Part shown: one piece after another, positions 1 to 64,000 of the stretch
Layout of the letters: each line of letters starts with the position of its first letter
Position numbering within the stretch: position 1 is the stretch's first letter
NCBI GenBank assembly: GCA_026002875.1
Contig: BPGE01000001.1
Span: 806,001 to 870,000, forward strand
Length of the DNA stretch: 64,000 bases
Direction: 5' to 3'
From: Bryobacteraceae bacterium
GTDB lineage: Bacteria; Acidobacteriota; Terriglobia; Bryobacterales; Bryobacteraceae
Notes under the pieces: model-generated
Seen by the model: only the letters and a program-made list of their open reading frames with translations
What the model was told of the DNA's origin: nothing
The model's database searches: none
Made by a program: the position numbers and the translations under genes

Positions 1-972
1 GCCCTGGCGGACATTGTCGAGGAACGCCGCCAGCGACAGCAGCGTCGGGTTCTTGCCTGCATCGGGGACTTCCAGCTTCATCTTTTCCCGCGACGACCGG
101 GGCTGGAACTCGGCCCGGATCAGGTCCACGGCGCCTTCGCTCAGGAAGACCCGTTCCTGGATGCCGGTGAACCCGGGCGGATCGAAATAGTGGTGGCTGA
201 AGTTGATCTGCACGCCGCCCTCGAACTCGTAGATCAGGCTGTAGTGGTCCATCACGGTCCGTCCCGGAGGCGTGTCCGCGAACAGCGTGGTTCCGCCATC
301 GCCGTAGCAGCGCAGCGGCGGTTTGCCGATGGCCCAGCGGAACAGGTCGAGGATATGGATGCCCTGATCAACGACAATATCGCCGCATTTTGTTCTGTCG
401 AAGTACCACGGGATGTCCCGCGGCAGGTCTCCTCCATGCCGCATGCCATGGCACTGCAGCACGCGCCCCGCCCTGCCCTCGTGGATCCACCGCATCGCCG
501 CCGCGCGCGCCGGATCATGGCGGAGCTGGAAACCCACCTGCATCACGCCTTTCGCCCGGCGCGCCGCGTCGCGCACCGCGCGGCAGTCTTCCACGGTGAG
601 CGCCAGCGGCTTTTCGGCGTACAGGTGCAGGCCGCGCTCGAGCACGGCGATGTCGATCTCGCGGTGCGTGTAGTCCGGCGTCGCCTGGATCACGGCGTGG
701 AGATCCTTCGCCTCGTCCAGCAGCCGGCGGTAGTCGGTGAAGGTCCGCGCCGCGCCGCCCTTCTTCGCCACGGCCGTGGCGGCTGCATCGGCGCGCTCCG
801 GCAGGATGTCGCACACGGCGGCCACTTCGGCGCCATCGAGCTGCAGCAGCTGTTCCAGCAGATAGGCGCCGCGGTTGCCCGTGCCGATGACGGCCACGCG
901 CAGCCGTTCCGTGCGGTTCTGCGCCCGCAGCATGGCGGGCGCGGCGAGGATGGATCTTCGTGTCACGTTCAT
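1..972 (-). CDS. Gfo/Idh/MocA family oxidoreductase, 3' end cut off by the window edge
   Basis: The reverse-strand frame opens with ATG at 972 and runs off the window start, so about 324 residues are visible. It starts MNVTRRSILAAP, a twin-arginine-like leader, followed by the Rossmann fingerprint VIGTGNRG and the EKP motif (LYAEKPLAL) typical of Gfo/Idh/MocA NAD(P)-dependent sugar dehydrogenases. Family members oxidise or epimerise sugars and cyclitols; the substrate cannot be told here. The start codon overlaps the stop of the ceramidase-like gene by 4 bases (ATGA), so the two are probably co-translated. A Tat-type leader suggests an exported, periplasmic form of the kind common in Acidobacteria and Planctomycetes. 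The C-terminal part lies outside the window. Confidence 0.88.
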   Translation of the reverse strand, partial: MNVTRRSILAAPAMLRAQNRTERLRVAVIGTGNRGAYLLEQLLQLDGAEVAAVCDILPERADAAATAVAKKGGAARTFTDYRRLLDEAKDLHAVIQATPDYTHREIDIAVLERGLHLYAEKPLALTVEDCRAVRDAARRAKGVMQVGFQLRHDPARAAAMRWIHEGRAGRVLQCHGMRHGGDLPRDIPWYFDRTKCGDIVVDQGIHILDLFRWAIGKPPLRCYGDGGTTLFADTPPGRTVMDHYSLIYEFEGGVQINFSHHYFDPPGFTGIQERVFLSEGAVDLIRAEFQPRSSREKMKLEVPDAGKNPTLLSLAAFLDNVRQG

Positions 973-2327
973 CGCTTCAACTCCTCAAGCAGTCGCAGTG
1001 CCGCTTCCACCATCCGCTCCCCGCTCGATTCGGCGCAGCGCGCGGTCACGACCTCGTAGTTGCCTTCCTGCCAGGCCTTCCGGTCGGGGAAGTAGCCGAG
1101 GCTGCCGTTGGCCAGCGAGACGACCACCGTATGCCTGAAAGGCGAAGCCCTCTGGATCTCCAGGCCCAGCTCCACGAAAATCTCGCCGGGCAGGCCCACC
1201 CAGGCGATGTCATCTCCGGCGGCCAACACCTGCAGCTCGGCCCGGCACGCTGCGTCCTTGCGGGCCTCCAGATCAAGAATGCGCCGCGCCTTGACGATAT
1301 CGAGAAACGGCAGATTCTCGCCCTTGTCCCAGCGGGCGGCCACGGCGCGGCTCCATTCGAGCTCTTCCGGCGTGTGAGGCACGGGGGGCAGCGACAGCAC
1401 CGTCCGCGCCGTGCGCAGCCGCGGCTGCGGCGATGGCTGAAGCCCGGCCAGCGTGCGGATCACCTGGCCGGCCAGGATGGTGCCGATGCGGGCGGCTTCT
1501 TCGTGTCCCTTCTGGGGCCGCGCATCGGTGACGTCGAAATGGTTGACGTTGCCCGCGCAGCCGATCATGAACATCGTCAGGCCGCCGCCCCGCGCGCCCG
1601 AGACGAGGCGCGAGAGCGTGTAGGGATAGTCGGCCGACAGTTCCGTCCCTCCCACCGTGTCGAGGTGCAGAGCATAATTGACCAGCGTCGCGATGGGGGC
1701 GCCAGACTCGGCATCCACCGTAATCACTGAAACTCGCGGATCCACCGGCCCTGCCGGGCGGACGATCCGCGGATTCCGCTTGCCCGGGTTCCAGCCGACC
1801 GTTCCGTCCGTCATGAAGAAGCGGCGGTTGAACACGAGCGACGGCTCGCTGCCCGAGGCGAACGCCAGGCGCGCGGGCTGCATGGATTTCGCGGCCGAGG
1901 CCACGGCTTCCGCGATGCGTCCGGGCAGCCAATCGGCGAACCGGCCTGCGACGTCGGGGGCGGTGTGCGTGTGCGTGGCGCTGATGAACACGCGCTCCGG
2001 CGGAATGCCTGCCTGCGCCTGCACAAGGCGCCGCGCCTTCTCCACCACATCCCCGGGAACCCAGATGACGTCGCAGACAATGATCGCCAGACTCTGCGCG
2101 CCATCGTCGAGCACCAGCGCCTTGGCCCACAGATCGTCGTGAACGCCCGTGGAGAGCCGCTCGCGGAAATATCCGGCCAGGGGCTGGGGATCGGCGGGCG
2201 TGATGCGCGCCTGGCCGGTCCCGGCGCGGAGAGTCTGCGCCCCGGCGCGCGCGCCAGCCAGACAGAGAGCGGCCAGCATGGCCGCCAGAACGGGATAGAT
2301 GCGCAGGGAAGCCATGGATCCACGCAT
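969..2327 (-). CDS. Secreted neutral/alkaline ceramidase-like protein
   Basis: This 452-residue protein has an N-terminal signal peptide (about 1-31, ending GARAGA). The mature part carries the neutral ceramidase N-domain pattern: DDLWAKAL near 64-71, the metal-binding SATHTHTAPD at 116-125 and a later histidine in NYALHLD (His221). Neutral ceramidases are zinc amidases that split N-acyl sphingosine; many bacterial homologues are shorter, as here, and their true substrate is unknown. The gene is followed by the Gfo/Idh/MocA gene with a 4-base overlap. Two starts are possible: ATG 2327, or ATG 2315 (MASLRIYP), which gives a more usual signal peptide. A TAGGAT hexamer at 2333-2328 lies directly upstream and favours the later start. 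Confidence 0.8.
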   Translation of the reverse strand: MRGSMASLRIYPVLAAMLAALCLAGARAGAQTLRAGTGQARITPADPQPLAGYFRERLSTGVHDDLWAKALVLDDGAQSLAIIVCDVIWVPGDVVEKARRLVQAQAGIPPERVFISATHTHTAPDVAGRFADWLPGRIAEAVASAAKSMQPARLAFASGSEPSLVFNRRFFMTDGTVGWNPGKRNPRIVRPAGPVDPRVSVITVDAESGAPIATLVNYALHLDTVGGTELSADYPYTLSRLVSGARGGGLTMFMIGCAGNVNHFDVTDARPQKGHEEAARIGTILAGQVIRTLAGLQPSPQPRLRTARTVLSLPPVPHTPEELEWSRAVAARWDKGENLPFLDIVKARRILDLEARKDAACRAELQVLAAGDDIAWVGLPGEIFVELGLEIQRASPFRHTVVVSLANGSLGYFPDRKAWQEGNYEVVTARCAESSGERMVEAALRLLEELKR

Positions 2328-2333
2328 ATCCTA
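2328..2333 (-). promoter_or_regulatory. -10-like TAGGAT upstream of the ceramidase-like gene
   Basis: Reverse-strand TAGGAT abuts ATG 2327 and lies 12 nt before ATG 2315. If it is a -10 element, transcription would begin just before the second ATG. No -35 element or strong Shine-Dalgarno is seen. Confidence 0.4.
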
Positions 2334-2416
2334 CACGAGGCGTTCCGCCGCGTCATCGCCCGCCCCTGGGGCTCAAGTGTATATTGAGTGGTTTGATCCA
2401 GCCGATTGAAGCGGAA

Positions 2417-2782
2417 ATGGCAGCCATCCAGTCGCAGCAATGCCCCGTTTGCGGACAGAAGCCCCTCGTGCGGCGCAAGCGGACGTTCCTCGAGAAATTC
2501 CGGCACGCCGCCATCTACCGCTGCCCCATCTGCCGCTTCGAAGCGTCGGCGCCGCTCACGGTCGTCTATCCGCAGTTGTCCCGCACCGCCAGGTGCCCGC
2601 ACTGCGGAACGACGGAACTCATCGTGCTCGCCAGGCGCGACCCCATCGAGCGCATGTACCGCGGACCGCTCAGCACGCTCTGGCGCTGGCTGGGCGCGCC
2701 CCTGCTATACTGCCGCTACTGCCGCCTGCAATTCCACGATTTCCGCAAGCGTCTGAGCTCCAACGGCGATAGAATCCGCTGA
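2417..2782 (+). CDS. Small protein with four CxxC zinc-ribbon pairs
   Basis: The 121-residue protein from ATG 2417 contains four CxxC knuckles: C9/C12, C36/C39, C60/C63 and C99/C102, spaced as two zinc ribbons. An in-frame TTG at 2384 would add 11 residues without any motif. There is no signal peptide or membrane span. The family is not recognised; zinc ribbons of this type serve in nucleic-acid binding or as structural modules. The stop is separated from the esterase start by a single base, and a -10-like box for the esterase lies inside this gene's 3' end. Real coding is supported by the regular cysteine pairs and the absence of any opposing gene. Confidence 0.65.
   Translation: MAAIQSQQCPVCGQKPLVRRKRTFLEKFRHAAIYRCPICRFEASAPLTVVYPQLSRTARCPHCGTTELIVLARRDPIERMYRGPLSTLWRWLGAPLLYCRYCRLQFHDFRKRLSSNGDRIR
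2770..2775 (+). promoter_or_regulatory. -10-like TAGAAT before the esterase gene
   Basis: TAGAAT lies 8 nt before ATG 2784 with no Shine-Dalgarno between, the spacing expected for a leaderless transcript. It sits within the last codons of the zinc-ribbon gene. Confidence 0.45.
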
Positions 2783-2783
2783 C

Positions 2784-4481
2784 ATGCGGCTCTGCCTGCT
2801 CCTCGCTCTCTCTGTTCTCGCCGCCGGCGCGGACCGGCGCAACACGGACACTCCCAACACGGACACGCGCGCCACGTTCGTTGCGCCGGACAGCCTCGAG
2901 GCGTGGAAGGCGCGGCAGCAGGCGTTGCGCAGGCAGATCCTGGCAGCGGCCGGCCTGTGGCCCGCGCCGCCGAAACATCCCCTCACGGTTCTGTTCCCGG
3001 GCCGGATCGTGCGCGACGGCTACACGGTCGAGAAAGTGGCCATCGAGACCCTGCCCGGCTTCTGGCTTGGCGGCAACCTCTACCGGCCGCAGTCGCCGGG
3101 CCGCCATCCCGCCATCCTCCACCCGCACGGGCACTGGCCCTACGGCCGGCTGGAGAACGGCGCGCTCTGCTCCACGCCCCTGCTGGCCGCCAATTTCGCC
3201 CGCAACGGCTTTCTCGTGTTCGCCTACGACATGGTCGGCTACAACGACACGGTGCAGGCGCCGCACGATTTCACCGGACCTGAATACCAGCTCTGGAACT
3301 TTACGCCGCTCGGTCTGCAGCTGTGGAATTCGATCCGCGCCGCTGATTTTCTCGAGTCCCTTCCGGATGTCGATCCGCAGCGCCTGGCCATGACCGGCGC
3401 CAGCGGCGGAGGCACGCAGACCTTCCTGCTGGCCGCCGTCGACAGCCGCATCGCCGCCGCTGCTCCCGTCAACATGGTCAGCGGCCTGATGCAGGGCGGC
3501 TGCGTCTGCGAAAACGCGCCCGGCCTCCGCATCGGAACCAACAACATCGAGATCGCGGCCCTCTTCGCTCCCCGCCCGCTTCTTCTCGTCTCCGCCACCG
3601 GCGACTGGACCCGCGAAGTGCCTCAGGTGGAATTTCCCGCCATGCGGAGAGTCTGGGAGCTGTACGGAAAGCCGGACCTGATCGAAGCCGTCCAGTTCGA
3701 CGCTCCGCACAACTACCACAAAGAGAGCCGCGAGGCCGTCTACGAGTTCTTCCGCAAACATCTCGCGCCGGACCGCGCCCCGTGGCGCGAGCGCAACGCT
3801 ACGGTGGAGAGGCTGCAGGACATGCTCGTCTTCCATGGCCGCAGGCTGCCCGAAGGAGCCCTGTCTTTCGAGGAGCTGTTCCCGCAGTGGAAGCGCATGG
3901 CGCGCGCCGCGGCCCGCCAGATGAGCGCGGAAGAGGCCCGCGAGCGGCTCCGCGCGGCCTTTCGCTGGCAGAGCCGTCCGCGCTTCGCGGATCTGCCCTC
4001 AAATTGGTTCGACGGCCGCGCGCCCGCCGTTCTGCTGCTGCACCCTGAAGGCATGGCGGCGGCGGAGCAGACGGAAGAGTTCCGTTCCCTCCGCGCCGCG
4101 GGCAGGGCGCTCATGCTGCTGGACGCCTTCCAGACCGGCAGCGCGCAGGCCCCGCGCGACCGCTCCCACCGCCACTTCCTCACCTTCAACCTGAGCGACG
4201 ATGCCGCGCGCGTCCAGGACGTGGCCGTTGCGATCGAAGAAATTGCCCGGCGCACGAAACAGCCCGCTGAAGTCCGCGCCGCCGAAAGGGCCCGCTGGTG
4301 GGCGCTGTTCGGCGCCGCCATCGCCGGCGCGCCCGCGCGCTTCGAGGCCTCGGCGGATGAATTCGACGAAGACGAAGCGCGGCTGGCGCGCGAGTTCTTC
4401 GTTCCCGGATTGCTCCATGCAGGCGGCGTGGAGAGCGCCCTCCGCGCCGCCGCGTCGCAGGCGGCTCAGTTCAGGAAGTAA
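2784..4481 (+). CDS. Secreted alpha/beta-hydrolase, acetyl-xylan-esterase-like
   Basis: The 565-residue protein has a signal peptide (about 1-16, LSVLAAGA). It shows an alpha/beta-hydrolase fold: HPHGHWP near 113-119 and a nucleophile elbow GASGGG with Ser207. Plausible partners are Asp274 (SATGDWT) and His309 (APHNYH), completing a triad like that of acetyl xylan esterase/dienelactone-hydrolase-type enzymes. The family deacylates sugars or other esters; exact substrate unknown. The last 230 residues follow the hydrolase domain and contain no motif I recognise. The 3' end overlaps the convergent mqnC 3' end by 16 bases. Confidence 0.82.
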   Translation: MRLCLLLALSVLAAGADRRNTDTPNTDTRATFVAPDSLEAWKARQQALRRQILAAAGLWPAPPKHPLTVLFPGRIVRDGYTVEKVAIETLPGFWLGGNLYRPQSPGRHPAILHPHGHWPYGRLENGALCSTPLLAANFARNGFLVFAYDMVGYNDTVQAPHDFTGPEYQLWNFTPLGLQLWNSIRAADFLESLPDVDPQRLAMTGASGGGTQTFLLAAVDSRIAAAAPVNMVSGLMQGGCVCENAPGLRIGTNNIEIAALFAPRPLLLVSATGDWTREVPQVEFPAMRRVWELYGKPDLIEAVQFDAPHNYHKESREAVYEFFRKHLAPDRAPWRERNATVERLQDMLVFHGRRLPEGALSFEELFPQWKRMARAAARQMSAEEARERLRAAFRWQSRPRFADLPSNWFDGRAPAVLLLHPEGMAAAEQTEEFRSLRAAGRALMLLDAFQTGSAQAPRDRSHRHFLTFNLSDDAARVQDVAVAIEEIARRTKQPAEVRAAERARWWALFGAAIAGAPARFEASADEFDEDEARLAREFFVPGLLHAGGVESALRAAASQAAQFRK

Positions 4482-5500
4482 GTCCGGTACAGCGTGTCCC
4501 GCTGTTTTGGGATGAAGCCTGCATCGCGGATGAACCGCCGCAGCTCCTCCTCCGACGCCCGGTTCCGCGCCCCCGCCGCGCTCACCACGTTCTCCTCGAT
4601 CATGATCGAGCCCACGTCGTTGCCGCCGAACCGCAGCCCCACCTGGCACACCTTCAGCCCCTGCGTCACCCACGACGACTGGATATTCGGAATATTTTCC
4701 AGATAAAGACGCGAAATCGCCAGCGTTTTCAGGTATTCCACGCCCGTCGCTTCCTCCTTGACAAACCGCCCGAGCGACGTGTTTTCACGCTGGAACGACC
4801 ATGGAATGAACGCCGTGAATCCGCCCGTTTCTTCCTGGATGCGGCGGATCACTTCCAGATGATGCACCCGCTGCTCGATCGTCTCGCCGCAGCCGAACAT
4901 CATCGTCGCCGTCGTGTTCATCCCCAGCCGGTGCGCCGTCAGGTGCACGTCCACCCACTCCTGCGACGCGCACTTCAGCCGCGAGATCCTGTGCCGCACG
5001 TCGTCATGCAGGATCTCGGCGCCGCCGCCGGGGATCGAGTCCAGCCCCGCGTCCCTCAGCCGCGCGATCGTGTCCCGGATCGTCAGCCCGCTTGTCTCCG
5101 CGATGCACCAGATCTCGGGCGCGGAGAAGCAGTGCAGCCAGATGCGAGGGAACCGCCGCTTGATGGCGCGCAGCAGTTCCTCGTACCACTCGATTTTCAG
5201 CTCAGGGTTCAGTCCGCCCTGCATCAGGACGCCCGTGCCGCCCAGGTCGATCGTCTCCTGGATCTTCGCGCAGATCGTCTCCGTGTCCAGCACGTAGCCT
5301 TCCCTGTGCCCCATCGGGCGGTAAAAGGCGCAGAAGCTGCAATACTCGGTGCAGAAGTTCGTGTAGTTGATGTTCCGGTCGATGATGTAGGAGACCACGC
5401 CCTCCGGGTGCCACTTGCGCCGCACCGCGTCGGCGGCCATCCCGATCCCGATCAGATCATCGCTGCGGAACAGCTCGGCGGCTTCTTTCTGCGTCATCAT
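4466..5500 (-). CDS. mqnC: Cyclic dehypoxanthinyl futalosine synthase (radical SAM)
   Basis: MqnC cyclises dehypoxanthinyl futalosine in the futalosine pathway of menaquinone synthesis, using S-adenosylmethionine and a [4Fe-4S] cluster in the cytoplasm. The 344-residue protein carries the radical SAM cluster motif CxxxCxxC at C50, C54 and C57 (CTEYCSFC), preceded by DRNINYTN, and the SIPGGGAEIL motif shared by MqnC and the related CofH. Assignment to MqnC rather than CofH rests on the adjoining mqnA and on sequence features recalled from MqnC proteins. Its start lies 44 bases inside the 3' end of mqnA, so expression is probably translationally coupled. No other mqn gene is in the window. Confidence 0.92.
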   Translation of the reverse strand: MMTQKEAAELFRSDDLIGIGMAADAVRRKWHPEGVVSYIIDRNINYTNFCTEYCSFCAFYRPMGHREGYVLDTETICAKIQETIDLGGTGVLMQGGLNPELKIEWYEELLRAIKRRFPRIWLHCFSAPEIWCIAETSGLTIRDTIARLRDAGLDSIPGGGAEILHDDVRHRISRLKCASQEWVDVHLTAHRLGMNTTATMMFGCGETIEQRVHHLEVIRRIQEETGGFTAFIPWSFQRENTSLGRFVKEEATGVEYLKTLAISRLYLENIPNIQSSWVTQGLKVCQVGLRFGGNDVGSIMIEENVVSAAGARNRASEEELRRFIRDAGFIPKQRDTLYRTYFLN

Positions 5501-6326
5501 CAGCGATCCCTCGTGCGGCCCTCTCCGCGCCGTCCAGCCCGCGCGCGGCGGCGAGATAGGCCTCCAGACCGGCGCGTTCCGCCGCTCCCATCCGGAATAC
5601 GACGTTCCGCTCGAAATAACCGGCCACCAGCTCTCTGGAAAAGCCCCTCGATTCGGCCTCGCTTTTAATGATAGCGTCCAGCGAAGCCCAGCCGTAAGAA
5701 AACGACCCTTCGAGCAGCGCCTCCAGGCCTTCCGTCGCCTCCGGTGAACGCCCGGCCCACACGGCGAACACCATCGGCAGCCCCGTCAGTTCCAGCCACG
5801 CCTGGCCAAGGTCCAGCCACTCCAGCCCCGAAACCTCCGGCTCCACCGCCAGCGCCGCGTCCCCGATCAGAAGCGCCGCGTCCGCCTCTGCCAGCATCCG
5901 GCTCAGATCCGGCGGCATCGCGGCCACGCGCGGCGCCGCCCCGAAGCGTTCGCGCAACACGATCCGCGCCAGCTCCACCGAGGTCCGCGAGCCCGCATCC
6001 GCGGCCAGCGTCCCGATCTCGTCCCACGGCTTCCGCGTGAAAAGGAGGATGCTCCGCACCGCCCCCCGGCAGGCAATGCACAGGCTGGAGACCGGCGTCA
6101 GACCGTGCCGGTCCATTTCGATGACGGGAACGATGCCGAGATCGGCTTCGCCCTCCACCACCCTGCGGGCGCACTCCGAGGGAACGGCGAACTCCACGTC
6201 GGCCGCGTCTTTCTGGGGCCCGTGCAGCAGCCCCCACACCAGCGGCGCCGTGTTCAGGTAGCTGACCGCGCAGATCTTCGGTTTTCCCGGACTGCCCCCG
6301 TTCGTGCTCAAGTACGAGTGTACCAT
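5457..6326 (-). CDS. mqnA: Chorismate dehydratase of the futalosine pathway
   Basis: MqnA removes water from chorismate to give 3-enolpyruvyl-benzoate, the first step of the futalosine route to menaquinone. The protein (up to 289 residues) starts its domain with ICAVSYLNTAPL, the family's N-terminal signature, and has the periplasmic-binding-protein-like fold pattern GEADLGIVPVIE. Start choice is uncertain: ATG 6326, or an in-frame TTG five codons later that lies 5 nt behind a TACACT hexamer. The 3' end overlaps mqnC by 44 bases in another frame, so the last residues (rich in Arg and Ala) are constrained by two reading frames. Confidence 0.92.
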   Translation of the reverse strand: MVHSYLSTNGGSPGKPKICAVSYLNTAPLVWGLLHGPQKDAADVEFAVPSECARRVVEGEADLGIVPVIEMDRHGLTPVSSLCIACRGAVRSILLFTRKPWDEIGTLAADAGSRTSVELARIVLRERFGAAPRVAAMPPDLSRMLAEADAALLIGDAALAVEPEVSGLEWLDLGQAWLELTGLPMVFAVWAGRSPEATEGLEALLEGSFSYGWASLDAIIKSEAESRGFSRELVAGYFERNVVFRMGAAERAGLEAYLAAARGLDGAERAARGIADDDAERSRRAVPQR

Positions 6327-6427
6327 TGCCGCCGTACTGGCCCTGTTGGAACGTTGGTTTCCAGCGTGTGACAGGAAATCCGTTCATAATGTAGGCAGTG
6401 TTCAAGTCCCAAGGGAGGGTGCGTGCG

Positions 6428-9400
6428 ATGAAACGAATCATTTTCTGTGCGTCCGTCTGGGCGGCATTGGGGGCGACGGCTGCGCTCGCGCAAACGCTCA
6501 ATCCGCTGCCGGCCAAAGTCTTCGGCCAGCCCGGCAAGCCCCGCAGCCTGAACGAACTGAACGCCCCCGCGGCTCTCGCCCCCAACCTGGCCAAGCCCGC
6601 CAGCCTGTTCGGACCCAACAGCGTCGCCGTCGATACCAGCCTCTCCCCTCCCGCCCTCTACATCGCTGACACGGGCAATCACCGCGTGCTGGCCTGGCGC
6701 GACGCCAGCCTCGCCGGAACGGGCCGGCCCGCCGATCTCGTCCTCGGCCAGCGCAGCTTCCACTCGAGCGCCGCCGTCAACATCACCGCCGCCGGGGCCT
6801 TCACCAGCTCCCTCTACGCCCCCACCTCCGTCGCCGTGGACGCCCAGGGCAATGTCTTCGTGATGGACGCCGGCAACAACCGGATCCTCCGGTTTCCAAA
6901 ACCCTTCGAACAGCCCGAAAGCGAATCCATCCGGGCCGACCTCGTCATCGGCCAGCCCAACCTCCGCACCAACCTCCCCAACCGCAGCTCCACTGCCACC
7001 GCCCCGCCGGCCGCCTCCACCATCAAGACCAACGGCGCCAACACGGGCGGCATCCAGAACGCCTCCATCGCGTTCGACTCTGAAGGCAACCTCTGGCTCA
7101 GCGACTCGGGCAACCACCGCATCCTCCGCTATCCCGCCGCCGCCGTCAGCGGTCCTTCCAACACCGGCGCCTCTCCCAGGGACATCGCCGCCGACCTCGT
7201 CCTCGGCCAGCCTGACTTTGTCACTGCCACCCCCAACGCCGGCCGCGCCGACCCCGCCCGCGGCGACCGCCTGCTCCGCAGCAGCATCCGCTTCGGCGGC
7301 CCGCTCGCCTTCGACTCCCAGGGCAATCTCTTCTTTGCCGATGACCTCGCCCGCGTCCTCGTCTGGCAGCCGCCATTCTCCAACGGCCAGCCGGCCTCCC
7401 GTCTCCTCGGCATTTACATTGCCCGGGCGGGTTCGGAGCCGTTGGCCGCCGTCAACCCCTTCACTTTCGGCTTCCGCCTCGGACAGAGCGGCTCCACGGT
7501 CATCTTCGCCGGCGGTCCTCAGGGATTGTGGTGCGAGGGCGATTACCTCTTTGTCGCCGACACCTACAACAACCGTGTCGTCCGCTATGACCCCGTCGCC
7601 AGCTGGCCTCCGGAAGATCCCCTCCAGGGACAGATCTCCCCGCGCATGAGCGCCGTGTTCGGCCAGGAGGATTTCAGCCAGAATACCCCCAACCGCTGGC
7701 AGTTCGCCGAGCCCACCGCCGAATCGCTCCGCTCTCCCGTCGCCGGCGCCTTCGCCGCAGGCCGCATGTTCATCGTCGATCAGGGCAACCACCGCGTCCT
7801 CGGCCTGCCGTACGACGCGGACAACCACCTCCCCCTGCCTGCCGACGCCCTTTACGGTCAGATGGAATTCGGCCTCCGCTCGCCCAACATGCCCGAAGGC
7901 CGCGAGCTCAGCGGCGGCTCGCTCCAGGTCATCGCCGGAAATCAGATCGTCCCTCTCGGCGTCGGGCCAGCCATGGCCTTCCATTACCCCTCCAATCCGG
8001 ACGAGCCTCCCCACCTCTACATCGCCGACACCGGCAACAACCGCATTCTGGCCTATTGGGACGCCCGCCAGTTCGATTTCGGCAAAACCGCCGACCTCGT
8101 CATCGGCCAGGTCGGCCTCACGCGCAGCCTCGCCAACTCGCCCCACAACAACCCGGCCGTTCCCACCCGCACCGGCCTCCTCCTGCCTTCCTCCGTCGCA
8201 GTCGACCCCGATGGCAATCTCTGGGTCGCTGACACCGGCAACGGCCGTCTGCTCCGCTTCCCCCGCCCCTTTGATAGCTGGGCGACGCACCCTGAAGCCG
8301 ATGTCGTGCTCGGCCAGCCGGACTTTGAAACCACTCCCGACGGCGAGCCCCGCCGCGACCGCCTCTTCCGCCCCATCAGCGTTGCCGTCACCGGCGACGG
8401 CAAAGTCATCGCCGCCGATCCCGCCCATCACCGCGTCCTCGTCTTCCAGGGACCCTTTGAAAACGGCCAGCCCGCCGCCGTCGTTCTCGGCCAGCCTGAC
8501 GGCGAATCCGCTACCCCGGGCGCCGATCTGACCCGCATGAACTTCCCGCTCTCCGTCGCCGTCGACGCCTCCGAGCGCATCTACGTCGCCGACTCCAACA
8601 ACAACCGCCTCCTCGTCTTCGAGCGCGCCGAGCTCCTCGCTGATGGCATCGGTCCAGGCCTCGCCCTCAACCTCGCCGCCGGCAACCGCAACGTCACCCC
8701 CGTCGACGTCAAGGTCAACCGGTCGAACGGCGACATCTGGATCGCCGACGGACGCCAGAACCGCGTCCTCCGCTACCCGAAATACGAAGAGCTCCTCTTC
8801 GCCGCCGCGCCCCAGTGGAATTACGGCTTCTCCACTTACGGCCCGCGCACGCTCGCGCTCGACAACACCGGCGGACTCTACGTGGCCGACGCCGCCCACC
8901 GCATCACCATGCACTATCCGCTGCACGGCGTCATCAACGGCGCCAGCGGCTTCCCCCGCGTTGCGCCGGCCACCATCGTCCTTCTCCAGACCGACGGCGC
9001 CCGCTTCACGGACGCGCCCGCCGAAGCCGGCGGCGTGCCGCTGCCGAAAGAACTGTCGGATGTCGAAGTCCTCGTCGAGGGCCTGCCCGCCCCGCTCCTC
9101 AGCGTCGGCGAAACCTCCATCCGCCTGATCGTCCCCAAGGACGCTCCCATCTCCGGCCTCGCCGAGTTCCTCGTCCGCCGGCCCTCGACCGGAGAGATCC
9201 TCGCCCACGCCTACATCACCATGTCCAACGCCTCTCCGGCCGTTCTGTTTTCCGGAACCAATCCCGCCACCCAGGGCCAGGCGCGCGCCGTCAATCAGAA
9301 TGGCACGCCCAACAGCTCCTCCAGTCCCGTCTCTGTCGGCCAGGAGCTGACCGTGTATCTGACTGGCACCGGGCCCGTCGACGGCCTGCCTCCAGACGGA

Positions 9401-9655
9401 GAAGCTCCGGGCGCGGAAGTCCCCGTGGGCGACGTTCAGGCCTATGTCATCACGTCGTCCGCTCTCATCCAGGCCACGGTTCTCTCGGCCACTCTGGATC
9501 CCGAAGAGCCCGGCGTCTGGCGCGTCCGCATCCGCGTGCCTCAGGTCGCTGCCGACGGCAATTACGGCTTCGCGGTGATTTACCGCAGCACGGCCAGCAA
9601 CCGGATGCCGGACGGCTCGCGCACCTCGCTGCCGACCATCGCCATCCGCAGGTAA
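6428..9655 (+). CDS. Large secreted NHL-repeat beta-propeller protein with Solibacter-type C-terminus
   Basis: The start at ATG 6428 is set by a strong Shine-Dalgarno (aagggagg, 6411-6418) and an immediate signal peptide (MKRIIFCASVW...ALAQ); the frame is open 30 bases further upstream. The 1075-residue protein has about ten NHL-type repeats, each with a D-x-x-N-x-R-(I/V/L)-L core (DTGNHRVL, DAGNNRIL, DSGNHRIL, DTGNNRIL, DTGNGRLL, DSNNNRLL). Most are followed by an ADLVLGQ-type strand, suggesting one or two six-bladed propellers. The last 230 residues (from about VEGLPAPLLSV through LTVYLTGTGPVDGLPPDG) match the domain I know as TIGR03437 from Solibacter. NHL propellers bind proteins or polysaccharides; the function is unknown. 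The gene stands alone. Confidence 0.85.
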   Translation: MKRIIFCASVWAALGATAALAQTLNPLPAKVFGQPGKPRSLNELNAPAALAPNLAKPASLFGPNSVAVDTSLSPPALYIADTGNHRVLAWRDASLAGTGRPADLVLGQRSFHSSAAVNITAAGAFTSSLYAPTSVAVDAQGNVFVMDAGNNRILRFPKPFEQPESESIRADLVIGQPNLRTNLPNRSSTATAPPAASTIKTNGANTGGIQNASIAFDSEGNLWLSDSGNHRILRYPAAAVSGPSNTGASPRDIAADLVLGQPDFVTATPNAGRADPARGDRLLRSSIRFGGPLAFDSQGNLFFADDLARVLVWQPPFSNGQPASRLLGIYIARAGSEPLAAVNPFTFGFRLGQSGSTVIFAGGPQGLWCEGDYLFVADTYNNRVVRYDPVASWPPEDPLQGQISPRMSAVFGQEDFSQNTPNRWQFAEPTAESLRSPVAGAFAAGRMFIVDQGNHRVLGLPYDADNHLPLPADALYGQMEFGLRSPNMPEGRELSGGSLQVIAGNQIVPLGVGPAMAFHYPSNPDEPPHLYIADTGNNRILAYWDARQFDFGKTADLVIGQVGLTRSLANSPHNNPAVPTRTGLLLPSSVAVDPDGNLWVADTGNGRLLRFPRPFDSWATHPEADVVLGQPDFETTPDGEPRRDRLFRPISVAVTGDGKVIAADPAHHRVLVFQGPFENGQPAAVVLGQPDGESATPGADLTRMNFPLSVAVDASERIYVADSNNNRLLVFERAELLADGIGPGLALNLAAGNRNVTPVDVKVNRSNGDIWIADGRQNRVLRYPKYEELLFAAAPQWNYGFSTYGPRTLALDNTGGLYVADAAHRITMHYPLHGVINGASGFPRVAPATIVLLQTDGARFTDAPAEAGGVPLPKELSDVEVLVEGLPAPLLSVGETSIRLIVPKDAPISGLAEFLVRRPSTGEILAHAYITMSNASPAVLFSGTNPATQGQARAVNQNGTPNSSSSPVSVGQELTVYLTGTGPVDGLPPDGEAPGAEVPVGDVQAYVITSSALIQATVLSATLDPEEPGVWRVRIRVPQVAADGNYGFAVIYRSTASNRMPDGSRTSLPTIAIRR

Positions 9656-9681
9656 CGGCGCCGCTCAGGTCCGCATCAACC

Positions 9682-9709
9682 GCAGCGCCGGCTCGCGCGC
9701 CGGCGCTGC
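9682..9709. terminator. Strong hairpin between convergent genes
   Basis: A perfect 11-bp inverted repeat (GCAGCGCCGGC / GCCGGCGCTGC) with a 6-nt loop lies between the convergent ends of the NHL gene and the FliT-like gene. No T-run follows on either strand, so it may be a T-less terminator or an RNA-stabilising hairpin. Nothing else is seen in 9656-9801. Confidence 0.45.
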
Positions 9710-9801
9710 CGCACCATGGTCGCGGCCCGGATTCTTTACGTGCGTTCGATGCGCGCTTCCCGCCGCCCGCCCAGCCCGCCAGACCCCTCGCCAGGCTGCG
9801 C

Positions 9802-10146
9802 TTAGCCTTCCACGTCGAGCAGCATCGGCTCGCGCGCCGCGGCCAGCCGCTCGAGCGAACTTGCAAACCGCGCCTGCGCCTCCTGCGCCGCCAGCGCCTC
9901 AGCCGCCTCCCGCCGCAGCGCCCGCGCTTCCTGCTCGCACGCTTCTCCCAGCTGCCGCACCCGCTCCAGCGCCGCCCGCGCCGACGGCGGCGCGCCGCCC
10001 TCCCGGCACAGCTGCAGGACCTGCTCCAGCAGCCGCTGCCGCCGCTCCAGCGCCTCCAGATACTGCGGATCGCGCCGCCGCAGCAGCTGCAGCAGCTCCT
10101 CGCTCGCCGCCGCCAGCTCGGCCAGCGGTTTGTCCATCGCGCTCAT
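9802..10146 (-). CDS. FliT-like flagellar chaperone candidate
   Basis: The 114-residue protein is almost wholly alpha-helical with heptad-like Leu/Ala spacing (LAAASEELLQLLRRR, LERRQRLLEQVLQL). It has no Cys and no signal peptide. It directly follows fliD with a 4-base ATGA overlap, the place where many bacteria keep fliS or fliT, the small helical export chaperones of flagellin and cap protein. The helical pattern and position fit FliT, which binds the FliD C-terminus, but there is no diagnostic motif. FlgN-like is an alternative. Confidence 0.55.
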   Translation of the reverse strand: MSAMDKPLAELAAASEELLQLLRRRDPQYLEALERRQRLLEQVLQLCREGGAPPSARAALERVRQLGEACEQEARALRREAAEALAAQEAQARFASSLERLAAAREPMLLDVEG

Positions 10147-11510
10147 GCGTTGTTCGGCCGCTTTCCGAACGCCACCGTCTGCAGGCTCTCAATCGCCGCG
10201 TTCAGCATCGTCTTCTGCCCTTCCAGCCGCGCCAGCATCGTGTCGGCCGCCTGCAGCCGCGCCACCAGCGTCAGCCGCGTCGCGCTCACCCGCTCGTAGA
10301 TCGCATTGATCTGATCCGTCAGCCGCTGATCGGTCCGGTCCAGGTTCTGAATGAACGCCGCCAGCGAGCCCGTCAGCGGGTCGCTGTATTGCGACAGCCG
10401 CCCCTCCAGCGCCGACAGCCCCGTCCGCCCGTCGCCCAGCAGCGCGAACACCGCGGGTATCTCGCTCTCCCCGAGCCCCTGCACCACCGAACCGTCGAAC
10501 GTCATCACCCCGTCCGACCCGATCGAGACCCCCAGCTCGAACAGGCTCCCCCGCGGCCCCGTCCCCCGGTATCCCGTAATCTCCTGCAGCGCCGCCTTCA
10601 GATCCTGCACGAACGATTCGCCCTGCAACGGCCCCCGCCGCTCGCCCGTCTGCGCGTCCAGCTTCTCCACCAGTTTGTTGTACGCCGCCACGAAATTCTG
10701 CAGCGCCCCCGCCACTCCCGCCGCCGAAGGCCGCACCCGCACGTCCGCCGTCTGCCCCGGCCCCAGCGTCGCCTTCAGCTCCAGCGTCACTCCGGCCACC
10801 GCGCCCGTGATCGTGTTCGACGCAGACCGCATCGCCACCCCGTTCAGCTCGAACTGCGCGTCCGACCCCCCCGAAATCACCGTCAGCAGATTCGACCCTG
10901 CATCGCCCGGCGTCTGCCGCAGCTCGATCGCCCGCTCGCCCGTCTCGTTGGCCGTGATCGACAGATAATACCGCTCCGGTCCCGAGCCCGCATCCAGAAT
11001 CGACGCCGTCACCCCCATCCCGCTCGCGTTGATCGCATCGCGCAGCCCCGCCAGATTGTCCTGTCCCGGCTCGAGCGCGAGCGTCCGGCTCTCTCCCCCC
11101 ACCACCAGCTCCACCGCCCCGCCGCCCCCGCTCACCGGTCCCGCGTCCAGGCTGGCGAAGCCCGCCGCCGTCCGCGCCACCGCCTGCGTCGCCAGGCTCG
11201 TGATGTTCGTGATCCGGTACAGCCCCGGCGCCGCCCCCGCCCCCGCCGACGCCTGCACCGCAAACGAACTGCTCGACGCCGTCAGCGCCCCTCCCTGCGA
11301 CAGCCGCCCCAGCTGCCGCAACGACGCCGCCAGATCCGCCACCGCCGTCCGCAGCTCGGCCGCCGCCATCTTCCGGCTCAGCAGCCCCGTCTGCTCCTGC
11401 TCCAGCGCCCGCGCCGGCAGGCTCGCAATCGACACCGAACGCTCCAGAATCACCTGGAAGTCGTCGGAAAAGCTGCTGATCCCGGTGAATGTCAGTGGGG
11501 CAAGCGCCAT
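10143..11510 (-). CDS. fliD: Flagellar hook-associated protein 2 (filament cap)
   Basis: FliD caps the flagellar filament and folds flagellin at the tip. The 455-residue protein has the usual layout: an N-terminal helical D0 part beginning FTGISSFSDDFQVILE, beta-rich middle domains (SSSFAVQASA, LRDAINASGMGV, YYLSITANETG), and a long C-terminal coiled coil (LTDQINAIYERVSATRLTLVARLQAAD). The motif DAINASGMGVTASI is characteristic of FliD. Length is in the normal range. No flagellin or basal-body genes are in the window, so this is an outlying flagellar locus, preceded by an SDR and a diguanylate cyclase gene on the same strand. Confidence 0.9.
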   Translation of the reverse strand: MALAPLTFTGISSFSDDFQVILERSVSIASLPARALEQEQTGLLSRKMAAAELRTAVADLAASLRQLGRLSQGGALTASSSSFAVQASAGAGAAPGLYRITNITSLATQAVARTAAGFASLDAGPVSGGGGAVELVVGGESRTLALEPGQDNLAGLRDAINASGMGVTASILDAGSGPERYYLSITANETGERAIELRQTPGDAGSNLLTVISGGSDAQFELNGVAMRSASNTITGAVAGVTLELKATLGPGQTADVRVRPSAAGVAGALQNFVAAYNKLVEKLDAQTGERRGPLQGESFVQDLKAALQEITGYRGTGPRGSLFELGVSIGSDGVMTFDGSVVQGLGESEIPAVFALLGDGRTGLSALEGRLSQYSDPLTGSLAAFIQNLDRTDQRLTDQINAIYERVSATRLTLVARLQAADTMLARLEGQKTMLNAAIESLQTVAFGKRPNNA

Positions 11511-11572
11511 CGTGACGGCTCCGCGATTTCCTTATCGGACCGCCGGCCTGCCTTTTGGAGGAAAATCCGCTC

Positions 11573-12403
11573 TCAGCCCCGGAAAATCCGCCGCAGCGTG
11601 AACATCCCCGCATGCGACCGCGAGTGCTCCAGCTTCCGCCAGTTGTCGCTCACGCTGATCAGCATCCCGCTGACATGGTTCGACCGCGACGAGCACAGAA
11701 ACCGCGCCAGCGCCACCTGCTCGTCCGGCCGCGTCCCCCCGGACGTGCGCAGCTTCAGCGCCGCCTCCAGCTCGGCCGCCCCCGCCCGCGCCCCAGCCGC
11801 AATGATGTCGTCCGTCAGGCTCGTGTAGGTCGGCCCCGGATTCATGCAGTTGACCTGCACGTTCGCCTCCCGCACCTCCTCGGCCAGCGTCTCGGCCAGC
11901 CGCGCCAGCGCCGCCTGCGCCGCGCTGTAAGACGAGAAATTCGCCCGCGGATGCGCCGCCCCCGGCCCGGCCAGGAACACGATCTTGCCCTCCCGCGCCG
12001 CCAGCATGTCCGGCAGAACCGCGCGGCACAGATGCATCGCCCCGCCCAGGTTCGTCTCCACGCCCTCCATCCATTCTCCGGGGTCGCATTGCGCCAGCGG
12101 TCCGATCGCCCCGAACGAGCCGTGCGCGCACACCAGCGCCCGCACCGGCCCGGCGAGCTCCCGGAACCGCGCCACCGCCTCCTCCACCTGCCGGTAGTCC
12201 CGCACGTCGCACAGAAAGCCCGCCGCCCGGCCGCCGGCGTGCTCGATCTCCAGCTGCGCCAGCTCCAGCTCCGCCTTCGACCGGGCCAGCAGCCCGACAT
12301 GCGCCCCCAGCCCCGCAAACGCCAGCGCCAGCCTCTTGCCGATCCCCCGTCCTGCGCCGGACACGAGCATCGCCCGGCCTTCGAATTCGTTCGCATCCGC
12401 CAC
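11573..12403 (-). CDS. SDR-fold protein lacking the catalytic Ser and Lys
   Basis: The start is GTG 12403, with an AAGGAG Shine-Dalgarno and a TAGGAT box 20 nt upstream. The 276-residue protein has the SDR dinucleotide fingerprint SGAGRGIG (15-22). In classical SDRs the active site is Ser, then Tyr 13 residues later, then Lys four residues after that. Here Tyr159 is kept (SSYSAAQ), but the Lys position is Gln163 and the Ser position is Gly146. NAG is replaced by CAHG at 92-95. The protein may therefore bind NAD(P) without normal oxidoreductase activity. It lies 62 bases before fliD and 46 bases after the diguanylate cyclase gene, so a motility-linked role is possible. Confidence 0.8.
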   Translation of the reverse strand: MADANEFEGRAMLVSGAGRGIGKRLALAFAGLGAHVGLLARSKAELELAQLEIEHAGGRAAGFLCDVRDYRQVEEAVARFRELAGPVRALVCAHGSFGAIGPLAQCDPGEWMEGVETNLGGAMHLCRAVLPDMLAAREGKIVFLAGPGAAHPRANFSSYSAAQAALARLAETLAEEVREANVQVNCMNPGPTYTSLTDDIIAAGARAGAAELEAALKLRTSGGTRPDEQVALARFLCSSRSNHVSGMLISVSDNWRKLEHSRSHAGMFTLRRIFRG

Positions 12404-12423
12404 GGGAAGAATTCTCCTTCCCG

Positions 12424-12429
12424 ATCCTA
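12424..12429 (-). promoter_or_regulatory. -10-like TAGGAT upstream of the degenerate SDR gene
   Basis: Reverse-strand TAGGAT lies 20 nt before the GTG start, leaving room for the AAGGAG ribosome-binding site. It could start a separate SDR-fliD transcript inside the cluster. Confidence 0.35.
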
Positions 12430-12449
12430 GCAGCCTCCCGCGCCCGGCG

Positions 12450-13508
12450 TCACCGGCTTCCCTTGCTCTGATACAGCGCCTGATCAGCCCGCCTCAGCGT
12501 GTCCTCGAGCGATTCGCCCGGCCGGTGTTCGGCCACGCCCATCGACAGTCCGACGCGCAGCCGCAGGGCTTCGCCCCCGACATGGACCTGATAATGGCCG
12601 CTCAGCGCCTGCTCGAGCAGCCGCGCCCGCGCCATCGCGTCCCGCAACGGCGCGGGCAGCAGCGCCACGAACTCGTCGCCGCCCCACCGCGCCGCCAGAT
12701 CGTCGGCGCGCAGCTGATGCTTCAGCCTCTCCGCGAACAGCCGCAGCAGCTCGTCGCCCGCCAGATGGCCGTGCACGTCGTTCACCTTCTTGAAAAAGTT
12801 CAGATCGATCAGGACGAGGCTGAACGGCAGGCCGGCCTCGATCATCTCCCGGGCGCGCCGCTCGAACGAGGCGCGGTTGGCCAGCCCGGTCAGCGGGTCC
12901 CGCTGCGCCGCGCGCTCCACCTCGTCCAGCCGCCGCCGGTAGCACTGCATCTCCCGTTCCAGCTCCTCCACGATCTGGCGGTTCTCCCTCCGCATCTCCT
13001 CCACCAGCGCCGTGATCAGCTGCACCTGGCTCAGAATCTGCTGGCGCAGCTCGCGCAGGTCTTCCCGCTCGGCCGCGCTCTTCAGCCCGCGCGCCACGTC
13101 AAGAAACTCCGACTCGTGGCGGCTGCCGCGCCTCTGCAGCGACGCCGCCGTCTCCTCCAGCAGCTTCACCACCTCGGCCAGCTCCACCGTGCCCGCCAGC
13201 TCCCGGCGGATGAAGTCGTGCGCCGTCTGCAGCGCTCCGTCCAGCTCCCGCCGCGCCTCGGCGAACCCCCGCTCGTCCGGCGCCTTGGCCAGACGCTGGC
13301 GCGCCGCCGCCACCGTCGGCGGCGGCCCCAGGATCTTCTCGGCACAGGGCTGGAACACATGCCGCTCCACGCCCGCCAGCGCCTCCAGATACGCCCCCAG
13401 GGCGCATCGGAACAGCGCATGCTGATACTCCGCCTGCTCCAGGCTGGCTTTCAGACTGATGATTTCCCGGCTCGACATGGCGTTTGCGCCGTTCGCGTCA
13501 TGCCCCAT
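12450..13508 (-). CDS. Diguanylate cyclase with N-terminal helical sensory region
   Basis: The 352-residue protein ends in a GGDEF domain (about 190-350) with an intact WGGDEF (GGDEF 276-280) and, five residues before it, an RxxD inhibitory site (R267-D270). It is therefore predicted to make cyclic di-GMP from two GTP and to be product-inhibited. The first 200 residues are helical, with a coiled coil just before the cyclase (ENRQIVEELEREMQCY), and contain no known sensor domain. There is no membrane span. An alternative start is ATG 13478 (MSSREI). It heads a minus-strand cluster that includes fliD, consistent with control of motility. Confidence 0.88.
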   Translation of the reverse strand: MGHDANGANAMSSREIISLKASLEQAEYQHALFRCALGAYLEALAGVERHVFQPCAEKILGPPPTVAAARQRLAKAPDERGFAEARRELDGALQTAHDFIRRELAGTVELAEVVKLLEETAASLQRRGSRHESEFLDVARGLKSAAEREDLRELRQQILSQVQLITALVEEMRRENRQIVEELEREMQCYRRRLDEVERAAQRDPLTGLANRASFERRAREMIEAGLPFSLVLIDLNFFKKVNDVHGHLAGDELLRLFAERLKHQLRADDLAARWGGDEFVALLPAPLRDAMARARLLEQALSGHYQVHVGGEALRLRVGLSMGVAEHRPGESLEDTLRRADQALYQSKGSR

Positions 13509-13533
13509 ATCGGCCCCCCGCGCCCCAAATTGA

Positions 13534-13547
13534 AGAATTGTAATTCT
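13534..13547. promoter_or_regulatory. Palindrome AGAATT-GT-AATTCT between divergent cyclase and rplU genes
   Basis: A perfect two-fold repeat with 6-bp arms and a 2-bp centre lies in the only A/T-rich patch of the intergenic region 13509-13706. A reverse-strand TACAAT (13542-13537) is embedded in it and could be the -10 of the diguanylate cyclase gene, 28 nt from its ATG. A repressor bound here would cover that box. The rest of the gap shows no gene. Confidence 0.45.
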
Positions 13548-13706
13548 GAATCTTCCCTGCCACAGGGGATTTGCGCCAGCGCGCCCGATCGGCTACCATG
13601 AAAAGTTGTGGCGCTAGGCCGGGTGCCACCGTGCGCCCGGGCGCCTGCCCACCCGCCGGGACAACACTCAGCATCGTTCCCGCAGCGTCATCGAGAGGAT
13701 AGACCC

Positions 13707-14018
13707 ATGTTTGCAGTGATCGAAACTGGCGGCAAGCAATACCGCGTCGCCCCCGGCGATACCGTCCTGGTCGAGACCCTGCCCGGCGAAGCCGGAGCAG
13801 CGGTCGAGTTCGACCGCGTCCTCGCCGTCGGCAAGGACGACGGCACGGTCGTCGCCGGCGCGGAAGCCGCCTCGGCCCGCGTCCGCGGCGAGATCCAGAA
13901 GCACGGCCGCGGCGACAAAGTCATCGTCTTCAAATTCAAAAGGAAAAAGCAGTACAAGCGCACGATCGGCCACCGGCAGAACTTCACCGCCGTGAAGATC
14001 TCCGACATCGTGCTCTGA
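13707..14018 (+). CDS. rplU: 50S ribosomal protein L21
   Basis: L21 binds 23S rRNA in the large subunit. The 103-residue product starts [14 protein letters not shown] and contains [15 protein letters not shown] and the C-terminal GHRQNFT motif, all diagnostic. ATG 13707 is preceded by a GAGAGG Shine-Dalgarno; the frame is open further upstream without homologous sequence. It is followed 19 bases later by rpmA, the usual L21-L27-Obg order. Confidence 0.97.
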
Positions 14019-14037
14019 CAGGGAGGGCCCTTCCGAC

Positions 14038-14298
14038 ATGGCGCACAAAAAAGGACTCGGCAGCTCGAAAAACGGCCGCGACAGCGCCGCCCAGCGGCTC
14101 GGCATCAAGGTCTTCAGCGGCGAGATCGTCAAGGGCGGCGCCATTCTCGTCCGCCAGCGCGGCACCCGCTACAAGCCCGGCGAAAATGTCGGCATCGGCA
14201 GCGACGACACCCTCTACGCCCGCATCGGCGGGCGCGTCGAGTGGCGCGACCGCGGCCGCCTCGGCAAGTGGGTCAGCGTCGTCGCGCTGGAGGCCTGA
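14038..14298 (+). CDS. rpmA: 50S ribosomal protein L27
   Basis: L27 reaches the peptidyl-transferase centre with its N-terminus. The 86-residue protein begins [16 protein letters not shown] with the family's AQRLGIKVF and [14 protein letters not shown]. The N-terminus begins directly with the mature-type AHKK sequence, so no cleaved Firmicute-like extension is present. A Shine-Dalgarno (AGGGAGGG) lies 11 bases ahead. It is co-transcribed with rplU. Confidence 0.97.
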
Positions 14299-14329
14299 TC
14301 CCGCTCCGCCTGCAGCGTTCCCGTTTTCC

Positions 14330-14372
14330 GGCCGCCGGGCGCCCTTCGAGCCCCGGCGGCCTTTCCCTTTTC
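14330..14372 (+). terminator. Rho-independent terminator-like hairpin after rpmA
   Basis: A perfect 10-bp stem (GGCCGCCGGG / CCCGGCGGCC, 14330-14339 and 14352-14361) with a 12-nt loop is followed by tttccctttt. It would end or attenuate the rplU-rpmA transcript ahead of obgE, giving the ribosomal genes higher expression than the GTPase. Confidence 0.65.
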
Positions 14373-14391
14373 CGCTCCCCCCAGCCTTCCC

Positions 14392-15411
14392 ATGTTCGTT
14401 GACGAAGCCATCATCCGCGTCAAGGCCGGCGACGGCGGCAACGGCTGCGTCGCTTTCCGCCGCGAAAAGTACGTCCCCCGCGGCGGCCCCAGCGGCGGCG
14501 ATGGCGGCAAGGGCGGCGACGTCATCCTCGCCTCCAGCCAGCACTACAACACGCTGCTCCATTTCCGTTTCAATCCCGAACACCGCGCCGAGCGCGGCCG
14601 CCACGGCGAAGGCAGCAACCGCACCGGCCGCAGCGGCGCCGATCTCATCGTTCCCGTCCCTGTCGGAACCGTCGTCCACGACGCCGAGACCGGCGAAGTC
14701 CTGTTCGATTTCACTGCGCCCGGCCAGCGCTTCATCGCCGCCCGCGGCGGCCGCGGCGGCCGCGGCAACCAGCACTTCGCCACTCCCGTGCATCAGGCCC
14801 CCACCCGCGCCGAGCCCGGCCAGCCCGGCGAAGAGCGCCGCCTCCGCCTCGTGCTGAAGCTCCTCGCCGACGCCGGCCTCGTCGGCTTCCCCAACGCCGG
14901 CAAGTCCACCCTGATCTCCCGCATCTCCGCCGCCCGGCCCAAGATCGCCGACTATCCCTTCACGACGCTCGAGCCCCATCTCGGCGTCGTCCAGATGCCG
15001 GACATGCGCACCTTCGTCGTCGCCGACATCCCCGGCCTCATCGAAGGCGCGCATGAAGGCCACGGCCTCGGCATCCAGTTCCTGCGCCACATCGAGCGCA
15101 CCCGCCTGCTGCTGCACCTCGTCGACGTCAGCGAATCGAGCGGCCGCGACCCGAAGCGCGACTTCGACATCATCCTCTCGGAGCTGGCCGGCTACAGCGA
15201 AGAGCTCGCCCGCAAGCCCATGTTCGTCGTCGCCACCAAGATCGACATCCTCCAGGACCGCCGCCGCCTGGAAAGCCTCCGCCGCAAGGCCAAACGCAAG
15301 GGTCTGCCCTTCTTCGCCATCTCCGCCGTCACCGGGCAGGGAATCTCCGAACTGCTCCACGCCGCCGCCGCGGCCGTGCTCGGCCCGCAGCCCGGGCCGT
15401 CAGGCTCTTAA
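14392..15411 (+). CDS. obgE: Obg family GTPase
   Basis: Obg is an essential ribosome-assembly and stress-linked GTPase. The 339-residue protein has the glycine-rich Obg domain (about 1-158; [19 protein letters not shown]) and the G domain with GFPNAGKST (P-loop), DIPGL (G3) and ATKID (G4). It lacks the C-terminal OCT domain seen in some Firmicutes, as is normal for shorter Obg proteins. No Shine-Dalgarno is visible before ATG 14392. The 3' end overlaps the convergent transpeptidase gene by 4 bases. Confidence 0.95.
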
Positions 15412-16670
15412 CGGCCTCCGTCCGAGATCAGCGCCGCCGGGCTGTAGGGCTTCCGCTCGGCCAGATACTGCTGCTCGGCCAAAGCCTTGTAGACCTGCCC
15501 CGCGATGCCCGACGCCACCGGTCCATTCACCGGCGCCCCGCCCGTCAGCAGCACCGTCACCACCAGCTTCCGCCCGTTCACGTCGTTGAAGCTCGAAAAC
15601 CATCCCAGGTGCGTCCGCGAGTCCGTGCACGTGCCCGTCTTGCCGAAGATCGGCGTCGAGGGGTCGAACGCCGCCCGCCGCGCCGTGCCGTAATCCACCG
15701 CCGCCATCATGCCCGGCAGCACGTCCTCGATGCGCGCCGCCAGCTCGATCCGCCTCTTCAGCCGCGGCGTCAGCCGCTCGGCCTCTTCCTGCGTCCGCGG
15801 ATGCTGCAGCCAGTACAGCGAACCGCCGTTGGCGATCGCGGCGACCATCGCCGTCAGCTGCAGCGGCGTGATCGCGATCGCTTCGCCGAAGCTCGTCATC
15901 ATGCCGCAGGGCACGTCTTTCGGCTTCCACTCGGGCAGAATGCCCGCGCTCTCGCCCTCGATGTCGAGCCCCGATTTCTCGCCCAGTCCGAACAGCCGCG
16001 CGTAGTGGTAAATGCGGTCGAACCCCAGCTTCTCGCCGATGTCGAAAAAGAACTTGTTGTTGGACCGCGCCAGCGCTTCCGTCAGATCCATGCTCTCGCG
16101 CCGCGTCAGCCGCAGCCGCGTCTCGCGGTCGATGATTCCTTCGTGCAGCCCGGCCACGGCCGCCACCAGCTTGATCGTCGAACACGGCTGGTAGGCCCCC
16201 GAGCGCGCCAGCTTCTGGTTCACCATCGCCAGGATGCGGCCCGTGAACGGATCGGCCACCACCACGCTGCCGTTGTACGGGCCCAGAGCCTCCACCGCCG
16301 CCCGGCGCACCACCGGATCCTCGCCGTCGGCCACGTCGCCCAGCGTCGAATCGGCGTAGGTCGGCGTCGTCCACGGGCTGTAGCTCCGCCGACGCGCCGC
16401 CGGCGCCCGCCGCGCCGGGCTCGCGGCCACGCTCTGGGCGGGCCTCTGCGCGCGGCTCGAGTGCAGTGCGGCCGGCTGCCGCCTGGCCGCCGGCGCGGCC
16501 TTCGCGCTTTGCTTCGCCGTTCCGCCCGCCGCCTTCTTCGACGTCTGCACGGGCTTGCCCGCGCGCGGCACCGCGGCCTTCTTCTTCGTCTCCGCAACGG
16601 GTTGGGTTTTCTGGCTGGAGGCGGGAATCAGCGCCGCCGTCAGGAACGCCAGGCAAAGAAGACGAACCAT
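15408..16670 (-). CDS. Exported penicillin-binding transpeptidase-domain protein
   Basis: The 420-residue protein has a signal peptide (1-19), then a low-complexity Ala/Lys/Arg/Pro-rich linker (20-97), then a penicillin-binding transpeptidase domain. All three catalytic motifs are present: SxxK as S164-TI-K167, SxN as S203-NN, and KTG at 344-346. It lacks the pedestal and transglycosylase domains of class A/B PBPs, so it resembles the isolated transpeptidase domain of FtsI/MrdA-like proteins. The basic linker may bind the cell wall or nucleoid-free surface polymers; that is inference. A purine-rich ribosome site (gaggaagaagg) precedes the ATG. Confidence 0.85.
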
Positions 16671-16828
16671 GCTGCCTTCTTCCTCTCGAATCCGGATTTC
16701 GAGGCGGAAGACGCGCCCGGCGTCCCGCCCGGGTCAAACAAGACAACCCTATTCTGTTGTATCGGCCCCCCGCCCGTCAAGCTGAAATTCCCCGCCCGGG
16801 GCTGTGCGCCGCTCCCGCTCCGCCCGTG

Positions 16829-16834
16829 TAAGCT
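16829..16834 (+). promoter_or_regulatory. -10-like TAAGCT before the sugar isomerase gene
   Basis: TAAGCT ends directly at ATG 16835 and lies 9 nt before the in-frame ATG 16844, which supports 16844 as a leaderless start. Confidence 0.4.
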
Positions 16835-17779
16835 ATGGGAGAGATGCCCGTCCGCATTTCCATGGGCTCCTGGTCGTTCGCCTTCGGACCCTACGCGGCC
16901 GAGCCGAAGCCTCTCGAGGAGATCGCCCGCCGCCTCGCGCGCGCCGGCTACGACGGCATCGAGCTCAACGGCTTCCCCCCGCACGCCACGCTCGAGCGCT
17001 ACTCCGCCCGGGCCGCCCGCGCCGAACTGAAATCCCTTCTCGGCGGCCTCGGCCTCGGCGTCTCCGGCTACTCGGCCGATCTGAGCGCCTGGAATCCCAC
17101 TCTGGAGGAAAACCGCCAGGCCTACCTCGACCGCTTCCGCCGCCTCGTCGAACTCTGCCTCGACCTCGGGAGCCCGATGATCCGCGTCGACACCGGAACC
17201 GCTCCCGGCTCGCTCACCGACCGCGAGTACCACGCCGCCTTCCATCATCTGGCCGATCTCTGGCGCGAGTGCGCCGACGCAGCCCGCGAGGCGCGCGTCG
17301 TCATGGCCTGGGAGTTCGAGCCCGGCTTCATCTTCAACAAGCCTTCCGAGGTGCTCGGCCTCTATGAACTGGTCGGCCACCCCTGGTTCCGCATCCTGTT
17401 CGACACCGCCCACGCCTACATGTGCTCGGTTGTCGGCGCGCGCCAGCACGGACCCAGAGAAACTCTCGAGGGCGGCGTGGCCGAGTTCATCGAAAAGCTC
17501 GGCCCCGCCATCGGCGCCGTCCACGTCATCGACAGCGACGGCACGCTCTACGGCGACGACACCAGCCACCACGTGCCCATCGGCCAGGGGCGCGTCCCGT
17601 GGCGCTTCGTCGCTCCCGCTCTGGCGGCTCTGCCCCGCATCGAGTGGTGGTGCGCCGACCTGTGCTTCTACCCAGGCGCCTGGGAGATGGTCGAGGACAA
17701 CCTCCGCGCCGCGCGCGAAATCGCCGCCCTCGCCCAGCCGCCTTCATCTCCTTCCGCACCCCGTCCCGGAGGTTCCTGA
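16835..17779 (+). CDS. Sugar phosphate isomerase/epimerase (xylose-isomerase-like TIM barrel)
   Basis: The protein (up to 314 residues) belongs to the AP-endonuclease-2/xylose-isomerase-like TIM-barrel family. Visible metal-site motifs are WEFEPGF (Glu), LFDTAHAY (Asp/His) and HVIDSDG. Members isomerise or epimerise sugars, inositols or related polyols. No signal peptide, so it is cytoplasmic. ATG 16844 (MPVRISM) is the more likely start given the -10-like box just upstream. Its stop overlaps the start of the amidohydrolase gene (TGATG), so the two form an operon. Confidence 0.8.
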   Translation: MGEMPVRISMGSWSFAFGPYAAEPKPLEEIARRLARAGYDGIELNGFPPHATLERYSARAARAELKSLLGGLGLGVSGYSADLSAWNPTLEENRQAYLDRFRRLVELCLDLGSPMIRVDTGTAPGSLTDREYHAAFHHLADLWRECADAAREARVVMAWEFEPGFIFNKPSEVLGLYELVGHPWFRILFDTAHAYMCSVVGARQHGPRETLEGGVAEFIEKLGPAIGAVHVIDSDGTLYGDDTSHHVPIGQGRVPWRFVAPALAALPRIEWWCADLCFYPGAWEMVEDNLRAAREIAALAQPPSSPSAPRPGGS

Positions 17780-19020
17780 TGCGACTCCTGTCCCTCGCCC
17801 TGCTCGCCGCCCTGTCCGCCGCCGCGCAGCCCGCCTACGACCTGCTCCTCAAAGGCGGCCACCTGATCGACCCGAAGAACAACGTCAGCGCCCGCCGCGA
17901 CATCGCCGTCGCCAACGGAAAGATCGCCCGCGTCGCTCCGGTCATCGACCCGGCGCAGGCTGCCCGCGTCGTCGACGTCGCCGGCCTCTACGTCACCCCC
18001 GGCATCATCGACATGCACGTCCACGTCTACGCGGGCACCGGTCTGAAAGGCGTCTACACCGGCGATCTCAGCGTCTACCCGGACGGCTTCTCCTTCCGCA
18101 CCGGCGTCACCACCATGGTCGACGCCGGCACCGCGGGCTGGCGCAATTTCCCTGATTTCCGCCACCGCGTCATCGACCGCGCCCGCACGCGCGTGCTGGC
18201 CTTTCTCAACATCGTCGGCGGCGGCATGGGCATCACCAGCGAGGACGACCCCGCCGACATGCTGCCCGAGCCCGCCATCCGCGTGGCCCGCGAGCACAAA
18301 GACCTGATCGTGGGCATCAAGGTCGCCCACTACAGCAAGGAGGGCTGGCCCGATGTCGACAACGCCCGCAAGGCCGCCGACGAACTGAAGCTCCCCATCA
18401 TGGTCGACTTCGGCTGGACGAACGAAAACCGCAACCTGAAAATCCTGATGGAGGACAAGCTCCGTCCGGGCGACATTTACACGCACTGCTACTCCGGCCA
18501 CCGCGACGAGCTGCTCGGCGGAAAAACCAACCCCGCCATGTGGACCGGACGCAAACGCGGCATCATTTTCGACGTCGGCCACGGCGGCGGCAGCTTCTAC
18601 TGGAACATCGCCGTGCCGATGACCCGCGAGGGCTTCTGGCCCGATTCCATCTCCACCGATCTCCACGTGGGCAGCATGAACGCCGGCATGAAAGACATGA
18701 CCAACGTCATGTCCAAGATCCTCAACCTCGGCGCTTCGCTCGAGGACGTCGTCCGCATGTCGACCTGGGCCCCGGCGCGCCAGATCGGCCGCCCCGACCT
18801 CGGCCACCTGACCGAAGGCGCCGAAGCCGACATCACCGTGCTCAGTGTGAACAAGGGCAAATTCGGTTTCGTCGACGCCGCCGGCGCCCGCTTCGACGGC
18901 GGCCGGCTTCTGACGGCGGAACTCACGGTCAAGGGAGGCGCGGTGGTCTGGGACCGCCTCGGCCGCGCCGCCCAGCACTGGGAGAAATTTCCCTACAAAA
19001 AGCGCGAACGCCCGCGCTGA
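17779..19020 (+). CDS. Exported amidohydrolase/deacetylase family metallohydrolase
   Basis: ATG 17779 overlaps the preceding stop and has an upstream GGAGG; the frame is open earlier but only here does a signal peptide begin (MRLLSLALLAALSAAAQ). The 413-residue enzyme carries the dihydroorotase-like metal motif DMHVHVY, a likely bridging/ligand His in THCYSGH and FDVGHGGG, and STDLHVGS near the C-terminal end of the barrel. It resembles the Atu3266/EF_0837 group of deacetylase-like amidohydrolases. Substrate unknown. Coupling with a sugar isomerase suggests a step in catabolism of an acylated sugar or a secondary metabolite. Confidence 0.85.
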   Translation: MRLLSLALLAALSAAAQPAYDLLLKGGHLIDPKNNVSARRDIAVANGKIARVAPVIDPAQAARVVDVAGLYVTPGIIDMHVHVYAGTGLKGVYTGDLSVYPDGFSFRTGVTTMVDAGTAGWRNFPDFRHRVIDRARTRVLAFLNIVGGGMGITSEDDPADMLPEPAIRVAREHKDLIVGIKVAHYSKEGWPDVDNARKAADELKLPIMVDFGWTNENRNLKILMEDKLRPGDIYTHCYSGHRDELLGGKTNPAMWTGRKRGIIFDVGHGGGSFYWNIAVPMTREGFWPDSISTDLHVGSMNAGMKDMTNVMSKILNLGASLEDVVRMSTWAPARQIGRPDLGHLTEGAEADITVLSVNKGKFGFVDAAGARFDGGRLLTAELTVKGGAVVWDRLGRAAQHWEKFPYKKRERPR

Positions 19021-19032
19021 CGCGGCCGCCGC

Positions 19033-19815
19033 TTACCTGGCGGGTTCGAACGGCCACACCGAAGTGGTCGAGAAGCCCCCGTCCACCGCGATCACCTGCC
19101 CGGTGATATAGTCCGAGCCGCTCCCGGCCAGAAACACCGCCAGCGGGGCGATGTCGGCGGGCGAGCCCAGCCGCGCGATCGGCTGCGTCCCTTTCAGCCA
19201 CTCGCGCATCTCCGGCGCCTGCCACATCTCCCGGTTCAGGTCCGTCAGAATGAAGCCCGGCGCGATGCAGTTCACCTGGATGTTGTGCCGCCCCCATTCG
19301 GCCGCCAGCATCCGCGTCAGCCCGGCCAGCGCCGACTTCGTCGCCCCGTAGACGGAGGCGTAGGGCAGCCCCAGCACCGACGTCAGGCTGCCGATGAACA
19401 CCACCTTGCCCCGCCCGCGCGCGATCATGCCGCGGCCGGCCATCTGCGTCAGCTCGAACAGCCCCGTCAGGTTGGTCTCCACGATCCGCGCGTATTCCTC
19501 CGGCGCGTAGTCCGTCATCGGCTTGCGCAGATTGATGCCGGCCACGTTCATCAGGATGTCGCAGGCGGCCGCCGCTTCGGCCGCCCGCAGCCGCGACTCG
19601 CGCGAGGAGACGTCCAGCTCGAGCGCCTCCGCCCTGCAGCCTTCGGCCCGCAGCCGCCCCGCGGCTTCCTCGAGCGCCGCCAGGTTGCGCGAGGCAAGGA
19701 CCGTCTCCGCGCCGGCCCGCGCCAGCGCCTCCGCGATCGCCAGCCCGATGCCGCGGCTTGCTCCCGCCACCAGCGCCCGGCGGCCGTCCAGCCGGAACCA
19801 GGTTTCGACCTTCAT
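19033..19815 (-). CDS. SDR family oxidoreductase, gluconate 5-dehydrogenase-like
   Basis: Start ATG 19815 gives 260 residues; the frame extends 12 codons further but a TAGGCT box 7 nt before 19815 supports the later start. Classical SDR motifs are complete: AGASRGIG, NVAG, the catalytic Ser in FIGSLTS and YGATK, and the C-terminal TGQVIAVDGG. Members of this subgroup oxidise sugar acids such as gluconate or related polyols with NAD(P). It is convergent with the amidohydrolase gene (12 bases apart) and divergent from cheY. Confidence 0.85.
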   Translation of the reverse strand: MKVETWFRLDGRRALVAGASRGIGLAIAEALARAGAETVLASRNLAALEEAAGRLRAEGCRAEALELDVSSRESRLRAAEAAAACDILMNVAGINLRKPMTDYAPEEYARIVETNLTGLFELTQMAGRGMIARGRGKVVFIGSLTSVLGLPYASVYGATKSALAGLTRMLAAEWGRHNIQVNCIAPGFILTDLNREMWQAPEMREWLKGTQPIARLGSPADIAPLAVFLAGSGSDYITGQVIAVDGGFSTTSVWPFEPAR

Positions 19816-19822
19816 GCCAGAC

Positions 19823-19828
19823 AGCCTA
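19823..19828 (-). promoter_or_regulatory. -10-like TAGGCT before the SDR gene
   Basis: Reverse-strand TAGGCT, 7 nt before ATG 19815, with no Shine-Dalgarno: a leaderless-type promoter candidate. Confidence 0.45.
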
Positions 19829-19909
19829 TCAGGCCGGGCCCGCATTTTCACTCACGCCCCGCCGCCCCATGCCGATAAGCGCACCAGAAAACAGGGAGGT
19901 TCGCAGCCC

Positions 19910-20281
19910 ATGCCTGTGGATGTCATGATCGTCGACGACTCCGCCGCCATCCGGAAGATCCTTCACCGCGTGCTGTTGCAGGCCGACGTGCCGCTCGGCA
20001 AGGTGATCGAGGCGGGCGACGGCGTCGAGGCGCTCGAGAAGCTGAAGAGCACGAAAGTCGGCCTCATTCTCTCCGACATCAACATGCCGAACATGGACGG
20101 CCTGGCGCTGCTCGGCGCGCTGAAGGCTCAGGAGTCCACGCGCGACGTGCCCGTCATCATGGTCACGACGGAAGGATCGAGCTCGCGCGTCATGGAAGCC
20201 GTCAATCTCGGCGCTTCCGGCTATGTGCGGAAGCCCTTCACCGCCGAGCAGATCAAGGAAAAGCTGGCCGGCCTGTTCTGA
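19910..20281 (+). CDS. cheY: CheY-like response regulator
   Basis: ATG 19910 is preceded by an AGGGAGG ribosome site. The 123-residue protein is a single receiver domain: acidic pair D9/D10, phospho-acceptor D56 (SDINMPNMDGL), T86/T87 (VTTEG) and K108 (YVRKPF). It should be phosphorylated by a CheA kinase, not present here, and act on the flagellar switch or another partner. The stop overlaps the next frame (TGATG), and cheX and a cheW-like gene follow, indicating a chemotaxis operon. Confidence 0.9.
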   Translation: MPVDVMIVDDSAAIRKILHRVLLQADVPLGKVIEAGDGVEALEKLKSTKVGLILSDINMPNMDGLALLGALKAQESTRDVPVIMVTTEGSSSRVMEAVNLGASGYVRKPFTAEQIKEKLAGLF

Positions 20282-20313
20282 TGCGCGCCGCCCCTGACGA
20301 GGAGCCATCCGCC

Positions 20314-20844
20314 ATGACACATGAAAAACTCGTCGCTTTCATCCGGACTTCCACCCGCGACGTTTTCACCACCATGCTCGGCCTCGAACTGACCGATGGC
20401 GAGCCGTTCATCAAGGAGGAAGCCCCCGCGCCGACCGACGGCGTTCTCGCCCTCATCGGCCTCGCCGGCCGCTGGGCCGGCTCCGGCACCTTCTCCTGCA
20501 CCGCGCCGACGGCGATGCGCCTGGCCTCGCAGCTGCTGATGCAGTCTTACGAAGCCATCGACGAGGAGGTCCTCGACGCGGTCGGCGAAATCACCAACAT
20601 GGTCATCGGCAACGTCAAGACCGCGCTCGAGGAAGAGCTCGGCCCGATGGGCCTGTCCATCCCCACCGTCATCTACGGCCGGAATTTCACGACGCGCAGC
20701 ATCGGCCACAGCAAGTGGACCGTCGTCCCCTTCCACCTCGACACCGAGATCATCGAGGTCCACCTGTGCCTGGCCCCCAGCAAAGACCCGGCCCCGCTGC
20801 GCATCCAGAAAGACCATCCCGCCGCCGTGCTGTCGATCGAGTAA
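20314..20844 (+). CDS. cheX: CheX-type chemotaxis phosphatase
   Basis: CheX dephosphorylates CheY-P. The 176-residue product contains the family active-site motif E-x-x-N in VGEITNMVIGN and ends with a typical beta-strand IIEVHLCLA. ATG 20314 is chosen because GAGGAG lies at 20299-20304; an ATG at 20281 overlapping cheY is possible but has no such site. One copy of the ExxN helix is seen, as in CheX rather than CheC. Confidence 0.85.
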   Translation: MTHEKLVAFIRTSTRDVFTTMLGLELTDGEPFIKEEAPAPTDGVLALIGLAGRWAGSGTFSCTAPTAMRLASQLLMQSYEAIDEEVLDAVGEITNMVIGNVKTALEEELGPMGLSIPTVIYGRNFTTRSIGHSKWTVVPFHLDTEIIEVHLCLAPSKDPAPLRIQKDHPAAVLSIE

Positions 20845-20850
20845 GCCGCC

Positions 20851-21312
20851 ATGTCCGCCCCGGCCGTCCACCCCCTGCGCTTCATCATCGTCCGCCTCGC
20901 CGGGCGCGACTTCGCCGTCCCTGCCGCCCGCATCTGCGGGATGCTGCTGCGCAACACCGCCACGCTCCGCCCCGGACAGCCCGCGGGTCCGCTCCGCTAC
21001 AGCCTCGAACTGCAGTCCCGCTCCGTGCCCGTCCTCGTCCCGCACGCCCTGCTCGGACTGGAAGAGCGCTCCCCGTCTTCCCGCGCCTGCCTTCTTCTCA
21101 TCCGCGACGCATCGCGCCACCCGGCGCCTCCGCCCGCTGATGCCGCCTTCGCTCTCGCGGTCGACTCCGTCTCGCGGCTCGAGGAAATTCCCCCGTCGCT
21201 CTACCGAGCCCCGGGCCGCGTCCGCCTCGGCGAAGCATGGCGCGACGTCCTCGACCCCGACCAGCTTTACCGCACGGCTCTCGCCGAAGCCGCCAGCCCC
21301 GTGACGAAATAG
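20851..21312 (+). CDS. CheW-like coupling domain protein
   Basis: The 153-residue protein matches the CheW fold loosely: an opening strand RFIIVRLAGRDFAVPAARICGML, then a later ALAVDSVSRLEEIPP strand-turn typical of CheW. CheW domains bridge receptors and CheA. The middle is divergent, and the domain may be specialised. It follows cheX after 6 bases. Its last 46 bases overlap the convergent 3' end of holB. Confidence 0.7.
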   Translation: MSAPAVHPLRFIIVRLAGRDFAVPAARICGMLLRNTATLRPGQPAGPLRYSLELQSRSVPVLVPHALLGLEERSPSSRACLLLIRDASRHPAPPPADAAFALAVDSVSRLEEIPPSLYRAPGRVRLGEAWRDVLDPDQLYRTALAEAASPVTK

Positions 21313-22334
21313 TCCGCCACGGCCGCTTTCTGCACGTTCCGCCGCTCCAGCCCGTCCCAGGCGTCCACGCGCTCCACCGCCTCCCGCACCCACTCGAAGT
21401 CCACGCGCGCCGCCAGCTTCTCCAGCCTGTCTTTCACGTCCCCGTTCCGCAGCCTGTCCGATCCGCTCTGCAACGCCAGCACGTCCTCCAGCAGCGCGTA
21501 CATCGCGGGCGCGTACTGGCTCAGCTTCTCCGTCTTGCTGGACAGCAGCCCCTGGCTCGCTTTCACCCACTGCGCGAAGCCCGCCGCCCCCGCCGCCGCT
21601 TCCAGCATCGCCAGCGCCAGCGCCCGCCTCTTCTCGTATTCGGCGAGGTCCAGCGTCGCCGCCACGCCCGGGCATCCCCCGGCCAGAGCGATCCGCCGTT
21701 GCGCGTCCTTCCAGCCCATGGCCCGCGCCGCTTCCGCCATCTCCGCCTCGTTGAGCGGCGTCATCCAGAACACGACGCTGCGCGACCGGATCGTGGCCGG
21801 CAGGTCGAACGGATTCACCGCCGTGACGAACAGCACCAGATGATCGGGCGGCTCCTCGAGCGTCTTCAGCAGCGCATCGGCCGCCTGCGCCCCGGCGCGG
21901 TCCATCCGGTCGATCAGGAACACGCGCCAGCGGCCTTTGAGCGGCCGCAGCTGCGCCCGGCTCCGCGCCAGCCGCATCTGCTGGATCGAGACCTGCCGCA
22001 GCGGGCCTTCCGGGCAGAACGTCACGAAATCGGGATGGCTGGCGAAAAATAGCGGCTCTTCGGCCCGTTTTTCACTGGGCCATTTTTCCCTTTCTTCGAT
22101 GATTTTCCGGTTTTCCGGCAGGCTCAAATCGTCCTTTTCCACTTTCTGCGCGATTTCCGCCGCCGCCTCCGGCGCCGCCTGCGCGAGCAGCCGCGCGGCG
22201 AACCGCCGGGCGAGCGTGGCCTTGCCCACGCCTTCCGGCCCGGCCAGCAGGATCGTCTGCGCGATCCGGCCGCTGTCGATCATGCGCTCCAGCGACGCCG
22301 CCGCCGTCCGGTTGCCGAAGAAGTTCTCAAACAC
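21267..22334 (-). CDS. holB: DNA polymerase III delta' subunit
   Basis: HolB is part of the clamp loader. The 355-residue protein has Walker A GPEGVGKAT (32-40), the SRC-like SRSVVF region and LLKTLEEPP, the delta' signature. No zinc-binding cysteines are present, unlike E. coli HolB, but the clamp-loader fold is clear. It overlaps tmk by 8 bases and is the last gene of a ten-gene minus-strand operon. Confidence 0.9.
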   Translation of the reverse strand: MFENFFGNRTAAASLERMIDSGRIAQTILLAGPEGVGKATLARRFAARLLAQAAPEAAAEIAQKVEKDDLSLPENRKIIEEREKWPSEKRAEEPLFFASHPDFVTFCPEGPLRQVSIQQMRLARSRAQLRPLKGRWRVFLIDRMDRAGAQAADALLKTLEEPPDHLVLFVTAVNPFDLPATIRSRSVVFWMTPLNEAEMAEAARAMGWKDAQRRIALAGGCPGVAATLDLAEYEKRRALALAMLEAAAGAAGFAQWVKASQGLLSSKTEKLSQYAPAMYALLEDVLALQSGSDRLRNGDVKDRLEKLAARVDFEWVREAVERVDAWDGLERRNVQKAAVADYFVTGLAASARAVR

Positions 22335-22983
22335 GCCGCCTCCGGAATTCCTCGAACGCGCTCCAGACCCGCATCTCCACGTCCTCGATGCTGCCGCGCC
22401 CGTCCACCGTCACGATGCGCCCGTGCATCCGGGCCAGCTCCTGATACCCGCGGGCCACGCGCTCGTAGAAAGCCTCGGCCTGCTCGTCCATCCGCGTTTC
22501 TTCGGCCGCCTCTTCCGCGTTCCGCGCCCGCGCCCTGCCGAGCCCTTCGGCCACGCCGATCTCCACGAGCACCGTGAAGTCCGGCTCGATGCCGCGGCAG
22601 GCGATGCGGTCGAGCTGATCGATCCACTCGAGCGCCAGCCCGCGCCCGTAGCCCTGGTAGGCCCGGGTCGAGTCCGTCCAGCGGTCGCACAGCACCGTGG
22701 CCCCGCGTTCAAGCGCGGGCCGGAGAATTTCGTCCACCATCTGCGCCCGGGCCGCGAAATAGAGCAGCATTTCCGCCACCGGGCTCATCCTTTCGTGCGC
22801 GGGGTCGAGCAGAATCGAGCGGATTTTCCTGCCGATGTCCGTCGTGCCCGGCTCGGCCAGCTCGAGCACCTCGCCGCCTTCCGCGCGCAGCCGTCCGGCC
22901 AGCCGCCGCATCTGCGTCGTCTTGCCGCTGCCGTCCAGTCCCTCAAAAGTCAGAAAGAGGCCGCGGCGGCTCGTCGTAGACAT
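22327..22983 (-). CDS. tmk: Thymidylate kinase
   Basis: Tmk phosphorylates dTMP to dTDP. The 218-residue enzyme has the P-loop GLDGSGKT (15-22), and CDRWTDSTRAYQG, the DRx-xxS-x-AYQG motif with Trp where Tyr is usual. The lid region contains Arg-rich RARARNAEEAAEETR. It overlaps the UDG gene by 41 bases upstream and holB by 8 bases downstream. Confidence 0.95.
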   Translation of the reverse strand: MSTTSRRGLFLTFEGLDGSGKTTQMRRLAGRLRAEGGEVLELAEPGTTDIGRKIRSILLDPAHERMSPVAEMLLYFAARAQMVDEILRPALERGATVLCDRWTDSTRAYQGYGRGLALEWIDQLDRIACRGIEPDFTVLVEIGVAEGLGRARARNAEEAAEETRMDEQAEAFYERVARGYQELARMHGRIVTVDGRGSIEDVEMRVWSAFEEFRRRRV

Positions 22984-23902
22984 AGTGCAGCACCTTCTTG
23001 AGGTCCTCCCACGCCTCCCGCTTGGCGTTCTGGTTGTACGGCCGCAGCAGGTAGGAGGGATGGTATGTGGGCATCACCGGGATGTCGCGCCACCAGTGCC
23101 AGCGGCCGCGCAGTTTCGTGATGCCCTCTTTCACCCCCAGCAGCGCCCTGGCCGCCGTCGCGCCGAGCGCGCAGATGGCCCGCGGCCGGATGACGCTCAG
23201 CTGCCGGTACAGGAACTGCCCGCAGATCTCCATCTCGTCCGGCTCGGGAGTGCGGTTCTTCGGCGGGCGGCACTTGACCACGTTGCAGATGTAGACGTGC
23301 TCGCGCCGCACGGTCATGCCTTCCTTCGCCGCCGTGTTGTTGATCATCTGCGTCAGCAGCTGGCCGGCGCGGCCGACAAACGGCAGGCCCTGCAGGTCTT
23401 CTTCCTCGCCCGGTCCTTCGCCCACGAACACGAGCCGCGCCTGCGGATTGCCGCTGCCGAACACGATGTTCGTGCGGCCTTCGCAGAGCTTGCAGCGGCG
23501 GCAGTCGCCGATGTCGGCGAGGATGCGCTCCAGCGTGTCGCCCTCCGGTCCGGCGTCGAACAGCGGCACGAGCCCCGCGCCGGCTGGGGCTGCAGGCTTG
23601 GCCGCCGGCGCCTCGGCTGGCCTCGCAGCGGCGGCGCGGACCGCTTCGGCAAGGGCGGGTCCGGGGGCGGCCGGCGGCGCCGTGCGGGCGGGAGCGGCCT
23701 TCGGCTCAGGGCGCACGGCCGCCGGAGGCGGGGCCGGCTTGCGCTCGTAACCGCCTGATTCCAGATTGGGTTTTTCGCTCTTCGCTTCGTTTCGCAATCC
23801 AGCCGGCGCGGGCAGGGCCGGGATGGAGGGTTCGAGGAAGAGCGTGTCGATGCCCAGATCGCGGTAGAACTCGAGCCACCGCCGCAGTTCGCGCCCGTCC
23901 AT
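22943..23902 (-). CDS. Family 4 uracil-DNA glycosylase with a long Ala/Pro linker
   Basis: This enzyme removes uracil from DNA. The catalytic domain (about 120-319) has motif GEGPGEEED and HPSYLLR, plus four cysteines (C134, C137, C211, C227) spaced as the [4Fe-4S] ligands of thermophilic-type family 4 UDGs. An extra N-terminal part (1-120) contains a short helix (RELRRWLEFYRDLG) and then about 70 residues rich in Ala and Pro, likely a flexible tether. Such extensions resemble those of phage SPO1 polymerase-like UDGs found in many bacteria. Confidence 0.9.
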   Translation of the reverse strand: MDGRELRRWLEFYRDLGIDTLFLEPSIPALPAPAGLRNEAKSEKPNLESGGYERKPAPPPAAVRPEPKAAPARTAPPAAPGPALAEAVRAAAARPAEAPAAKPAAPAGAGLVPLFDAGPEGDTLERILADIGDCRRCKLCEGRTNIVFGSGNPQARLVFVGEGPGEEEDLQGLPFVGRAGQLLTQMINNTAAKEGMTVRREHVYICNVVKCRPPKNRTPEPDEMEICGQFLYRQLSVIRPRAICALGATAARALLGVKEGITKLRGRWHWWRDIPVMPTYHPSYLLRPYNQNAKREAWEDLKKVLHYVYDEPPRPLSDF

Positions 23903-23909
23903 GCAGCTT

Positions 23910-25142
23910 TCAGCTCCGGCTGTAGAGGGTCAGGCGCAGTTTCAGCGCCTCGTCGAGGATGCGGTCGGCCAATTCGCGCTTTTTCGCGCGGGGCAGCTCG
24001 ATGACGTCGCCAGCCTGCGTGACGATCGTCACCTCGTTGTCGTCGCTTTCGAAGCCGAGCCCTTCGGCGGCGACATCGTTGGCCACCACCATGTGGCAAC
24101 GCTTGGCCTTCAGTTTCCGTTTGGCCTCGGCCACGACGTTTTCCGTTTCCGCCGCAAAGCCGATCAGCAGCTGCCCGCGCCCGGCGCGCTCGATCTCGGC
24201 GCCGGCTTCGGCGAGGATGTCGGGCGTGGGGTCGAGTTCGAGAGACATCCGCGTGGCCGTCTTCTTCATCTTCTGCGCGGGCACGTGGGCGACATGGTAA
24301 TCAGCCACGGCGGCGCTCTTGATGAGGATCGTGCTCTCGGGCAGGTGCGCCATGACGGCGTCGCGCATCTCGCGGGCGGTTTCCACGCGCACGAGCTCGA
24401 CGTGCAGGGGCGGCGCGAGCTCCACGGGACCGCTGACGAGGATCACCCGCGCTCCGCGCCAGGCGGCGGCTTCGGCCAGCGCGTAGCCCATCTTGCCGCT
24501 CGAGCGGTTCGACAGGAAGCGGACCGGGTCGATCGGCTCGCGCGTCGGTCCGGCGGTGACGAGCACCGTCTCGGAGTCCAGGTCGTGGCGGCGCGCCAGC
24601 AGATAGTGCGCCTCTTCGGCGATCCGCACCGGCTCGGGCAGCCGCCCGGCGCCGGTTTCGCCGCAGGCCAGTTCGCCTTCTTCGGGTTCCATGACCACGG
24701 CGCCGCGCGCCCGCAGCGCCGCCACGTTGGCCTGCGTAGCCGGGTTCTGCCACATCACCGTGTTCATCGACGGCGCCAGCAGCACCTGCCGGTCGAAGGC
24801 AAGAAACAGCGTGGAAAGGAAGTCATCGGCGAGCCCGTGCGCGAACTTGGCCAGCAGATCCGCCGTCGCCGGCGCGACGACGAGCAGGTCATGCTCGCGC
24901 GCGACTCCGATATGCTCGACGCTCGACGCCAGCACCTCCTCGGGGCTCGAGCCGAACAGCGAAGTGATGACCTTGCGCCCGGTCAGCGCGGCGAACGTCA
25001 GGGGACGGACGAACTCCTGCGCGGCGGCGGTCATCACGACCTGCGGCTGAATGCCGCGGCGCGCCAGTTCGCGCACCACCTCCGCCGCCTTGTAGGCGGC
25101 GATGCCGCCGCCCACGCCCACGACCGCGCGCCAGCTCGCCAT
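23910..25142 (-). CDS. coaBC: Bifunctional phosphopantothenoylcysteine decarboxylase/synthase
   Basis: CoaBC makes 4'-phosphopantetheine in two steps of coenzyme A synthesis. The N-terminal flavin-binding CoaC domain has the catalytic His in SVEHIGVA, an APSMN-type PxMN motif and the active-site Cys in CGETGAGRL. The C-terminal CoaB domain has TAGPTREPIDPVR and KSAAVADY. Length 410 is normal. It lies between rpoZ (13 bases) and the UDG gene (7 bases). Confidence 0.95.
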   Translation of the reverse strand: MASWRAVVGVGGGIAAYKAAEVVRELARRGIQPQVVMTAAAQEFVRPLTFAALTGRKVITSLFGSSPEEVLASSVEHIGVAREHDLLVVAPATADLLAKFAHGLADDFLSTLFLAFDRQVLLAPSMNTVMWQNPATQANVAALRARGAVVMEPEEGELACGETGAGRLPEPVRIAEEAHYLLARRHDLDSETVLVTAGPTREPIDPVRFLSNRSSGKMGYALAEAAAWRGARVILVSGPVELAPPLHVELVRVETAREMRDAVMAHLPESTILIKSAAVADYHVAHVPAQKMKKTATRMSLELDPTPDILAEAGAEIERAGRGQLLIGFAAETENVVAEAKRKLKAKRCHMVVANDVAAEGLGFESDDNEVTIVTQAGDVIELPRAKKRELADRILDEALKLRLTLYSRS

Positions 25143-25155
25143 GCCGCGCCCCGGG

Positions 25156-25398
25156 TCAGAGCTGCTCGCCGCCGCCCTGCTCAGGCTGCTGCGCCGCCGG
25201 ATCCCAGTACTGAATCAGCCCGCGGCGCACCTCTTCCATGGCCATGACCGTCGGCTTCTTGATGGTGCCGGGCAGCAGCGCCCGCTGACCGCTCTGCAGC
25301 TGCCGCGCGCGCTTGGCGGCGACGATGATGAACCGGTACACGCTCTGCTCCGGATCGTCCGGAATCACGTTGAAGGGCCTGCGCGTGTTCTCGCTCAT
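25156..25398 (-). CDS. rpoZ: RNA polymerase omega subunit
   Basis: The 80-residue product contains YRFIIVAAKRARQLQSG and the conserved TIKKPTVMAMEEV segment, the omega signature. ATG 25398 overlaps the gmk stop by 4 bases (ATGA), the standard gmk-rpoZ arrangement. Omega assists assembly of RNA polymerase and may carry the ppGpp site. Confidence 0.93.
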   Translation of the reverse strand: MSENTRRPFNVIPDDPEQSVYRFIIVAAKRARQLQSGQRALLPGTIKKPTVMAMEEVRRGLIQYWDPAAQQPEQGGGEQL

Positions 25399-26030
25399 GT
25401 CCCTGGCTCGCTCTCCTCTTGCTCGAATGTCTCCAGAATCCTGCGGACCCGCGCCTGCACCTGAGCGTCGCACGCGCGCAGGCGCGCCGTCCTGACTATC
25501 CACAGCAGGCGCTCGGATGCGGCCTGCAAATCGTCGTTGACCAGCACGTAATCGTATTGGCCGAAGTTCCGGATCTCCCCGGCGGCTTTCGCCAGCCGTT
25601 TGCGGATGACGTCTTCGCTGACGTCGCCCCGGGCTCTCAGGCGCTTTTCCAGCTCTTCGCGCGAGGGCGCCAGGATGAAGATGCTGACGGCCTGGGGGAT
25701 CTTTTCCTTTAATTGTCGCGCACCCTGCACGTCGATGTCGAGCACCACGTCGCGGCCCTCGGCCACGCCCTGGTCGACGTAGCGGCGGTGCGTGCCGTAG
25801 TAGTCGTCGAAGACCTGCGCCCACTCGATGAAGTCGCCGGCATCGATCATGCGGCGGAACTCCTCGCGCCGGACGAAATGGTACTCGCGCCCGTCCTGCT
25901 CCTGTCCCCGGGGGGCGCGCGTGGTGTAGCTGACGGAGAAGATCAGTCCCGGCTCGTGCGCCAGCAGGCTGTTGACCAGCGTGGATTTGCCCGAGCCCGA
26001 GGGGGCGGAGATGATGAAGATCTGGCTCAT
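25395..26030 (-). CDS. gmk: Guanylate kinase
   Basis: Gmk converts GMP to GDP. The 211-residue protein has the P-loop SAPSGSGKST (8-17), the GMP-binding SVSYTTRAPRGQEQDGREYHF and LDIDVQGARQLK. It overlaps yicC upstream and rpoZ downstream by 4 bases each. Confidence 0.96.
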   Translation of the reverse strand: MSQIFIISAPSGSGKSTLVNSLLAHEPGLIFSVSYTTRAPRGQEQDGREYHFVRREEFRRMIDAGDFIEWAQVFDDYYGTHRRYVDQGVAEGRDVVLDIDVQGARQLKEKIPQAVSIFILAPSREELEKRLRARGDVSEDVIRKRLAKAAGEIRNFGQYDYVLVNDDLQAASERLLWIVRTARLRACDAQVQARVRRILETFEQEESEPGT

Positions 26031-26923
26031 TCGAGATTCAGCGCCTGTTCCCGGATCCGTTCGATGTTGGCCTTGATCTCCAGCGCGAGCGAGGTGACGC
26101 GGAGCCCGAACTCGCCGGCGTTGCCGGTCTTCGACAGAATCGTGTTCGTCTCGCGGCTCATCTCCTGCATCAGGAAATCGAGTTTCTTGCCCGCCTCCCC
26201 GCCAGCTTCCAGCATCGCATCCAGCTCGCGCGCGTGCACCTTGAGCCGGCCGACCTCCTCGGCGATGTCGCTCTTGTCGGCCAGGATCGCCGCCTCCTGG
26301 GCCAGCCGCTGGGGGTCGATCTCCATGCCCTGGGTCAGCTCCTTCAGCCGCTGGTCGAGCCGCGCGCGGTAGTAATCCATGGCGGGCAGACGGCAGGCTT
26401 CGATGGCCTCGACGTCGCGGCGGATGGCCGCGTTCAGCTCGCGCAGGATGCGGCCGAGCTCCTCGCCCTCGCGGGCGCGGAATTCGTCCAGCGCCGCCAG
26501 CGCCTGCTCGGCTGCTTCGAGCACCAGCGCCTCCAGCCCCTCGGGCGCCTCCTCTTCCGCGGCCGCCTGCACGAGCATGCCCGGAATGCGCATGGCCGTG
26601 TCCAGCCGCGGCTCGCCCGCGACGCCATAATCGCGGCGGGCTTCCTCGACCGCCTGCAGATAGGCCTCGAACAGCGGACGGTTCAGGCCCATGCCGGCGG
26701 CGGCGTGGGCGCGCGTGAATTTCACCCGCAGGCTCAGGTGGCCGCGCCGGACGTGCCGTTTGGCCGCGGCGCGCAGGGCCGGCTCAAACGGCTCGAGGTC
26801 CTCGCCCACGTGAACGTGCAGGTCCAGTCCGCGGTGGTTCACGCTGCGCGCCGTGGCCACGACTTCTCCCAGCTCGTTCGCGCGGCGCGCACGCGCGTAA
26901 CCGGTCATGCTCTTCAGCGCCAT
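26027..26923 (-). CDS. yicC: YicC/YloC-family endoribonuclease
   Basis: The 298-residue protein starts MALKSMTGYARA and ends in MSRETNTILSKT and ALEIKANIERIREQ, the two diagnostic ends of the YicC family, which cleaves small RNAs or has RNase activity in enterobacteria. Its neighbour gmk is the usual one. It follows the MsbA-like gene by 6 bases. Confidence 0.93.
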   Translation of the reverse strand: MALKSMTGYARARRANELGEVVATARSVNHRGLDLHVHVGEDLEPFEPALRAAAKRHVRRGHLSLRVKFTRAHAAAGMGLNRPLFEAYLQAVEEARRDYGVAGEPRLDTAMRIPGMLVQAAAEEEAPEGLEALVLEAAEQALAALDEFRAREGEELGRILRELNAAIRRDVEAIEACRLPAMDYYRARLDQRLKELTQGMEIDPQRLAQEAAILADKSDIAEEVGRLKVHARELDAMLEAGGEAGKKLDFLMQEMSRETNTILSKTGNAGEFGLRVTSLALEIKANIERIREQALNLE

Positions 26924-26929
26924 CTTGCG

Positions 26930-28750
26930 TCAATGCTCCCAATCGACAGACTGCAGCTCGTGCAGCCTCTGATAAATGCCGCCCTGGGCGACCAGCTCCT
27001 CGTGCGTGCCGGTTTCGCTGATGCGCCCCTGGCTGAGGACGACGATGCGGTCGGCGCGCCGGATGGTCGACAGGCGGTGCGCGATGACGATCACCGTGCG
27101 GTTGGCCATCAGGTTGGCCAGCGCGCGCTGCACCAGCATTTCGCTTTCCGTGTCGAGCTGCGACGTCGCCTCGTCCAGAATCAGGATGGGCGCGTTTTTC
27201 AGCAGCGCCCGCGCGATGGCCAGCCGCTGGCGCTGGCCGCCGCTGAGCTTGGCTCCGCGCTCGCCCACGACGGTGTCGTAGCCCTGGGGCAGTTCCCGGA
27301 TGAACTCGTCGGCCAGCGCCGCGCGAGCCGCCTCGATCACCTCGTCCCTGGTGGCCTCGGGCCGCCCGTAGCGGATGTTGGCCTCGACGGTGTCGTTGAA
27401 CAGGAAGGTCTCCTGTCCGACCATGGCGATCTGGCGCCGGAGGGACTTCAGCGTGTACTCGCGGATGTCCGCGCCGTCGATCCGGATGGCCCCTGCGGTG
27501 GGATCGTAGAAGCGCACGAGCAGCGCCGCCAGGGTGGTCTTGCCGGCGCCGCTGGGCCCGACGACGGCCACGACTTCGCCCTTGTTCACCCGCAGCGTGA
27601 TGTCCTGCAGCACGGCGCCGTTGGGAGCGTCAGGATACTGGAAGCTGACGTGGTCGTACTCGATCGAGTGCCGGAAACCGTCCAGCGTCCGCGCGCCCGG
27701 CTTCTCGCTCACCAGCGGGCGGCGGTCGAGATACTCGAAGACGCGCTGGCTCGCGCCGGCGGCCTGCTGGAAGATATTGTGGATGCCGGCGAGCCGCTTG
27801 ACGGGCTCGTACAGCAGGAGCAGGGCGGTGACGAAGCTCATGAAATCGCCGGTCGTCATCTGCCCGGCCTTGATCTGCTCCCGCGCGTACGTGAGCAGGC
27901 CCACGATCGTGACGGCGCCGAAAAACTCGATGATCGGAGACGGCAGCGCCTGCATGGCGATGTACTTGAGGCTGGCCTGGCGGAACCGCTGGGCCGCGCG
28001 CCGGAACTTGGCGCTTTCAATCGGCTCGGCGGTGAAACTCTTGACGACGGCATGGCCGCTGAACCCTTCCTGCAGGATCTCGCTCATCTGGGCGGCTTCG
28101 TCCTGGGCGCGGCGCGTGCTGCGGCGGATCCGCTTGCCGAGCCGCGCCGTGGGCAGCAGCACGAACGGCAGCACCGTCAGCGAGACCAGCGCCAGCTTCC
28201 AGTCGTTCTGCACCAGCACGTAAATCATGCCCGCGGCGGCGAAAATCTGCCGGAACCAGTCGGCGAGCATCTGCGAAACGGCGAGCTGGATTTTCTCGAT
28301 ATCGCTCAGAATCGAGGACATCAGACGGCCCGTGGAGAACGAGTGGAAGAACGCGTGCTCCTCGCGAATGACCTTGTCGAAGGTCTTCTGGCGCAGATCC
28401 GTGACGGCGCCGAGGCCGGCGTAGCTGATGAGGTAATTTCCGAAGTAATCCGCGATGCCCTTGACGAAAAAGACCATCAGAATGGCGACGGCCACCAGCG
28501 TCCAGACGTTGTGAATGGGGAAGGGAATCAGCTGGTCGAGGTAGATCCGGAATCCGGCCCATTCGGGCACGGGCAGGGCGACGCGGGCCTCGGGCGAGGA
28601 CGGATCCAGCACGCGGTCGAAGACCGGCTTGAGCAGCACGGGCAGCATGGCGCGGCCGGCGCCGGAGATCATCATCAGGACGACCGCCAGCACGAGGACG
28701 GGCGTGTAGCGGCGGGCGTAGGCGAGCAGGCGCCAGGTTTCGCTTACCAT
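26930..28750 (-). CDS. msbA: MsbA-like lipid A/exporter ABC transporter
   Basis: From ATG 28750 the product has 606 residues: an N-terminal membrane domain with about six spans and an ATPase domain with GPSGAGKTT, the LSGGQ signature and [12 protein letters not shown]. This fused, homodimeric layout and the neighbouring LPS-type glycosyltransferase suggest flipping of lipid A-core across the inner membrane. Substrate is inferred. The start overlaps the GT9 stop by 7 bases. Confidence 0.85.
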
Positions 28751-29658
28751 GCCCGCGCCCTCAGCCGGTCCGCGGCGGCGATGGCGTCCTCCACGGAGAG
28801 GGAAGCCAGTCCCTGCGGCGCGTGCAGCACTTCCGCCCCTGCGCGCCACGGCCCCCAGATGCGCGGATCGGAGGCGCCGAACAGCACGAGCAGCGGCACG
28901 CCGAGCGCCGCGGCCATGTGCGCCGGACCGCTGTCGTTGCCCGCAAACAGCGATGCGCCCGCAATCCAGCCCTTCACTTCCGCCAGAGGGGCGCCGCGCA
29001 GCGTTTCAAACCCGCCGAACGGCGTGAAATCGTCGCCTGCCGCACCCAGCACGACGACATCGAGGCCATGCTCCCGGCGCAGATGACGGGCCAGTGCGGC
29101 GAACCGCTCTGCAGGCCACTGTTTGGAAGGCGCGGCGGCGAACGGGTGCACCACGGCATAGGGCCTGCGCTGCGGTTTCACCGCGCCGTAGAGCCGGGCG
29201 CGGGGAATCTCCGCGCGGGGCACGCCGAGATAAAACATGGCGGAGGCCAGATGTTCCGCCGTATGGACCGTGCGTTCCTCGCCCAGGATTTCCTGCGCCC
29301 GCGGAATGCGGATGTTGTACGCCCAGCCGTGGCGGAAGTGGCCGAAGCCCGCGCGGAGGCGCGCGCCGGAGGCGAGCGTGAGCCAGGCGCTGCGCGTGCC
29401 GCCGTGGAAATTGATGGCAAGCTGAGCGCGCCAGCCCCGCACGGCGGACAGGGATGGCTCAAGAATCGCCGAGACGGCCGGGTTGTGCTCGAAGACGGCG
29501 GCGAAACGCGGCTCGACGGCGACGGCCACTTCAAGATCGGGGCGGAACGAGTGAAGAAGTTCGAGAGCGGGCGTCGTCAGCACGCAATCGCCGAGGGAGC
29601 GCAGGCGCAACAGCAGCACCCGCGCGCCCGGGCTCAGGCTGTCGAGCGCAGGCGCCAT
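28744..29658 (-). CDS. GT9 heptosyltransferase-like glycosyltransferase
   Basis: The 304-residue protein is a GT-B enzyme of the heptosyltransferase family: N-terminal RLRSLGDCVLTTPAL and C-terminal FAGNDSGPAHMAAALGVPLLVLFG. It probably adds a heptose or other sugar to the LPS core. No membrane span. It sits between the Trm112-like gene (8 bases) and the msbA-like gene. Confidence 0.85.
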   Translation of the reverse strand: MAPALDSLSPGARVLLLRLRSLGDCVLTTPALELLHSFRPDLEVAVAVEPRFAAVFEHNPAVSAILEPSLSAVRGWRAQLAINFHGGTRSAWLTLASGARLRAGFGHFRHGWAYNIRIPRAQEILGEERTVHTAEHLASAMFYLGVPRAEIPRARLYGAVKPQRRPYAVVHPFAAAPSKQWPAERFAALARHLRREHGLDVVVLGAAGDDFTPFGGFETLRGAPLAEVKGWIAGASLFAGNDSGPAHMAAALGVPLLVLFGASDPRIWGPWRAGAEVLHAPQGLASLSVEDAIAAADRLRARAW

Positions 29659-29666
29659 GCGAGCGG

Positions 29667-29837
29667 CTACTCTTCAATGACCGCCTCGCTGACCAGCATC
29701 ACCGGGATGTCATCCCGGATGGGGTACACGCGGCGGCACTTCGGGCACTTGAGGCCCTGCTGGTCCTCGGTGAGCTGGACGGGCTCCTTGCACACCGGGC
29801 ACACCAGAATATCGAGAAGATCCTGACTGATGGCCAT
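29667..29837 (-). CDS. Trm112/YcaR family zinc protein
   Basis: This short 56-residue gene reads MAISQDLLDILVCPVCKEP and then a second pair CPKC followed by RRVYPIRDDIPVML. The two CxxC pairs form one zinc ribbon and the YPIRDDIPVML tail is the family signature. Trm112-like proteins activate methyltransferases; bacterial ones often sit beside lpxK or other LPS genes, as here near GT9 and msbA. It heads the operon. TACAAT lies 10 nt upstream. Confidence 0.93.
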   Translation of the reverse strand: MAISQDLLDILVCPVCKEPVQLTEDQQGLKCPKCRRVYPIRDDIPVMLVSEAVIEE

Positions 29838-29847
29838 GGACTTCCTG

Positions 29848-29853
29848 ATTGTA
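29848..29853 (-). promoter_or_regulatory. -10-like TACAAT heading the ten-gene operon
   Basis: Reverse-strand TACAAT, 10 nt before the Trm112-like ATG 29837. It would drive the operon through holB, leaving at most a 3-4 nt leader. Confidence 0.5.
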
Positions 29854-29864
29854 GCAGAGCGGCT

Positions 29865-30527
29865 TTACGCGCCCTTCATCTCTTCGCGGGCCTTCCGGAT
29901 CACTTCGAGGAACTGGCGGGCGCGCTCTTCGAAGACTTCGAATCTGCCCTCCTTGATGGTTTTGGCGTCGACAAGCTCGCCGCCGACGGCGACGGCGCAG
30001 GCGCCGGCTTTGAGGAAGTCGCCGGCGGTGGTCAGGCTGACGCCGCCGGTGGGGATCAGTTCAATCTGGGGGAAGGGGCCTTTCAGCGCCTTGATATATT
30101 TCGCGCCGCCGACGTTGTCGCAGGGGAAGACCTTGACGATGTCCGCGCCGGCTTCCCATGCGGCCAGCACTTCCGTGGGCGTGAGCGCGCCGGGCATGAT
30201 GGGCTTCGAGTAGCGGCGGGCCATCTCGATCGTCTTCGGGTTGAGCGCGGGCGTGACGAAGAACTGCGCGCCGGCGAGCATGCAGATGCGGCAGGTCTCC
30301 GGATCGAGCACGGTTCCCGCGCCGAGAACCATCCTGTCCCCGAACTGATCGGCGAGCTTTTCGAGCACTTTCACCGCGCCCGGGACAGTCATGGTGACTT
30401 CGGCGGCGCGAATGCCGCCGTTGTAGATGGCTTCAATGGCCCTGTAGGCGCCTTCGGCCGAAGGAGCGCGGACGACGGGCACGATGCCGATCTCGATGAT
30501 CGAGGAGAGAATCGTCTCTTTTTTCAT
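29865..30527 (-). CDS. eda: KDPG/KHG aldolase
   Basis: Eda splits 2-keto-3-deoxy-6-phosphogluconate to pyruvate and glyceraldehyde 3-phosphate. The 220-residue protein has the Schiff-base Lys in ADIVKVFPC (K132), the catalytic Glu in AEVTMTVPG (E43) and PTGGVSLTTAG for phosphate binding. No edd gene is nearby; other genes in the window (SDR, Gfo/Idh/MocA, isomerase) hint at sugar-acid use. Its start is 6 nt from a TAGGAT box. Confidence 0.93.
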   Translation of the reverse strand: MKKETILSSIIEIGIVPVVRAPSAEGAYRAIEAIYNGGIRAAEVTMTVPGAVKVLEKLADQFGDRMVLGAGTVLDPETCRICMLAGAQFFVTPALNPKTIEMARRYSKPIMPGALTPTEVLAAWEAGADIVKVFPCDNVGGAKYIKALKGPFPQIELIPTGGVSLTTAGDFLKAGACAVAVGGELVDAKTIKEGRFEVFEERARQFLEVIRKAREEMKGA

Positions 30528-30533
30528 GCTTCG

Positions 30534-30539
30534 ATCCTA
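30534..30539 (-). promoter_or_regulatory. -10-like TAGGAT before eda
   Basis: Reverse-strand TAGGAT ends 6 nt before ATG 30527. The divergent cyclophilin gene has its own box on the other strand, 23 bases away. Confidence 0.5.
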
Positions 30540-30562
30540 TCATTGAGCCGCGCCGGCCGCGC

Positions 30563-30568
30563 TATGCT
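30563..30568 (+). promoter_or_regulatory. -10-like TATGCT before the cyclophilin gene
   Basis: TATGCT ends 6 nt before ATG 30575 with no Shine-Dalgarno. Confidence 0.45.
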
Positions 30569-30574
30569 GTGTCC

Positions 30575-31309
30575 ATGATGAAGTTGGGCCTGATTGTTGC
30601 ATCCGCTTTGCTCCCCATGGCGGTCTGCGGGCAGGAGGCGCAGCCGCAGGAGGCCAAACCGGCGCGGGAAAACGGGTTGTACGCCACGATCCAGATCGCG
30701 CACGGCAAGGAGCCAATGGGCAGCATCGTGCTGAAGCTCTATGAACTGGAGTCGCCCGTCACGGTGCGGAATTTCGTCGACCTGGCGCTCGGCCGGAAGG
30801 CGTGGACCGACCCGAAGACGGGCGCGCGCGTGCGCCGGCCGCTCTATAACGGGCTGACGTTCCACCGCGTGATTCCGGGCTTCATGATCCAGGGCGGCGA
30901 CCCGCTGGGCAACGGCACCGGCGGCACCGACGTGATCAAGGACGAGTTCCATCCGACGCTGAAGTTCGACATTCCGGGGCGGCTGGCGATGGCGAATGCG
31001 GGACCGAACACGGGCTCCTGCCAGTTTTTCATCACGGAAGTGCCGACGCCGCACCTGAACGGCAAGCACACGATTTTCGGCCAGGTCGTCGAAGGGCAGG
31101 AACTGGTGGGCAAGATCGCCCGCGTGCCGCGCGACGCCCGGGACAAGCCGAACACGCCTGTGGTGATGACGCGGGTGAGCATCGAGCGTGTCGGACCGGT
31201 GCCGGAGGGCGGCATCGTGCTGACGCCGCCGGCCAAGCCTGCAGCGGCGAAGAAGCCTGCGGCGGCAGCGGCGAAGCCCGCCGCGCCGGCAGCAGCGCCG
31301 AAGAAGTAG
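30575..31309 (+). CDS. Exported cyclophilin-type peptidyl-prolyl isomerase
   Basis: The 244-residue protein (ATG 30575; ATG 30578 and GTG 30569 are also possible) has a signal peptide ending near AVCGQ, possibly with the Cys as a lipoprotein site. The cyclophilin domain (about 35-205) shows TFHRVIPGFMIQGGDP, MANAGPNTGSCQFFIT and the His in LNGKHTIFG. It would fold periplasmic or outer-membrane proteins. The last 40 residues are Ala/Pro/Lys repeats, a low-complexity tail. Confidence 0.9.
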   Translation: MMKLGLIVASALLPMAVCGQEAQPQEAKPARENGLYATIQIAHGKEPMGSIVLKLYELESPVTVRNFVDLALGRKAWTDPKTGARVRRPLYNGLTFHRVIPGFMIQGGDPLGNGTGGTDVIKDEFHPTLKFDIPGRLAMANAGPNTGSCQFFITEVPTPHLNGKHTIFGQVVEGQELVGKIARVPRDARDKPNTPVVMTRVSIERVGPVPEGGIVLTPPAKPAAAKKPAAAAAKPAAPAAAPKK

Positions 31310-31614
31310 GCGCGGCTTCCGCGAAGGAGCGCGAAAAACGCTCTGATCGTAGCGGTCCGCCAGGCCGTGAATCGAGCCGTCCGCCGGCAGCGGGAGCGCA
31401 TGTGCGGCGCCGGAAGGCGCTGTCCGGTGGCAGTCCTGCCGGAGCGGCACATTGAACGCTCTTCCGCAAAGGCGCGAAGTTCCCCGCACGGTGCCCGGAA
31501 CGCGCGATTGCCGCGCCTGGGGAATGGACGCTGCATTCCTGTCCGTCTTTCGAAAATTGCGGATGGATTTCGTTGATTGCGGATGCATGCCATTCTCAGG
31601 ATGGAGGCGCAGGC
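31310..31614. other. Intergenic stretch with no gene
   Basis: These 305 bases lie between the cyclophilin gene and the antitoxin-like gene. I see no tRNA or coding signal. A short GAGCG/CGCTC hairpin at 31327-31343 follows the cyclophilin stop, without a T-run, and a tandem repeat lies close to the antitoxin. Confidence 0.5.
31556..31585 (+). repeat. Two direct repeats ATTGCGGATG, 20 bp in phase
   Basis: The 10-mer ATTGCGGATG occurs at 31556-31565 and 31576-31585, exactly 20 bp (two helical turns) apart, 30 bp before the antitoxin ATG. Phased repeats near an antitoxin gene fit an autoregulatory operator. Confidence 0.4.
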
Positions 31615-32109
31615 ATGAGTCACCCACCCGTCCAGGCACCGGAATCCGATGAAGGGCGGATTCGGGAACTGAATCGGATGTTGCAGAGGGGCGCTCCCGC
31701 ACTGGCCGGTTCGGGCGGGGCGCGGCTGGTCTTGCCCGATGCTGTCCACCGCCTGCTGCAGGGGATTGTGCGAAACATGCAGCTGGGGCGCGCGATTGTG
31801 CTGGTTCCTGAAAACCAGCAGCTGACGACCCAGCGTGCTGCCGATCTGCCCGGCGTTTCACGGCCATTTCTGATCCGGCTGCCTGAGTCCGGCGAACTGC
31901 CTTGTCACAAGGCCGGCAGCCACCGGCGCATTTACCTCAAGGATCTGATCGTTTGCCAGAAGCGGCGCGACGCGGAGCGGAAAGCCGCGCTCCACCGTAT
32001 CGCCAGAGAAGCGTTCGAATCGGGGTTGGATGACCGCACGGCGATGCCGGAGGGCGGCGAAGACAAACAAGAGCGGACTACCGCGTCGCGCTCGACGCGT
32101 GCGTTCTGA
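31615..32109 (+). CDS. Excisionase-type HTH antitoxin, probably decaying
   Basis: ATG 31615 has a GGAGG site at 31603-31607. The 164-residue protein carries an excisionase/MerR-like helix-turn-helix at about 67-118 (QLTTQRAADLPGVSRPFLI, HRRIYLKDL) and a charged helical tail. This layout matches antitoxins I know next to PIN_3 toxins. Helix-breaking prolines stand where family members usually have Leu (AADLPGV at 79, IRLPESGE at 90), suggesting loss of function. The last 15 or so residues run through the toxin remnant in another frame. Confidence 0.65.
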   Translation: MSHPPVQAPESDEGRIRELNRMLQRGAPALAGSGGARLVLPDAVHRLLQGIVRNMQLGRAIVLVPENQQLTTQRAADLPGVSRPFLIRLPESGELPCHKAGSHRRIYLKDLIVCQKRRDAERKAALHRIAREAFESGLDDRTAMPEGGEDKQERTTASRSTRAF

Positions 32110-32550
32110 TTCCGATGCCGCTGGCGGACACGCTGCTGCGGATGGCGGAGGAGCCGAGGCTTTGCTTGCCGAGGTGGTCGCAGAAGATCGGCGGCATTTT
32201 CCGGAAGCCTGGGTGGAGGGCCATGAGCTCCTGATTCCCGTCACGGACAATGATCCGAGGGATCGTCACGTTCTGGCCGCTGCGGTGCACTCCCGGTCCG
32301 ATCTCATCGTGACCTCCAACCGAAAGGACTTTCCGGTTGAGTCGCTGGCGCCGTGAGGCATTGAGGTGCAGGGTCCATCGGCATTTTTGCGCGGATTGTA
32401 CGACCTGGATGCCGGGCTGTTCGTGAACAAGCTCCACGAGCAGGCCGCCTGTGTTCAGGTGAATTTGCCGCAGCTGCTGCGCTCGCTGAAGAAAAACGTG
32501 CCGGCACTTGTTGCGTCCTTCTGCCAAAAGGAGGGTATTGCATTGGGCGG
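32070..32550 (+). pseudogene. Broken PIN-domain toxin gene
   Basis: From 32076 one frame reads DYRVALDACVLIPMPLADT and continues to RWSQKI near 32189, the N-terminal half of a PIN_3 ribonuclease with its first acidic residue. At about 32190-32195 the homology jumps to another frame: HFPEAWVEGHELLIP, DRHVLAAAV and IVTSNRKDFP. A piece of the middle is missing, judged from the family. A TGA at 32354-32356 then interrupts ESLAP-GIEVQGPSAFL, where homologues keep reading, and the match continues to about 32550. There is also no start codon before DYRV. So deletion, frameshift, nonsense codon and start loss all mark this as dead. Confidence 0.8.
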
Positions 32551-32560
32551 GGGCAGAGTG

Positions 32561-32900
32561 CGCGATGATCGAGGCGTCAATTCCAGATCTCCCCTGCCCG
32601 CCGGGCCGTGCGCTTCGCTGAACGTCCATCTGCCAGCGGAGGCGGCACAGGATGCCTCATGGGCGGCGGCTCCGGAAGGCTCACCCGCACCCAGTCCGCC
32701 GGGCATGAATCGGAGTGCGAGGGTGACCGGGTTCCGGCGAGAACGGGGCGGCTGCCCGGAATGAATCGGGATGACGCGCAGTGAAAGGCGAGGCGCGGGC
32801 CTGGCGGCTGCTCCAGGACACTCGCGCCGCGATCGAGCTGCTGCCCCGAAGCGCGGGAAGACACCGACGGGAGGCGGTGCAGGCGAAAAACAGCAGTCTC
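32561..32900. other. Non-coding debris after the toxin remnant
   Basis: No convincing gene is seen in this stretch. Open frames exist on both strands but show no motifs. It is probably degraded accessory DNA belonging to the same locus as the toxin remnant. Confidence 0.45.
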
Positions 32901-32903
32901 CCT

Positions 32904-32931
32904 AAACGGTCAACGGCCGGTCAGACCGTTT
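32904..32931. terminator. Inverted repeat at the end of the Gfo/Idh/MocA gene
   Basis: AAACGGTC and GACCGTTT form an 8-bp stem around a 12-nt loop and overlap the stop codon of the minus-strand oxidoreductase gene. The A/T ends could act as short U-tracts, so it may terminate in both directions. Position is given to within a base or two. Confidence 0.45.
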
Positions 32932-34291
32932 TCGGGTCGGGGTGAACCCAGGGGGCGCGGTAGGGGCGCGCGAGGAGGCGGTTGGCCTCTTCGTCGCCGC
33001 GGATGCTTCCGGCGGCTGCGTCCCAGTGCAGGGTGCGGTTGAGCTGCGCGGAAATGTTGGCGAGGATGCAGGCCGCGGTGGAGATGTGGCCCTGCTCGAT
33101 GTCGGCGACGGGTCGGCGGTTGTGGTCGATGGCTGAGAGCAGGTCCATCATGTGGTAGCGGATGGCGGGGGCGACGTGGCGCTCGAGGCGCTCTTCGGTC
33201 TTGTCTTCCGGGAACTGCTCGAGCTCGTAGGTGACGTCGCGGTGGACGGGGTCGCCCTGTCCTTTGAGCGGGATGAAGTCGTAGGAGTAGACGCTGGCCT
33301 TGAGCACGCCTTTCTCGCCGTAGAAGAACGCCGCCCAGGTGTAGTTGGGATCGGGGGGCGGACCCCAGGTGCGGTGGGTCCAGACGACGTCGAGGTCGTC
33401 GTGGCGGAAGATGGCGGTCTGTGTGTCGGAGATGTTGCCCTTGCCGCCCTTGGTGACGTAGATGCCGGCGGAGGAAGAGACGGACTTCGGCCAGCCGAGG
33501 CCGAGCATCCAGCGGACCATGTCGTACATGTGGATGCACATGTCGCCGACGATGCCGTTGGAGTACTCCATGAACTGGCGCCAGCGGCCGGGGTGAAGCA
33601 TGGGGTTGTAAGGGCGCATCGGAGCGGGGCCGACCCACATTTCGTAATCGAGCCAGGCAGGCGGCTGCGTGTCGGGCGGGTTTTCGCGCGAGCGCATGGC
33701 GTAATAGCAGCAGATCTCGACGTGGCCGATGCGGCCGAGTCTGCCGGCGCGGATGATTTCGTCCCTGGCCTCGATCAGGTGCGGAGTGGAACGGCGCTGC
33801 GTGCCGACCTGGACGACGCGGTTGTACTTGCGGGCGGCGGCGAGGATGGCCTGGCCTTCGACGACGTCCACGCTGATGGGCTTCTGGAGGTAGAGATGGC
33901 AGCCCGCGCGGAGGGCCTCGATGGCGGGCAGGGCGTGCCAGTGATCGGGGGTGGCGATGAGGACGATGTCGAGACCGCCGTCCCTGAGCATCTGGCGGTA
34001 GTCGCGGTAGATGCGCGGCTTCTTCTTCGAGCGCTGCCGCTGTGCGGTGAGTTCAGCGGCCTGTTCGAGCATGCGCTGATCGACGTCGCAGAGGGAGACG
34101 ACTTCGACGTTGGCGACCTGGATGAGGCGGAACAGGTCGCACTTGCCGTACCAGCCGGGGCCGATGACGCCGACGCGGCGGAGCTTCTCGCGGTCGTAAG
34201 GCGGGCTGGGCACAGGCGTCTGTGCAGGGGCGCGGTTGAGGGCCAGCAACGCCGGAGCGGCCTGAACGAAGGAGCGGCGGTTCATTGGCAT
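32921..34291 (-). CDS. Tat-leader Gfo/Idh/MocA family oxidoreductase
   Basis: From ATG 34291 the protein has 456 residues; ATG 34285 is equally possible. It begins MNRRSFVQAAPALLALN, a twin-arginine signal, then VGVIGPGWYGK (Rossmann) and the YLQKPISVDV motif (QKP in place of EKP). Such exported sugar oxidoreductases are frequent in Acidobacteria and Planctomycetes; cofactor and substrate are unknown. A TATACT box lies 6 nt before ATG 34291. The gene is divergent from an SDR gene. Confidence 0.87.
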   Translation of the reverse strand: MPMNRRSFVQAAPALLALNRAPAQTPVPSPPYDREKLRRVGVIGPGWYGKCDLFRLIQVANVEVVSLCDVDQRMLEQAAELTAQRQRSKKKPRIYRDYRQMLRDGGLDIVLIATPDHWHALPAIEALRAGCHLYLQKPISVDVVEGQAILAAARKYNRVVQVGTQRRSTPHLIEARDEIIRAGRLGRIGHVEICCYYAMRSRENPPDTQPPAWLDYEMWVGPAPMRPYNPMLHPGRWRQFMEYSNGIVGDMCIHMYDMVRWMLGLGWPKSVSSSAGIYVTKGGKGNISDTQTAIFRHDDLDVVWTHRTWGPPPDPNYTWAAFFYGEKGVLKASVYSYDFIPLKGQGDPVHRDVTYELEQFPEDKTEERLERHVAPAIRYHMMDLLSAIDHNRRPVADIEQGHISTAACILANISAQLNRTLHWDAAAGSIRGDEEANRLLARPYRAPWVHPDPKTV

Positions 34292-34297
34292 GGAACG

Positions 34298-34303
34298 AGT
34301 ATA
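34298..34303 (-). promoter_or_regulatory. -10-like TATACT before the Gfo/Idh/MocA gene
   Basis: Reverse-strand TATACT ends 6 nt before ATG 34291, close to consensus TATAAT, with no ribosome site between. Confidence 0.5.
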
Positions 34304-34325
34304 TCGACGGCGGGACGCAATGGAG

Positions 34326-34331
34326 TAGGAT
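34326..34331 (+). promoter_or_regulatory. -10-like TAGGAT before the divergent SDR gene
   Basis: TAGGAT lies 18 nt before ATG 34350, giving a leader of about 10 nt if used. Confidence 0.35.
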
Positions 34332-34349
34332 GAGGCGGCGGAGCGAGCG

Positions 34350-35138
34350 ATGACAGGCGCGAGGCTGGAAGGAAGGGTGGCTGTGGTGACGGGCGGGGCG
34401 CAGGGGATCGGGCTGGCCTGCTGCAGGGAGCTGGCCCGCGAGGGGGCGAGGGTGGCGATGCTCGACCGGAACCGGGAGGCGGGGGAGGCGGCGAGGCTCC
34501 GACTCAAAGAACAAAATCTGGACGTTCTGTTTCTGTCGGCGGACGTGACGCGGGAGGAGGAAGTGGCGGTGGCGTTTCAGGAGGCGGAGGAGCGGCTGGG
34601 GGCGGCGGCGATTCTCGTGAACAACGCCGGGGGCAACGTGTACCACGATCCGGTGCGCATGAGTTCCGCGGAGTGGGACGCGGCGATGGCGCTCAACCTG
34701 AAATCGGCGTGGCTGTGCGCCCGGGCGGCGCTGCCGGGGATGGTCCGGCAGGGAGGAGGTGCGATCGTGAATGTCAGCTCGCTGCATGCGCGGATGACGG
34801 CGCGGGGGATGTTTCCGTACGCCGCGGCGAAGGCGGGGCTGGCGGGGCTGACGCGGAGCCTGGCGCTCGAGTATGGACCGGCGGGGGTGCGCGTAAACGC
34901 AGTGCTTCCGGGATGGACGAGGACGCCGCCGGTGGAGGCGTGGCTTCAGAGGGAAGGGGATCCGCTTGAGGAGGAGCGGCGGCTGGCGGCGGTGCATCCG
35001 CTGGGGCGGATCGCGGAGGCGCACGAGGTGGCGCGGGTGGTCGTGTTCCTCGCCTCAGACGATGCCTCCGCGATGACGGGGGCGGAGGTGGTGGTGGATT
35101 GCGGGCTGAGCGCGCGGTACGCGGGTCCGGAGGCGTAG
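34350..35138 (+). CDS. SDR family oxidoreductase
   Basis: The 262-residue enzyme is a complete classical SDR: TGGAQGIG, NNAG, the catalytic Ser in NVSSLHA, YAAAK and the C-terminal TGAEVVVDCG. It probably oxidises or reduces a sugar or alcohol with NAD(P). It is divergent from the Gfo/Idh/MocA gene, 58 bases apart, which suggests joint use of a substrate. Its plus strand is strikingly G-rich. Confidence 0.88.
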   Translation: MTGARLEGRVAVVTGGAQGIGLACCRELAREGARVAMLDRNREAGEAARLRLKEQNLDVLFLSADVTREEEVAVAFQEAEERLGAAAILVNNAGGNVYHDPVRMSSAEWDAAMALNLKSAWLCARAALPGMVRQGGGAIVNVSSLHARMTARGMFPYAAAKAGLAGLTRSLALEYGPAGVRVNAVLPGWTRTPPVEAWLQREGDPLEEERRLAAVHPLGRIAEAHEVARVVVFLASDDASAMTGAEVVVDCGLSARYAGPEA

Positions 35139-35170
35139 GGGAGCCGGCTGAGGGGGACAGGCGTCCGGGA

Positions 35171-35200
35171 GGAATTTACAAGCCTGTGTAATAATCGGCT
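35171..35200 (+). promoter_or_regulatory. Possible ECF-type promoter for the sigma factor operon
   Basis: GGAATTTA at 35171-35178 resembles an ECF -35 element (GGAACTT type) in the gap before the sigma gene, followed by an A/T-rich stretch including TAATAAT. The -10 side is not clear. Autoregulation is common for ECF sigma factors. Confidence 0.3.
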
Positions 35201-35231
35201 AGACCCGCCGTATGGCAGGGTGAGGCGCAAC

Positions 35232-35753
35232 ATGAGAATGTCAGCGAGCCCTGTCCGGCGGGAGGCGCCGCCGCCCATGACGCCGCCAGAAGATTTCACG
35301 GCGTTGTACGAACGCTTCTCCCCGCTGGTGTACCGGACGGCCCTGCGGATCACGGGCCGGCCGGAGGACGCCGAGGATGCGCTGCAGACGGTGTTTGCGC
35401 GCGTGCTGCGGCAGGGGGCGAAGATCGACGAGGCGCAGTCGCCGGAGGGCTACTTCCGGCGCGCGGCAGCCAACGCCGCGCTGGACATTCTCCGCGGGCG
35501 GGCGCACCGCGCCGAGGCGCAGCTCGACGAGAGCCTGCCGCATGCGGCCGCGGAGTCTTCGCCCTATCTGAAAGAACGCCTCCGCCGCGCGCTGGCCACG
35601 CTTGAGCCGCAGGACGCGGAACTGTTCACGCTCCGCTACATCGAGGGCGTCTCGAACACGGAGATCGCCGGAATGTACGGTCTGGAGCGCTCGACCATCG
35701 GGGTGCGGCTGCACCGCATCCGCCGCTGGCTTCAGGAGGAACTGGAGAGATGA
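35232..35753 (+). CDS. ECF RNA polymerase sigma factor
   Basis: The product (173 residues from ATG 35232; GTG 35220 and ATG 35277 are alternatives) has sigma region 2 (LYERFSPLVYRTALRITG, EDAEDALQTVFARVL) and region 4 (LEPQDAELFTLRYIEGVSNTEIAGMYG, STIGVRLHRIRRWLQ). A TGAGG site precedes 35232, and CGGGAGG precedes 35277. It is coupled by a 4-base overlap to the FecR-type gene, which is its likely regulator. Confidence 0.9.
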   Translation: MRMSASPVRREAPPPMTPPEDFTALYERFSPLVYRTALRITGRPEDAEDALQTVFARVLRQGAKIDEAQSPEGYFRRAAANAALDILRGRAHRAEAQLDESLPHAAAESSPYLKERLRRALATLEPQDAELFTLRYIEGVSNTEIAGMYGLERSTIGVRLHRIRRWLQEELER

Positions 35754-38215
35754 AGCGGGAGGCAGAGATGAACCACGAGGAAAGGCTGGAAAAGGCGCTG
35801 GAAGCGATCCGCGCCGAGGCCGTCCCGGAGACGGAAGAGCAGGCGGCGCGGGAGCGTGTGCTGGAGAAGCTGATGGCCTCGCCGGAGGCCGTGTGCGCGG
35901 GATTCCGGGCGATGCTGGCGCCGTACGCGGAAGGGCGGCTCGGGAAGGAGCGGCAGTGGCTGCTTGAAGACCATCTGGGCCGCTGCGCAGCGTGCCGGCG
36001 CGCCTTTGCGGAGCTGCAGGGCAAACCGAAGGTGGTGGCGATGCCCGAGCGGCGGGCGGCGCTGTGGCAGCGCGTCCGGCCGTGGGCCGTTGCGGCCGGA
36101 CTGGCCGCGGTGGCGCTGTTCGCGGGCCGGGACCGGATCGACCGCTGGATGGGGCCGTCGGGGCCTGTGGCCGTGATCGAGGCACTGCAGGGGCCGGTGT
36201 TTGACGAACAGGGCCGCGCGCTGGCGGCGGGCGCCGCGGTGGCGGACGACGTGCGCGTGCGCACGGGCGGCGGGGGCCGGCTGAAGCTGCGCCTGGCCGA
36301 TGGTTCGCGCGTGGAGGTGAACGAGCGCAGCGAGCTGGCGCTGGTGGGCGCGTGGAGCGGAACCACGGTGCGGCTGGTGCGCGGCGACGTGCTGGTGGAG
36401 GCGGCGCGGCAGCGGCGCGGCGCGCTGCGCGTGCAGGCGCCGGACGCCGAGGCGCGCGTGCATGGCACGGTGTTCGCCGTGCGGACGGGGCTGATCGGCA
36501 GCCTCGTGTCCGTGGTGGAAGGAACGGTGGAGGTGCGCAATGCGGCGGGGCGGCGGATGCTGAAGCCCGGCGAGCTGGCGGCGACGAATCCGGCGCTGGA
36601 AGCCACGAGCGTGCGCGAGACGGTTGCGTGGAGCTCGGAGGCGGAGAAGTATTTTGCGCTGCTGGCCGAGTTCGCGTCTCTCGAAAAGCAGATCACGGCG
36701 CTGACGTCCGCGCCCGTGAGGACGGCGCCGACGGTGCTGGCCGCGCTGCCGCGCGGAGTGATGGTGTACATCGCCGCGCCGAATCTCGGCCGCTCGATGG
36801 AAAACGCGCTGAACCTGATGAGTGAACGGGCGGCGCAGAGCCCCGTGTTCGCCGAGTGGTGGAACGCTGCATCGACGAAGGGGCTGCGCGAGGCGCTGGG
36901 CGATCTGGCTCGCATCTCGCCGATGCTCGGCGAAGAGGCCGTGTTTGTGGTGGCGGGCGGTCCGCAGCAGCCGGCGCCTGCCGTTCTCGCGCCGGTGAAG
37001 GCGGGCATGGAGAAAGAGCTGGACGCGGCGCTCGAGGAGATCCGCTCTCAACGCAGTGCGCCGTTCGTGTGGAAGATCGCGGGCGGGCGTTTGACGGTGG
37101 CGCCGACTCAGGCGCAGCTCGATTTCGTGCTGAGGACCGCAGGCCAGGACGCAGCGTCGCCTCTGGCGCAGGAGATCGCGCGTCACTATCAGCGGGGAAC
37201 GGGCTGGATGGCCGCGTTCGCGCCGGGCGCGGGCATGAACGCGGATCAGCCGCGCGTGCTGCTGCCGCGCATGATTCTGTTCGAACAGCGCCGCACGCCG
37301 GCGGGGGACGAGAACGAGATGACGCTGGCTTACTCGGGCGGCGCAAGTCCGGCAGGGTGGCTGGCTGCTTCCGGCAGTTCGGCTGCGGTGGAGTATTTCT
37401 CCGGGCAGGCGCATGTCGTGTTCGCCGCTTCGTCGCGGGAACCGCGGCAGATCTATGACGAGTTTCTCGCGCAGGTGGTGAAGCTGCGTCCGGAGGCGGC
37501 ATCGAAGATTGCCGAGATGGAAAGCAAGCTGGGACTGCGGCTGCGCGAAGATGTGGCCTCGGCGCTCGGGACGGACTTCGCGTTCGGCATCGAGCAGCCG
37601 ACTCTGCCGGTGCCGGGCTGGCTGGCCGTAGTGGAGACTGTCCGGCCGGCGGCGCTCGATGCGGCCATCGTGAAGGCGGTGGACGCGGTGAACGCGGAGA
37701 TGCCCGCGGACCAGGCTTCGAAGAAACTGACGCTCGTGCAGGAGACGGCGGGCGGACGGGCGTGGAAGACGCTCCGCAGCGGGGCTTCAGCGAACGCCGT
37801 GACGTGGACCTATCACGCCGGTTTCCTGGTGGCGGGGCCGGACCGCCCGACCGTGGAGCGCGCGATTGCGACGCGCGAATCCGGGCTGACGCTGGCGCAG
37901 AACGCCGCGTTCCGCACGATGCTGCCGGCATCGACCGGCGTGCATCCGGCGGGTTTCCTGTGGATTCAGGTCGGCGAGTCGCTGCGGCAGCTGGCCGCCT
38001 CGATCAACAACCCCGCGGTGAAGACGCTGCTCGGGAACCGAGGTCCTGCGCTGGTGGCTTTTACGGGCGACGGGGAACGAATCCGGGCGGCGAGCCGTAC
38101 TTCCTTTGCGAGCCTGCTGCTCGACGCGATGCTGGCGTCCGGGGCACAATCGGTAACGGAGCCGAAAGCGAAGCAGGCCCGGAAAGAAGCGCATGCCGCC
38201 GCAGCCCGCCGTTGA
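35750..38215 (+). CDS. Zinc-finger anti-sigma/FecR fusion with a very long C-terminal domain
   Basis: The 821-residue protein starts with a cytosolic zinc-finger anti-sigma motif (HLGRCAACR, near 82-90), then one membrane span (about 112-124, AVAAGLAAVALFA), then a FecR domain (about 136-280; VRTGGGGRLKLRLADGSRVEVNERSEL, ARVHGTVFAV). Another 500 residues follow in the periplasm, with strands that recall DUF3352-type proteins (GWLAVVETVRPAALDAAI). Ordinary anti-sigma factors are 200-400 residues, so this is a large fusion. It overlaps the sigma gene by 4 bases and the ABC ATPase gene by 23 bases. Confidence 0.82.
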   Translation: MKREAEMNHEERLEKALEAIRAEAVPETEEQAARERVLEKLMASPEAVCAGFRAMLAPYAEGRLGKERQWLLEDHLGRCAACRRAFAELQGKPKVVAMPERRAALWQRVRPWAVAAGLAAVALFAGRDRIDRWMGPSGPVAVIEALQGPVFDEQGRALAAGAAVADDVRVRTGGGGRLKLRLADGSRVEVNERSELALVGAWSGTTVRLVRGDVLVEAARQRRGALRVQAPDAEARVHGTVFAVRTGLIGSLVSVVEGTVEVRNAAGRRMLKPGELAATNPALEATSVRETVAWSSEAEKYFALLAEFASLEKQITALTSAPVRTAPTVLAALPRGVMVYIAAPNLGRSMENALNLMSERAAQSPVFAEWWNAASTKGLREALGDLARISPMLGEEAVFVVAGGPQQPAPAVLAPVKAGMEKELDAALEEIRSQRSAPFVWKIAGGRLTVAPTQAQLDFVLRTAGQDAASPLAQEIARHYQRGTGWMAAFAPGAGMNADQPRVLLPRMILFEQRRTPAGDENEMTLAYSGGASPAGWLAASGSSAAVEYFSGQAHVVFAASSREPRQIYDEFLAQVVKLRPEAASKIAEMESKLGLRLREDVASALGTDFAFGIEQPTLPVPGWLAVVETVRPAALDAAIVKAVDAVNAEMPADQASKKLTLVQETAGGRAWKTLRSGASANAVTWTYHAGFLVAGPDRPTVERAIATRESGLTLAQNAAFRTMLPASTGVHPAGFLWIQVGESLRQLAASINNPAVKTLLGNRGPALVAFTGDGERIRAASRTSFASLLLDAMLASGAQSVTEPKAKQARKEAHAAAARR

Positions 38216-39185
38216 ACTGGAAGACCTGCACGTGACCCTCGGGCGGCAGGAGATCCTGCACGGGATCTCCTGCCGCCTTGGCGTTTCAGGCAGCGGCCGG
38301 GCCATCGGACTGCTGGGGCCGAACGGCGCGGGCAAGTCGACGCTGATCCGCACGCTGCTGGGATTCCACGCGCCCTCAAAAGGACGGGCGCGCGTGCTGG
38401 GTTTCGACTGCCAGAAGGAACGGCGGCGGGTGCTGGAACGGATCGGCTACATGCCGGAGACGGACTCGTTCATCGCGTCGATGACGGGCGTGGAGTTTCT
38501 GCGCGTCATGGGCGCGCTGAGCGGGCTTCCGGAAGAGATCGCGCTCGAGAAGGCGCACGAAACGCTGTTCCATGTGGGGCTGGGAGAGGCGCGCTACCGG
38601 ACGCTGGGGACGTACTCGCTGGGGATGCGGCAACTGGCGCGGCTGGCGCAGGCGATCGTGCACGGGCCGGAGCTGGTGATTCTGGACGAGCCGACCAACG
38701 GGCTGGACCCGGCGGCGCGGCGGCGCATGCTCGATCTGATCCGGCAGATGAAAGACGAGCACGGGATGAGCGTGATCGTGTGCTCGCATCTGCTGGCCGA
38801 CGTCGAGCAGGTGTGCGACGAAGTGATGATCCTGAAAGACGGCCGCATGATTCACCACGCGGATCTGGAGGCCGAGCGGCGGGAGAACCGGCGGTTCGTG
38901 GAGCTGGAAGTGGAAGGGGAGAGCGCCGCGTTCGCCGCCGCACTGGAGGAGTTGGGTGCAGCGGGCGTGCAGGAATCGCCGGGGCGGTTCCGGATTGTTC
39001 TGCCGCTCGATTTCGAGATGGTGCGGTTGTGGAAGCTGGCAGCGGACCACGGGCTGAGCATCCGGCGGCTGACGCAGCGGCGGGACACGCTGGAAGAGAT
39101 TTTCATGAAGGCAATGGGGCTGCTGCGGCAGACGCCGGGGGAGGCCGCTTCGAGCCAGGAGGCGGCCGTTCCCGAGGGGAGATGA
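38193..39185 (+). CDS. ABC transporter ATP-binding protein (ABC-2 type)
   Basis: The 330-residue protein has Walker A GPNGAGKST (42-50), a signature-like YSLGMRQLARLAQA, Walker B LVILDEPTNGLDP and the H-loop His in CSHLLADV. It has the C-terminal extension typical of ABC-2 export ATPases. No permease adjoins it downstream; the nearest is at 42755 beyond the inverted receptor gene. Its start lies inside the FecR fusion gene, so it shares the sigma operon. Confidence 0.9.
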   Translation: MPPQPAVELEDLHVTLGRQEILHGISCRLGVSGSGRAIGLLGPNGAGKSTLIRTLLGFHAPSKGRARVLGFDCQKERRRVLERIGYMPETDSFIASMTGVEFLRVMGALSGLPEEIALEKAHETLFHVGLGEARYRTLGTYSLGMRQLARLAQAIVHGPELVILDEPTNGLDPAARRRMLDLIRQMKDEHGMSVIVCSHLLADVEQVCDEVMILKDGRMIHHADLEAERRENRRFVELEVEGESAAFAAALEELGAAGVQESPGRFRIVLPLDFEMVRLWKLAADHGLSIRRLTQRRDTLEEIFMKAMGLLRQTPGEAASSQEAAVPEGR

Positions 39186-39195
39186 GGCCGGCGCG

Positions 39196-42100
39196 TCAGA
39201 ACGAGTATTTCAGCGCGAGCTGAATGATGCGCGCGGGGCGGGAGGACTGGATGACGCCGAATGTGGCGGGCTGGCCAATGTTGGTGCCGGGGTCGCGGAA
39301 GTTCGTGCGGTTGAGGGCGTTGAAGAACTCTCCGCGGAATTCGGCGAACTGTGTTTCGGTGAAGCGGAAGCGCTTGAGCAGCGACAGATCGGTCTGCACG
39401 AGGCCGGGGCCGATGACCGTGTTGCGCCCCGCCGTGCCGGAACGCTGGCCGCCGGGCGCGGCGCTCAGGCGCTGAAACGCGGCGCGGGTGAACCATTCCT
39501 GCGGCGTCTTCGGGCCTTTGTTCGGGTTGGCGATCTGGTCGGGACGATCGGCATTGAGGCCGCGCAGGCTGAGATCCACGGGCTCGTTGACGGTGAGCGG
39601 CCCGCCGGACTGCGCCGAAACCAGGCCCGCCAGTTGCCAGCCTCCAAGGAGCGCGCCGGCGAGATTGCGGGCGTTGCGCAGGAAAGGCAGATCGTAGCCG
39701 AAGCTTGAAACGAATCGGTGGCGCACGTCGAAGGCCGCCAGACCCCGGACATCCCTGAGGCTGAAGGCGTCCTGCGGGCGGTTTTCGCCGCTGAAATTGA
39801 GCGACGACTGGAAATCGATCGCCTTGGACCAGGTGTAGGCGGCGGTGAAAAGCAGGCCCTGCGAGTAGCGCTTTTCGGCGCGAAGCTGGAGAGCGTGGTA
39901 GTGCGAATTGAAGCGGCTGAAAGTGGGCCGGACAAGGTTGTAATCCCGGTAGAGGCGGCGCTGCTGCGTGTTCTGGAGCGTGGCGCCAGGGCCGGGGACG
40001 GCGGGATTCACCTCGAGATATCCGGCCAGCTTGCGGCCGAATGTTCCGACATATCCGGCTTCAAGCAGAAGATTGGCGGCCGCCTGCCTCTGGATCGTGA
40101 AAGACGTATTCTGGGCATACGGCGTGCGGAAATCGGGAGAAAATCCGATGACGAGGCAGGGGCAAGGGAATTCCCGCGCCGGATCGGTTTGAGGATTGAC
40201 GGCGAAATTCTGGTAAGGATTTGCGAAAGAGGGTGGAATATCGATCTGGATGAACCGGTTGAACGGCGGAACATTGATGTTCTGGAACGCGCCAACGCCA
40301 GGGACGGCGTCGAAAGCGATGCCGTAGCCGGCCCGGACGCTGGTGCGGCCGTCGCCGTTGACGTCCCACGCGAGGCCGATCCGCGGCGCGAAGTTGTTGC
40401 GGTCCGTCTGGATGGTGGCGCGGGGGACGCCGTCATCACCCGGGAACAGGAGGCCCGCCGGGGCGTTGGGCCGGACGCGGGACTGCCGGCCGGGCTGGAA
40501 GGACGCCATGCGGTCCTGCTTGTCGTAATAGGGCAGCGGCAGCTCGTAGCGGAGGCCGAGGTTCAGGGTGAGGCGGCGGCTGACTTTCCAGTCGTCCTGG
40601 AAGAAAAAGCCGCCCTGCTGTCCGATGAAATGCTTGGCAGGCTGGCCGCCTCCCTGCCGGAATTGGGCCGGCAGTCCGAGCAGAAAGTCCGATACAGCGT
40701 TGCCGGAACGGGCCCCGGTGATGGAAAAATCGCCGTTGGGACGGTTTGGAAAAATCAGATAAATCTGCTGGTAGCGCCAGTCGCCGCCCATTTTGAATGC
40801 GTGACGGCCGCGGAGCCAGGTGAAGTTGTCCTGGGCCTGCCAGGTGTTGCGCACCAGGCGGGTCCAGCTCTGGGCCACGTCGCCGATGGAGAACAGGCCG
40901 GTGATGGAGACGATGGGAAGGCCGAGGGCGCTGGGTTCGGTGGGCGTGTAACGCCAGCCGTAATCGTTGGGGTTGACGCCACTCCAGGTGGCTGGCCGGC
41001 TGAAGAAGCGCAGAAAGCTCAGCGAGAACTCGTTCAACCGCTCTGGCGAGAGCGTGGCGGTGTGCGAGAGGACGGCATTGTGCGCGGTGTCGGCGGAGTT
41101 CGAACCCGCAGGCGAGAATGTGCCGGCGCCAAGGGGATTGCGCGTTTCACTCCGCTGCTGCGAGTAGCGGGCGAAAAGAAGCTGGCGGTCCGTGATCCGC
41201 TGATCAAGACGTCCGCCGCCCTGATCGCCGTCGGTGGCGACGCTCGGCGAGCGCACGAATCGGTTCCCAGGGGAATTCGGCAGGGGCACGAATTCGTTCA
41301 GCAGCCGGATGGAGATCGGCGACAGCCGGCCGGCCGGAATCACGCCGCCGGGGAAAGGCTGGTTGCCCGCTTCGGGGTCGCGGGGCGCGGGCGAGAGTCC
41401 GGCAAGGTTGCCGGCGCGCTGTTCTGCGGCAGGGACGACGACATTCTGAGTCGTACCCGTGCGGGCGCGCAGGCCCTCGTAATAGGCGAAGAAGAAGGTG
41501 CGGTCGCGCACGATCCGGCCTCCGAATGTGGCGCCGAACTGGTTCTGGCGCAGCGGCGGGCGCTGGAGGGCGAAGAAGTCGCGGGCGTCGAGCGCGTCGT
41601 TGCGGAGGAAATTCCAGAGCCGTCCGTGATACTCATTGGTGCCGCTGCGGGTGACGGCGTTGACGGTGCTGCCGGCGCTGGTTCCATACTCGGCAGAAAA
41701 CGTGCCCGTGATGATCTTGAACTGCGCCAGCGCATCGGGAGGCGGGGTCATGACGTAGCCGTTGAAGTTCGGATCGACGTTGTTCACGCCATCAAGGAGA
41801 AAACTGTTGGACTGCGTGCGAAGCCCGTTGACGCTGAAGCCATTTCGCGCCGCCTGAATGCCCTGGACCTCGAAACGCGAGGGCGTCTGCACGGCGCCGG
41901 GCACAAGCGTGCCGAGCTGGATGAAATTGCGGCCGTTCAGCGGCAGGTCTTCGATCTGGCGGCTGCCGACGGTGGCGCCCCCGGTAGCATTGAGGGTGTT
42001 GACCTGAATAGCGTCGGCCGTGACGGTGACCATTTCCGCCGTGGTTGCAATGGACAACTGGAAGTCGACGCGCGAAGGCTGGTTGACGGAAACTGTCACC

Positions 42101-42381
42101 CCTTCCTGCGCGCGCGGGCTGAAGCCGTCTTTCATGACTTCGACTCGGTAGCGCCCAGGCGGCACGAGAGGAAGCAGGAAAGCGCCTTCCTGACCGGTGA
42201 TGGCGAAGCGATCCAGCCCGGTGTCGAGGTTGCGAGCCTTGATGGAGGCGCCCGCCACAGGCAGTCCTGAGGGATCCAGCACAAGGCCGGTAATCTGGCC
42301 GGTGCGTTCCTGCGCGGACACGGCCGCAGCGGCGGCAAGCAGGAGCATTCCGTACGGTATAAAAGAAATCCGCATACTCAT
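39196..42381 (-). CDS. Oar-like TonB-dependent receptor with carboxypeptidase-regulatory domain
   Basis: The start ATG 42381 (ATG 42375 also possible) begins a signal peptide ending AVSAQ. The 1061 residues continue with a CarboxypepD_reg domain (about 26-110: TGQITGLVLDPSGLPVAGASI), a plug domain (LPLNGRNFIQLGTLVPGAVQ, FLLDGVNN) and a large beta-barrel ending in ...IIQLALKYSF, with the C-terminal Phe used by the BAM machinery. This layout is the major Oar-like group in Acidobacteria and probably imports or binds large polymers. It is inverted within an ABC gene cluster. Confidence 0.9.
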   Translation of the reverse strand: MSMRISFIPYGMLLLAAAAAVSAQERTGQITGLVLDPSGLPVAGASIKARNLDTGLDRFAITGQEGAFLLPLVPPGRYRVEVMKDGFSPRAQEGVTVSVNQPSRVDFQLSIATTAEMVTVTADAIQVNTLNATGGATVGSRQIEDLPLNGRNFIQLGTLVPGAVQTPSRFEVQGIQAARNGFSVNGLRTQSNSFLLDGVNNVDPNFNGYVMTPPPDALAQFKIITGTFSAEYGTSAGSTVNAVTRSGTNEYHGRLWNFLRNDALDARDFFALQRPPLRQNQFGATFGGRIVRDRTFFFAYYEGLRARTGTTQNVVVPAAEQRAGNLAGLSPAPRDPEAGNQPFPGGVIPAGRLSPISIRLLNEFVPLPNSPGNRFVRSPSVATDGDQGGGRLDQRITDRQLLFARYSQQRSETRNPLGAGTFSPAGSNSADTAHNAVLSHTATLSPERLNEFSLSFLRFFSRPATWSGVNPNDYGWRYTPTEPSALGLPIVSITGLFSIGDVAQSWTRLVRNTWQAQDNFTWLRGRHAFKMGGDWRYQQIYLIFPNRPNGDFSITGARSGNAVSDFLLGLPAQFRQGGGQPAKHFIGQQGGFFFQDDWKVSRRLTLNLGLRYELPLPYYDKQDRMASFQPGRQSRVRPNAPAGLLFPGDDGVPRATIQTDRNNFAPRIGLAWDVNGDGRTSVRAGYGIAFDAVPGVGAFQNINVPPFNRFIQIDIPPSFANPYQNFAVNPQTDPAREFPCPCLVIGFSPDFRTPYAQNTSFTIQRQAAANLLLEAGYVGTFGRKLAGYLEVNPAVPGPGATLQNTQQRRLYRDYNLVRPTFSRFNSHYHALQLRAEKRYSQGLLFTAAYTWSKAIDFQSSLNFSGENRPQDAFSLRDVRGLAAFDVRHRFVSSFGYDLPFLRNARNLAGALLGGWQLAGLVSAQSGGPLTVNEPVDLSLRGLNADRPDQIANPNKGPKTPQEWFTRAAFQRLSAAPGGQRSGTAGRNTVIGPGLVQTDLSLLKRFRFTETQFAEFRGEFFNALNRTNFRDPGTNIGQPATFGVIQSSRPARIIQLALKYSF

Positions 42382-42754
42382 TTCCAGTGTTCCAGACTTG
42401 CATGACAAATCCCTTACGGAAGCCCGACAATCCAGTGATGACCGGAAGCGGCGACCAGGCGGGCATGGCCGGGGGCGGTTCTGGAGCGCAAGGCGCTGCG
42501 GGAATCCGGGCCTTTCGCGGGCACGGAACTTCACAGGCCGGGGCGCGTACATATGGGGGAAGATGGCAGATGGAACGCATCAGCCCGTCCGGCCAGCGCT
42601 GCGCGCAGAGGCTGGAGCGGAGAAGATCGCAGCGGAAGCGGATGCAGGAGACTGTGGCAACAGAAGCGGCTTGCGGACGAAGAGGCGGAACATGCAGGAG
42701 CGGAGGCCGGGCGGGTGACCGGAATTCAGGCAGCAGGCATGGAGGCCGCGGCTG
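42382..42754. other. Gap between receptor and ABC permease genes
   Basis: These 373 bases separate divergent start codons and must hold the receptor's promoter and possibly one for the permease. No gene or clear -10 box is seen. A GGAGG at 42741-42745 is the permease ribosome site. Confidence 0.45.
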
Positions 42755-43615
42755 ATGGCGGTCTATAAGCGCGGATACCAGCGGTACACGGGGCCAAGAG
42801 CGCTGCACCTGGACAGGCTGATGGTGCTGCCGCGGGAGGCGTGGCGGCGGCTGTCCTCGCAGCGCATCGTCACCGCGCTTCTGGCGCTGAGCTGCGTCTG
42901 GCCGCTGCTGTGCGCACTGTTCATCTACATTTCGAACCACACGGAATTGTGGGCCGGCCTGGGCGGCGACTTCAGCCGGATGCTGGCGGTGGACAGCGCG
43001 TTTTTTCTGACGTTCATGAAAGTGCAGTCGGTGTTTTCCGTGCTGCTGGCGGCGCTGGCTGGGCCGGGCATGATTTCGCCAGATCTCGGCAATCAGGGGC
43101 TGGCGCTGTATTTCAGCCGGCCGATTTCACGGCTTGAGTATGCGCTGGCGAAGATGGCGGCGCTCGTGTGGCTGCTGAGCCTGGCGACGTGGATCCCTGG
43201 GCTTGTGCTGTTCGTGATGCAGGCTTCGATGGCGGAAGCCGGCTGGCTGGCGGCGAACTGGAGGCTGTGCGCCGGGCTGGTGCTGGGGTTCTGGGTGTGG
43301 GTGGCGCTGGCGGCGCTGGTGGCGCTGGCGAGTTCGGCGTGGGTGAAGTGGCGGCTGATCGCAGGCGCGGTGGTGCTGGGGTTCTTCTTCGTCCTGTCCG
43401 GGATAGGCGTGCTGGTGAACGCGGTGTTCCGGGTGGAGTGGGGCGATCTGATCAACCCTCTGCGGGCGGCGTACGGGGTGTGGTGCGCGCTGATGGGAGC
43501 GGAGATGCCGGCGGGGCTGAGTCTCGGGACATCGCTGCTCTCGCTGGCGCTGATGGCGGCGGCGCTTGCGCTGGCGCTGGAGCGCAGGCTTCGGCCAGTG
43601 GAGGTGGTGGCGTGA
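42755..43615 (+). CDS. ABC-2 type transporter permease
   Basis: The 286-residue protein has about six membrane spans (VTALLALSCVWPLLCALFI, VFSVLLAALAGPGMI and others) and the short amphipathic segment GNQGLALYFSRPISRLEY that marks ABC-2 permeases. It has no ATPase domain. It is the presumed partner of one of the two ATPases in the cluster. GTG of the next gene overlaps its stop. Confidence 0.85.
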   Translation: MAVYKRGYQRYTGPRALHLDRLMVLPREAWRRLSSQRIVTALLALSCVWPLLCALFIYISNHTELWAGLGGDFSRMLAVDSAFFLTFMKVQSVFSVLLAALAGPGMISPDLGNQGLALYFSRPISRLEYALAKMAALVWLLSLATWIPGLVLFVMQASMAEAGWLAANWRLCAGLVLGFWVWVALAALVALASSAWVKWRLIAGAVVLGFFFVLSGIGVLVNAVFRVEWGDLINPLRAAYGVWCALMGAEMPAGLSLGTSLLSLALMAAALALALERRLRPVEVVA

Positions 43616-44544
43616 GCGCGCAGGAGATCGTCTTCGACAACGTGTCGAAGTTCTACGGCGACGTGCTGGGCGTCAACCGGATCGAGCTGCGGATTCCGCC
43701 GGGGCTGACGTCGATCGTCGGGCCGAACGGCGCGGGCAAGTCGACGCTGATGAACCTGATGTGCGGGCTGGTTCATCCCGACCGCGGCGAGATCCGTGTG
43801 CTGGGCATTTCGCCGCGCGACCCCGAGCGGCTGATGCGGATCACGGGCTACGCAACGCAGTTCGATGCAGCGCCGCGGTGGGCGACGGGTTTCGACTTTG
43901 TCGTGTCGTCGCTGCTGCTGTTCGGATACTCCGCCTCGATGGCGGAACGGCTGGCGTGGGCGGCGCTCGAACAGGTGGGGCTGACGGACGCCGCGCGCAG
44001 GAAAGTGAACTCGTATTCGAAGGGGATGCGGCAGAGGGTGCGGCTGGCGCAGGCGCTGGCGCACGATCCGCAGGTGCTGGTGCTGGACGAGCCGCTGAAC
44101 GGGCTGGATCCGGTGGTGCGCGCCGAGACGATCGCGCTGTTCCGGCAGCTCGCCGCGTCGGGGAGGCACGTGGTGATTTCGAGCCACGTGCTGCAGGAAG
44201 TGGACGTCATCAGCGACCGCGTCGTGCTGATGGCGAACGGCATGATCGTGGCGGAGGGCGACATCCGCGGCGTGCGGGAAGAGATTCACGAGCATCCGAG
44301 CCAGTTTCTGATCCGGTGCCCGCAGCCGGCGCGGCTGGCGTCGCTGCTGTTCGAGCGCGCGCCGGTGGTGGAGGCGCGGGTGATGGAGGAAGACGGCGCG
44401 CTGCTGGTGCTGACGCGAGACCGCAGCGTGTTCACGCGCACGCTGACGCGGCTGGCGTCGGAGGGGCTCGGGATCGAGAGCGTCGTGCCCGCCGACGAGA
44501 ACGTGCACGCGCTGTACGAGTATCTGGTGGGAGGTTCGGCATGA
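43612..44544 (+). CDS. ABC transporter ATP-binding protein (second)
   Basis: GTG 43612 overlaps the permease stop (GTGA) and is preferred because the domain begins immediately (EIVFDNVSKFYGD). The 310-residue protein has GPNGAGKST (37-45), the signature YSKGMRQRVRLAQALAHDP, LVLDEPLNGLDP and the H-loop SSHVLQEV. It has a C-terminal domain of about 90 residues. It is coupled to the next permease by a 4-base overlap. Confidence 0.9.
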   Translation: MSAQEIVFDNVSKFYGDVLGVNRIELRIPPGLTSIVGPNGAGKSTLMNLMCGLVHPDRGEIRVLGISPRDPERLMRITGYATQFDAAPRWATGFDFVVSSLLLFGYSASMAERLAWAALEQVGLTDAARRKVNSYSKGMRQRVRLAQALAHDPQVLVLDEPLNGLDPVVRAETIALFRQLAASGRHVVISSHVLQEVDVISDRVVLMANGMIVAEGDIRGVREEIHEHPSQFLIRCPQPARLASLLFERAPVVEARVMEEDGALLVLTRDRSVFTRTLTRLASEGLGIESVVPADENVHALYEYLVGGSA

Positions 44545-45647
44545 CGGTGCGGTTCCGGCTGCGGCAGGCGCTGGTGATTGCGCGGCTGGAGCTGAAGCGC
44601 GTGTTTCTGGCGCGGCGGAGCCTGTGGATTTACGGTCTGGCGATGCTGCCCGCGCTGCTGTTTTTCGTTCACGCGCTGCAGTTGCGGTACGAGCTGCGCC
44701 AGGCGCGGCAGGGAGGAGCGGTGGCGCCCGCCGTGCTCGAGTCGATCGAGACCGGGATGAGCGAGCAGCAGGTGCTGGACCTCGCGGGCAAGCCCGGGCA
44801 GGACCGGCAACGCACGATTTACCGCTCCAGCCGCCGGGAGGAACAGGGCAAGGAGATTGTCGAATCGCGCGAAGTGCGGACCCGGCGGATGGTGTATTTC
44901 GACGGCAGCCGCCGGGCGTACCTGTGGTTCGAGGACGGGAGGCTGCGCTCGAAAGAGGTCCATCCCGTGCTGAATTTTGCCGAAGACCGTGAAGTGTATG
45001 CCGGAGTTTTCCAGTATTTCTATCTGCGGCTGGCGATCTTTTTCGGCTGTCTGGGCATTTTCCTGAACCTGTTCCGGGGCGAAATGATGGACAAAACGCT
45101 GCACTTCTGGCTGCTGGCCCCGGCGAGGCGGGAGGTGCTGCTGGCGGGAAAGTTCCTGGCCGGGTGGGCGGCGGCCTCGGTGGTGTTCACGGGCGGGGCG
45201 ATGCTGGCCTTTGCGGCGATGCTCTGGCCGCACTTCGGAGCGGGAGCGGAAGCCTACTGGCAGGGACCGGGAGCGATGCATGCAGCGCGTTACGCGCTGG
45301 CGGCGCTGATGGGCTGCGCGGGGTACGGCAGCCTGTTTCTGGCGGCGAGCCTGTGGATCCGCAATCCGATCGTTCCTGCAGCGGTGCTGCTGCTGTGGGA
45401 GGCGTCGAGCGGCTTCCTGCCGGAGCTGCTGCAGAAGCTGAGCGTGCTGTACTACCTGCAATCGCTATGCCCGGTCCCGGCGCCGATGGAGGAGGACGTG
45501 CCGACGCTGCTGAAACTGCTGCTGGCGCCCGCAGCGCCGCTGCCGCCCTGGCTGGCGGTGGCCGGGCTGAGCGCCTTTTCCGTCCTCGTGCTGTGGGCGG
45601 CGGCCGCGGGGGCGCGGCGGATCGAGATCAACTACAGCACGGACTGA
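44541..45647 (+). CDS. ABC-2 permease with an inserted BamE-like domain
   Basis: The 368-residue protein has a first membrane span (about 29-46), an extracytoplasmic insert (about 66-140), and then at least five more spans. The insert matches the BamE/SmpA pattern: IETGMSEQQVLDLAGKPG, then a Tyr-containing strand, MVYFDGS, LWFEDGRLRSK. BamE is normally a small outer-membrane lipoprotein of the BAM complex, so a BamE-like domain in an ABC permease is unusual. It may contact a periplasmic or outer-membrane partner. Ends 11 bases before the convergent DHH gene. Confidence 0.8.
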   Translation: MTVRFRLRQALVIARLELKRVFLARRSLWIYGLAMLPALLFFVHALQLRYELRQARQGGAVAPAVLESIETGMSEQQVLDLAGKPGQDRQRTIYRSSRREEQGKEIVESREVRTRRMVYFDGSRRAYLWFEDGRLRSKEVHPVLNFAEDREVYAGVFQYFYLRLAIFFGCLGIFLNLFRGEMMDKTLHFWLLAPARREVLLAGKFLAGWAAASVVFTGGAMLAFAAMLWPHFGAGAEAYWQGPGAMHAARYALAALMGCAGYGSLFLAASLWIRNPIVPAAVLLLWEASSGFLPELLQKLSVLYYLQSLCPVPAPMEEDVPTLLKLLLAPAAPLPPWLAVAGLSAFSVLVLWAAAAGARRIEINYSTD

Positions 45648-45658
45648 GGGCGGGCGCG

Positions 45659-46615
45659 TCAGCTCTGGAGCTCTTTCATCACTTCCAGAGCAGCCTTGCG
45701 GGCTGCCTCGACTTCGCCGGGCGGGAAGCTGATGGCGCCAACGCGCGGGTGGCCGCCTCCGCCATAGCGCTCGCAGAGCGTGGCGAGATTATGGCGCACG
45801 GGCTCTCTGGCCCAGGGGTTCGAGCCCACGCTGACCTTGGTGCGGAAACTGGCCGTGCTGACGGAGACGGTGTACGTGCCTTCCGGGAACAGGTAATAGG
45901 GAATGAACTTGTTGTAGCCTTCGAGATCGTAGGCCGTGACGTCGAAAAAGATGACGCCTTTCTCGCAGCGGCCCTCTTTGCGGATGATGTCGATGGAGCG
46001 GAGGTGGCGCTCGTACAGCGGCTGGAATTTCTCCTGGACCAGCGGATCCTTGAGAATTTCCTCCAGCGGTTTTTCCTGCATCAGGCGGATGATGTGCTGC
46101 ACGACGTCGGAGCCCTTGACGGCTTCAATGACCAGAGTGAGCTTCATCGCGGGCTCGCGCATGGCGACCGCAGCCTCGGCGCTCTCGTAATTGGCGCCGT
46201 CGACGATGCCAGCCCAGTGAACGAGTTCAGCCAGCTGCGGCGCTTCGTAGCCGTACACGGTCCGGGCGACGTGGGCGATCCATTCCGTGCAGGAGCGGAA
46301 CGCGGGATCGAAATAGAAGCGGCGGGAGTCTTTCTTGCGTTCGTAGTCGAGCTGGTCTTCGTGCGACAGGAAGGCGCTCTGATGGTGGTCGAACCACCAC
46401 GTGAGCCGGTCGCTGGGGGAGTACTTGAAGTCGACGATGGCGTTTTCGTCGCCGTCGAAGTCCGCTTCATCAAAAAGCTGATCGGCTTTGTGCGCCATTC
46501 CCGTGTAGGCGAACTCGCCGCCGTTGTAAAACCGATCGCGCGTGAAGCGGCTGAAGAAGGCAGCCGAGGCCGCTCCATCGAAGCAGTGGTCGTGATAGAG
46601 GACGCGGACTTTCAT
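45659..46615 (-). CDS. DHH-family phosphoesterase
   Basis: ATG 46615 begins with the domain at once (MKVRVLYHDHCFDGAASAAFF). The 318-residue protein has the DHH-type acid/His motifs: HDHCFDG, FDHHQSAF and, near the C-terminus, the DHHA1 glycine motif YGGGGHPRVGAISFP. Members cleave nanoRNA, pAp or cyclic dinucleotides or bind single-stranded RNA ends; the exact role is unclear. No signal peptide. The 118 bases between it and larA show no gene. Confidence 0.83.
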   Translation of the reverse strand: MKVRVLYHDHCFDGAASAAFFSRFTRDRFYNGGEFAYTGMAHKADQLFDEADFDGDENAIVDFKYSPSDRLTWWFDHHQSAFLSHEDQLDYERKKDSRRFYFDPAFRSCTEWIAHVARTVYGYEAPQLAELVHWAGIVDGANYESAEAAVAMREPAMKLTLVIEAVKGSDVVQHIIRLMQEKPLEEILKDPLVQEKFQPLYERHLRSIDIIRKEGRCEKGVIFFDVTAYDLEGYNKFIPYYLFPEGTYTVSVSTASFRTKVSVGSNPWAREPVRHNLATLCERYGGGGHPRVGAISFPPGEVEAARKAALEVMKELQS

Positions 46616-46733
46616 GATGAGCGCCAGACCCGCCTGAGCAGGAGCCACGGGGCCCGCGGCGAGAGAAACCTTTTAGATTGCCTGATCCGGGCAGGCGGAT
46701 GCAAGCGCAGGCGGAGCTGGGCCGGCCGGGCCG

Positions 46734-48005
46734 CTAGGGCTGGAGGCGGGCGAAGACATAGGGGCCTTCGGGAATCACGGCGACGGGCGCTTCTGGCGGC
46801 ACGGCGGCCGCGAGAGCTTCCAGCGCCTGCGCTGCCGTGGAGAAAGAATTCCCCCACAATTTCGGGTGATATTCCGGCGGAAGTCCTGGGGTGTAAAACC
46901 AGAGGCGGTGGGATTGCGCGGCCAGGGCGAGCTTCTCAAGCTGCCATTGATCAATTGTGACGGGCCTGTCTGCAATTTCCCTGAGAAATGTTTCGGCCGA
47001 ATCTGACTCCATTAGCAGGCGGGAGAACTCGCCGGCGCCGGCGCCTTCGCCGCAGGCTGCCAGGACGAGGATGATCCCGCCGGGACGGACGATATGCGTA
47101 GCTGCCGTCACGCCCTTCACCGCCTGATAGAAGGTGAGGTCAAGGGGATAACCGGCCGCGGTAGTCACCGCGGCCTCGACAGGCGCCGGAAGCCAGGCCG
47201 TCGTTTTCTCGCGCACGAAGGCGACGCCCGCCGCGTGGGCCTCCCGCGGCGCACCCGCGAAGACGGCCGTGATTTTCTTCTGTTCGCCGAGCACGACATC
47301 GACGATGAAGTCATGGCCCGCCATCTGAGAGATTTCGAGCAGCTCCTGATGGAGTGGATTTTCTTCGATCGAGCCTTCGACGGCGCGGGGATCGCGCATG
47401 AAACGCGGACTATGCAGATAGCGGATCGTCTCCTGGTCCGCCAGGCCGGGCGCGATGAGCTTGCGGGCGCCGCTGAAGCCGGCCATCAGGTGCTGTTCGA
47501 TGAAGCCTAGAGTGATGTGCAGGCCGGCTTCGACATAGCGGCGGTCGATCCAGACGGGGGTGCCGTGGCGCGCCTGCCCGAGAAAAACGTGGTCTTCCCT
47601 CTGCCTTGCATTGTGGTTGACCAGTGGATAGGAAGCGGCGATTTCCGGACCGAGGATTTCGTCGAGTTCGGCTGCCGTGGCCGGACGGTGGAGGCCCGTG
47701 GCGATCAGAATCGTGGTCTGCTCGCGCGGGATGCCAGCGCGCTCAAGCCTCTTCAGAATCGGCGGCAGCGTCAGGCGGTTGGGCGCCGGCCGGGTGATGT
47801 CGCAGACGGCGATGGCGGCCGAGCGGCGGCCGCGGGCGAGCTCTTCCAGGGGCGGCCCTGCGACGGGAGAGTCGAGGGCCTGTTCGACGGCGGCAACCTC
47901 GTTTTCGAGCGGCGCCGCGTAGCGCGGCTTCAGAACCTGCCAGGCCGGCCCGGGCGGCAGTTCGGCCTCCAGCCCGGTCTTGTCGAACGCGAAGTGAACA
48001 CGCAT
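46734..48005 (-). CDS. larA: LarA-family nickel-pincer racemase
   Basis: The 423-residue protein keeps the residues that hold the nickel-pincer cofactor in lactate racemase: K182 (in SGARKLIAPG) and H198 (in RYLHSP), with catalytic histidines H106 (TGLHRP) and H172 (GFIEQHLM). These sit two positions before those numbered in the known enzyme (K184, H200, H108, H174). LarA homologues racemise lactate or related 2-hydroxy acids. The cofactor genes larB, larC and larE are not here. TACGGT lies 6 nt before ATG 48005. Confidence 0.9.
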   Translation of the reverse strand: MRVHFAFDKTGLEAELPPGPAWQVLKPRYAAPLENEVAAVEQALDSPVAGPPLEELARGRRSAAIAVCDITRPAPNRLTLPPILKRLERAGIPREQTTILIATGLHRPATAAELDEILGPEIAASYPLVNHNARQREDHVFLGQARHGTPVWIDRRYVEAGLHITLGFIEQHLMAGFSGARKLIAPGLADQETIRYLHSPRFMRDPRAVEGSIEENPLHQELLEISQMAGHDFIVDVVLGEQKKITAVFAGAPREAHAAGVAFVREKTTAWLPAPVEAAVTTAAGYPLDLTFYQAVKGVTAATHIVRPGGIILVLAACGEGAGAGEFSRLLMESDSAETFLREIADRPVTIDQWQLEKLALAAQSHRLWFYTPGLPPEYHPKLWGNSFSTAAQALEALAAAVPPEAPVAVIPEGPYVFARLQP

Positions 48006-48011
48006 ATCCGC

Positions 48012-48017
48012 ACCGTA
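48012..48017 (-). promoter_or_regulatory. -10-like TACGGT before larA
   Basis: Reverse-strand TACGGT, 6 nt before ATG 48005, without a ribosome site. Confidence 0.4.
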
Positions 48018-48083
48018 CCACAGCCCCGCGTTTCATCCGCTGCGCGCTCTCCCGGACGGCGGCGGCCGGCGGTGCCGGGCGGC

Positions 48084-48089
48084 TATACT
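48084..48089 (+). promoter_or_regulatory. -10-like TATACT before the membrane protein gene
   Basis: TATACT, 8 nt before ATG 48098; the intervening 8 bases hold no Shine-Dalgarno. Confidence 0.5.
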
Positions 48090-48097
48090 CATCGCTG

Positions 48098-49291
48098 ATG
48101 CAGCTGGTTGCGCGTGCGCGCCCGCTTCCCGTGGCGCTGGTTTCGATGCTGGGCATCCTGCTGTGGTGGCTGCTGGCGGTGACGTTCACGTACGAGGGCC
48201 GGTGGAACGCCCTGTACTGCAATGGAAGCGCCGCCCGGTTTCCAGCCTGGCTCGAGGAGCGCGAACCTCTTTACCGCGCCCCCAGTCCGGCCGGATATGA
48301 CGGCCAGTGGTATCACCTGCTCGCCCACCGGCCTCTGAAGTTCCGCCAAAGCGCCCAATACATGGACTGGCCGCGGCTGCGGTGCCAGAGGCTGCTGTTT
48401 CCGCTGGTGGTCTGGCTGCTGGCCTTCGGGCAGTTCGAGCTGGTCGATCCGGCGTACTTCACACTGATGCTGCTGAGCCTCGGGGCTGGCGTCTACTGGA
48501 CCGCGCGGCTGGCGGAATTACGCGGGGCGTCCGCCCTGTGGGGGCTGATGTTTCTTCTGATGCCCGGACCGATCAGCTCCATCGACAGGATGCTGCTGGA
48601 CGGGCCGCTGCTGGCGGCGGCCGCGGGTCTCTTCTATTTCCTGGAGACGGGCAGGACGCGCGCCGCGTGGACGCTGGCGATGCTGGCTCCGTTCTTCCGC
48701 GAGACCGGCCTGCTGCTGACCGCCGCGGGCTGCGCCATGTGGCTGCTGCGGCGTGATGCCCGGCGGTTTGCGGCGTGGGTGCTGGCTGCCTTCCCTTTTC
48801 TGCTGTGGATGTACGCAGTGAGAGACCTCCACGGCGGAGCCTCTTACGCCTGGCTTGGGTGGTTCGCCAATGTCGCGCGGTCGCTGGGGCGGGACGCTGC
48901 CTATCCCTACCCGCCGCCGTGGCTGCAGCTACTGCAATGGTTTGACCGCGCGGCCATGGCCGCGTTCCTTGGCGCTCTGGCGGCCGCGGTTTTCCTCTTT
49001 CTCCGGCGGTGGCGGGCTGACGCGACGGGCCGGACGGCGGTGGCGTGGACGGCGGGCCTTTTCGCCGCGGCGGCTCTGGCGACGGCTCACCTTGAATCGG
49101 CGCACGTCTGGGACGAGGCCTACGGATACGGCCGCGTGTGCGGGCCGATGTATTTTGCGCTGTTTCTGGACGGGCTGGAGCGGCGGAGGCTGGCCGCGCC
49201 GCTGGCCGCGCTCGGGCCGGTGGCGGCGAGGATGGGGCTTCACCTGGCTTCGCCCGCCTGGCGCGCGGCGCGCGGGCTGGCAGGGCTGTGA
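48098..49291 (+). CDS. Polytopic membrane protein, possible GT-C-type glycosyltransferase
   Basis: The 397-residue protein has about nine to ten hydrophobic spans and a soluble loop after span one with GYDGQWYHLLAHRP and a later RLRCQRLLFPLVVWLL. This GYDGQ-(F/W)-Y pattern recalls membrane glycosyltransferase-like families that use polyprenyl-phosphate sugars, but no catalytic motif can be assigned. It is divergent from larA and convergent with argS (16 bases apart). Confidence 0.72.
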   Translation: MQLVARARPLPVALVSMLGILLWWLLAVTFTYEGRWNALYCNGSAARFPAWLEEREPLYRAPSPAGYDGQWYHLLAHRPLKFRQSAQYMDWPRLRCQRLLFPLVVWLLAFGQFELVDPAYFTLMLLSLGAGVYWTARLAELRGASALWGLMFLLMPGPISSIDRMLLDGPLLAAAAGLFYFLETGRTRAAWTLAMLAPFFRETGLLLTAAGCAMWLLRRDARRFAAWVLAAFPFLLWMYAVRDLHGGASYAWLGWFANVARSLGRDAAYPYPPPWLQLLQWFDRAAMAAFLGALAAAVFLFLRRWRADATGRTAVAWTAGLFAAAALATAHLESAHVWDEAYGYGRVCGPMYFALFLDGLERRRLAAPLAALGPVAARMGLHLASPAWRAARGLAGL

Positions 49292-49307
49292 GGCCGGCTG
49301 GACGCTT

Positions 49308-51275
49308 CTACATGTACTGCGGCACAGGAATGCCGAGCACGCGCTCGAGCGTCCACTCGAGCTGCCGCTGGAAATAGACGGCCAGCCAGAGCAGGAAATT
49401 GCGCTTTTCGGGGTTCTGCTCGGCCAGGATCGGGTAGTCGTGATAGAAGGAGTTGAACGCCTGGGCCAGCTGGAAGGCGTAGCGGGCCACGTGCGAAGGT
49501 TCGCCCGCTGCGAGGGCCGCTTCGAGCGCCGCACCGGACTTTGAAGCAGCGAGGAGGAGCTGCCAGAAATCCTCGGACTCGAGCTGGCGCGCCAGGGCTT
49601 CGCTGGCGAGCGCGGCCTGGAAATCCGGCAGCGATTCGCCGCGCTCTGCCAGTTTGCGCAGGATGTTGCGTGCGCGGACGGCAGCGTATTGCACGTACGG
49701 ACCCGTTTCGCCCTCGAAGCTGAGGGCCTCCTGCAGGTCGAAGGCGATGACCGTGTTGCGCGTGAATTTCAGCAGGAAATACCGCAAAGCGCCGACGGCG
49801 ATCTGCGTGGCCACCTGAAGCCGTTCTTCCTCCGGGCGGTCCGGATGGCGAGAGTCGACTTCCTCCTTCGCCTTTTCGATCAGTTTGTCGATCAGATCGT
49901 CGGCCTTCACGCCCAGGCCTTTGCGGCCGCTTACTTCCACATAGGGGCGCTTGCGGTCCTCTTCGGAGAGAGGAATGCCGAGAATGGCGCAGGTGCGCGG
50001 AGACAGTGCGACCATCTCGTAGGAGAAATGCACGGACTTCTCCGCCTGCTCGTAATAACCGAGGGCGCGAAGCCCGGCCACGACGACATCCTGCAGATAG
50101 GACTGGCGCGAGTCGATCACGTTGTAGACTTCCGAGCCGCGGCCGAACTGCGGGGCGGGCTCGTCGCAGGGCTCGTCCGTTGCCACCCAGACGCGGTGGC
50201 CATCGGGGTAGGTCCGCAGCGGCTTGTAGTGGAAATCGAGGCCCAGCAGGCCGAACTTCCAGAGCTGGTACGCGATGTCCTTGCCGACGTAGGTGACCGT
50301 GCCGTTGGAGCGCACGATCACTTTGGCGTCATCGGCCGAGTCTTCTTCGTCCCCGGATTTTTCGCGGAAATGGGAGGCGGCCATCACCCAGCAGCCTTTG
50401 TTTTTCCCCTCCCCGGCGTAGAAAATCGCTCCGCGTTCCCTGAGCTGCTCGAACGCTTTCGCCCAGAATTTCAGATGGAGGATTTCGCTCTCGCGGGGCA
50501 GGACGTCGTAGGCGATGCCGAGGCGCCACATGGTGTCCAGGTGGCAGTCGACGATGGCATCCGCGACCAGATGGCCGATTTCCGCCAGCACCCCTTCTCC
50601 GTGCTCGATGGCATGCAGGGTATCGCGGCGCCATTCGAGAGCCTGCGGGTTCTCGGAGTAGTACTGGGAGACGCGGGCGTAAAGGTCCCAGCAGTAGTAA
50701 TCGAATTTCGGCTGCCGGATGAGGGCTTTCACGTCCTCGGGCGACTTCTTTTCGAGATAGTGGAAGCCGACGACGACATCGGCTACCTGGACGCCCGTGT
50801 TATCGATGTAGTTCTGCACCTCGACCTGGCGGCCCGCGGCGCGCTGCATGCGCACGAATGTGTCGCCGAGCACCGCGTTGCGCAGATGGCCGATATGCGC
50901 CGCCTTGTTCGGATTGATGTTGGTGTGCTCGACGATGACCTTGCCGGCGGCGCCGCGCCGGGGCTGATCGGAGCGCCCTTCCAGAAGCGCGCGGGCATAC
51001 CAGCCGCGGTCGAGGCGGATGTTGATGTAGCCGCTGCCGGCGACCTCGAGTTTCGCCACGCCCTCGACCGCGGGCGCCTGCGCCACGATCTCCTCGGCAA
51101 TGGACCGGGGAGCCTTCTTCAGGTGACGGGCGAGGGAGAACGCGACGGGCAGAGCGTATTCGCCGAAGGAGGACTGTTTGGGCTGCTCGACGACGACGGG
51201 CGCCTCCACGCCGTAACGCTGGCGGATGAAGTCCGCGAAGATTTCCCGGAGCTGCTGTTCGACGATATGGAACAC
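49308..51275 (-). CDS. argS: Arginyl-tRNA synthetase
   Basis: Start GTG 51275 with an AAGAGG site 10 bases upstream. The 655-residue class I enzyme has the HIGH signature at 127-130 (NKAAHIGHLRN), and ends with the anticodon-binding domain (FNSFYHDYPIL, ending IPVPQYM). Length is slightly larger than the E. coli enzyme. The usual Arg-specific N-terminal Add1 domain (1-95, SFGEYALPVAF) is present. Confidence 0.96.
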   Translation of the reverse strand: MFHIVEQQLREIFADFIRQRYGVEAPVVVEQPKQSSFGEYALPVAFSLARHLKKAPRSIAEEIVAQAPAVEGVAKLEVAGSGYINIRLDRGWYARALLEGRSDQPRRGAAGKVIVEHTNINPNKAAHIGHLRNAVLGDTFVRMQRAAGRQVEVQNYIDNTGVQVADVVVGFHYLEKKSPEDVKALIRQPKFDYYCWDLYARVSQYYSENPQALEWRRDTLHAIEHGEGVLAEIGHLVADAIVDCHLDTMWRLGIAYDVLPRESEILHLKFWAKAFEQLRERGAIFYAGEGKNKGCWVMAASHFREKSGDEEDSADDAKVIVRSNGTVTYVGKDIAYQLWKFGLLGLDFHYKPLRTYPDGHRVWVATDEPCDEPAPQFGRGSEVYNVIDSRQSYLQDVVVAGLRALGYYEQAEKSVHFSYEMVALSPRTCAILGIPLSEEDRKRPYVEVSGRKGLGVKADDLIDKLIEKAKEEVDSRHPDRPEEERLQVATQIAVGALRYFLLKFTRNTVIAFDLQEALSFEGETGPYVQYAAVRARNILRKLAERGESLPDFQAALASEALARQLESEDFWQLLLAASKSGAALEAALAAGEPSHVARYAFQLAQAFNSFYHDYPILAEQNPEKRNFLLWLAVYFQRQLEWTLERVLGIPVPQYM

Positions 51276-51350
51276 TGCGATGAAACCTCTTGAAAAGGAA
51301 GGGTCTGCTCCTCAGTGTAGCGTGCCGGGGCGGCGGCGCGCGCTGAAACA

Positions 51351-51365
51351 GGACTCTTTTAGTCC
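51351..51365. promoter_or_regulatory. Small inverted repeat GGACT-CTTTT-AGTCC upstream of the ferredoxin
   Basis: A 5-bp inverted repeat ends 9 bases before the ferredoxin -10-like box, where a regulator would interfere with RNA polymerase. The arms are short. Confidence 0.3.
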
Positions 51366-51374
51366 AGGTTGTGG

Positions 51375-51380
51375 TACAAT
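51375..51380 (+). promoter_or_regulatory. -10-like TACAAT before the ferredoxin gene
   Basis: TACAAT ends 6 nt before GTG 51387, so the predicted transcript starts at about the first codon. Confidence 0.5.
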
Positions 51381-51386
51381 CGAGGC

Positions 51387-51782
51387 GTGGCCAAAGTAAC
51401 GTTTCTGCCCGAGAACCGGACGGTCGAGTTCGAGCTCGACAAACTGCCGTATCACGAGCACGGCAAGCCGCTGTCGTTTCTCGACATCGCGATGAACTTC
51501 GGAATCCACCTCGAGCACGCCTGCGGGGGCAACTGCGCCTGCACGACCTGCCATGTGGTGGTGAAGCAGGGAGCCGAGTTCCTGAGCGAGATGGAAGACG
51601 ACGAAGCGGACAAGCTGGACATGGCGGCTGACCTGCAGCTGGGCAGCCGGCTGGGCTGCCAGGCTCATTTCGTGCGGGACGGAGAGGTGGTGATCGAGAT
51701 ACCGTCGTGGAACCGCAACTACGTGAGCGAGGGCGGCGGCTCGATCAACCTGGGCGACGCGATTCCTGCGGCGAAGCGCTGA
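51387..51782 (+). CDS. fdx: ISC-type [2Fe-2S] ferredoxin
   Basis: GTG 51387 begins the conserved strand VAKVTFLPE. The 131-residue protein binds a [2Fe-2S] cluster with C46, C52, C55 (C-x5-C-x2-C in CGGNCACTTC) and C91 (LGCQAHF). This spacing and the HVVVKQG tail identify the Fdx used in iron-sulfur assembly. No isc genes adjoin it. Confidence 0.93.
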   Translation: MAKVTFLPENRTVEFELDKLPYHEHGKPLSFLDIAMNFGIHLEHACGGNCACTTCHVVVKQGAEFLSEMEDDEADKLDMAADLQLGSRLGCQAHFVRDGEVVIEIPSWNRNYVSEGGGSINLGDAIPAAKR

Positions 51783-51825
51783 GCGGGGGCGCGCGGCGGG
51801 CGCCGGCAGCCGTGCGGGCGCTCTG

Positions 51826-54009
51826 TCAGAACACTCTGCCGAGGCGGAAGAACATGCGGCGGTCGCCCCGGTCGCCGATGCCTCCGCCGAAATAGACGAC
51901 CCCGAACGTGGTTTCTCCCATCAGCCCGAGCGAGCCGCTGTAGCGCGGCAGGGGATTCATGCGCGCGCGCCAGGCGTTGCCGCTCTCCGCGGCGGCGAAG
52001 AGATAGAAGCGGCCGAAGATGCCGAGGCTCTCGTTGTTCAGCGAGCGCAGCAGCCGCGTGCCGCCGTAGTAGTAGCGGTTTCCGGTTTCGCGTCCGCGGC
52101 CGAGGGCGTCAAGCCGGGCGACGCCGCCGATGGAGAAGCGGTTGTTGAGCGCCTCGTCCCAGCCGGTGACGCCCGCCGCCGCGTCCGCCAGCAAAGACCA
52201 GCGCGGGCTGAAAGGCCGCGCATAGCTGAACGTCGCGTCTGCCAGCGGGGGACGCCCGCTGACGCCGGGGTGATTCAGCAGCCAGGAGGCGAGCAGCGTG
52301 GCGCGGATGCCCTTCCTCGGCACGAGGGCGCTGTCCTGACCCTCGTAAGCCCAGTGCAGGTGGAGATCGCTGAAGCGGCCCTTCAGCGGGTCGACGACTT
52401 CCGGGCCTTTGGTGACGCCGATGCGCGTCTGGCCTGCAGACACGCCGAGGCGGAGCTCCTGAAAACGGCCGTAGGCGTAGCCGAGATCGAGCGTCATGCC
52501 GGCGCGTTTGGAGATGAAGTCGGCGATCTGATCCGTGCCGCGATACAGGGGCCGGCTGTCTTCGAGATAAAAGGCGCGCGGGGCGAGGAACCATTTTCCG
52601 CCGGCGATCCGGTAGTAGTATTCGCTGGAAAGCCGGTTGATCTGGCCGATGGAGAGATCCGTGCGCCACTCGGATGCGGGCCCTCCGAAATCCAGAAAAG
52701 TCAGGCGGCCGCCGATGCCGAAGCGGAAGCCCTCCTGACGGGAAGCGTCGAGAAGGAAGGACAGATTCAGAAACGGAGGGCCGTGGATTTTCTGGTGGGG
52801 GCGGATGAGAATGCCCTCCGTCTTTTCGTGCCGCAGGAAGGAATACGAGACGGCGTCATAGCGGCCCATGCCGGCGATTTTGTTCAGCTCTGTTTCCAGG
52901 CGGGCGCGGTCGACGGGGCGTGAGGGATCGGAGGCGAGCGCCTCGACGAGAGCCTTGCGGCGGCGCTCGGCCAATCCGCCTTCGATGACGATGACCTGAG
53001 GCTTTACCGAATCGGGCTGCACGCGGCTGCGTCTGGACTCGAGGTATTTCTGGTACTCGACTTCGGGAACGGCGAGCTGCTCGAGCCAATGGGCCTTGCG
53101 CTCGGCCGCCTGGCGGCCGCGGACGACGAACTCTTCCAGCCGGGCGTAGTCATTCGTGTCGAGCCCGTTGAGATCCGGCATGACGACCAGGTCGGCGAGG
53201 CCCATGCTGCGCCGCTCGTTGGCCGCCACCATGATGGAGATGCTGCGGCCCGCGACTCCGAGCAGCGAAACATACCGCTGGTCATCGGGCGGCTTTTCCA
53301 GAGCCACTGCGATGACGATATCGGCGCCCATCGCCCGGACCACATCGACGGGCAGGTTGTTCAACAGTCCGCCGTCGACGAGCATCATTCCGTCCATCTC
53401 GACAGGGGCGAAGAGGGCGGGCAGGCTCATGGATGCGCGCAGAGCCATGGTGAGCGGCCCGCGGGAGAAGACCACCTCCTTGCCCTGCTTGAGATCGGTA
53501 GCGACGCAGCGGAAGGGCGTGGGGAGCTCGTCGAAGGAGGGGAGCTGATCATAAGACGCGGCGAAACGGCTGATGAAGAGAGCGGCGCCGTGGCCGGCGG
53601 AGACGCCTGCGGGCAATTTGAGTCCCTTGCCGATTCCGAATTCGATGGTGGAGGGGAACTCCCGGCGGTCTTCCTTGCGGCGGAAGGCAAGGTGGCGGAA
53701 GGGCACGGACGGGGCGAAGGCGGCGTTCCAGTCGAGGCTGGCGGCGAAGCGGTGGATGGCCTCGCCGCCGTTTCCCGTCGCATAGAGGCCGCCGATGATG
53801 GCGCCCATGCTGGTTCCGGCGATGTAGTCGACAGGAATCCGGTGCTGCTCGAGCCACTGAATGACGCCGATGTGGGCCAGTCCAAGGGCGCTGCCTCCGG
53901 ACAGCGCGAGGCCGATTTTTCTGCGGGGCGGGGCGGGGTTGGGCGGCTCCTGCCGGGCGTCGACAGGAGCGAGAAACGCCAGCAGGGCGAGGCAGGCGGG
54001 AAGCCGCAT
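51826..54009 (-). CDS. Patatin-like phospholipase fused to POTRA and beta-barrel (type Vd)
   Basis: The 727-residue protein has a signal peptide (1-19), then a patatin domain (about 30-240) with GGSALG (oxyanion), nucleophile GTSMG (S67) and Asp212 (DGGLLNN). A POTRA-like part (about 330-400) and a C-terminal beta-barrel of the BamA/Omp85 type ending in RLGRVF follow. This is the layout of PlpD-type autotransporters, which deliver a lipase to the cell surface. Whether the lipase is released is not visible. The start is 27 bases from the divergent DAHP synthase start. Confidence 0.87.
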   Translation of the reverse strand: MRLPACLALLAFLAPVDARQEPPNPAPPRRKIGLALSGGSALGLAHIGVIQWLEQHRIPVDYIAGTSMGAIIGGLYATGNGGEAIHRFAASLDWNAAFAPSVPFRHLAFRRKEDRREFPSTIEFGIGKGLKLPAGVSAGHGAALFISRFAASYDQLPSFDELPTPFRCVATDLKQGKEVVFSRGPLTMALRASMSLPALFAPVEMDGMMLVDGGLLNNLPVDVVRAMGADIVIAVALEKPPDDQRYVSLLGVAGRSISIMVAANERRSMGLADLVVMPDLNGLDTNDYARLEEFVVRGRQAAERKAHWLEQLAVPEVEYQKYLESRRSRVQPDSVKPQVIVIEGGLAERRRKALVEALASDPSRPVDRARLETELNKIAGMGRYDAVSYSFLRHEKTEGILIRPHQKIHGPPFLNLSFLLDASRQEGFRFGIGGRLTFLDFGGPASEWRTDLSIGQINRLSSEYYYRIAGGKWFLAPRAFYLEDSRPLYRGTDQIADFISKRAGMTLDLGYAYGRFQELRLGVSAGQTRIGVTKGPEVVDPLKGRFSDLHLHWAYEGQDSALVPRKGIRATLLASWLLNHPGVSGRPPLADATFSYARPFSPRWSLLADAAAGVTGWDEALNNRFSIGGVARLDALGRGRETGNRYYYGGTRLLRSLNNESLGIFGRFYLFAAAESGNAWRARMNPLPRYSGSLGLMGETTFGVVYFGGGIGDRGDRRMFFRLGRVF

Positions 54010-54018
54010 GAGACTACA

Positions 54019-54028
54019 ATGCTACGCT
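54019..54028. promoter_or_regulatory. Overlapping divergent -10 boxes of the patatin and DAHP synthase genes
   Basis: TAGCAT (reverse strand, 54024-54019) lies 9 nt before the patatin ATG 54009, and TACGCT (forward, 54023-54028) 8 nt before the DAHP synthase ATG 54037. They overlap, so the two genes probably share a back-to-back promoter and compete for polymerase. A second TACAAT is at 54015-54020. Confidence 0.45.
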
Positions 54029-54036
54029 AAAAACAA

Positions 54037-55383
54037 ATGGGAGTTGACTGGTCGCCGGATTCGTGGAAGCGATTCCCCGCGATGCAGCAGCCGGAATATC
54101 CCGATCCCGAGGCGCTTGAGAGGGTTCTGGACGAGCTGGCCGCCCTGCCGCCGCTGGTGACGAGCTGGGAGATCGTAGCGCTGAAGGAACACTTCGCGCA
54201 GGCTTCCGCGGGACGGTGTTTCGTGCTGCAGGGCGGGGATTGCGCGGAGAGGTTCGCCGACTGCAATTCGAAGCGGATTGCCAACCAGCTCAAAGTGCTG
54301 ATCCAGATGAGCCTGGTGCTGGTGCAGGGCACGCAGAAGCCGGTCGTGCGCGTCGGGCGGTTCGCCGGCCAATACGCGAAGCCGCGGTCGGCGGATTTCG
54401 AAGAAATCAACGGACGCAGGCTGCCGGCGTTCCGCGGCGATCTGGTGAACCGTCCGGAAGCGACTCCCGAGGCGCGCACGCCCGATCCGCGGCTTCTGCT
54501 GCGGGGCTATGAGCGCGCCGCCCTGACGCTGAACTTCATCCGCGCGCTGGTGAAGGGCGGCTTTGCGGACCTGCATCACCCCGAATACTGGGACCTCGAC
54601 TGGACGCGGCACTCGCCGCAGGCGGAAGAGTATCACCGGATGCTGCGCTCGATCACGGAAAGCCTGAAGTTCATGGAGAACATTCTGGGCACGAGCGCGG
54701 CAGGAAGCGACCGCATCGATTTCTACACGTCGCACGAGGCGCTGCTGCTGCCGTACGAGCAGGCGCAGACGCGGCGGGTGCCGCACCGCCCGGGATGGTT
54801 CAACCTCTCGACGCACTTCCCCTGGGCGGGCATCCGCACGGCGTCGCCGGACGGGGCGCACATCGAGTATCTGCGGGGCATCGCCAATCCGGTGGGCGTG
54901 AAGATCGGACCGGGACTGAGCGTGGACGAGATTCTCCGCATCGCCGAGAAACTGAATCCGGAGAACGAGCCGGGGCGGCTGGTGTTCATCCACCGGTATG
55001 GAGCGGCGCGGATCGCCGCCGAGCTGCCGCCGGTGATCGAAGCGATGAGGCGCGAAGGACGGCGCGTGCTGTGGATCTGCGATCCGATGCACGGCAACAC
55101 GCGCCGCACGGGGAACGGCTTCAAGACGCGCAGTTTCGACGACATCGAAAGCGAGCTGAACCAGGCCATCGACATCCACCCGCAGTGCGGCTCCATCCTG
55201 GGCGGCATGCACATCGAGCTGACGGGCGAGAACGTGACCGAGTGCACGGGCGGCGCGCGCGGATTGTGCGAGGCGGACCTGGGGCGCGCTTACGAAAGCG
55301 AAGTGGATCCGCGGCTGAACTACGAGCAGGCGCTCGAGCTGGCGCTGCTGGTGGCGCGGCGCTGGCGCACGAACGGCCATTGA
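54037..55383 (+). CDS. Class II 3-deoxy-7-phosphoheptulonate synthase
   Basis: This enzyme joins phosphoenolpyruvate and erythrose 4-phosphate at the start of the shikimate pathway, which also feeds chorismate to menaquinone. The 448-residue protein is a class II (plant/Mycobacterium-like) type, with FVLQGGDCAERF, the metal site CDPMHGNT and GGMHIELTGENVTEC. No tryptophan-type fusions are seen. It starts a plus-strand run with two later genes. Confidence 0.94.
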   Translation: MGVDWSPDSWKRFPAMQQPEYPDPEALERVLDELAALPPLVTSWEIVALKEHFAQASAGRCFVLQGGDCAERFADCNSKRIANQLKVLIQMSLVLVQGTQKPVVRVGRFAGQYAKPRSADFEEINGRRLPAFRGDLVNRPEATPEARTPDPRLLLRGYERAALTLNFIRALVKGGFADLHHPEYWDLDWTRHSPQAEEYHRMLRSITESLKFMENILGTSAAGSDRIDFYTSHEALLLPYEQAQTRRVPHRPGWFNLSTHFPWAGIRTASPDGAHIEYLRGIANPVGVKIGPGLSVDEILRIAEKLNPENEPGRLVFIHRYGAARIAAELPPVIEAMRREGRRVLWICDPMHGNTRRTGNGFKTRSFDDIESELNQAIDIHPQCGSILGGMHIELTGENVTECTGGARGLCEADLGRAYESEVDPRLNYEQALELALLVARRWRTNGH

Positions 55384-55404
55384 CGCGGCAGCGCGCTTCT
55401 CGGA

Positions 55405-55410
55405 TAGGAT
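55405..55410 (+). promoter_or_regulatory. -10-like TAGGAT before the orphan domain gene
   Basis: TAGGAT ends 6 nt before GTG 55417. It could drive a small transcript including the GH42 gene. Confidence 0.45.
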
Positions 55411-55416
55411 GAGTGC

Positions 55417-55821
55417 GTGCTGATCGTGGCGGCATTGCTGGCGGCCCTGAATTCCTTCGCCTCTCCCTGCGCGCTGGCGCAGTGGGCCATGGGGCGGGGC
55501 GAGAAACCCGCCGTGCTGGACGTGGCGGTGATGCAGGTGGAGGAGAGGGGCGCGGGGCCGGCGCGGCTCGCCTGGCAGGATCCGGACGTCGAGATCTGGG
55601 TGCGTCCGCTCGATGACGGGGAGACGGCGCTGATGCTGGCGAACCGGGCGAAGCGGCCCGTGAGCGTGGACGTCATCTGGCGGGAGCTGGGGCTGGGAGA
55701 GAAGCGTGCGATTCTGCGCGTGTTCGACGTGCTGAAGCGGAAGAACCTCGGCAAGGTCCACGGCGGGTTCGCGCACCGCCTGGAAGCCGGTTCATGCGCG
55801 CTGTTCCGGCTGGAGCCATGA
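55417..55821 (+). CDS. Orphan protein resembling the C-terminal beta domain of GH27 alpha-galactosidases
   Basis: The 134-residue protein starts with GTG 55417. Its C-terminal part, EIWVRPLDDGETALMLANR followed by VSVDVIWRELGLG and ending in GSCALFRLEP, follows the anti-parallel beta-sandwich at the end of GH27 alpha-galactosidases. The catalytic barrel is missing. It could be a stand-alone sugar-related domain or the tail of a decayed enzyme. It overlaps the GH42 gene by 4 bases, so the two seem coupled. Confidence 0.55.
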   Translation: MLIVAALLAALNSFASPCALAQWAMGRGEKPAVLDVAVMQVEERGAGPARLAWQDPDVEIWVRPLDDGETALMLANRAKRPVSVDVIWRELGLGEKRAILRVFDVLKRKNLGKVHGGFAHRLEAGSCALFRLEP

Positions 55822-58016
55822 AACAGAACTTGCTGTTCCTGTTTTTGCTGCCCCTCATGGGGGCCCGCGGCGGCGATGGCGTGCTGCCCGTGTCTGTCTG
55901 GTACGGAGGAGGCAAGGCGCGGGCGCCGATGCTCGAGCCGGATCCGCGGGCGAAGAAGGAGCAGTGGCGCGGGGACATCCGGAAGATCAAGAGTCTGGGG
56001 TTCCGCACGTTCCGCTGCTGGGTGGACTGGGCGTCGGCCGAGCCCGAGCCGGGGCGGTACGACTTCTCGACGCTCGACGTGCTGCTGGAGCTGGCCGAGG
56101 AAGAGGGCATGCGCGTCTTCGTGCAGGTCTACATGGACTCGGCGCCGGAATGGGTAGGGAGGCGGTATCCGGATGCGCTCTTCGTGTCGTCCAACGGCCT
56201 GGCAGTGCAGCCGGAGTCGTCCCCCGGCTACTGCCGGGACCATCCGGGCGTGCGGCAGGCCGACAACGCCTTCTACCGGGCTCTGGCGCAACGCGCGTCG
56301 CGCAGCAGGGCGATGCTCGGGTGGGACCTGTGGAGCGAGCCGCACGTCATCAACTGGGCGAACCCGACCTATATTCCGAACCCGGAATTCTGTTTCTGCC
56401 CGAATACGAAACGGCGTTTCCGCGCATGGCTTCAGAAACAGTATGGTTCCCTCAACGCGCTGAATGCGGCATGGTACCGGAGGTATTCTTCGTGGGAAGA
56501 AGTGGAGCCGAACCGGCTTTCCACGATTCTGAGCTACACCGATTACATCGACTGGAAGCGGTTTATCGTCGACAAGCTGGGCGAAGATCTGCGGGAGCGC
56601 TACGAAGCGGTCAAGGCGGGCGCTCCGGATCTGGCGGCGACCAGCCATGCGGCGGGAGTGGGTCTTTTCGCTTCTCCCCACTGGTGGGAAGGGCAGTCCG
56701 ACGACTGGGTGATGGCGCGGCAGGTGGATTATTACGGGACGAGCTTTTATCCCAAGCACTCGGCGTTCGTGGACCGGGACCCGATGTGGCGCGGAGCGCT
56801 GCTGGATTTCACGCGCAGTTTCGGGTTTGGCGAAGGGCGGAAAGGTTTCGTGATCGGAGAATTGCAGGCGGGATTCGGCACGATTGCGGTGAATGTCAGC
56901 CCGGAAGTGACGCCGGATGATCTGTGGATCTGGGCGTGGTCGGCTCTGGCGCGCGGAGCGAAAGGGATCCACTTTTATGCGTTCTATCCGATGAGCACCG
57001 GATACGAGGCGGGCGGGTTCGGGCTGATCCACCTGGACGGGACGCTGACGGAGCGGGCCTGGGAAGCGGGGCGGTTCGCGCAGGCCGTGGCGAAGCACGA
57101 GAAGCTGTTTTTCGAAGCGCGTCCGCCGCGGGCAGAGGTGGCGGTGGTCTACAATCCACTGGCGCATTTCGTGGGCGGGCGGCAGCGGCAGACGGCGTAC
57201 GGAGGACCGCAGGGCGAGGTGGCGGGGATCGAGCGGGACTCGCTGCTGGGCGTCTATAAAGCATTGTGGCCGGAAAATGTTCCGGTCGATTTCGTGCACG
57301 CCGGATCGCTCGAGGCGGAAACGCTGGCGCAGTACCGGCTGGTGTACCTGCCCTATCCGCCGATGCTGCCGTCGTCTCTGGGCGCGGTGCTGCGCGAATA
57401 CGTGCAGCGCGGCGGGCATCTCGTGGCCGAAGCCCGGGCAGGCTGGAACAGCGAGAAAGGGCGGGCCTCGGACATCATCCCGGGCATGGGCTTGCATGAA
57501 GTGTTCGGGGCGCGCGAAGCCGCCGTGGAGACGGCGCCGGGCGGACGGACGGTTCTGGTGTTCGACGGCGGGCTGAAAGTTCCCGCACGGTGGTTCCGGG
57601 AGGTGCTCGAGCCGATGGGGGGCAGGGTGGCGGCGCGGTTCGAAGACGGGGCGGCGGCTGCGGTGGAGTCCTCTTTCGGCAAAGGAAAAGCTCTGCTGGT
57701 GGGCTCCTATCCGGCCGCCGCGTATCATTCGATGCCGGCCGAGGATGCGCGGAAGTGGTTCCTGTCGCTGCTGGACTGGGCCGGCGTGCGCAGGCCGCTC
57801 GTGGCCGAGGGCGGCGTGGAGGCGCGGTGGCTGGAATCTGGCGCGAAGCGGATCGTGTTCGTCTTCAACCACGGCCGCGGCGCGAAACAGGTGCGGCTTC
57901 ACTGGCAGGAGGGCGGGCGGTGGAGGATCGAGGATCTGATCGAAGGCGGGGCAGGGAAGGCGGAGTTCGCGCTGCCGGGCAAGGGCGTGCGGGTGCTGGC
58001 GTTCGAGAAGGAATAA
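55818..58016 (+). CDS. Exported GH42 beta-galactosidase-like glycoside hydrolase
   Basis: ATG 55818 overlaps the previous stop. The 732-residue protein has a signal peptide (about 1-19). The TIM barrel has the acid/base Glu174 in GWDLWSEPHVINW and the nucleophile Glu348 in VIGELQAGFG, followed by a glutamine-amidotransferase-like trimerisation domain (about 440-640; LVYLPYPPML) and a C-terminal beta domain. The family hydrolyses beta-galactosides; the true substrate is unknown. The 3' end shows high similarity to a fragment at 61560-61622. Confidence 0.87.
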   Translation: MKQNLLFLFLLPLMGARGGDGVLPVSVWYGGGKARAPMLEPDPRAKKEQWRGDIRKIKSLGFRTFRCWVDWASAEPEPGRYDFSTLDVLLELAEEEGMRVFVQVYMDSAPEWVGRRYPDALFVSSNGLAVQPESSPGYCRDHPGVRQADNAFYRALAQRASRSRAMLGWDLWSEPHVINWANPTYIPNPEFCFCPNTKRRFRAWLQKQYGSLNALNAAWYRRYSSWEEVEPNRLSTILSYTDYIDWKRFIVDKLGEDLRERYEAVKAGAPDLAATSHAAGVGLFASPHWWEGQSDDWVMARQVDYYGTSFYPKHSAFVDRDPMWRGALLDFTRSFGFGEGRKGFVIGELQAGFGTIAVNVSPEVTPDDLWIWAWSALARGAKGIHFYAFYPMSTGYEAGGFGLIHLDGTLTERAWEAGRFAQAVAKHEKLFFEARPPRAEVAVVYNPLAHFVGGRQRQTAYGGPQGEVAGIERDSLLGVYKALWPENVPVDFVHAGSLEAETLAQYRLVYLPYPPMLPSSLGAVLREYVQRGGHLVAEARAGWNSEKGRASDIIPGMGLHEVFGAREAAVETAPGGRTVLVFDGGLKVPARWFREVLEPMGGRVAARFEDGAAAAVESSFGKGKALLVGSYPAAAYHSMPAEDARKWFLSLLDWAGVRRPLVAEGGVEARWLESGAKRIVFVFNHGRGAKQVRLHWQEGGRWRIEDLIEGGAGKAEFALPGKGVRVLAFEKE

Positions 58017-58046
58017 GCGCACGACCGCAACCGCGCGGATGTCTGC

Positions 58047-61000
58047 TCAGGGAGCCAGACGGCGCTCGGGCAGTCTGCGGTCGAGCTCCTGAAAGACCCC
58101 GGCTTCGCGCCAGAGAGACCGGTTGCCGATGACGTAGATCGCCTCTTTGGCGCGGGTCACAGCGACGTTGAGAAGGTTGGGGCGCCTGCCTGCCCAGTCT
58201 CGCGCACCTTTCTGCCTCGGATCAGGCGCGCCGAGGACAAAAAACACCGCTTCCGCTTCGCGCCCCTGCGCGGTGTGCACGGTTCCGACCCGCTGATACA
58301 GCCAGCTCCTTTGTCGCTCTTCCTGCATCCATGCTGTCCAGACGCCGCTCTCCTCGATCAGCTTCCGGAGGCGGTCCGCGACGATGACGAACGGCGTCAG
58401 CACATAAAAATCGGGCTCCACGCGAGCACTGGCAAGGCTTCGGAGAAGTTCGATCAGCGCGTCTCCCTCCTCCGGGCACCATTTTTCGTCGGCGGACCCT
58501 TCCACATGAAACCAGCAGCTCGGCCCGACAATGTCGGCGATTGCGGAACGACGCGGCTCTTTCAGGGAGACCATCTGTCCGGCGTAGGCGATGGCATTGG
58601 AGATGCTGAACATCGGATCCGAGCATCGCCGGTGCACGAGCAGAGGAACGCCCACCGTGCGGCTGCCTTGCTCCAGATGAAATTCGCTCTGACACGGACA
58701 CGCCGCATCCGCGAGGGTTTGAACCGAGGCTGACGGCGCAGCCCAGTCAGCGGCGGAAACCCCGAATTCGCCGCAGATCGCCTCCACGAGTTGATCGGGC
58801 AGCTCGACCACGGGTTCGAGCTGCGCCGGATCGCCGACAACAACGACTCTTTTTGACCGCAGGATCGCGCCCACTGCCGCCTGCGGCAGGGCCTGGCCCG
58901 CTTCGTCCACAAACAGCCAGCCGAGGCTTCCAGACGGCAGATACCGGAACATCCTTTCGACTGAAGCAAAGGTCGTCGACACCAGCGGCACGACGAGAAA
59001 CAGCGAGGACCACAGATCGGGCAGGAGCGAGAGCTTCTCCGGGCCAAGCCGCTGAGGCCTCGTGAACGCATCCATCAGCGCGCCGAGATTGTGCCGGAGA
59101 GGCTTCGCGGCCGCATCGATAAATGCCCGGTGCACCTCCATCGCCGCCCAGAACAGCTGATGCCGGAGACGGTTCAGCTCCTCCGACAGCCACAGACAGG
59201 CGGTCTGCCTGTCCTTATGGGGCAACGCAAAGAACTCGCCGTCCGGCAGGCGCACGCCCGCCGCTTTGGCCGTCTCGATGCGCTTTCGAGCCTCCTGCAG
59301 ACGCTGCTGCAATCTGCCCGCCGTGGCGATGAGGTTTGCGCAGCTCTCCTGCGCCTTGATGTGAGCATCCTGAGCCCTGGCAAAGGATTCTGAAGCTTCG
59401 CGCTCCTGCATCTCCGCCTGCGCCAGCGATTCCTGCAATTCCCGGTGAACACGGGCCCACACGCGGGCGCGGGAAGTGCGGAGGAGCCTCCAGATCCAGG
59501 AAGGCCGGACGCGAAGATGGGATTGCAACGCCTGCCGGCGCTCGCCCGCAACAGCCTGCGCCTGCTCGAGACGACTCCGGCAGGAGGCGAGTTCGCGTTC
59601 GGCGCATTGCACGGCAGCCTGACGTGCGGGAATGGCCTCCTCTGTTTCCTGGATCTTCTCTTCCACGCCTGGCAGAGAAATCAGTTGTTCGCGAAGTTCC
59701 TCGAGTTCCCGGAACCGGCGTTCCCCTTCTGCAAGGACTTCCCGAAAGTGATTCCGGACGCGCTCCCAACGGGCGAGCGCCTCCATGTGATCTGCGGGCG
59801 GCTGCTCGCTGCTGACGATCCGCGGCGGACGTTCCGCTCCCTGTTCGCCGTCCTGACCGGACTCCTGCACCATCACGTTCTGGCCGAGAGCAGCCCTCAG
59901 ATAGGCCTGGAAACTGACCTCATTGTCCCACCAGAAGAACTGCCTGAACCTCGCTCTCTTCTGCATATTGCCGAGAACCGCGGCAATCAGGCCCCAGGTT
60001 TGGCCCTCGCAAAGGGCGTCGGAGAGGGGTTTGAAATAGCCGCATCTGCCTGAACCGGCATCGACGGCTCCGATGCCGGGAATCTCGGCGCTGACGTTTT
60101 CCACGGCCTTGTTGTTGGTCGATGCGATGACCATTTCGTAACCGCGGATGGAGGGATCCAGCTGATACAGGTGGATCCAGGCTTTTCCTGCTGGGATTCG
60201 CTGGCCGGAATGCAGAAACGCGTTTTCGGGATCATCGAACTTGCACATCGCCTCCGCCCTTCGGGCGACGACCGCAGCCACAAGATCCCTCAGCAGCGTC
60301 GTCTTGCCCGTGCCAGGCGGACCGTTGACGGCGAAGATTTGTCCATTTGCTGTCTCATGGAAGGCCAGATTCACCGCGGCCTGCTGCAGCAGAACAGGCG
60401 GGGGACAGCCCGGAGCAGGCCACGCGGCGCGGGGAATCAGGTCTGGCCGGACCGCATCCTCAAGCGCTCTTCTGTCGTCCTTGACGTCACGCCTGGACCG
60501 AGGCTGTTTCATGCGGAGATAGTGCTGCAGGTTTTCAGGCAGCTGTCCGGATCTCAAACGCCCGAGCGCAAGGGAGAGGTCATCCAGAAAAAAGCTGTTG
60601 AGAAGAATGGCTTCCGGCGGATTCCGATCCCATTCGTGCACCTCGGAACGAATGGCGAAAGCCGGCGGTTCCACCCACTCCCGGGGCAATTGCAGTTCCT
60701 GCACCAGCGTGTGAAAGATCTCGTGCAGGACGGGGAGTGTCAGCGGTGGCCGTTTTCTCTCTTCCCCGTGTGCTGTCTGAATCGGAATTTCGGTTGGAAG
60801 ACATTTTTCCAGCAGCTTTGTCAAAACCGGCTCAACGTCGGACCATTGTGCCAGCTCGTGCAAGCCGCCCTTCAGCGCCTTCATGACACCCCAGGCGAAG
60901 CTGGAAATCCGCAGGGCGGGCGATTCCACCGGCTCCCCGCGTGCGCTGAGAGTGATCGTCCCCAGCAGGGCGCTCCTGCGATTGACCGGACGATCCGGGC

Positions 61001-61256
61001 GGCTGTCTCCCCACCGCTCCAGAAGGGCGTTCAGAGCGGGCTGAATGCGGATGGAGCCCAGAGGCACCTGGAAGTAGAGCCTGCGTTGCGGGATTTTCCG
61101 TTCTGGCGGAGCCCACGGGGGCTTTGATTCTCCCAGCATCTCCACGCGCGAGCGATCCCCGCCGACCAGGTCTTCAGGCTTCTGGAATGTTTGCGGTGAA
61201 AGAACCTCGATCGCGCTCCAGGCGAGCAGGATGTTCTCGGGACTGTTTCCAGCCAT
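58047..61256 (-). CDS. Large SF1 (UPF1/DNA2-like) helicase-related ATPase
   Basis: The 1069-residue protein has Walker A GPPGTGKTT (312-320), Walker B LFVDEAGQ followed by VVVGDPAQLEPV, and the C-terminal RecA2 motifs VGTVHTAQGREAEAVFFV and NLLNVAVTRAKEAIYVIGN. This is an SF1B helicase core. A long coiled coil (roughly 500-690: ELEELREQLISLPG and EMQEREASESF) is inserted between motifs I and II. The N-terminal 300 residues are not recognised. ATG 61256 has a GGGAGG site. Possibly a defence or nucleic-acid repair protein; no partner gene adjoins it. Confidence 0.85.
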   Translation of the reverse strand: MAGNSPENILLAWSAIEVLSPQTFQKPEDLVGGDRSRVEMLGESKPPWAPPERKIPQRRLYFQVPLGSIRIQPALNALLERWGDSRPDRPVNRRSALLGTITLSARGEPVESPALRISSFAWGVMKALKGGLHELAQWSDVEPVLTKLLEKCLPTEIPIQTAHGEERKRPPLTLPVLHEIFHTLVQELQLPREWVEPPAFAIRSEVHEWDRNPPEAILLNSFFLDDLSLALGRLRSGQLPENLQHYLRMKQPRSRRDVKDDRRALEDAVRPDLIPRAAWPAPGCPPPVLLQQAAVNLAFHETANGQIFAVNGPPGTGKTTLLRDLVAAVVARRAEAMCKFDDPENAFLHSGQRIPAGKAWIHLYQLDPSIRGYEMVIASTNNKAVENVSAEIPGIGAVDAGSGRCGYFKPLSDALCEGQTWGLIAAVLGNMQKRARFRQFFWWDNEVSFQAYLRAALGQNVMVQESGQDGEQGAERPPRIVSSEQPPADHMEALARWERVRNHFREVLAEGERRFRELEELREQLISLPGVEEKIQETEEAIPARQAAVQCAERELASCRSRLEQAQAVAGERRQALQSHLRVRPSWIWRLLRTSRARVWARVHRELQESLAQAEMQEREASESFARAQDAHIKAQESCANLIATAGRLQQRLQEARKRIETAKAAGVRLPDGEFFALPHKDRQTACLWLSEELNRLRHQLFWAAMEVHRAFIDAAAKPLRHNLGALMDAFTRPQRLGPEKLSLLPDLWSSLFLVVPLVSTTFASVERMFRYLPSGSLGWLFVDEAGQALPQAAVGAILRSKRVVVVGDPAQLEPVVELPDQLVEAICGEFGVSAADWAAPSASVQTLADAACPCQSEFHLEQGSRTVGVPLLVHRRCSDPMFSISNAIAYAGQMVSLKEPRRSAIADIVGPSCWFHVEGSADEKWCPEEGDALIELLRSLASARVEPDFYVLTPFVIVADRLRKLIEESGVWTAWMQEERQRSWLYQRVGTVHTAQGREAEAVFFVLGAPDPRQKGARDWAGRRPNLLNVAVTRAKEAIYVIGNRSLWREAGVFQELDRRLPERRLAP

Positions 61257-61539
61257 CTTCGCCTCCCGGGCGTCCCCTGTTTCCGGGCCGATGATCCGTG
61301 AAACTGGCTTCCGTCGAGCTGCTCGTTGAAGAACAATCTAACACTCTCCGTCGGAAATGGAGGGGGAAAAGCGTGTTCAGCGCGGTGGATTTCCGGCAGG
61401 AAAGCCGGAAACCGGGAGGCAAACTCCGGATGCGCGTCCGGGGCTATTGGCGCGGCAGGAGCCACTGGAGGCGCGTGGTCATTCCTGACGCTGAAGCTGG
61501 CGGGGGCGCGGCTGCCCTGCCCCTCCGCCTGCAGGCGGG
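61257..61539. other. Upstream region of the helicase, with possible gene remnant
   Basis: No intact gene is seen here. One forward frame reads KLRMRVRGYWRGRSHWRRVV near 61423-61482, which could be part of the same decayed glycosidase as the fragment that follows. The helicase's promoter must also lie here. Confidence 0.35.
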
Positions 61540-61622
61540 CCGCAGGGCTGAGGACCGAGAGGAAGGCCGAGTTGGTGCTGCGGGACAAGGGGGTGCGGAT
61601 GCTGGCATCCGAACAGGGGTGA
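61540..61622 (+). pseudogene. Fragment homologous to the 3' end of the GH42 gene
   Basis: The frame ending at 61622 reads AELVLRDKGVRMLASEQG and stop. The GH42 gene ends AEFALPGKGVRVLAFEKE and stop. At the DNA level the 37-base stretch from gctgc... matches at about 30 positions by my hand count. No start codon or upstream domain accompanies it. It is a remnant of a paralogous glycosidase or a duplicated gene end. Confidence 0.6.
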
Positions 61623-61654
61623 AGCCTGGCGAGCGCGGCGATTCAAGACGTTGG

Positions 61655-61660
61655 TATCCT
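61655..61660 (+). promoter_or_regulatory. -10-like TATCCT before the beta-barrel gene
   Basis: TATCCT ends 8 nt before ATG 61669, without a Shine-Dalgarno. Confidence 0.4.
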
Positions 61661-61668
61661 GATATCGC

Positions 61669-62220
61669 ATGGTCTTTGTCAGAATCTTCATTTCTTCCCT
61701 CGTCCTCGCTCTCGTGGCGGTGCGCCCGCTGCCCGCGCAGCATGGCGGGCACAGCAGCCGCGAGACGGAAGAGATCCACCGCCATCATTTCGCCGTGCTC
61801 GCGGGCGGCAGCCATAACACAAAAAAGGACGGCAGTACGATCGGCGCCGATTACGAGTACCGATTCAACCATCCCCTGGGCGTGCTGGCGAGCTTCGAGT
61901 ACGTGGGCGGGGATTTCCGCGAGGACGTGTTTGCGTTCACGGCGGCCTGGCATCCGTGGAAGGGGCTGCGCCTGATTGCCGGGCCGGGCTTCGACCGCGA
62001 ACTGAAGCATCCTGAAGAGACTCATCACACGGACAACGCTCACGCCGCCGCTCCGGAGCACCACGGCAGATACCGCGCCCTGTTCAGGACGGGCGCGGCG
62101 TGGGAGTTCCACTGGAAGGAACACGTCACGTTCGGTCCGGAGATCGCCGTGGACGTTCTGAAGGGTGAAAAGGTCTTCGTCTACGGCATCAACATTGGTT
62201 GGGGCTTTGGCCGCCGGTAG
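61669..62220 (+). CDS. Small secreted His-rich beta-barrel-like protein
   Basis: The 183-residue protein has a signal peptide (about 1-23, ending PLPAQ). The mature part alternates short beta-strands with turns (HFAVLAGGSH, GADYEYRF, GVLASFEYVGGDF, LRLIAGPGFDRE, VTFGPEIAVDVL, VYGINIGWGFGRR), as in 8-stranded outer-membrane barrels. His-rich segments (HGGHSS, HHTDNAHAAAPEHH) may bind metal. No family is assigned. Confidence 0.65.
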   Translation: MVFVRIFISSLVLALVAVRPLPAQHGGHSSRETEEIHRHHFAVLAGGSHNTKKDGSTIGADYEYRFNHPLGVLASFEYVGGDFREDVFAFTAAWHPWKGLRLIAGPGFDRELKHPEETHHTDNAHAAAPEHHGRYRALFRTGAAWEFHWKEHVTFGPEIAVDVLKGEKVFVYGINIGWGFGRR

Positions 62221-62235
62221 CGGCGCCGATCCGGC

Positions 62236-62241
62236 TACAAT
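62236..62241 (+). promoter_or_regulatory. -10-like TACAAT before the TlpA-like gene
   Basis: TACAAT ends 6 nt before ATG 62248. The sequence ctacaatcgagccatg resembles the ferredoxin start region (gtacaatcgaggcgtg), suggesting a common promoter form. Confidence 0.5.
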
Positions 62242-62247
62242 CGAGCC

Positions 62248-63438
62248 ATGATGATTCCCCTGCTGTTGGGATTCGTGTTTGCAGCGCCGCCGTCCGGATT
62301 GTGGGACGCGGCGCTGGACGTCGAGGGGCGGCGCGTGGACTTCCGGATGGAGCTGAAGATTTCAGGAGGGGAAGCGCGCGGGGCGATTCTCGACGGCGAG
62401 CGGCGGATCTGGTCAACGGCGGGAAGCTTCACCGGGCAGAAGCTCGAGCTCGTGTGGGACTATTTCGATTCGCGGCTGGAGGCGGACTGGGACGGGCGCG
62501 CGCTGCGCGGCGCGTATCAGCGGCGCACGCGGGCGGGGGTGACGAAGCGCGCGTTTTCCGCGCAGCCGTTTCAGCCGAAACCGGAAGACGGCGGACAGGC
62601 GCCGGCGCAGGTGTCCGGGGCGTGGCGGATCCAGACCGATGCCGAGCGCGGCGTGCGGGTGATGAACGGATATTTCGCGCAGTCCGGTTCCGCGGTGAGC
62701 GGCACGATCCAGAGGCTCGACGGGGATTTCGGCACGCTCACCGGGCGGATGGAAGGCAGGAAGCTGCGGCTGTCGCATTTTGACGGAATCCGCGCGACGC
62801 TCATCGAGGCGGAGCTCATGGAGGACGGAACGCTGAAGGGCGTGATGGACGGCAGGACCCGGTTTACAGCGGCGCGGATCGAGAAAGCGGCCGAACTCGG
62901 ACTCCCCGAACCGCCGGATCCATCGCGCTATGTGTCCGTGAAAGATCCGCTCGAGCCCGTGCGGTTCCGCGCAGCAGATCTGGACGGCCGGCCCGTGTCG
63001 TCCGAAGACCCGCAGTTTCGCGGCAGGCCGATCCTGCTGACGATCATGGGCTCGTGGTGTCCCAACTGCCACGACGAAGCCGAGCTGCTGGTGGAACTGC
63101 ACCGGAAATACTCTGCAAAAGGACTGGCGGTCGTAGCGCTGGGGTTTGAATACACGGGAGAATCCGAGCGCGACCGGAATCAGCTGCGGGCCTTTGCCAG
63201 GCGGCACGGAGTCGAATATCCGATTCTGTACGCGGGCACGACGGACGAAGGAGAAGTGCAGCGGGTGCTTCCGCAGCTGGCGAATTTCGGCGGCTTCCCC
63301 ACCACGATTTTCCTGGACCGCCAGCACCGGGTGCGGTCCGTCCATGCGGGCTTCGCCGGGCCGGCCAACGCGCAGGAGCACGCGAAGCTCAGAGAAGAGT
63401 ACGACAAGCTGGTGCGGGAGCTTCTGGAAAACCGCTGA
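62248..63438 (+). CDS. Exported TlpA-family thioredoxin-like protein with N-terminal beta domain
   Basis: The 396-residue protein has a short signal peptide (about 1-12). The first 225 residues form a beta-rich domain of unknown function ([20 protein letters not shown]). From about 235 comes a TlpA/ResA-like thioredoxin fold with the redox motif WCPNC (270-274) and a cis-proline in FPTTIF. It should act on thiols in the periplasm; the N-domain may direct substrate choice. Confidence 0.83.
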
Positions 63439-63457
63439 CCCGGCCGGCTGCCGCTGA

Positions 63458-63463
63458 TAGAAT
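63458..63463 (+). promoter_or_regulatory. -10-like TAGAAT before the terminal glycoside-hydrolase gene
   Basis: TAGAAT ends 7 nt before GTG 63471 with no ribosome site. Confidence 0.45.
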
Positions 63464-63470
63464 CGCGGCT

Positions 63471-64000
63471 GTGTTGAACCTCCGCGCAAGCCTCCTCGTG
63501 CTGCTGGGCGCAGCCGCGCTGGCGCAGACTGCGCCCCGCATCGGCCCCTGGACTGCCAACCCGTTCTACTGGGAGTACGGGGGGAGGCCGGTGCTGCTCG
63601 CCGGCGCCAGCGATGATGACAATCTCTTCCAGTGGCCGGACAAGGAACTGGCCGAACACCTGGACCGGCTCGCCGCCGCCGGGGGCAACTACGTACGCAA
63701 CACCATGTCCGACCGGCGGGACATGGGCTGGGAACAGTACCCGTATCTGCGGCTTGAGACGGGCAAATACGACCTGAACCGGTGGAATCCGGAATACTGG
63801 CGGCGGTTCGAACGATTCCTCGAGTGGACGGAAAAGCGCGGCATCATCGTTCAGATCGAAGTGTGGGACCGCTTCGATTACAGCACGCAATTCTGGCAGC
63901 CGCATCCCTACAATCCAGCGAACAACGTGAATTACACGTTCGAAGAGTCCGGATTCGCGCCCGAATATCCGGAACACCCGGGCCGGAACCGCCAGCCGTT
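63471..64000 (+). CDS. Exported glycoside-hydrolase-like protein, 3' end cut off
   Basis: GTG 63471 starts a signal peptide ([17 protein letters not shown]). The visible 176 residues begin [20 protein letters not shown] and include [11 protein letters not shown] and a (beta/alpha)-type stretch ([30 protein letters not shown]). This fits the cellulase-like DUF4038 group. Catalytic residues lie beyond the window. It follows the TlpA gene by 32 bases and has its own -10-like box. Confidence 0.72.

Follow-up and report, generated by a model that had tools for sequence, protein, structure and literature searches.

Partial duplication of the 3′ end of a GH42 gene around an inserted helicase gene in a Bryobacteraceae genome

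In a Bryobacteraceae genome, an intact gene of the GH42 beta-galactosidase family is followed by an antisense helicase gene, and beyond the helicase lies a short fragment that resembles the end of the GH42 gene. How did the end of one gene come to stand on both sides of another? A preliminary description of this DNA reported the fragment as about 80 percent identical over 37 bases and offered two origins, an ancestral tandem pair of glycosidase genes or an insertion after which a piece of the gene end remained. The window, which is the whole stretch of 64,000 nucleotides analysed here, spans C1:806001-870000 in a genome that consists of one contig of 4.86 Mb. The comparison set consists of five genomes of the same genus, this one (labelled G000) and the congeners G001 to G004. 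The following features of the window are relevant.

55818-58016, forward strand: intact gene of the GH42 beta-galactosidase family, recognized from its ORF and from Pfam matches to Glyco_hydro_42 (E 2e-49) and Glyco_hydro_42M (E 2e-21); stop codon at 58014-58016, alternative upstream in-frame ATG at 55794.
57955-58006, forward strand: tail of GH42 at the gene itself, core of the direct repeat, defined by alignment and shuffles.
58017-58046, no strand: GH42/helicase junction, 30 nt separating the two stop codons, which aligns with a 31-nt counterpart in G004.
58047-61256, reverse strand: SF1 helicase of 1069 aa, convergent with GH42, recognized from Pfam AAA_11/AAA_12 and PADLOC MkoC (E 1e-66).
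61332-61347, no strand: AACAATCTAACACTCT, a possible promoter element of the helicase, conserved between G000 and G004.
61561-61612, forward strand: displaced copy of the GH42 tail, defined by alignment, shuffles and a DNA profile, and ending at the TGA at 61620-61622.
61623-61668, forward strand: the flank that originally followed GH42, which runs up to the 183-aa gene and matches the GH42-to-gene interval at the empty site of G003.
61669-62220, forward strand: 183-aa gene with no Pfam or NCBIfam match, found directly after GH42 in the empty-site genome G003.

The resemblance between the two tails extends further than first reported. Positions 57955-58006 and 61561-61612 align without gaps over 52 nt, 43 of which match (82.7% identity), and the 37 bases originally noticed are the core of this alignment. 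Orientation and reading frame are identical in the two tails, and the coordinates and frames agree with the earlier statement that both stop in the same orientation with the antisense helicase between them. The alignment of the two regions, proposed in the preliminary description as a check, is significant: its score of 59 is reached by none of 1000 dinucleotide shuffles (shuffle maximum 37), and chance similarity is rejected on this ground. Other sense windows of the 64-kb stretch score at most 31, and the opposite strand at most 36. A DNA profile (nhmmer) of the GH42 genes of five congeners recovers the tail copy over 55 nt in G000 (E 6e-4) and over 159 nt in G004 (E 9e-32). The full match in G000 spans 52-57 nt, with a weaker upstream extension beyond a 14-nt gap. 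Upstream of the last 50-160 nt, the same profile detects no GH42 similarity on the far side of the helicase in either G000 or G004, and there is consequently no hint of a longer second gene. Of the 98-aa ORF at 61326-61622, only about the last 20 codons derive from GH42, and Pfam gives no match to it; it is likely a misannotation rather than the relic of a second glycosidase gene.

Comparison with related genomes, which had also been suggested as a check, yielded both helicase-bearing and helicase-free versions of the locus. All five same-genus genomes contain a single GH42 orthologue, and the copies in G001-G004 are 81-89% identical to that of the window. The flanks, GH42 and the 183-aa gene, are conserved in G000, G003 and G004, with the cassette present in G000 and G004 and absent from G003; G001 and G002 have GH42 and the 183-aa gene apart and are uninformative about the slot. 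G004 has the same order as G000 (GH42, antisense helicase, GH42 tail, 183-aa gene, then a redoxin-type gene), with GH42 at L046:2275-4494 and the helicase at 7738-4550 on the opposite strand. Its two GH42 tails are 98.4% identical over 122 nt, and in the nhmmer alignment identity falls from 98% over these 122 nt to a hand-counted 50% in the next 38 nt. In G003 the single GH42 is directly followed by the 183-aa gene, and since the empty-site interval AAATCAGGACTTTGGTA...CAT is shared with the tail-copy side of G000 and G004, it is this side that represents the ancestral junction. On the other side, the stop codons of GH42 and the helicase are 30 nt apart in G000 and 31 nt apart in G004, and these intervals align with a score reached by 2 of 1000 shuffles. 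The slot has been seen to contain two alleles of one helicase, 71% identical, or nothing. Because G004 has the same order, the G003 site is empty and a second GH42 is missing there from every relative examined, we conclude that the GH42 3′ end was partially duplicated around a helicase insertion, and that the fragment is no remnant of a second enzyme gene. Of the two origins first proposed, it is thus the insertion leaving part of a gene end that accords with the empty site in G003 and with the longer, near-identical tail copy in G004.

The helicase cassette was probably inserted directly 3′ of GH42 by recombination at the 3′ end of that gene, without a recombinase of its own. The tail copy joins the ancestral flank while GH42 itself joins the helicase, which argues for insertion at the 3′ end with duplication of that end. 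A single-gene accessory cassette, here an SF1 helicase with a likely role against mobile elements, would enter immediately downstream of GH42, and the product would consist of a complete GH42, the helicase and a second GH42 tail still joined to the original flank and gene. This could have come about by single crossing-over of a circular DNA carrying the GH42 end or, in a near variant, through homology at one end and end-joining at the other; an event of the single crossing-over class is the most likely origin of the scar. According to the ORF list and Pfam, no integrase or transposase ORF is present between the tails in either carrier (G000 and G004). No inverted repeats were found at the helicase borders, and the search for short direct repeats there, raised in the preliminary description, returned none besides the tail itself. 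The insert hence lacks the terminal inverted repeats and transposase of a transposon or insertion sequence, and of the features of an integrase-type island it possesses the 3′-end direct repeat but not the recombinase gene.

An experimental parallel has been described in Escherichia coli, where a circular plasmid carrying the end of lacZ gave 56 of 60 clones that were PCR-positive for partial duplication; in 14 sequenced clones, 109-950 bp of the gene end were duplicated, which was attributed to single crossing-over (PMC3240628). This system, with its lacZ-end crossing-over and homology-facilitated illegitimate recombination, resembles the GH42 locus in the duplication of a gene end around newly integrated DNA, but it involves laboratory plasmid conjugation, whereas the GH42 case would be a natural event read from its scar.

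The history of the cassette after its arrival appears more complex. In a tree of one gene, rpoB, G003 and G004 are paired with a bootstrap of 100 and G000 lies outside, and a four-gene tree of the locus supports the same pairing at 0.82. The empty site of G003 is nested between two filled ones in the rpoB tree, a pattern that fits both one gain with one clean loss and movement between species. Corrected for composition, the four-fold-site distance between G000 and G004 is 1.26 (1.04-1.62) for the helicase; four flanking genes pooled give 0.67 (0.58-0.77), and rpoB gives 0.44. Helicase GC content is 0.63 in G000 and 0.57 in G004 against 0.67 for the window, and at four-fold sites the helicase has 0.70 against 0.89; part of the helicase divergence could stem from weaker codon constraint. 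Within GH42 of G004, the body is nearest to G003 (151 sites shared with G000 and 194 with G003), whereas the last 403 nt are nearest to the helicase carrier G000 (46 and 32 sites, respectively), a marginal contrast for which a Fisher p of 0.017 is the best of four cut-offs (p 0.017-0.075).

As the divergence of the helicases at four-fold sites is roughly double that of the flanks and their GC contents differ, yet they share a common GH42 junction, a later exchange of the slot's cargo between species is suggested. The excess at four-fold sites and the switch of pattern over the 403 nt of GH42 favour such movement, and our preferred history is a single initial insertion, after which the helicase was exchanged by way of the GH42 end. 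Recombination through this end would have swapped the helicase allele between species, and recombination between the tails would have homogenised those of G004; the latter could also delete the helicase cleanly. The junctions in G000 are eroded and old. That the tails of G004 are almost identical suggests that they recombined with each other recently or that the event itself is recent; either recent self-duplication or gene conversion could account for it.

The same data bear on two simpler histories. One old insertion could have been inherited vertically by G000 and G004 and lost precisely from G003 via the tails, with no exchange between species, provided that the helicase evolves fast and that gene conversion homogenised the G004 tails. 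With G003 and G004 paired in the rpoB tree, one gain and one loss are parsimonious, the two carriers share a junction, and the fall in identity at the edge of the G004 tails looks like the edge of a conversion tract. This history is nevertheless rather unlikely in view of a helicase synonymous distance about twice that of the flanks and a GC gap of 6 points between the species. Those differences, together with the unlike ages of the tails, would suit a scenario in which related helicases entered at this gene end twice, independently, and duplicated the tail each time, but the junction common to G000 and G004 aligns at equal spacing, which is unexpected unless insertion is site-specific, and makes independent arrivals very unlikely.

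Two other explanations concern the tail itself. Duplication of a 3′ end with the target gene kept intact is a hallmark of integrase islands, and the locus might be the relic of an island that used the GH42 3′ end as its attachment site and has since lost its integrase. An example of such an island is SGI1, located at the 3′ end of trmE (PMC8409611). Like these islands, the GH42 insert lies at a 3′ end, where the gene has stayed complete and its tail is repeated. It differs from them in that neither carrier shows an integrase ORF inside the repeats; it also comprises one gene, has repeats of 52-122 nt whose lengths and ends are unequal between carriers, and has no second site; the helicases of G002 and G003, located elsewhere, have no flanking tail repeats. 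A lost island is therefore quite improbable. The tail's presence, taken by itself, would also agree with an ancestral tandem pair of GH42 genes, of which the second has been reduced by decay to its tail. This origin is rejected as extremely improbable, considering that the similarity is limited to the tail, that the G003 site is empty, and that a tandem orthologue occurs in none of the five same-genus genomes and none of six loci fetched from other genera. Nor does an intact second glycosidase gene occupy the slot in any genome examined.

The proposed recombination at the GH42 end without a dedicated recombinase has partial counterparts among known systems. A minimal mobile element is defined as a cassette without mobility genes that is incorporated by homologous recombination (as quoted in PMC3082526). 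Those described in Neisseria likewise place a whole-gene cassette between two conserved genes, with presence varying among strains (PMC3082526), but the GH42 slot adds the duplicated 3′ end of the upstream gene and holds one kind of cargo, the helicase, or none. The microcin H47 island is likewise small, is flanked by imperfect direct repeats and is without recombination genes of its own; it differs in its size of 13 kb and in that its excision has been shown experimentally, also without homologous recombination (PMC3191183). The GH42 slot resembles a minimal mobile element with a scar, and an integrase island minus its integrase, without corresponding to either in full. The arrangement is interesting rather than categorically new, and such scars, sought in open-access papers, are not claimed here as unreported.

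The cargo belongs to a widespread group. The helicase contains AAA_11 and AAA_12 domains (Pfam), and its best match in a defence library is MkoC of Mokosh (PADLOC PDLC03924). The match covers positions 255-950 of the 1136 in the profile, and the protein stops at the end of the helicase match; the C-terminal part of MkoC is missing from it. It thus shares the SF1 helicase region with MkoC of Mokosh type II (E 1e-66), but differs in that the match stops at position 950 and in that Pfam finds no PLD domain. A review lists a PLD nuclease domain, PF13918, for Mokosh I and II (PMC10952713), and because no PLD-like domain was found, the helicase is not filed as Mokosh. Its relatives are spread across many phyla: in GTDB genomes, 424 candidate stretches were confirmed and 80 kept. 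Relatives are also present in 728 plasmid and 5 phage records, of which 14 and 1, respectively, cover 80% or more. In G002, type III CRISPR genes (csm3, csm2 and one that is cas10-like) lie beside a relative (L051:295-7209). By association, the helicase likely plays a role against mobile DNA. Upstream of it, AACAATCTAACACTCT is the only conserved stretch 5′ of the helicase start between G000 and G004 (score 32, null maximum 27 in 500 shuffles), and from this conservation may be a promoter element of the helicase. The interval between helicase and tail in G000 and G004 and a GH42-tail-like remnant in G003 have no spacer in common save 16 nt shared by G000 and G004.

That remnant (L048:375-1773, C2) lies upstream of a glycosyltransferase gene, with its stop in place (E 1e-7). 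Next to it is an antisense gene that is similar to CARF-PD(D/E)XK nucleases in its C-terminal part (PADLOC E 2e-6). The remnant is absent upstream of the orthologous glycosyltransferase in the other four genomes.

Tail duplication does not appear to be a habit of the helicase family. Of the 80 relatives kept, 77 were given with 2.5-kb flanks, 75 of them testable, and 80 with flanks of up to 8 kb, of which 76 were tested. A direct repeat across the helicase at E below 1e-6 is present at four of these 76 loci (L086, L109, L126 and L162), the first being G004's own record. Outside G004, no gene-tail repeat was accepted among the 76 loci with flanks up to 8 kb, and a family-wide habit is rejected on this basis. 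L162 has no gene tail at its repeat. At L109, from a Curvibacter MAG, a 120-nt repeat surrounds a helicase relative and a methyltransferase gene (1557-6383). A malate synthase tail was considered and rejected there, since 1744 plasmid records contain a relative of part of the repeat (90% identity over 40 nt), and we regard it as a dispersed repeat; several of these records have an annotated DUF1010 ORF there. At L126, from a Sporocytophaga MAG, a 166-nt repeat (80% identity) with a strong hairpin lies on either side of the helicase relative (7735-13929). It also encloses genes that, judged by eye, are IS66-type transposase-like.

A second arrangement of this kind exists in the same genome. In G000, infC (L188:1878-3376, that is, C1:1071878-1073376) is followed by a small ORF, a PemK/MazF-type toxin gene and, over 47 nt, a second infC tail that matches the first at 98% and contains the stop. 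The small ORF upstream of the toxin has no Pfam match and is likely its antitoxin, and we read the arrangement as another, fresher tail-duplication scar around an accessory module. G003 and G004 have no toxin module after infC, but their next gene differs and they do not offer a clean empty site. Thirty loci with PemK modules were fetched and 29 tested; three carry a repeat, which copies a gene tail only at infC of G000, and in the control 4 of 53 shifted positions carry any repeat.

A survey of 1.264 Mb of G000 found 14 isolated repeats of 36-400 nt, five of which copy an ORF tail downstream. This is not a significant enrichment (2.24 expected; 12 of 200 random shifts reach five), and two of the five flagged copies are near insertion sequences; a third, which looks convincing, is the glycosyltransferase tail at L209 (13598 and 15174). 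In 0.8 Mb of G002 there are six repeats; a single one was flagged, and it proved to be a pair of thioredoxin-like paralogues. It is unlikely, and suggested only tentatively, that the GH42 3′ end is a recurrent, recombinase-free docking slot, that the infC/PemK module arrived by the same trick, and that host-gene tails are generic docking points for defence cassettes. If true, helicase alleles of unlike age and composition would have reached one junction through the end of a host gene, and the tail repeat would make the cassette cleanly removable. The GH42 locus itself indicates that a single accessory gene can enter beside a working gene, harmlessly to it and without its own recombinase, and leave a readable scar. 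Tail scars could serve for finding recently gained defence genes, and could gauge the share of natural single crossing-over in building the genomes of the little-studied Bryobacteraceae.

Additional repeats were observed elsewhere in G000. In a glycan cluster (L209:13598-15232; C1:1503598-1505232), the tail of a glycosyltransferase gene at 13598 is repeated 1.5 kb downstream at 15174 (59 nt, 88%), beyond membrane-protein ORFs, and the gene seems to be frameshifted near its end. At C1:1513001-1518656 (survey positions 707001-712656), an identical 243-nt repeat surrounds tandem IS3-like units; the transposase unit between the repeats is present in two perfect tandem copies of 1190 nt each.

An inverted repeat lies just 5′ of the 183-aa gene (61640-61671 in the window, about 8150-8183 in L046, and in L047). 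It is perfect in G004, where it reads ATCAGGA-CTTTGGTA-TCCTGAT ahead of the ATG, has one mismatch in the second arm in G003, and has an altered first arm (TTCAAGA) in G000. It may be an operator or an RNA hairpin.
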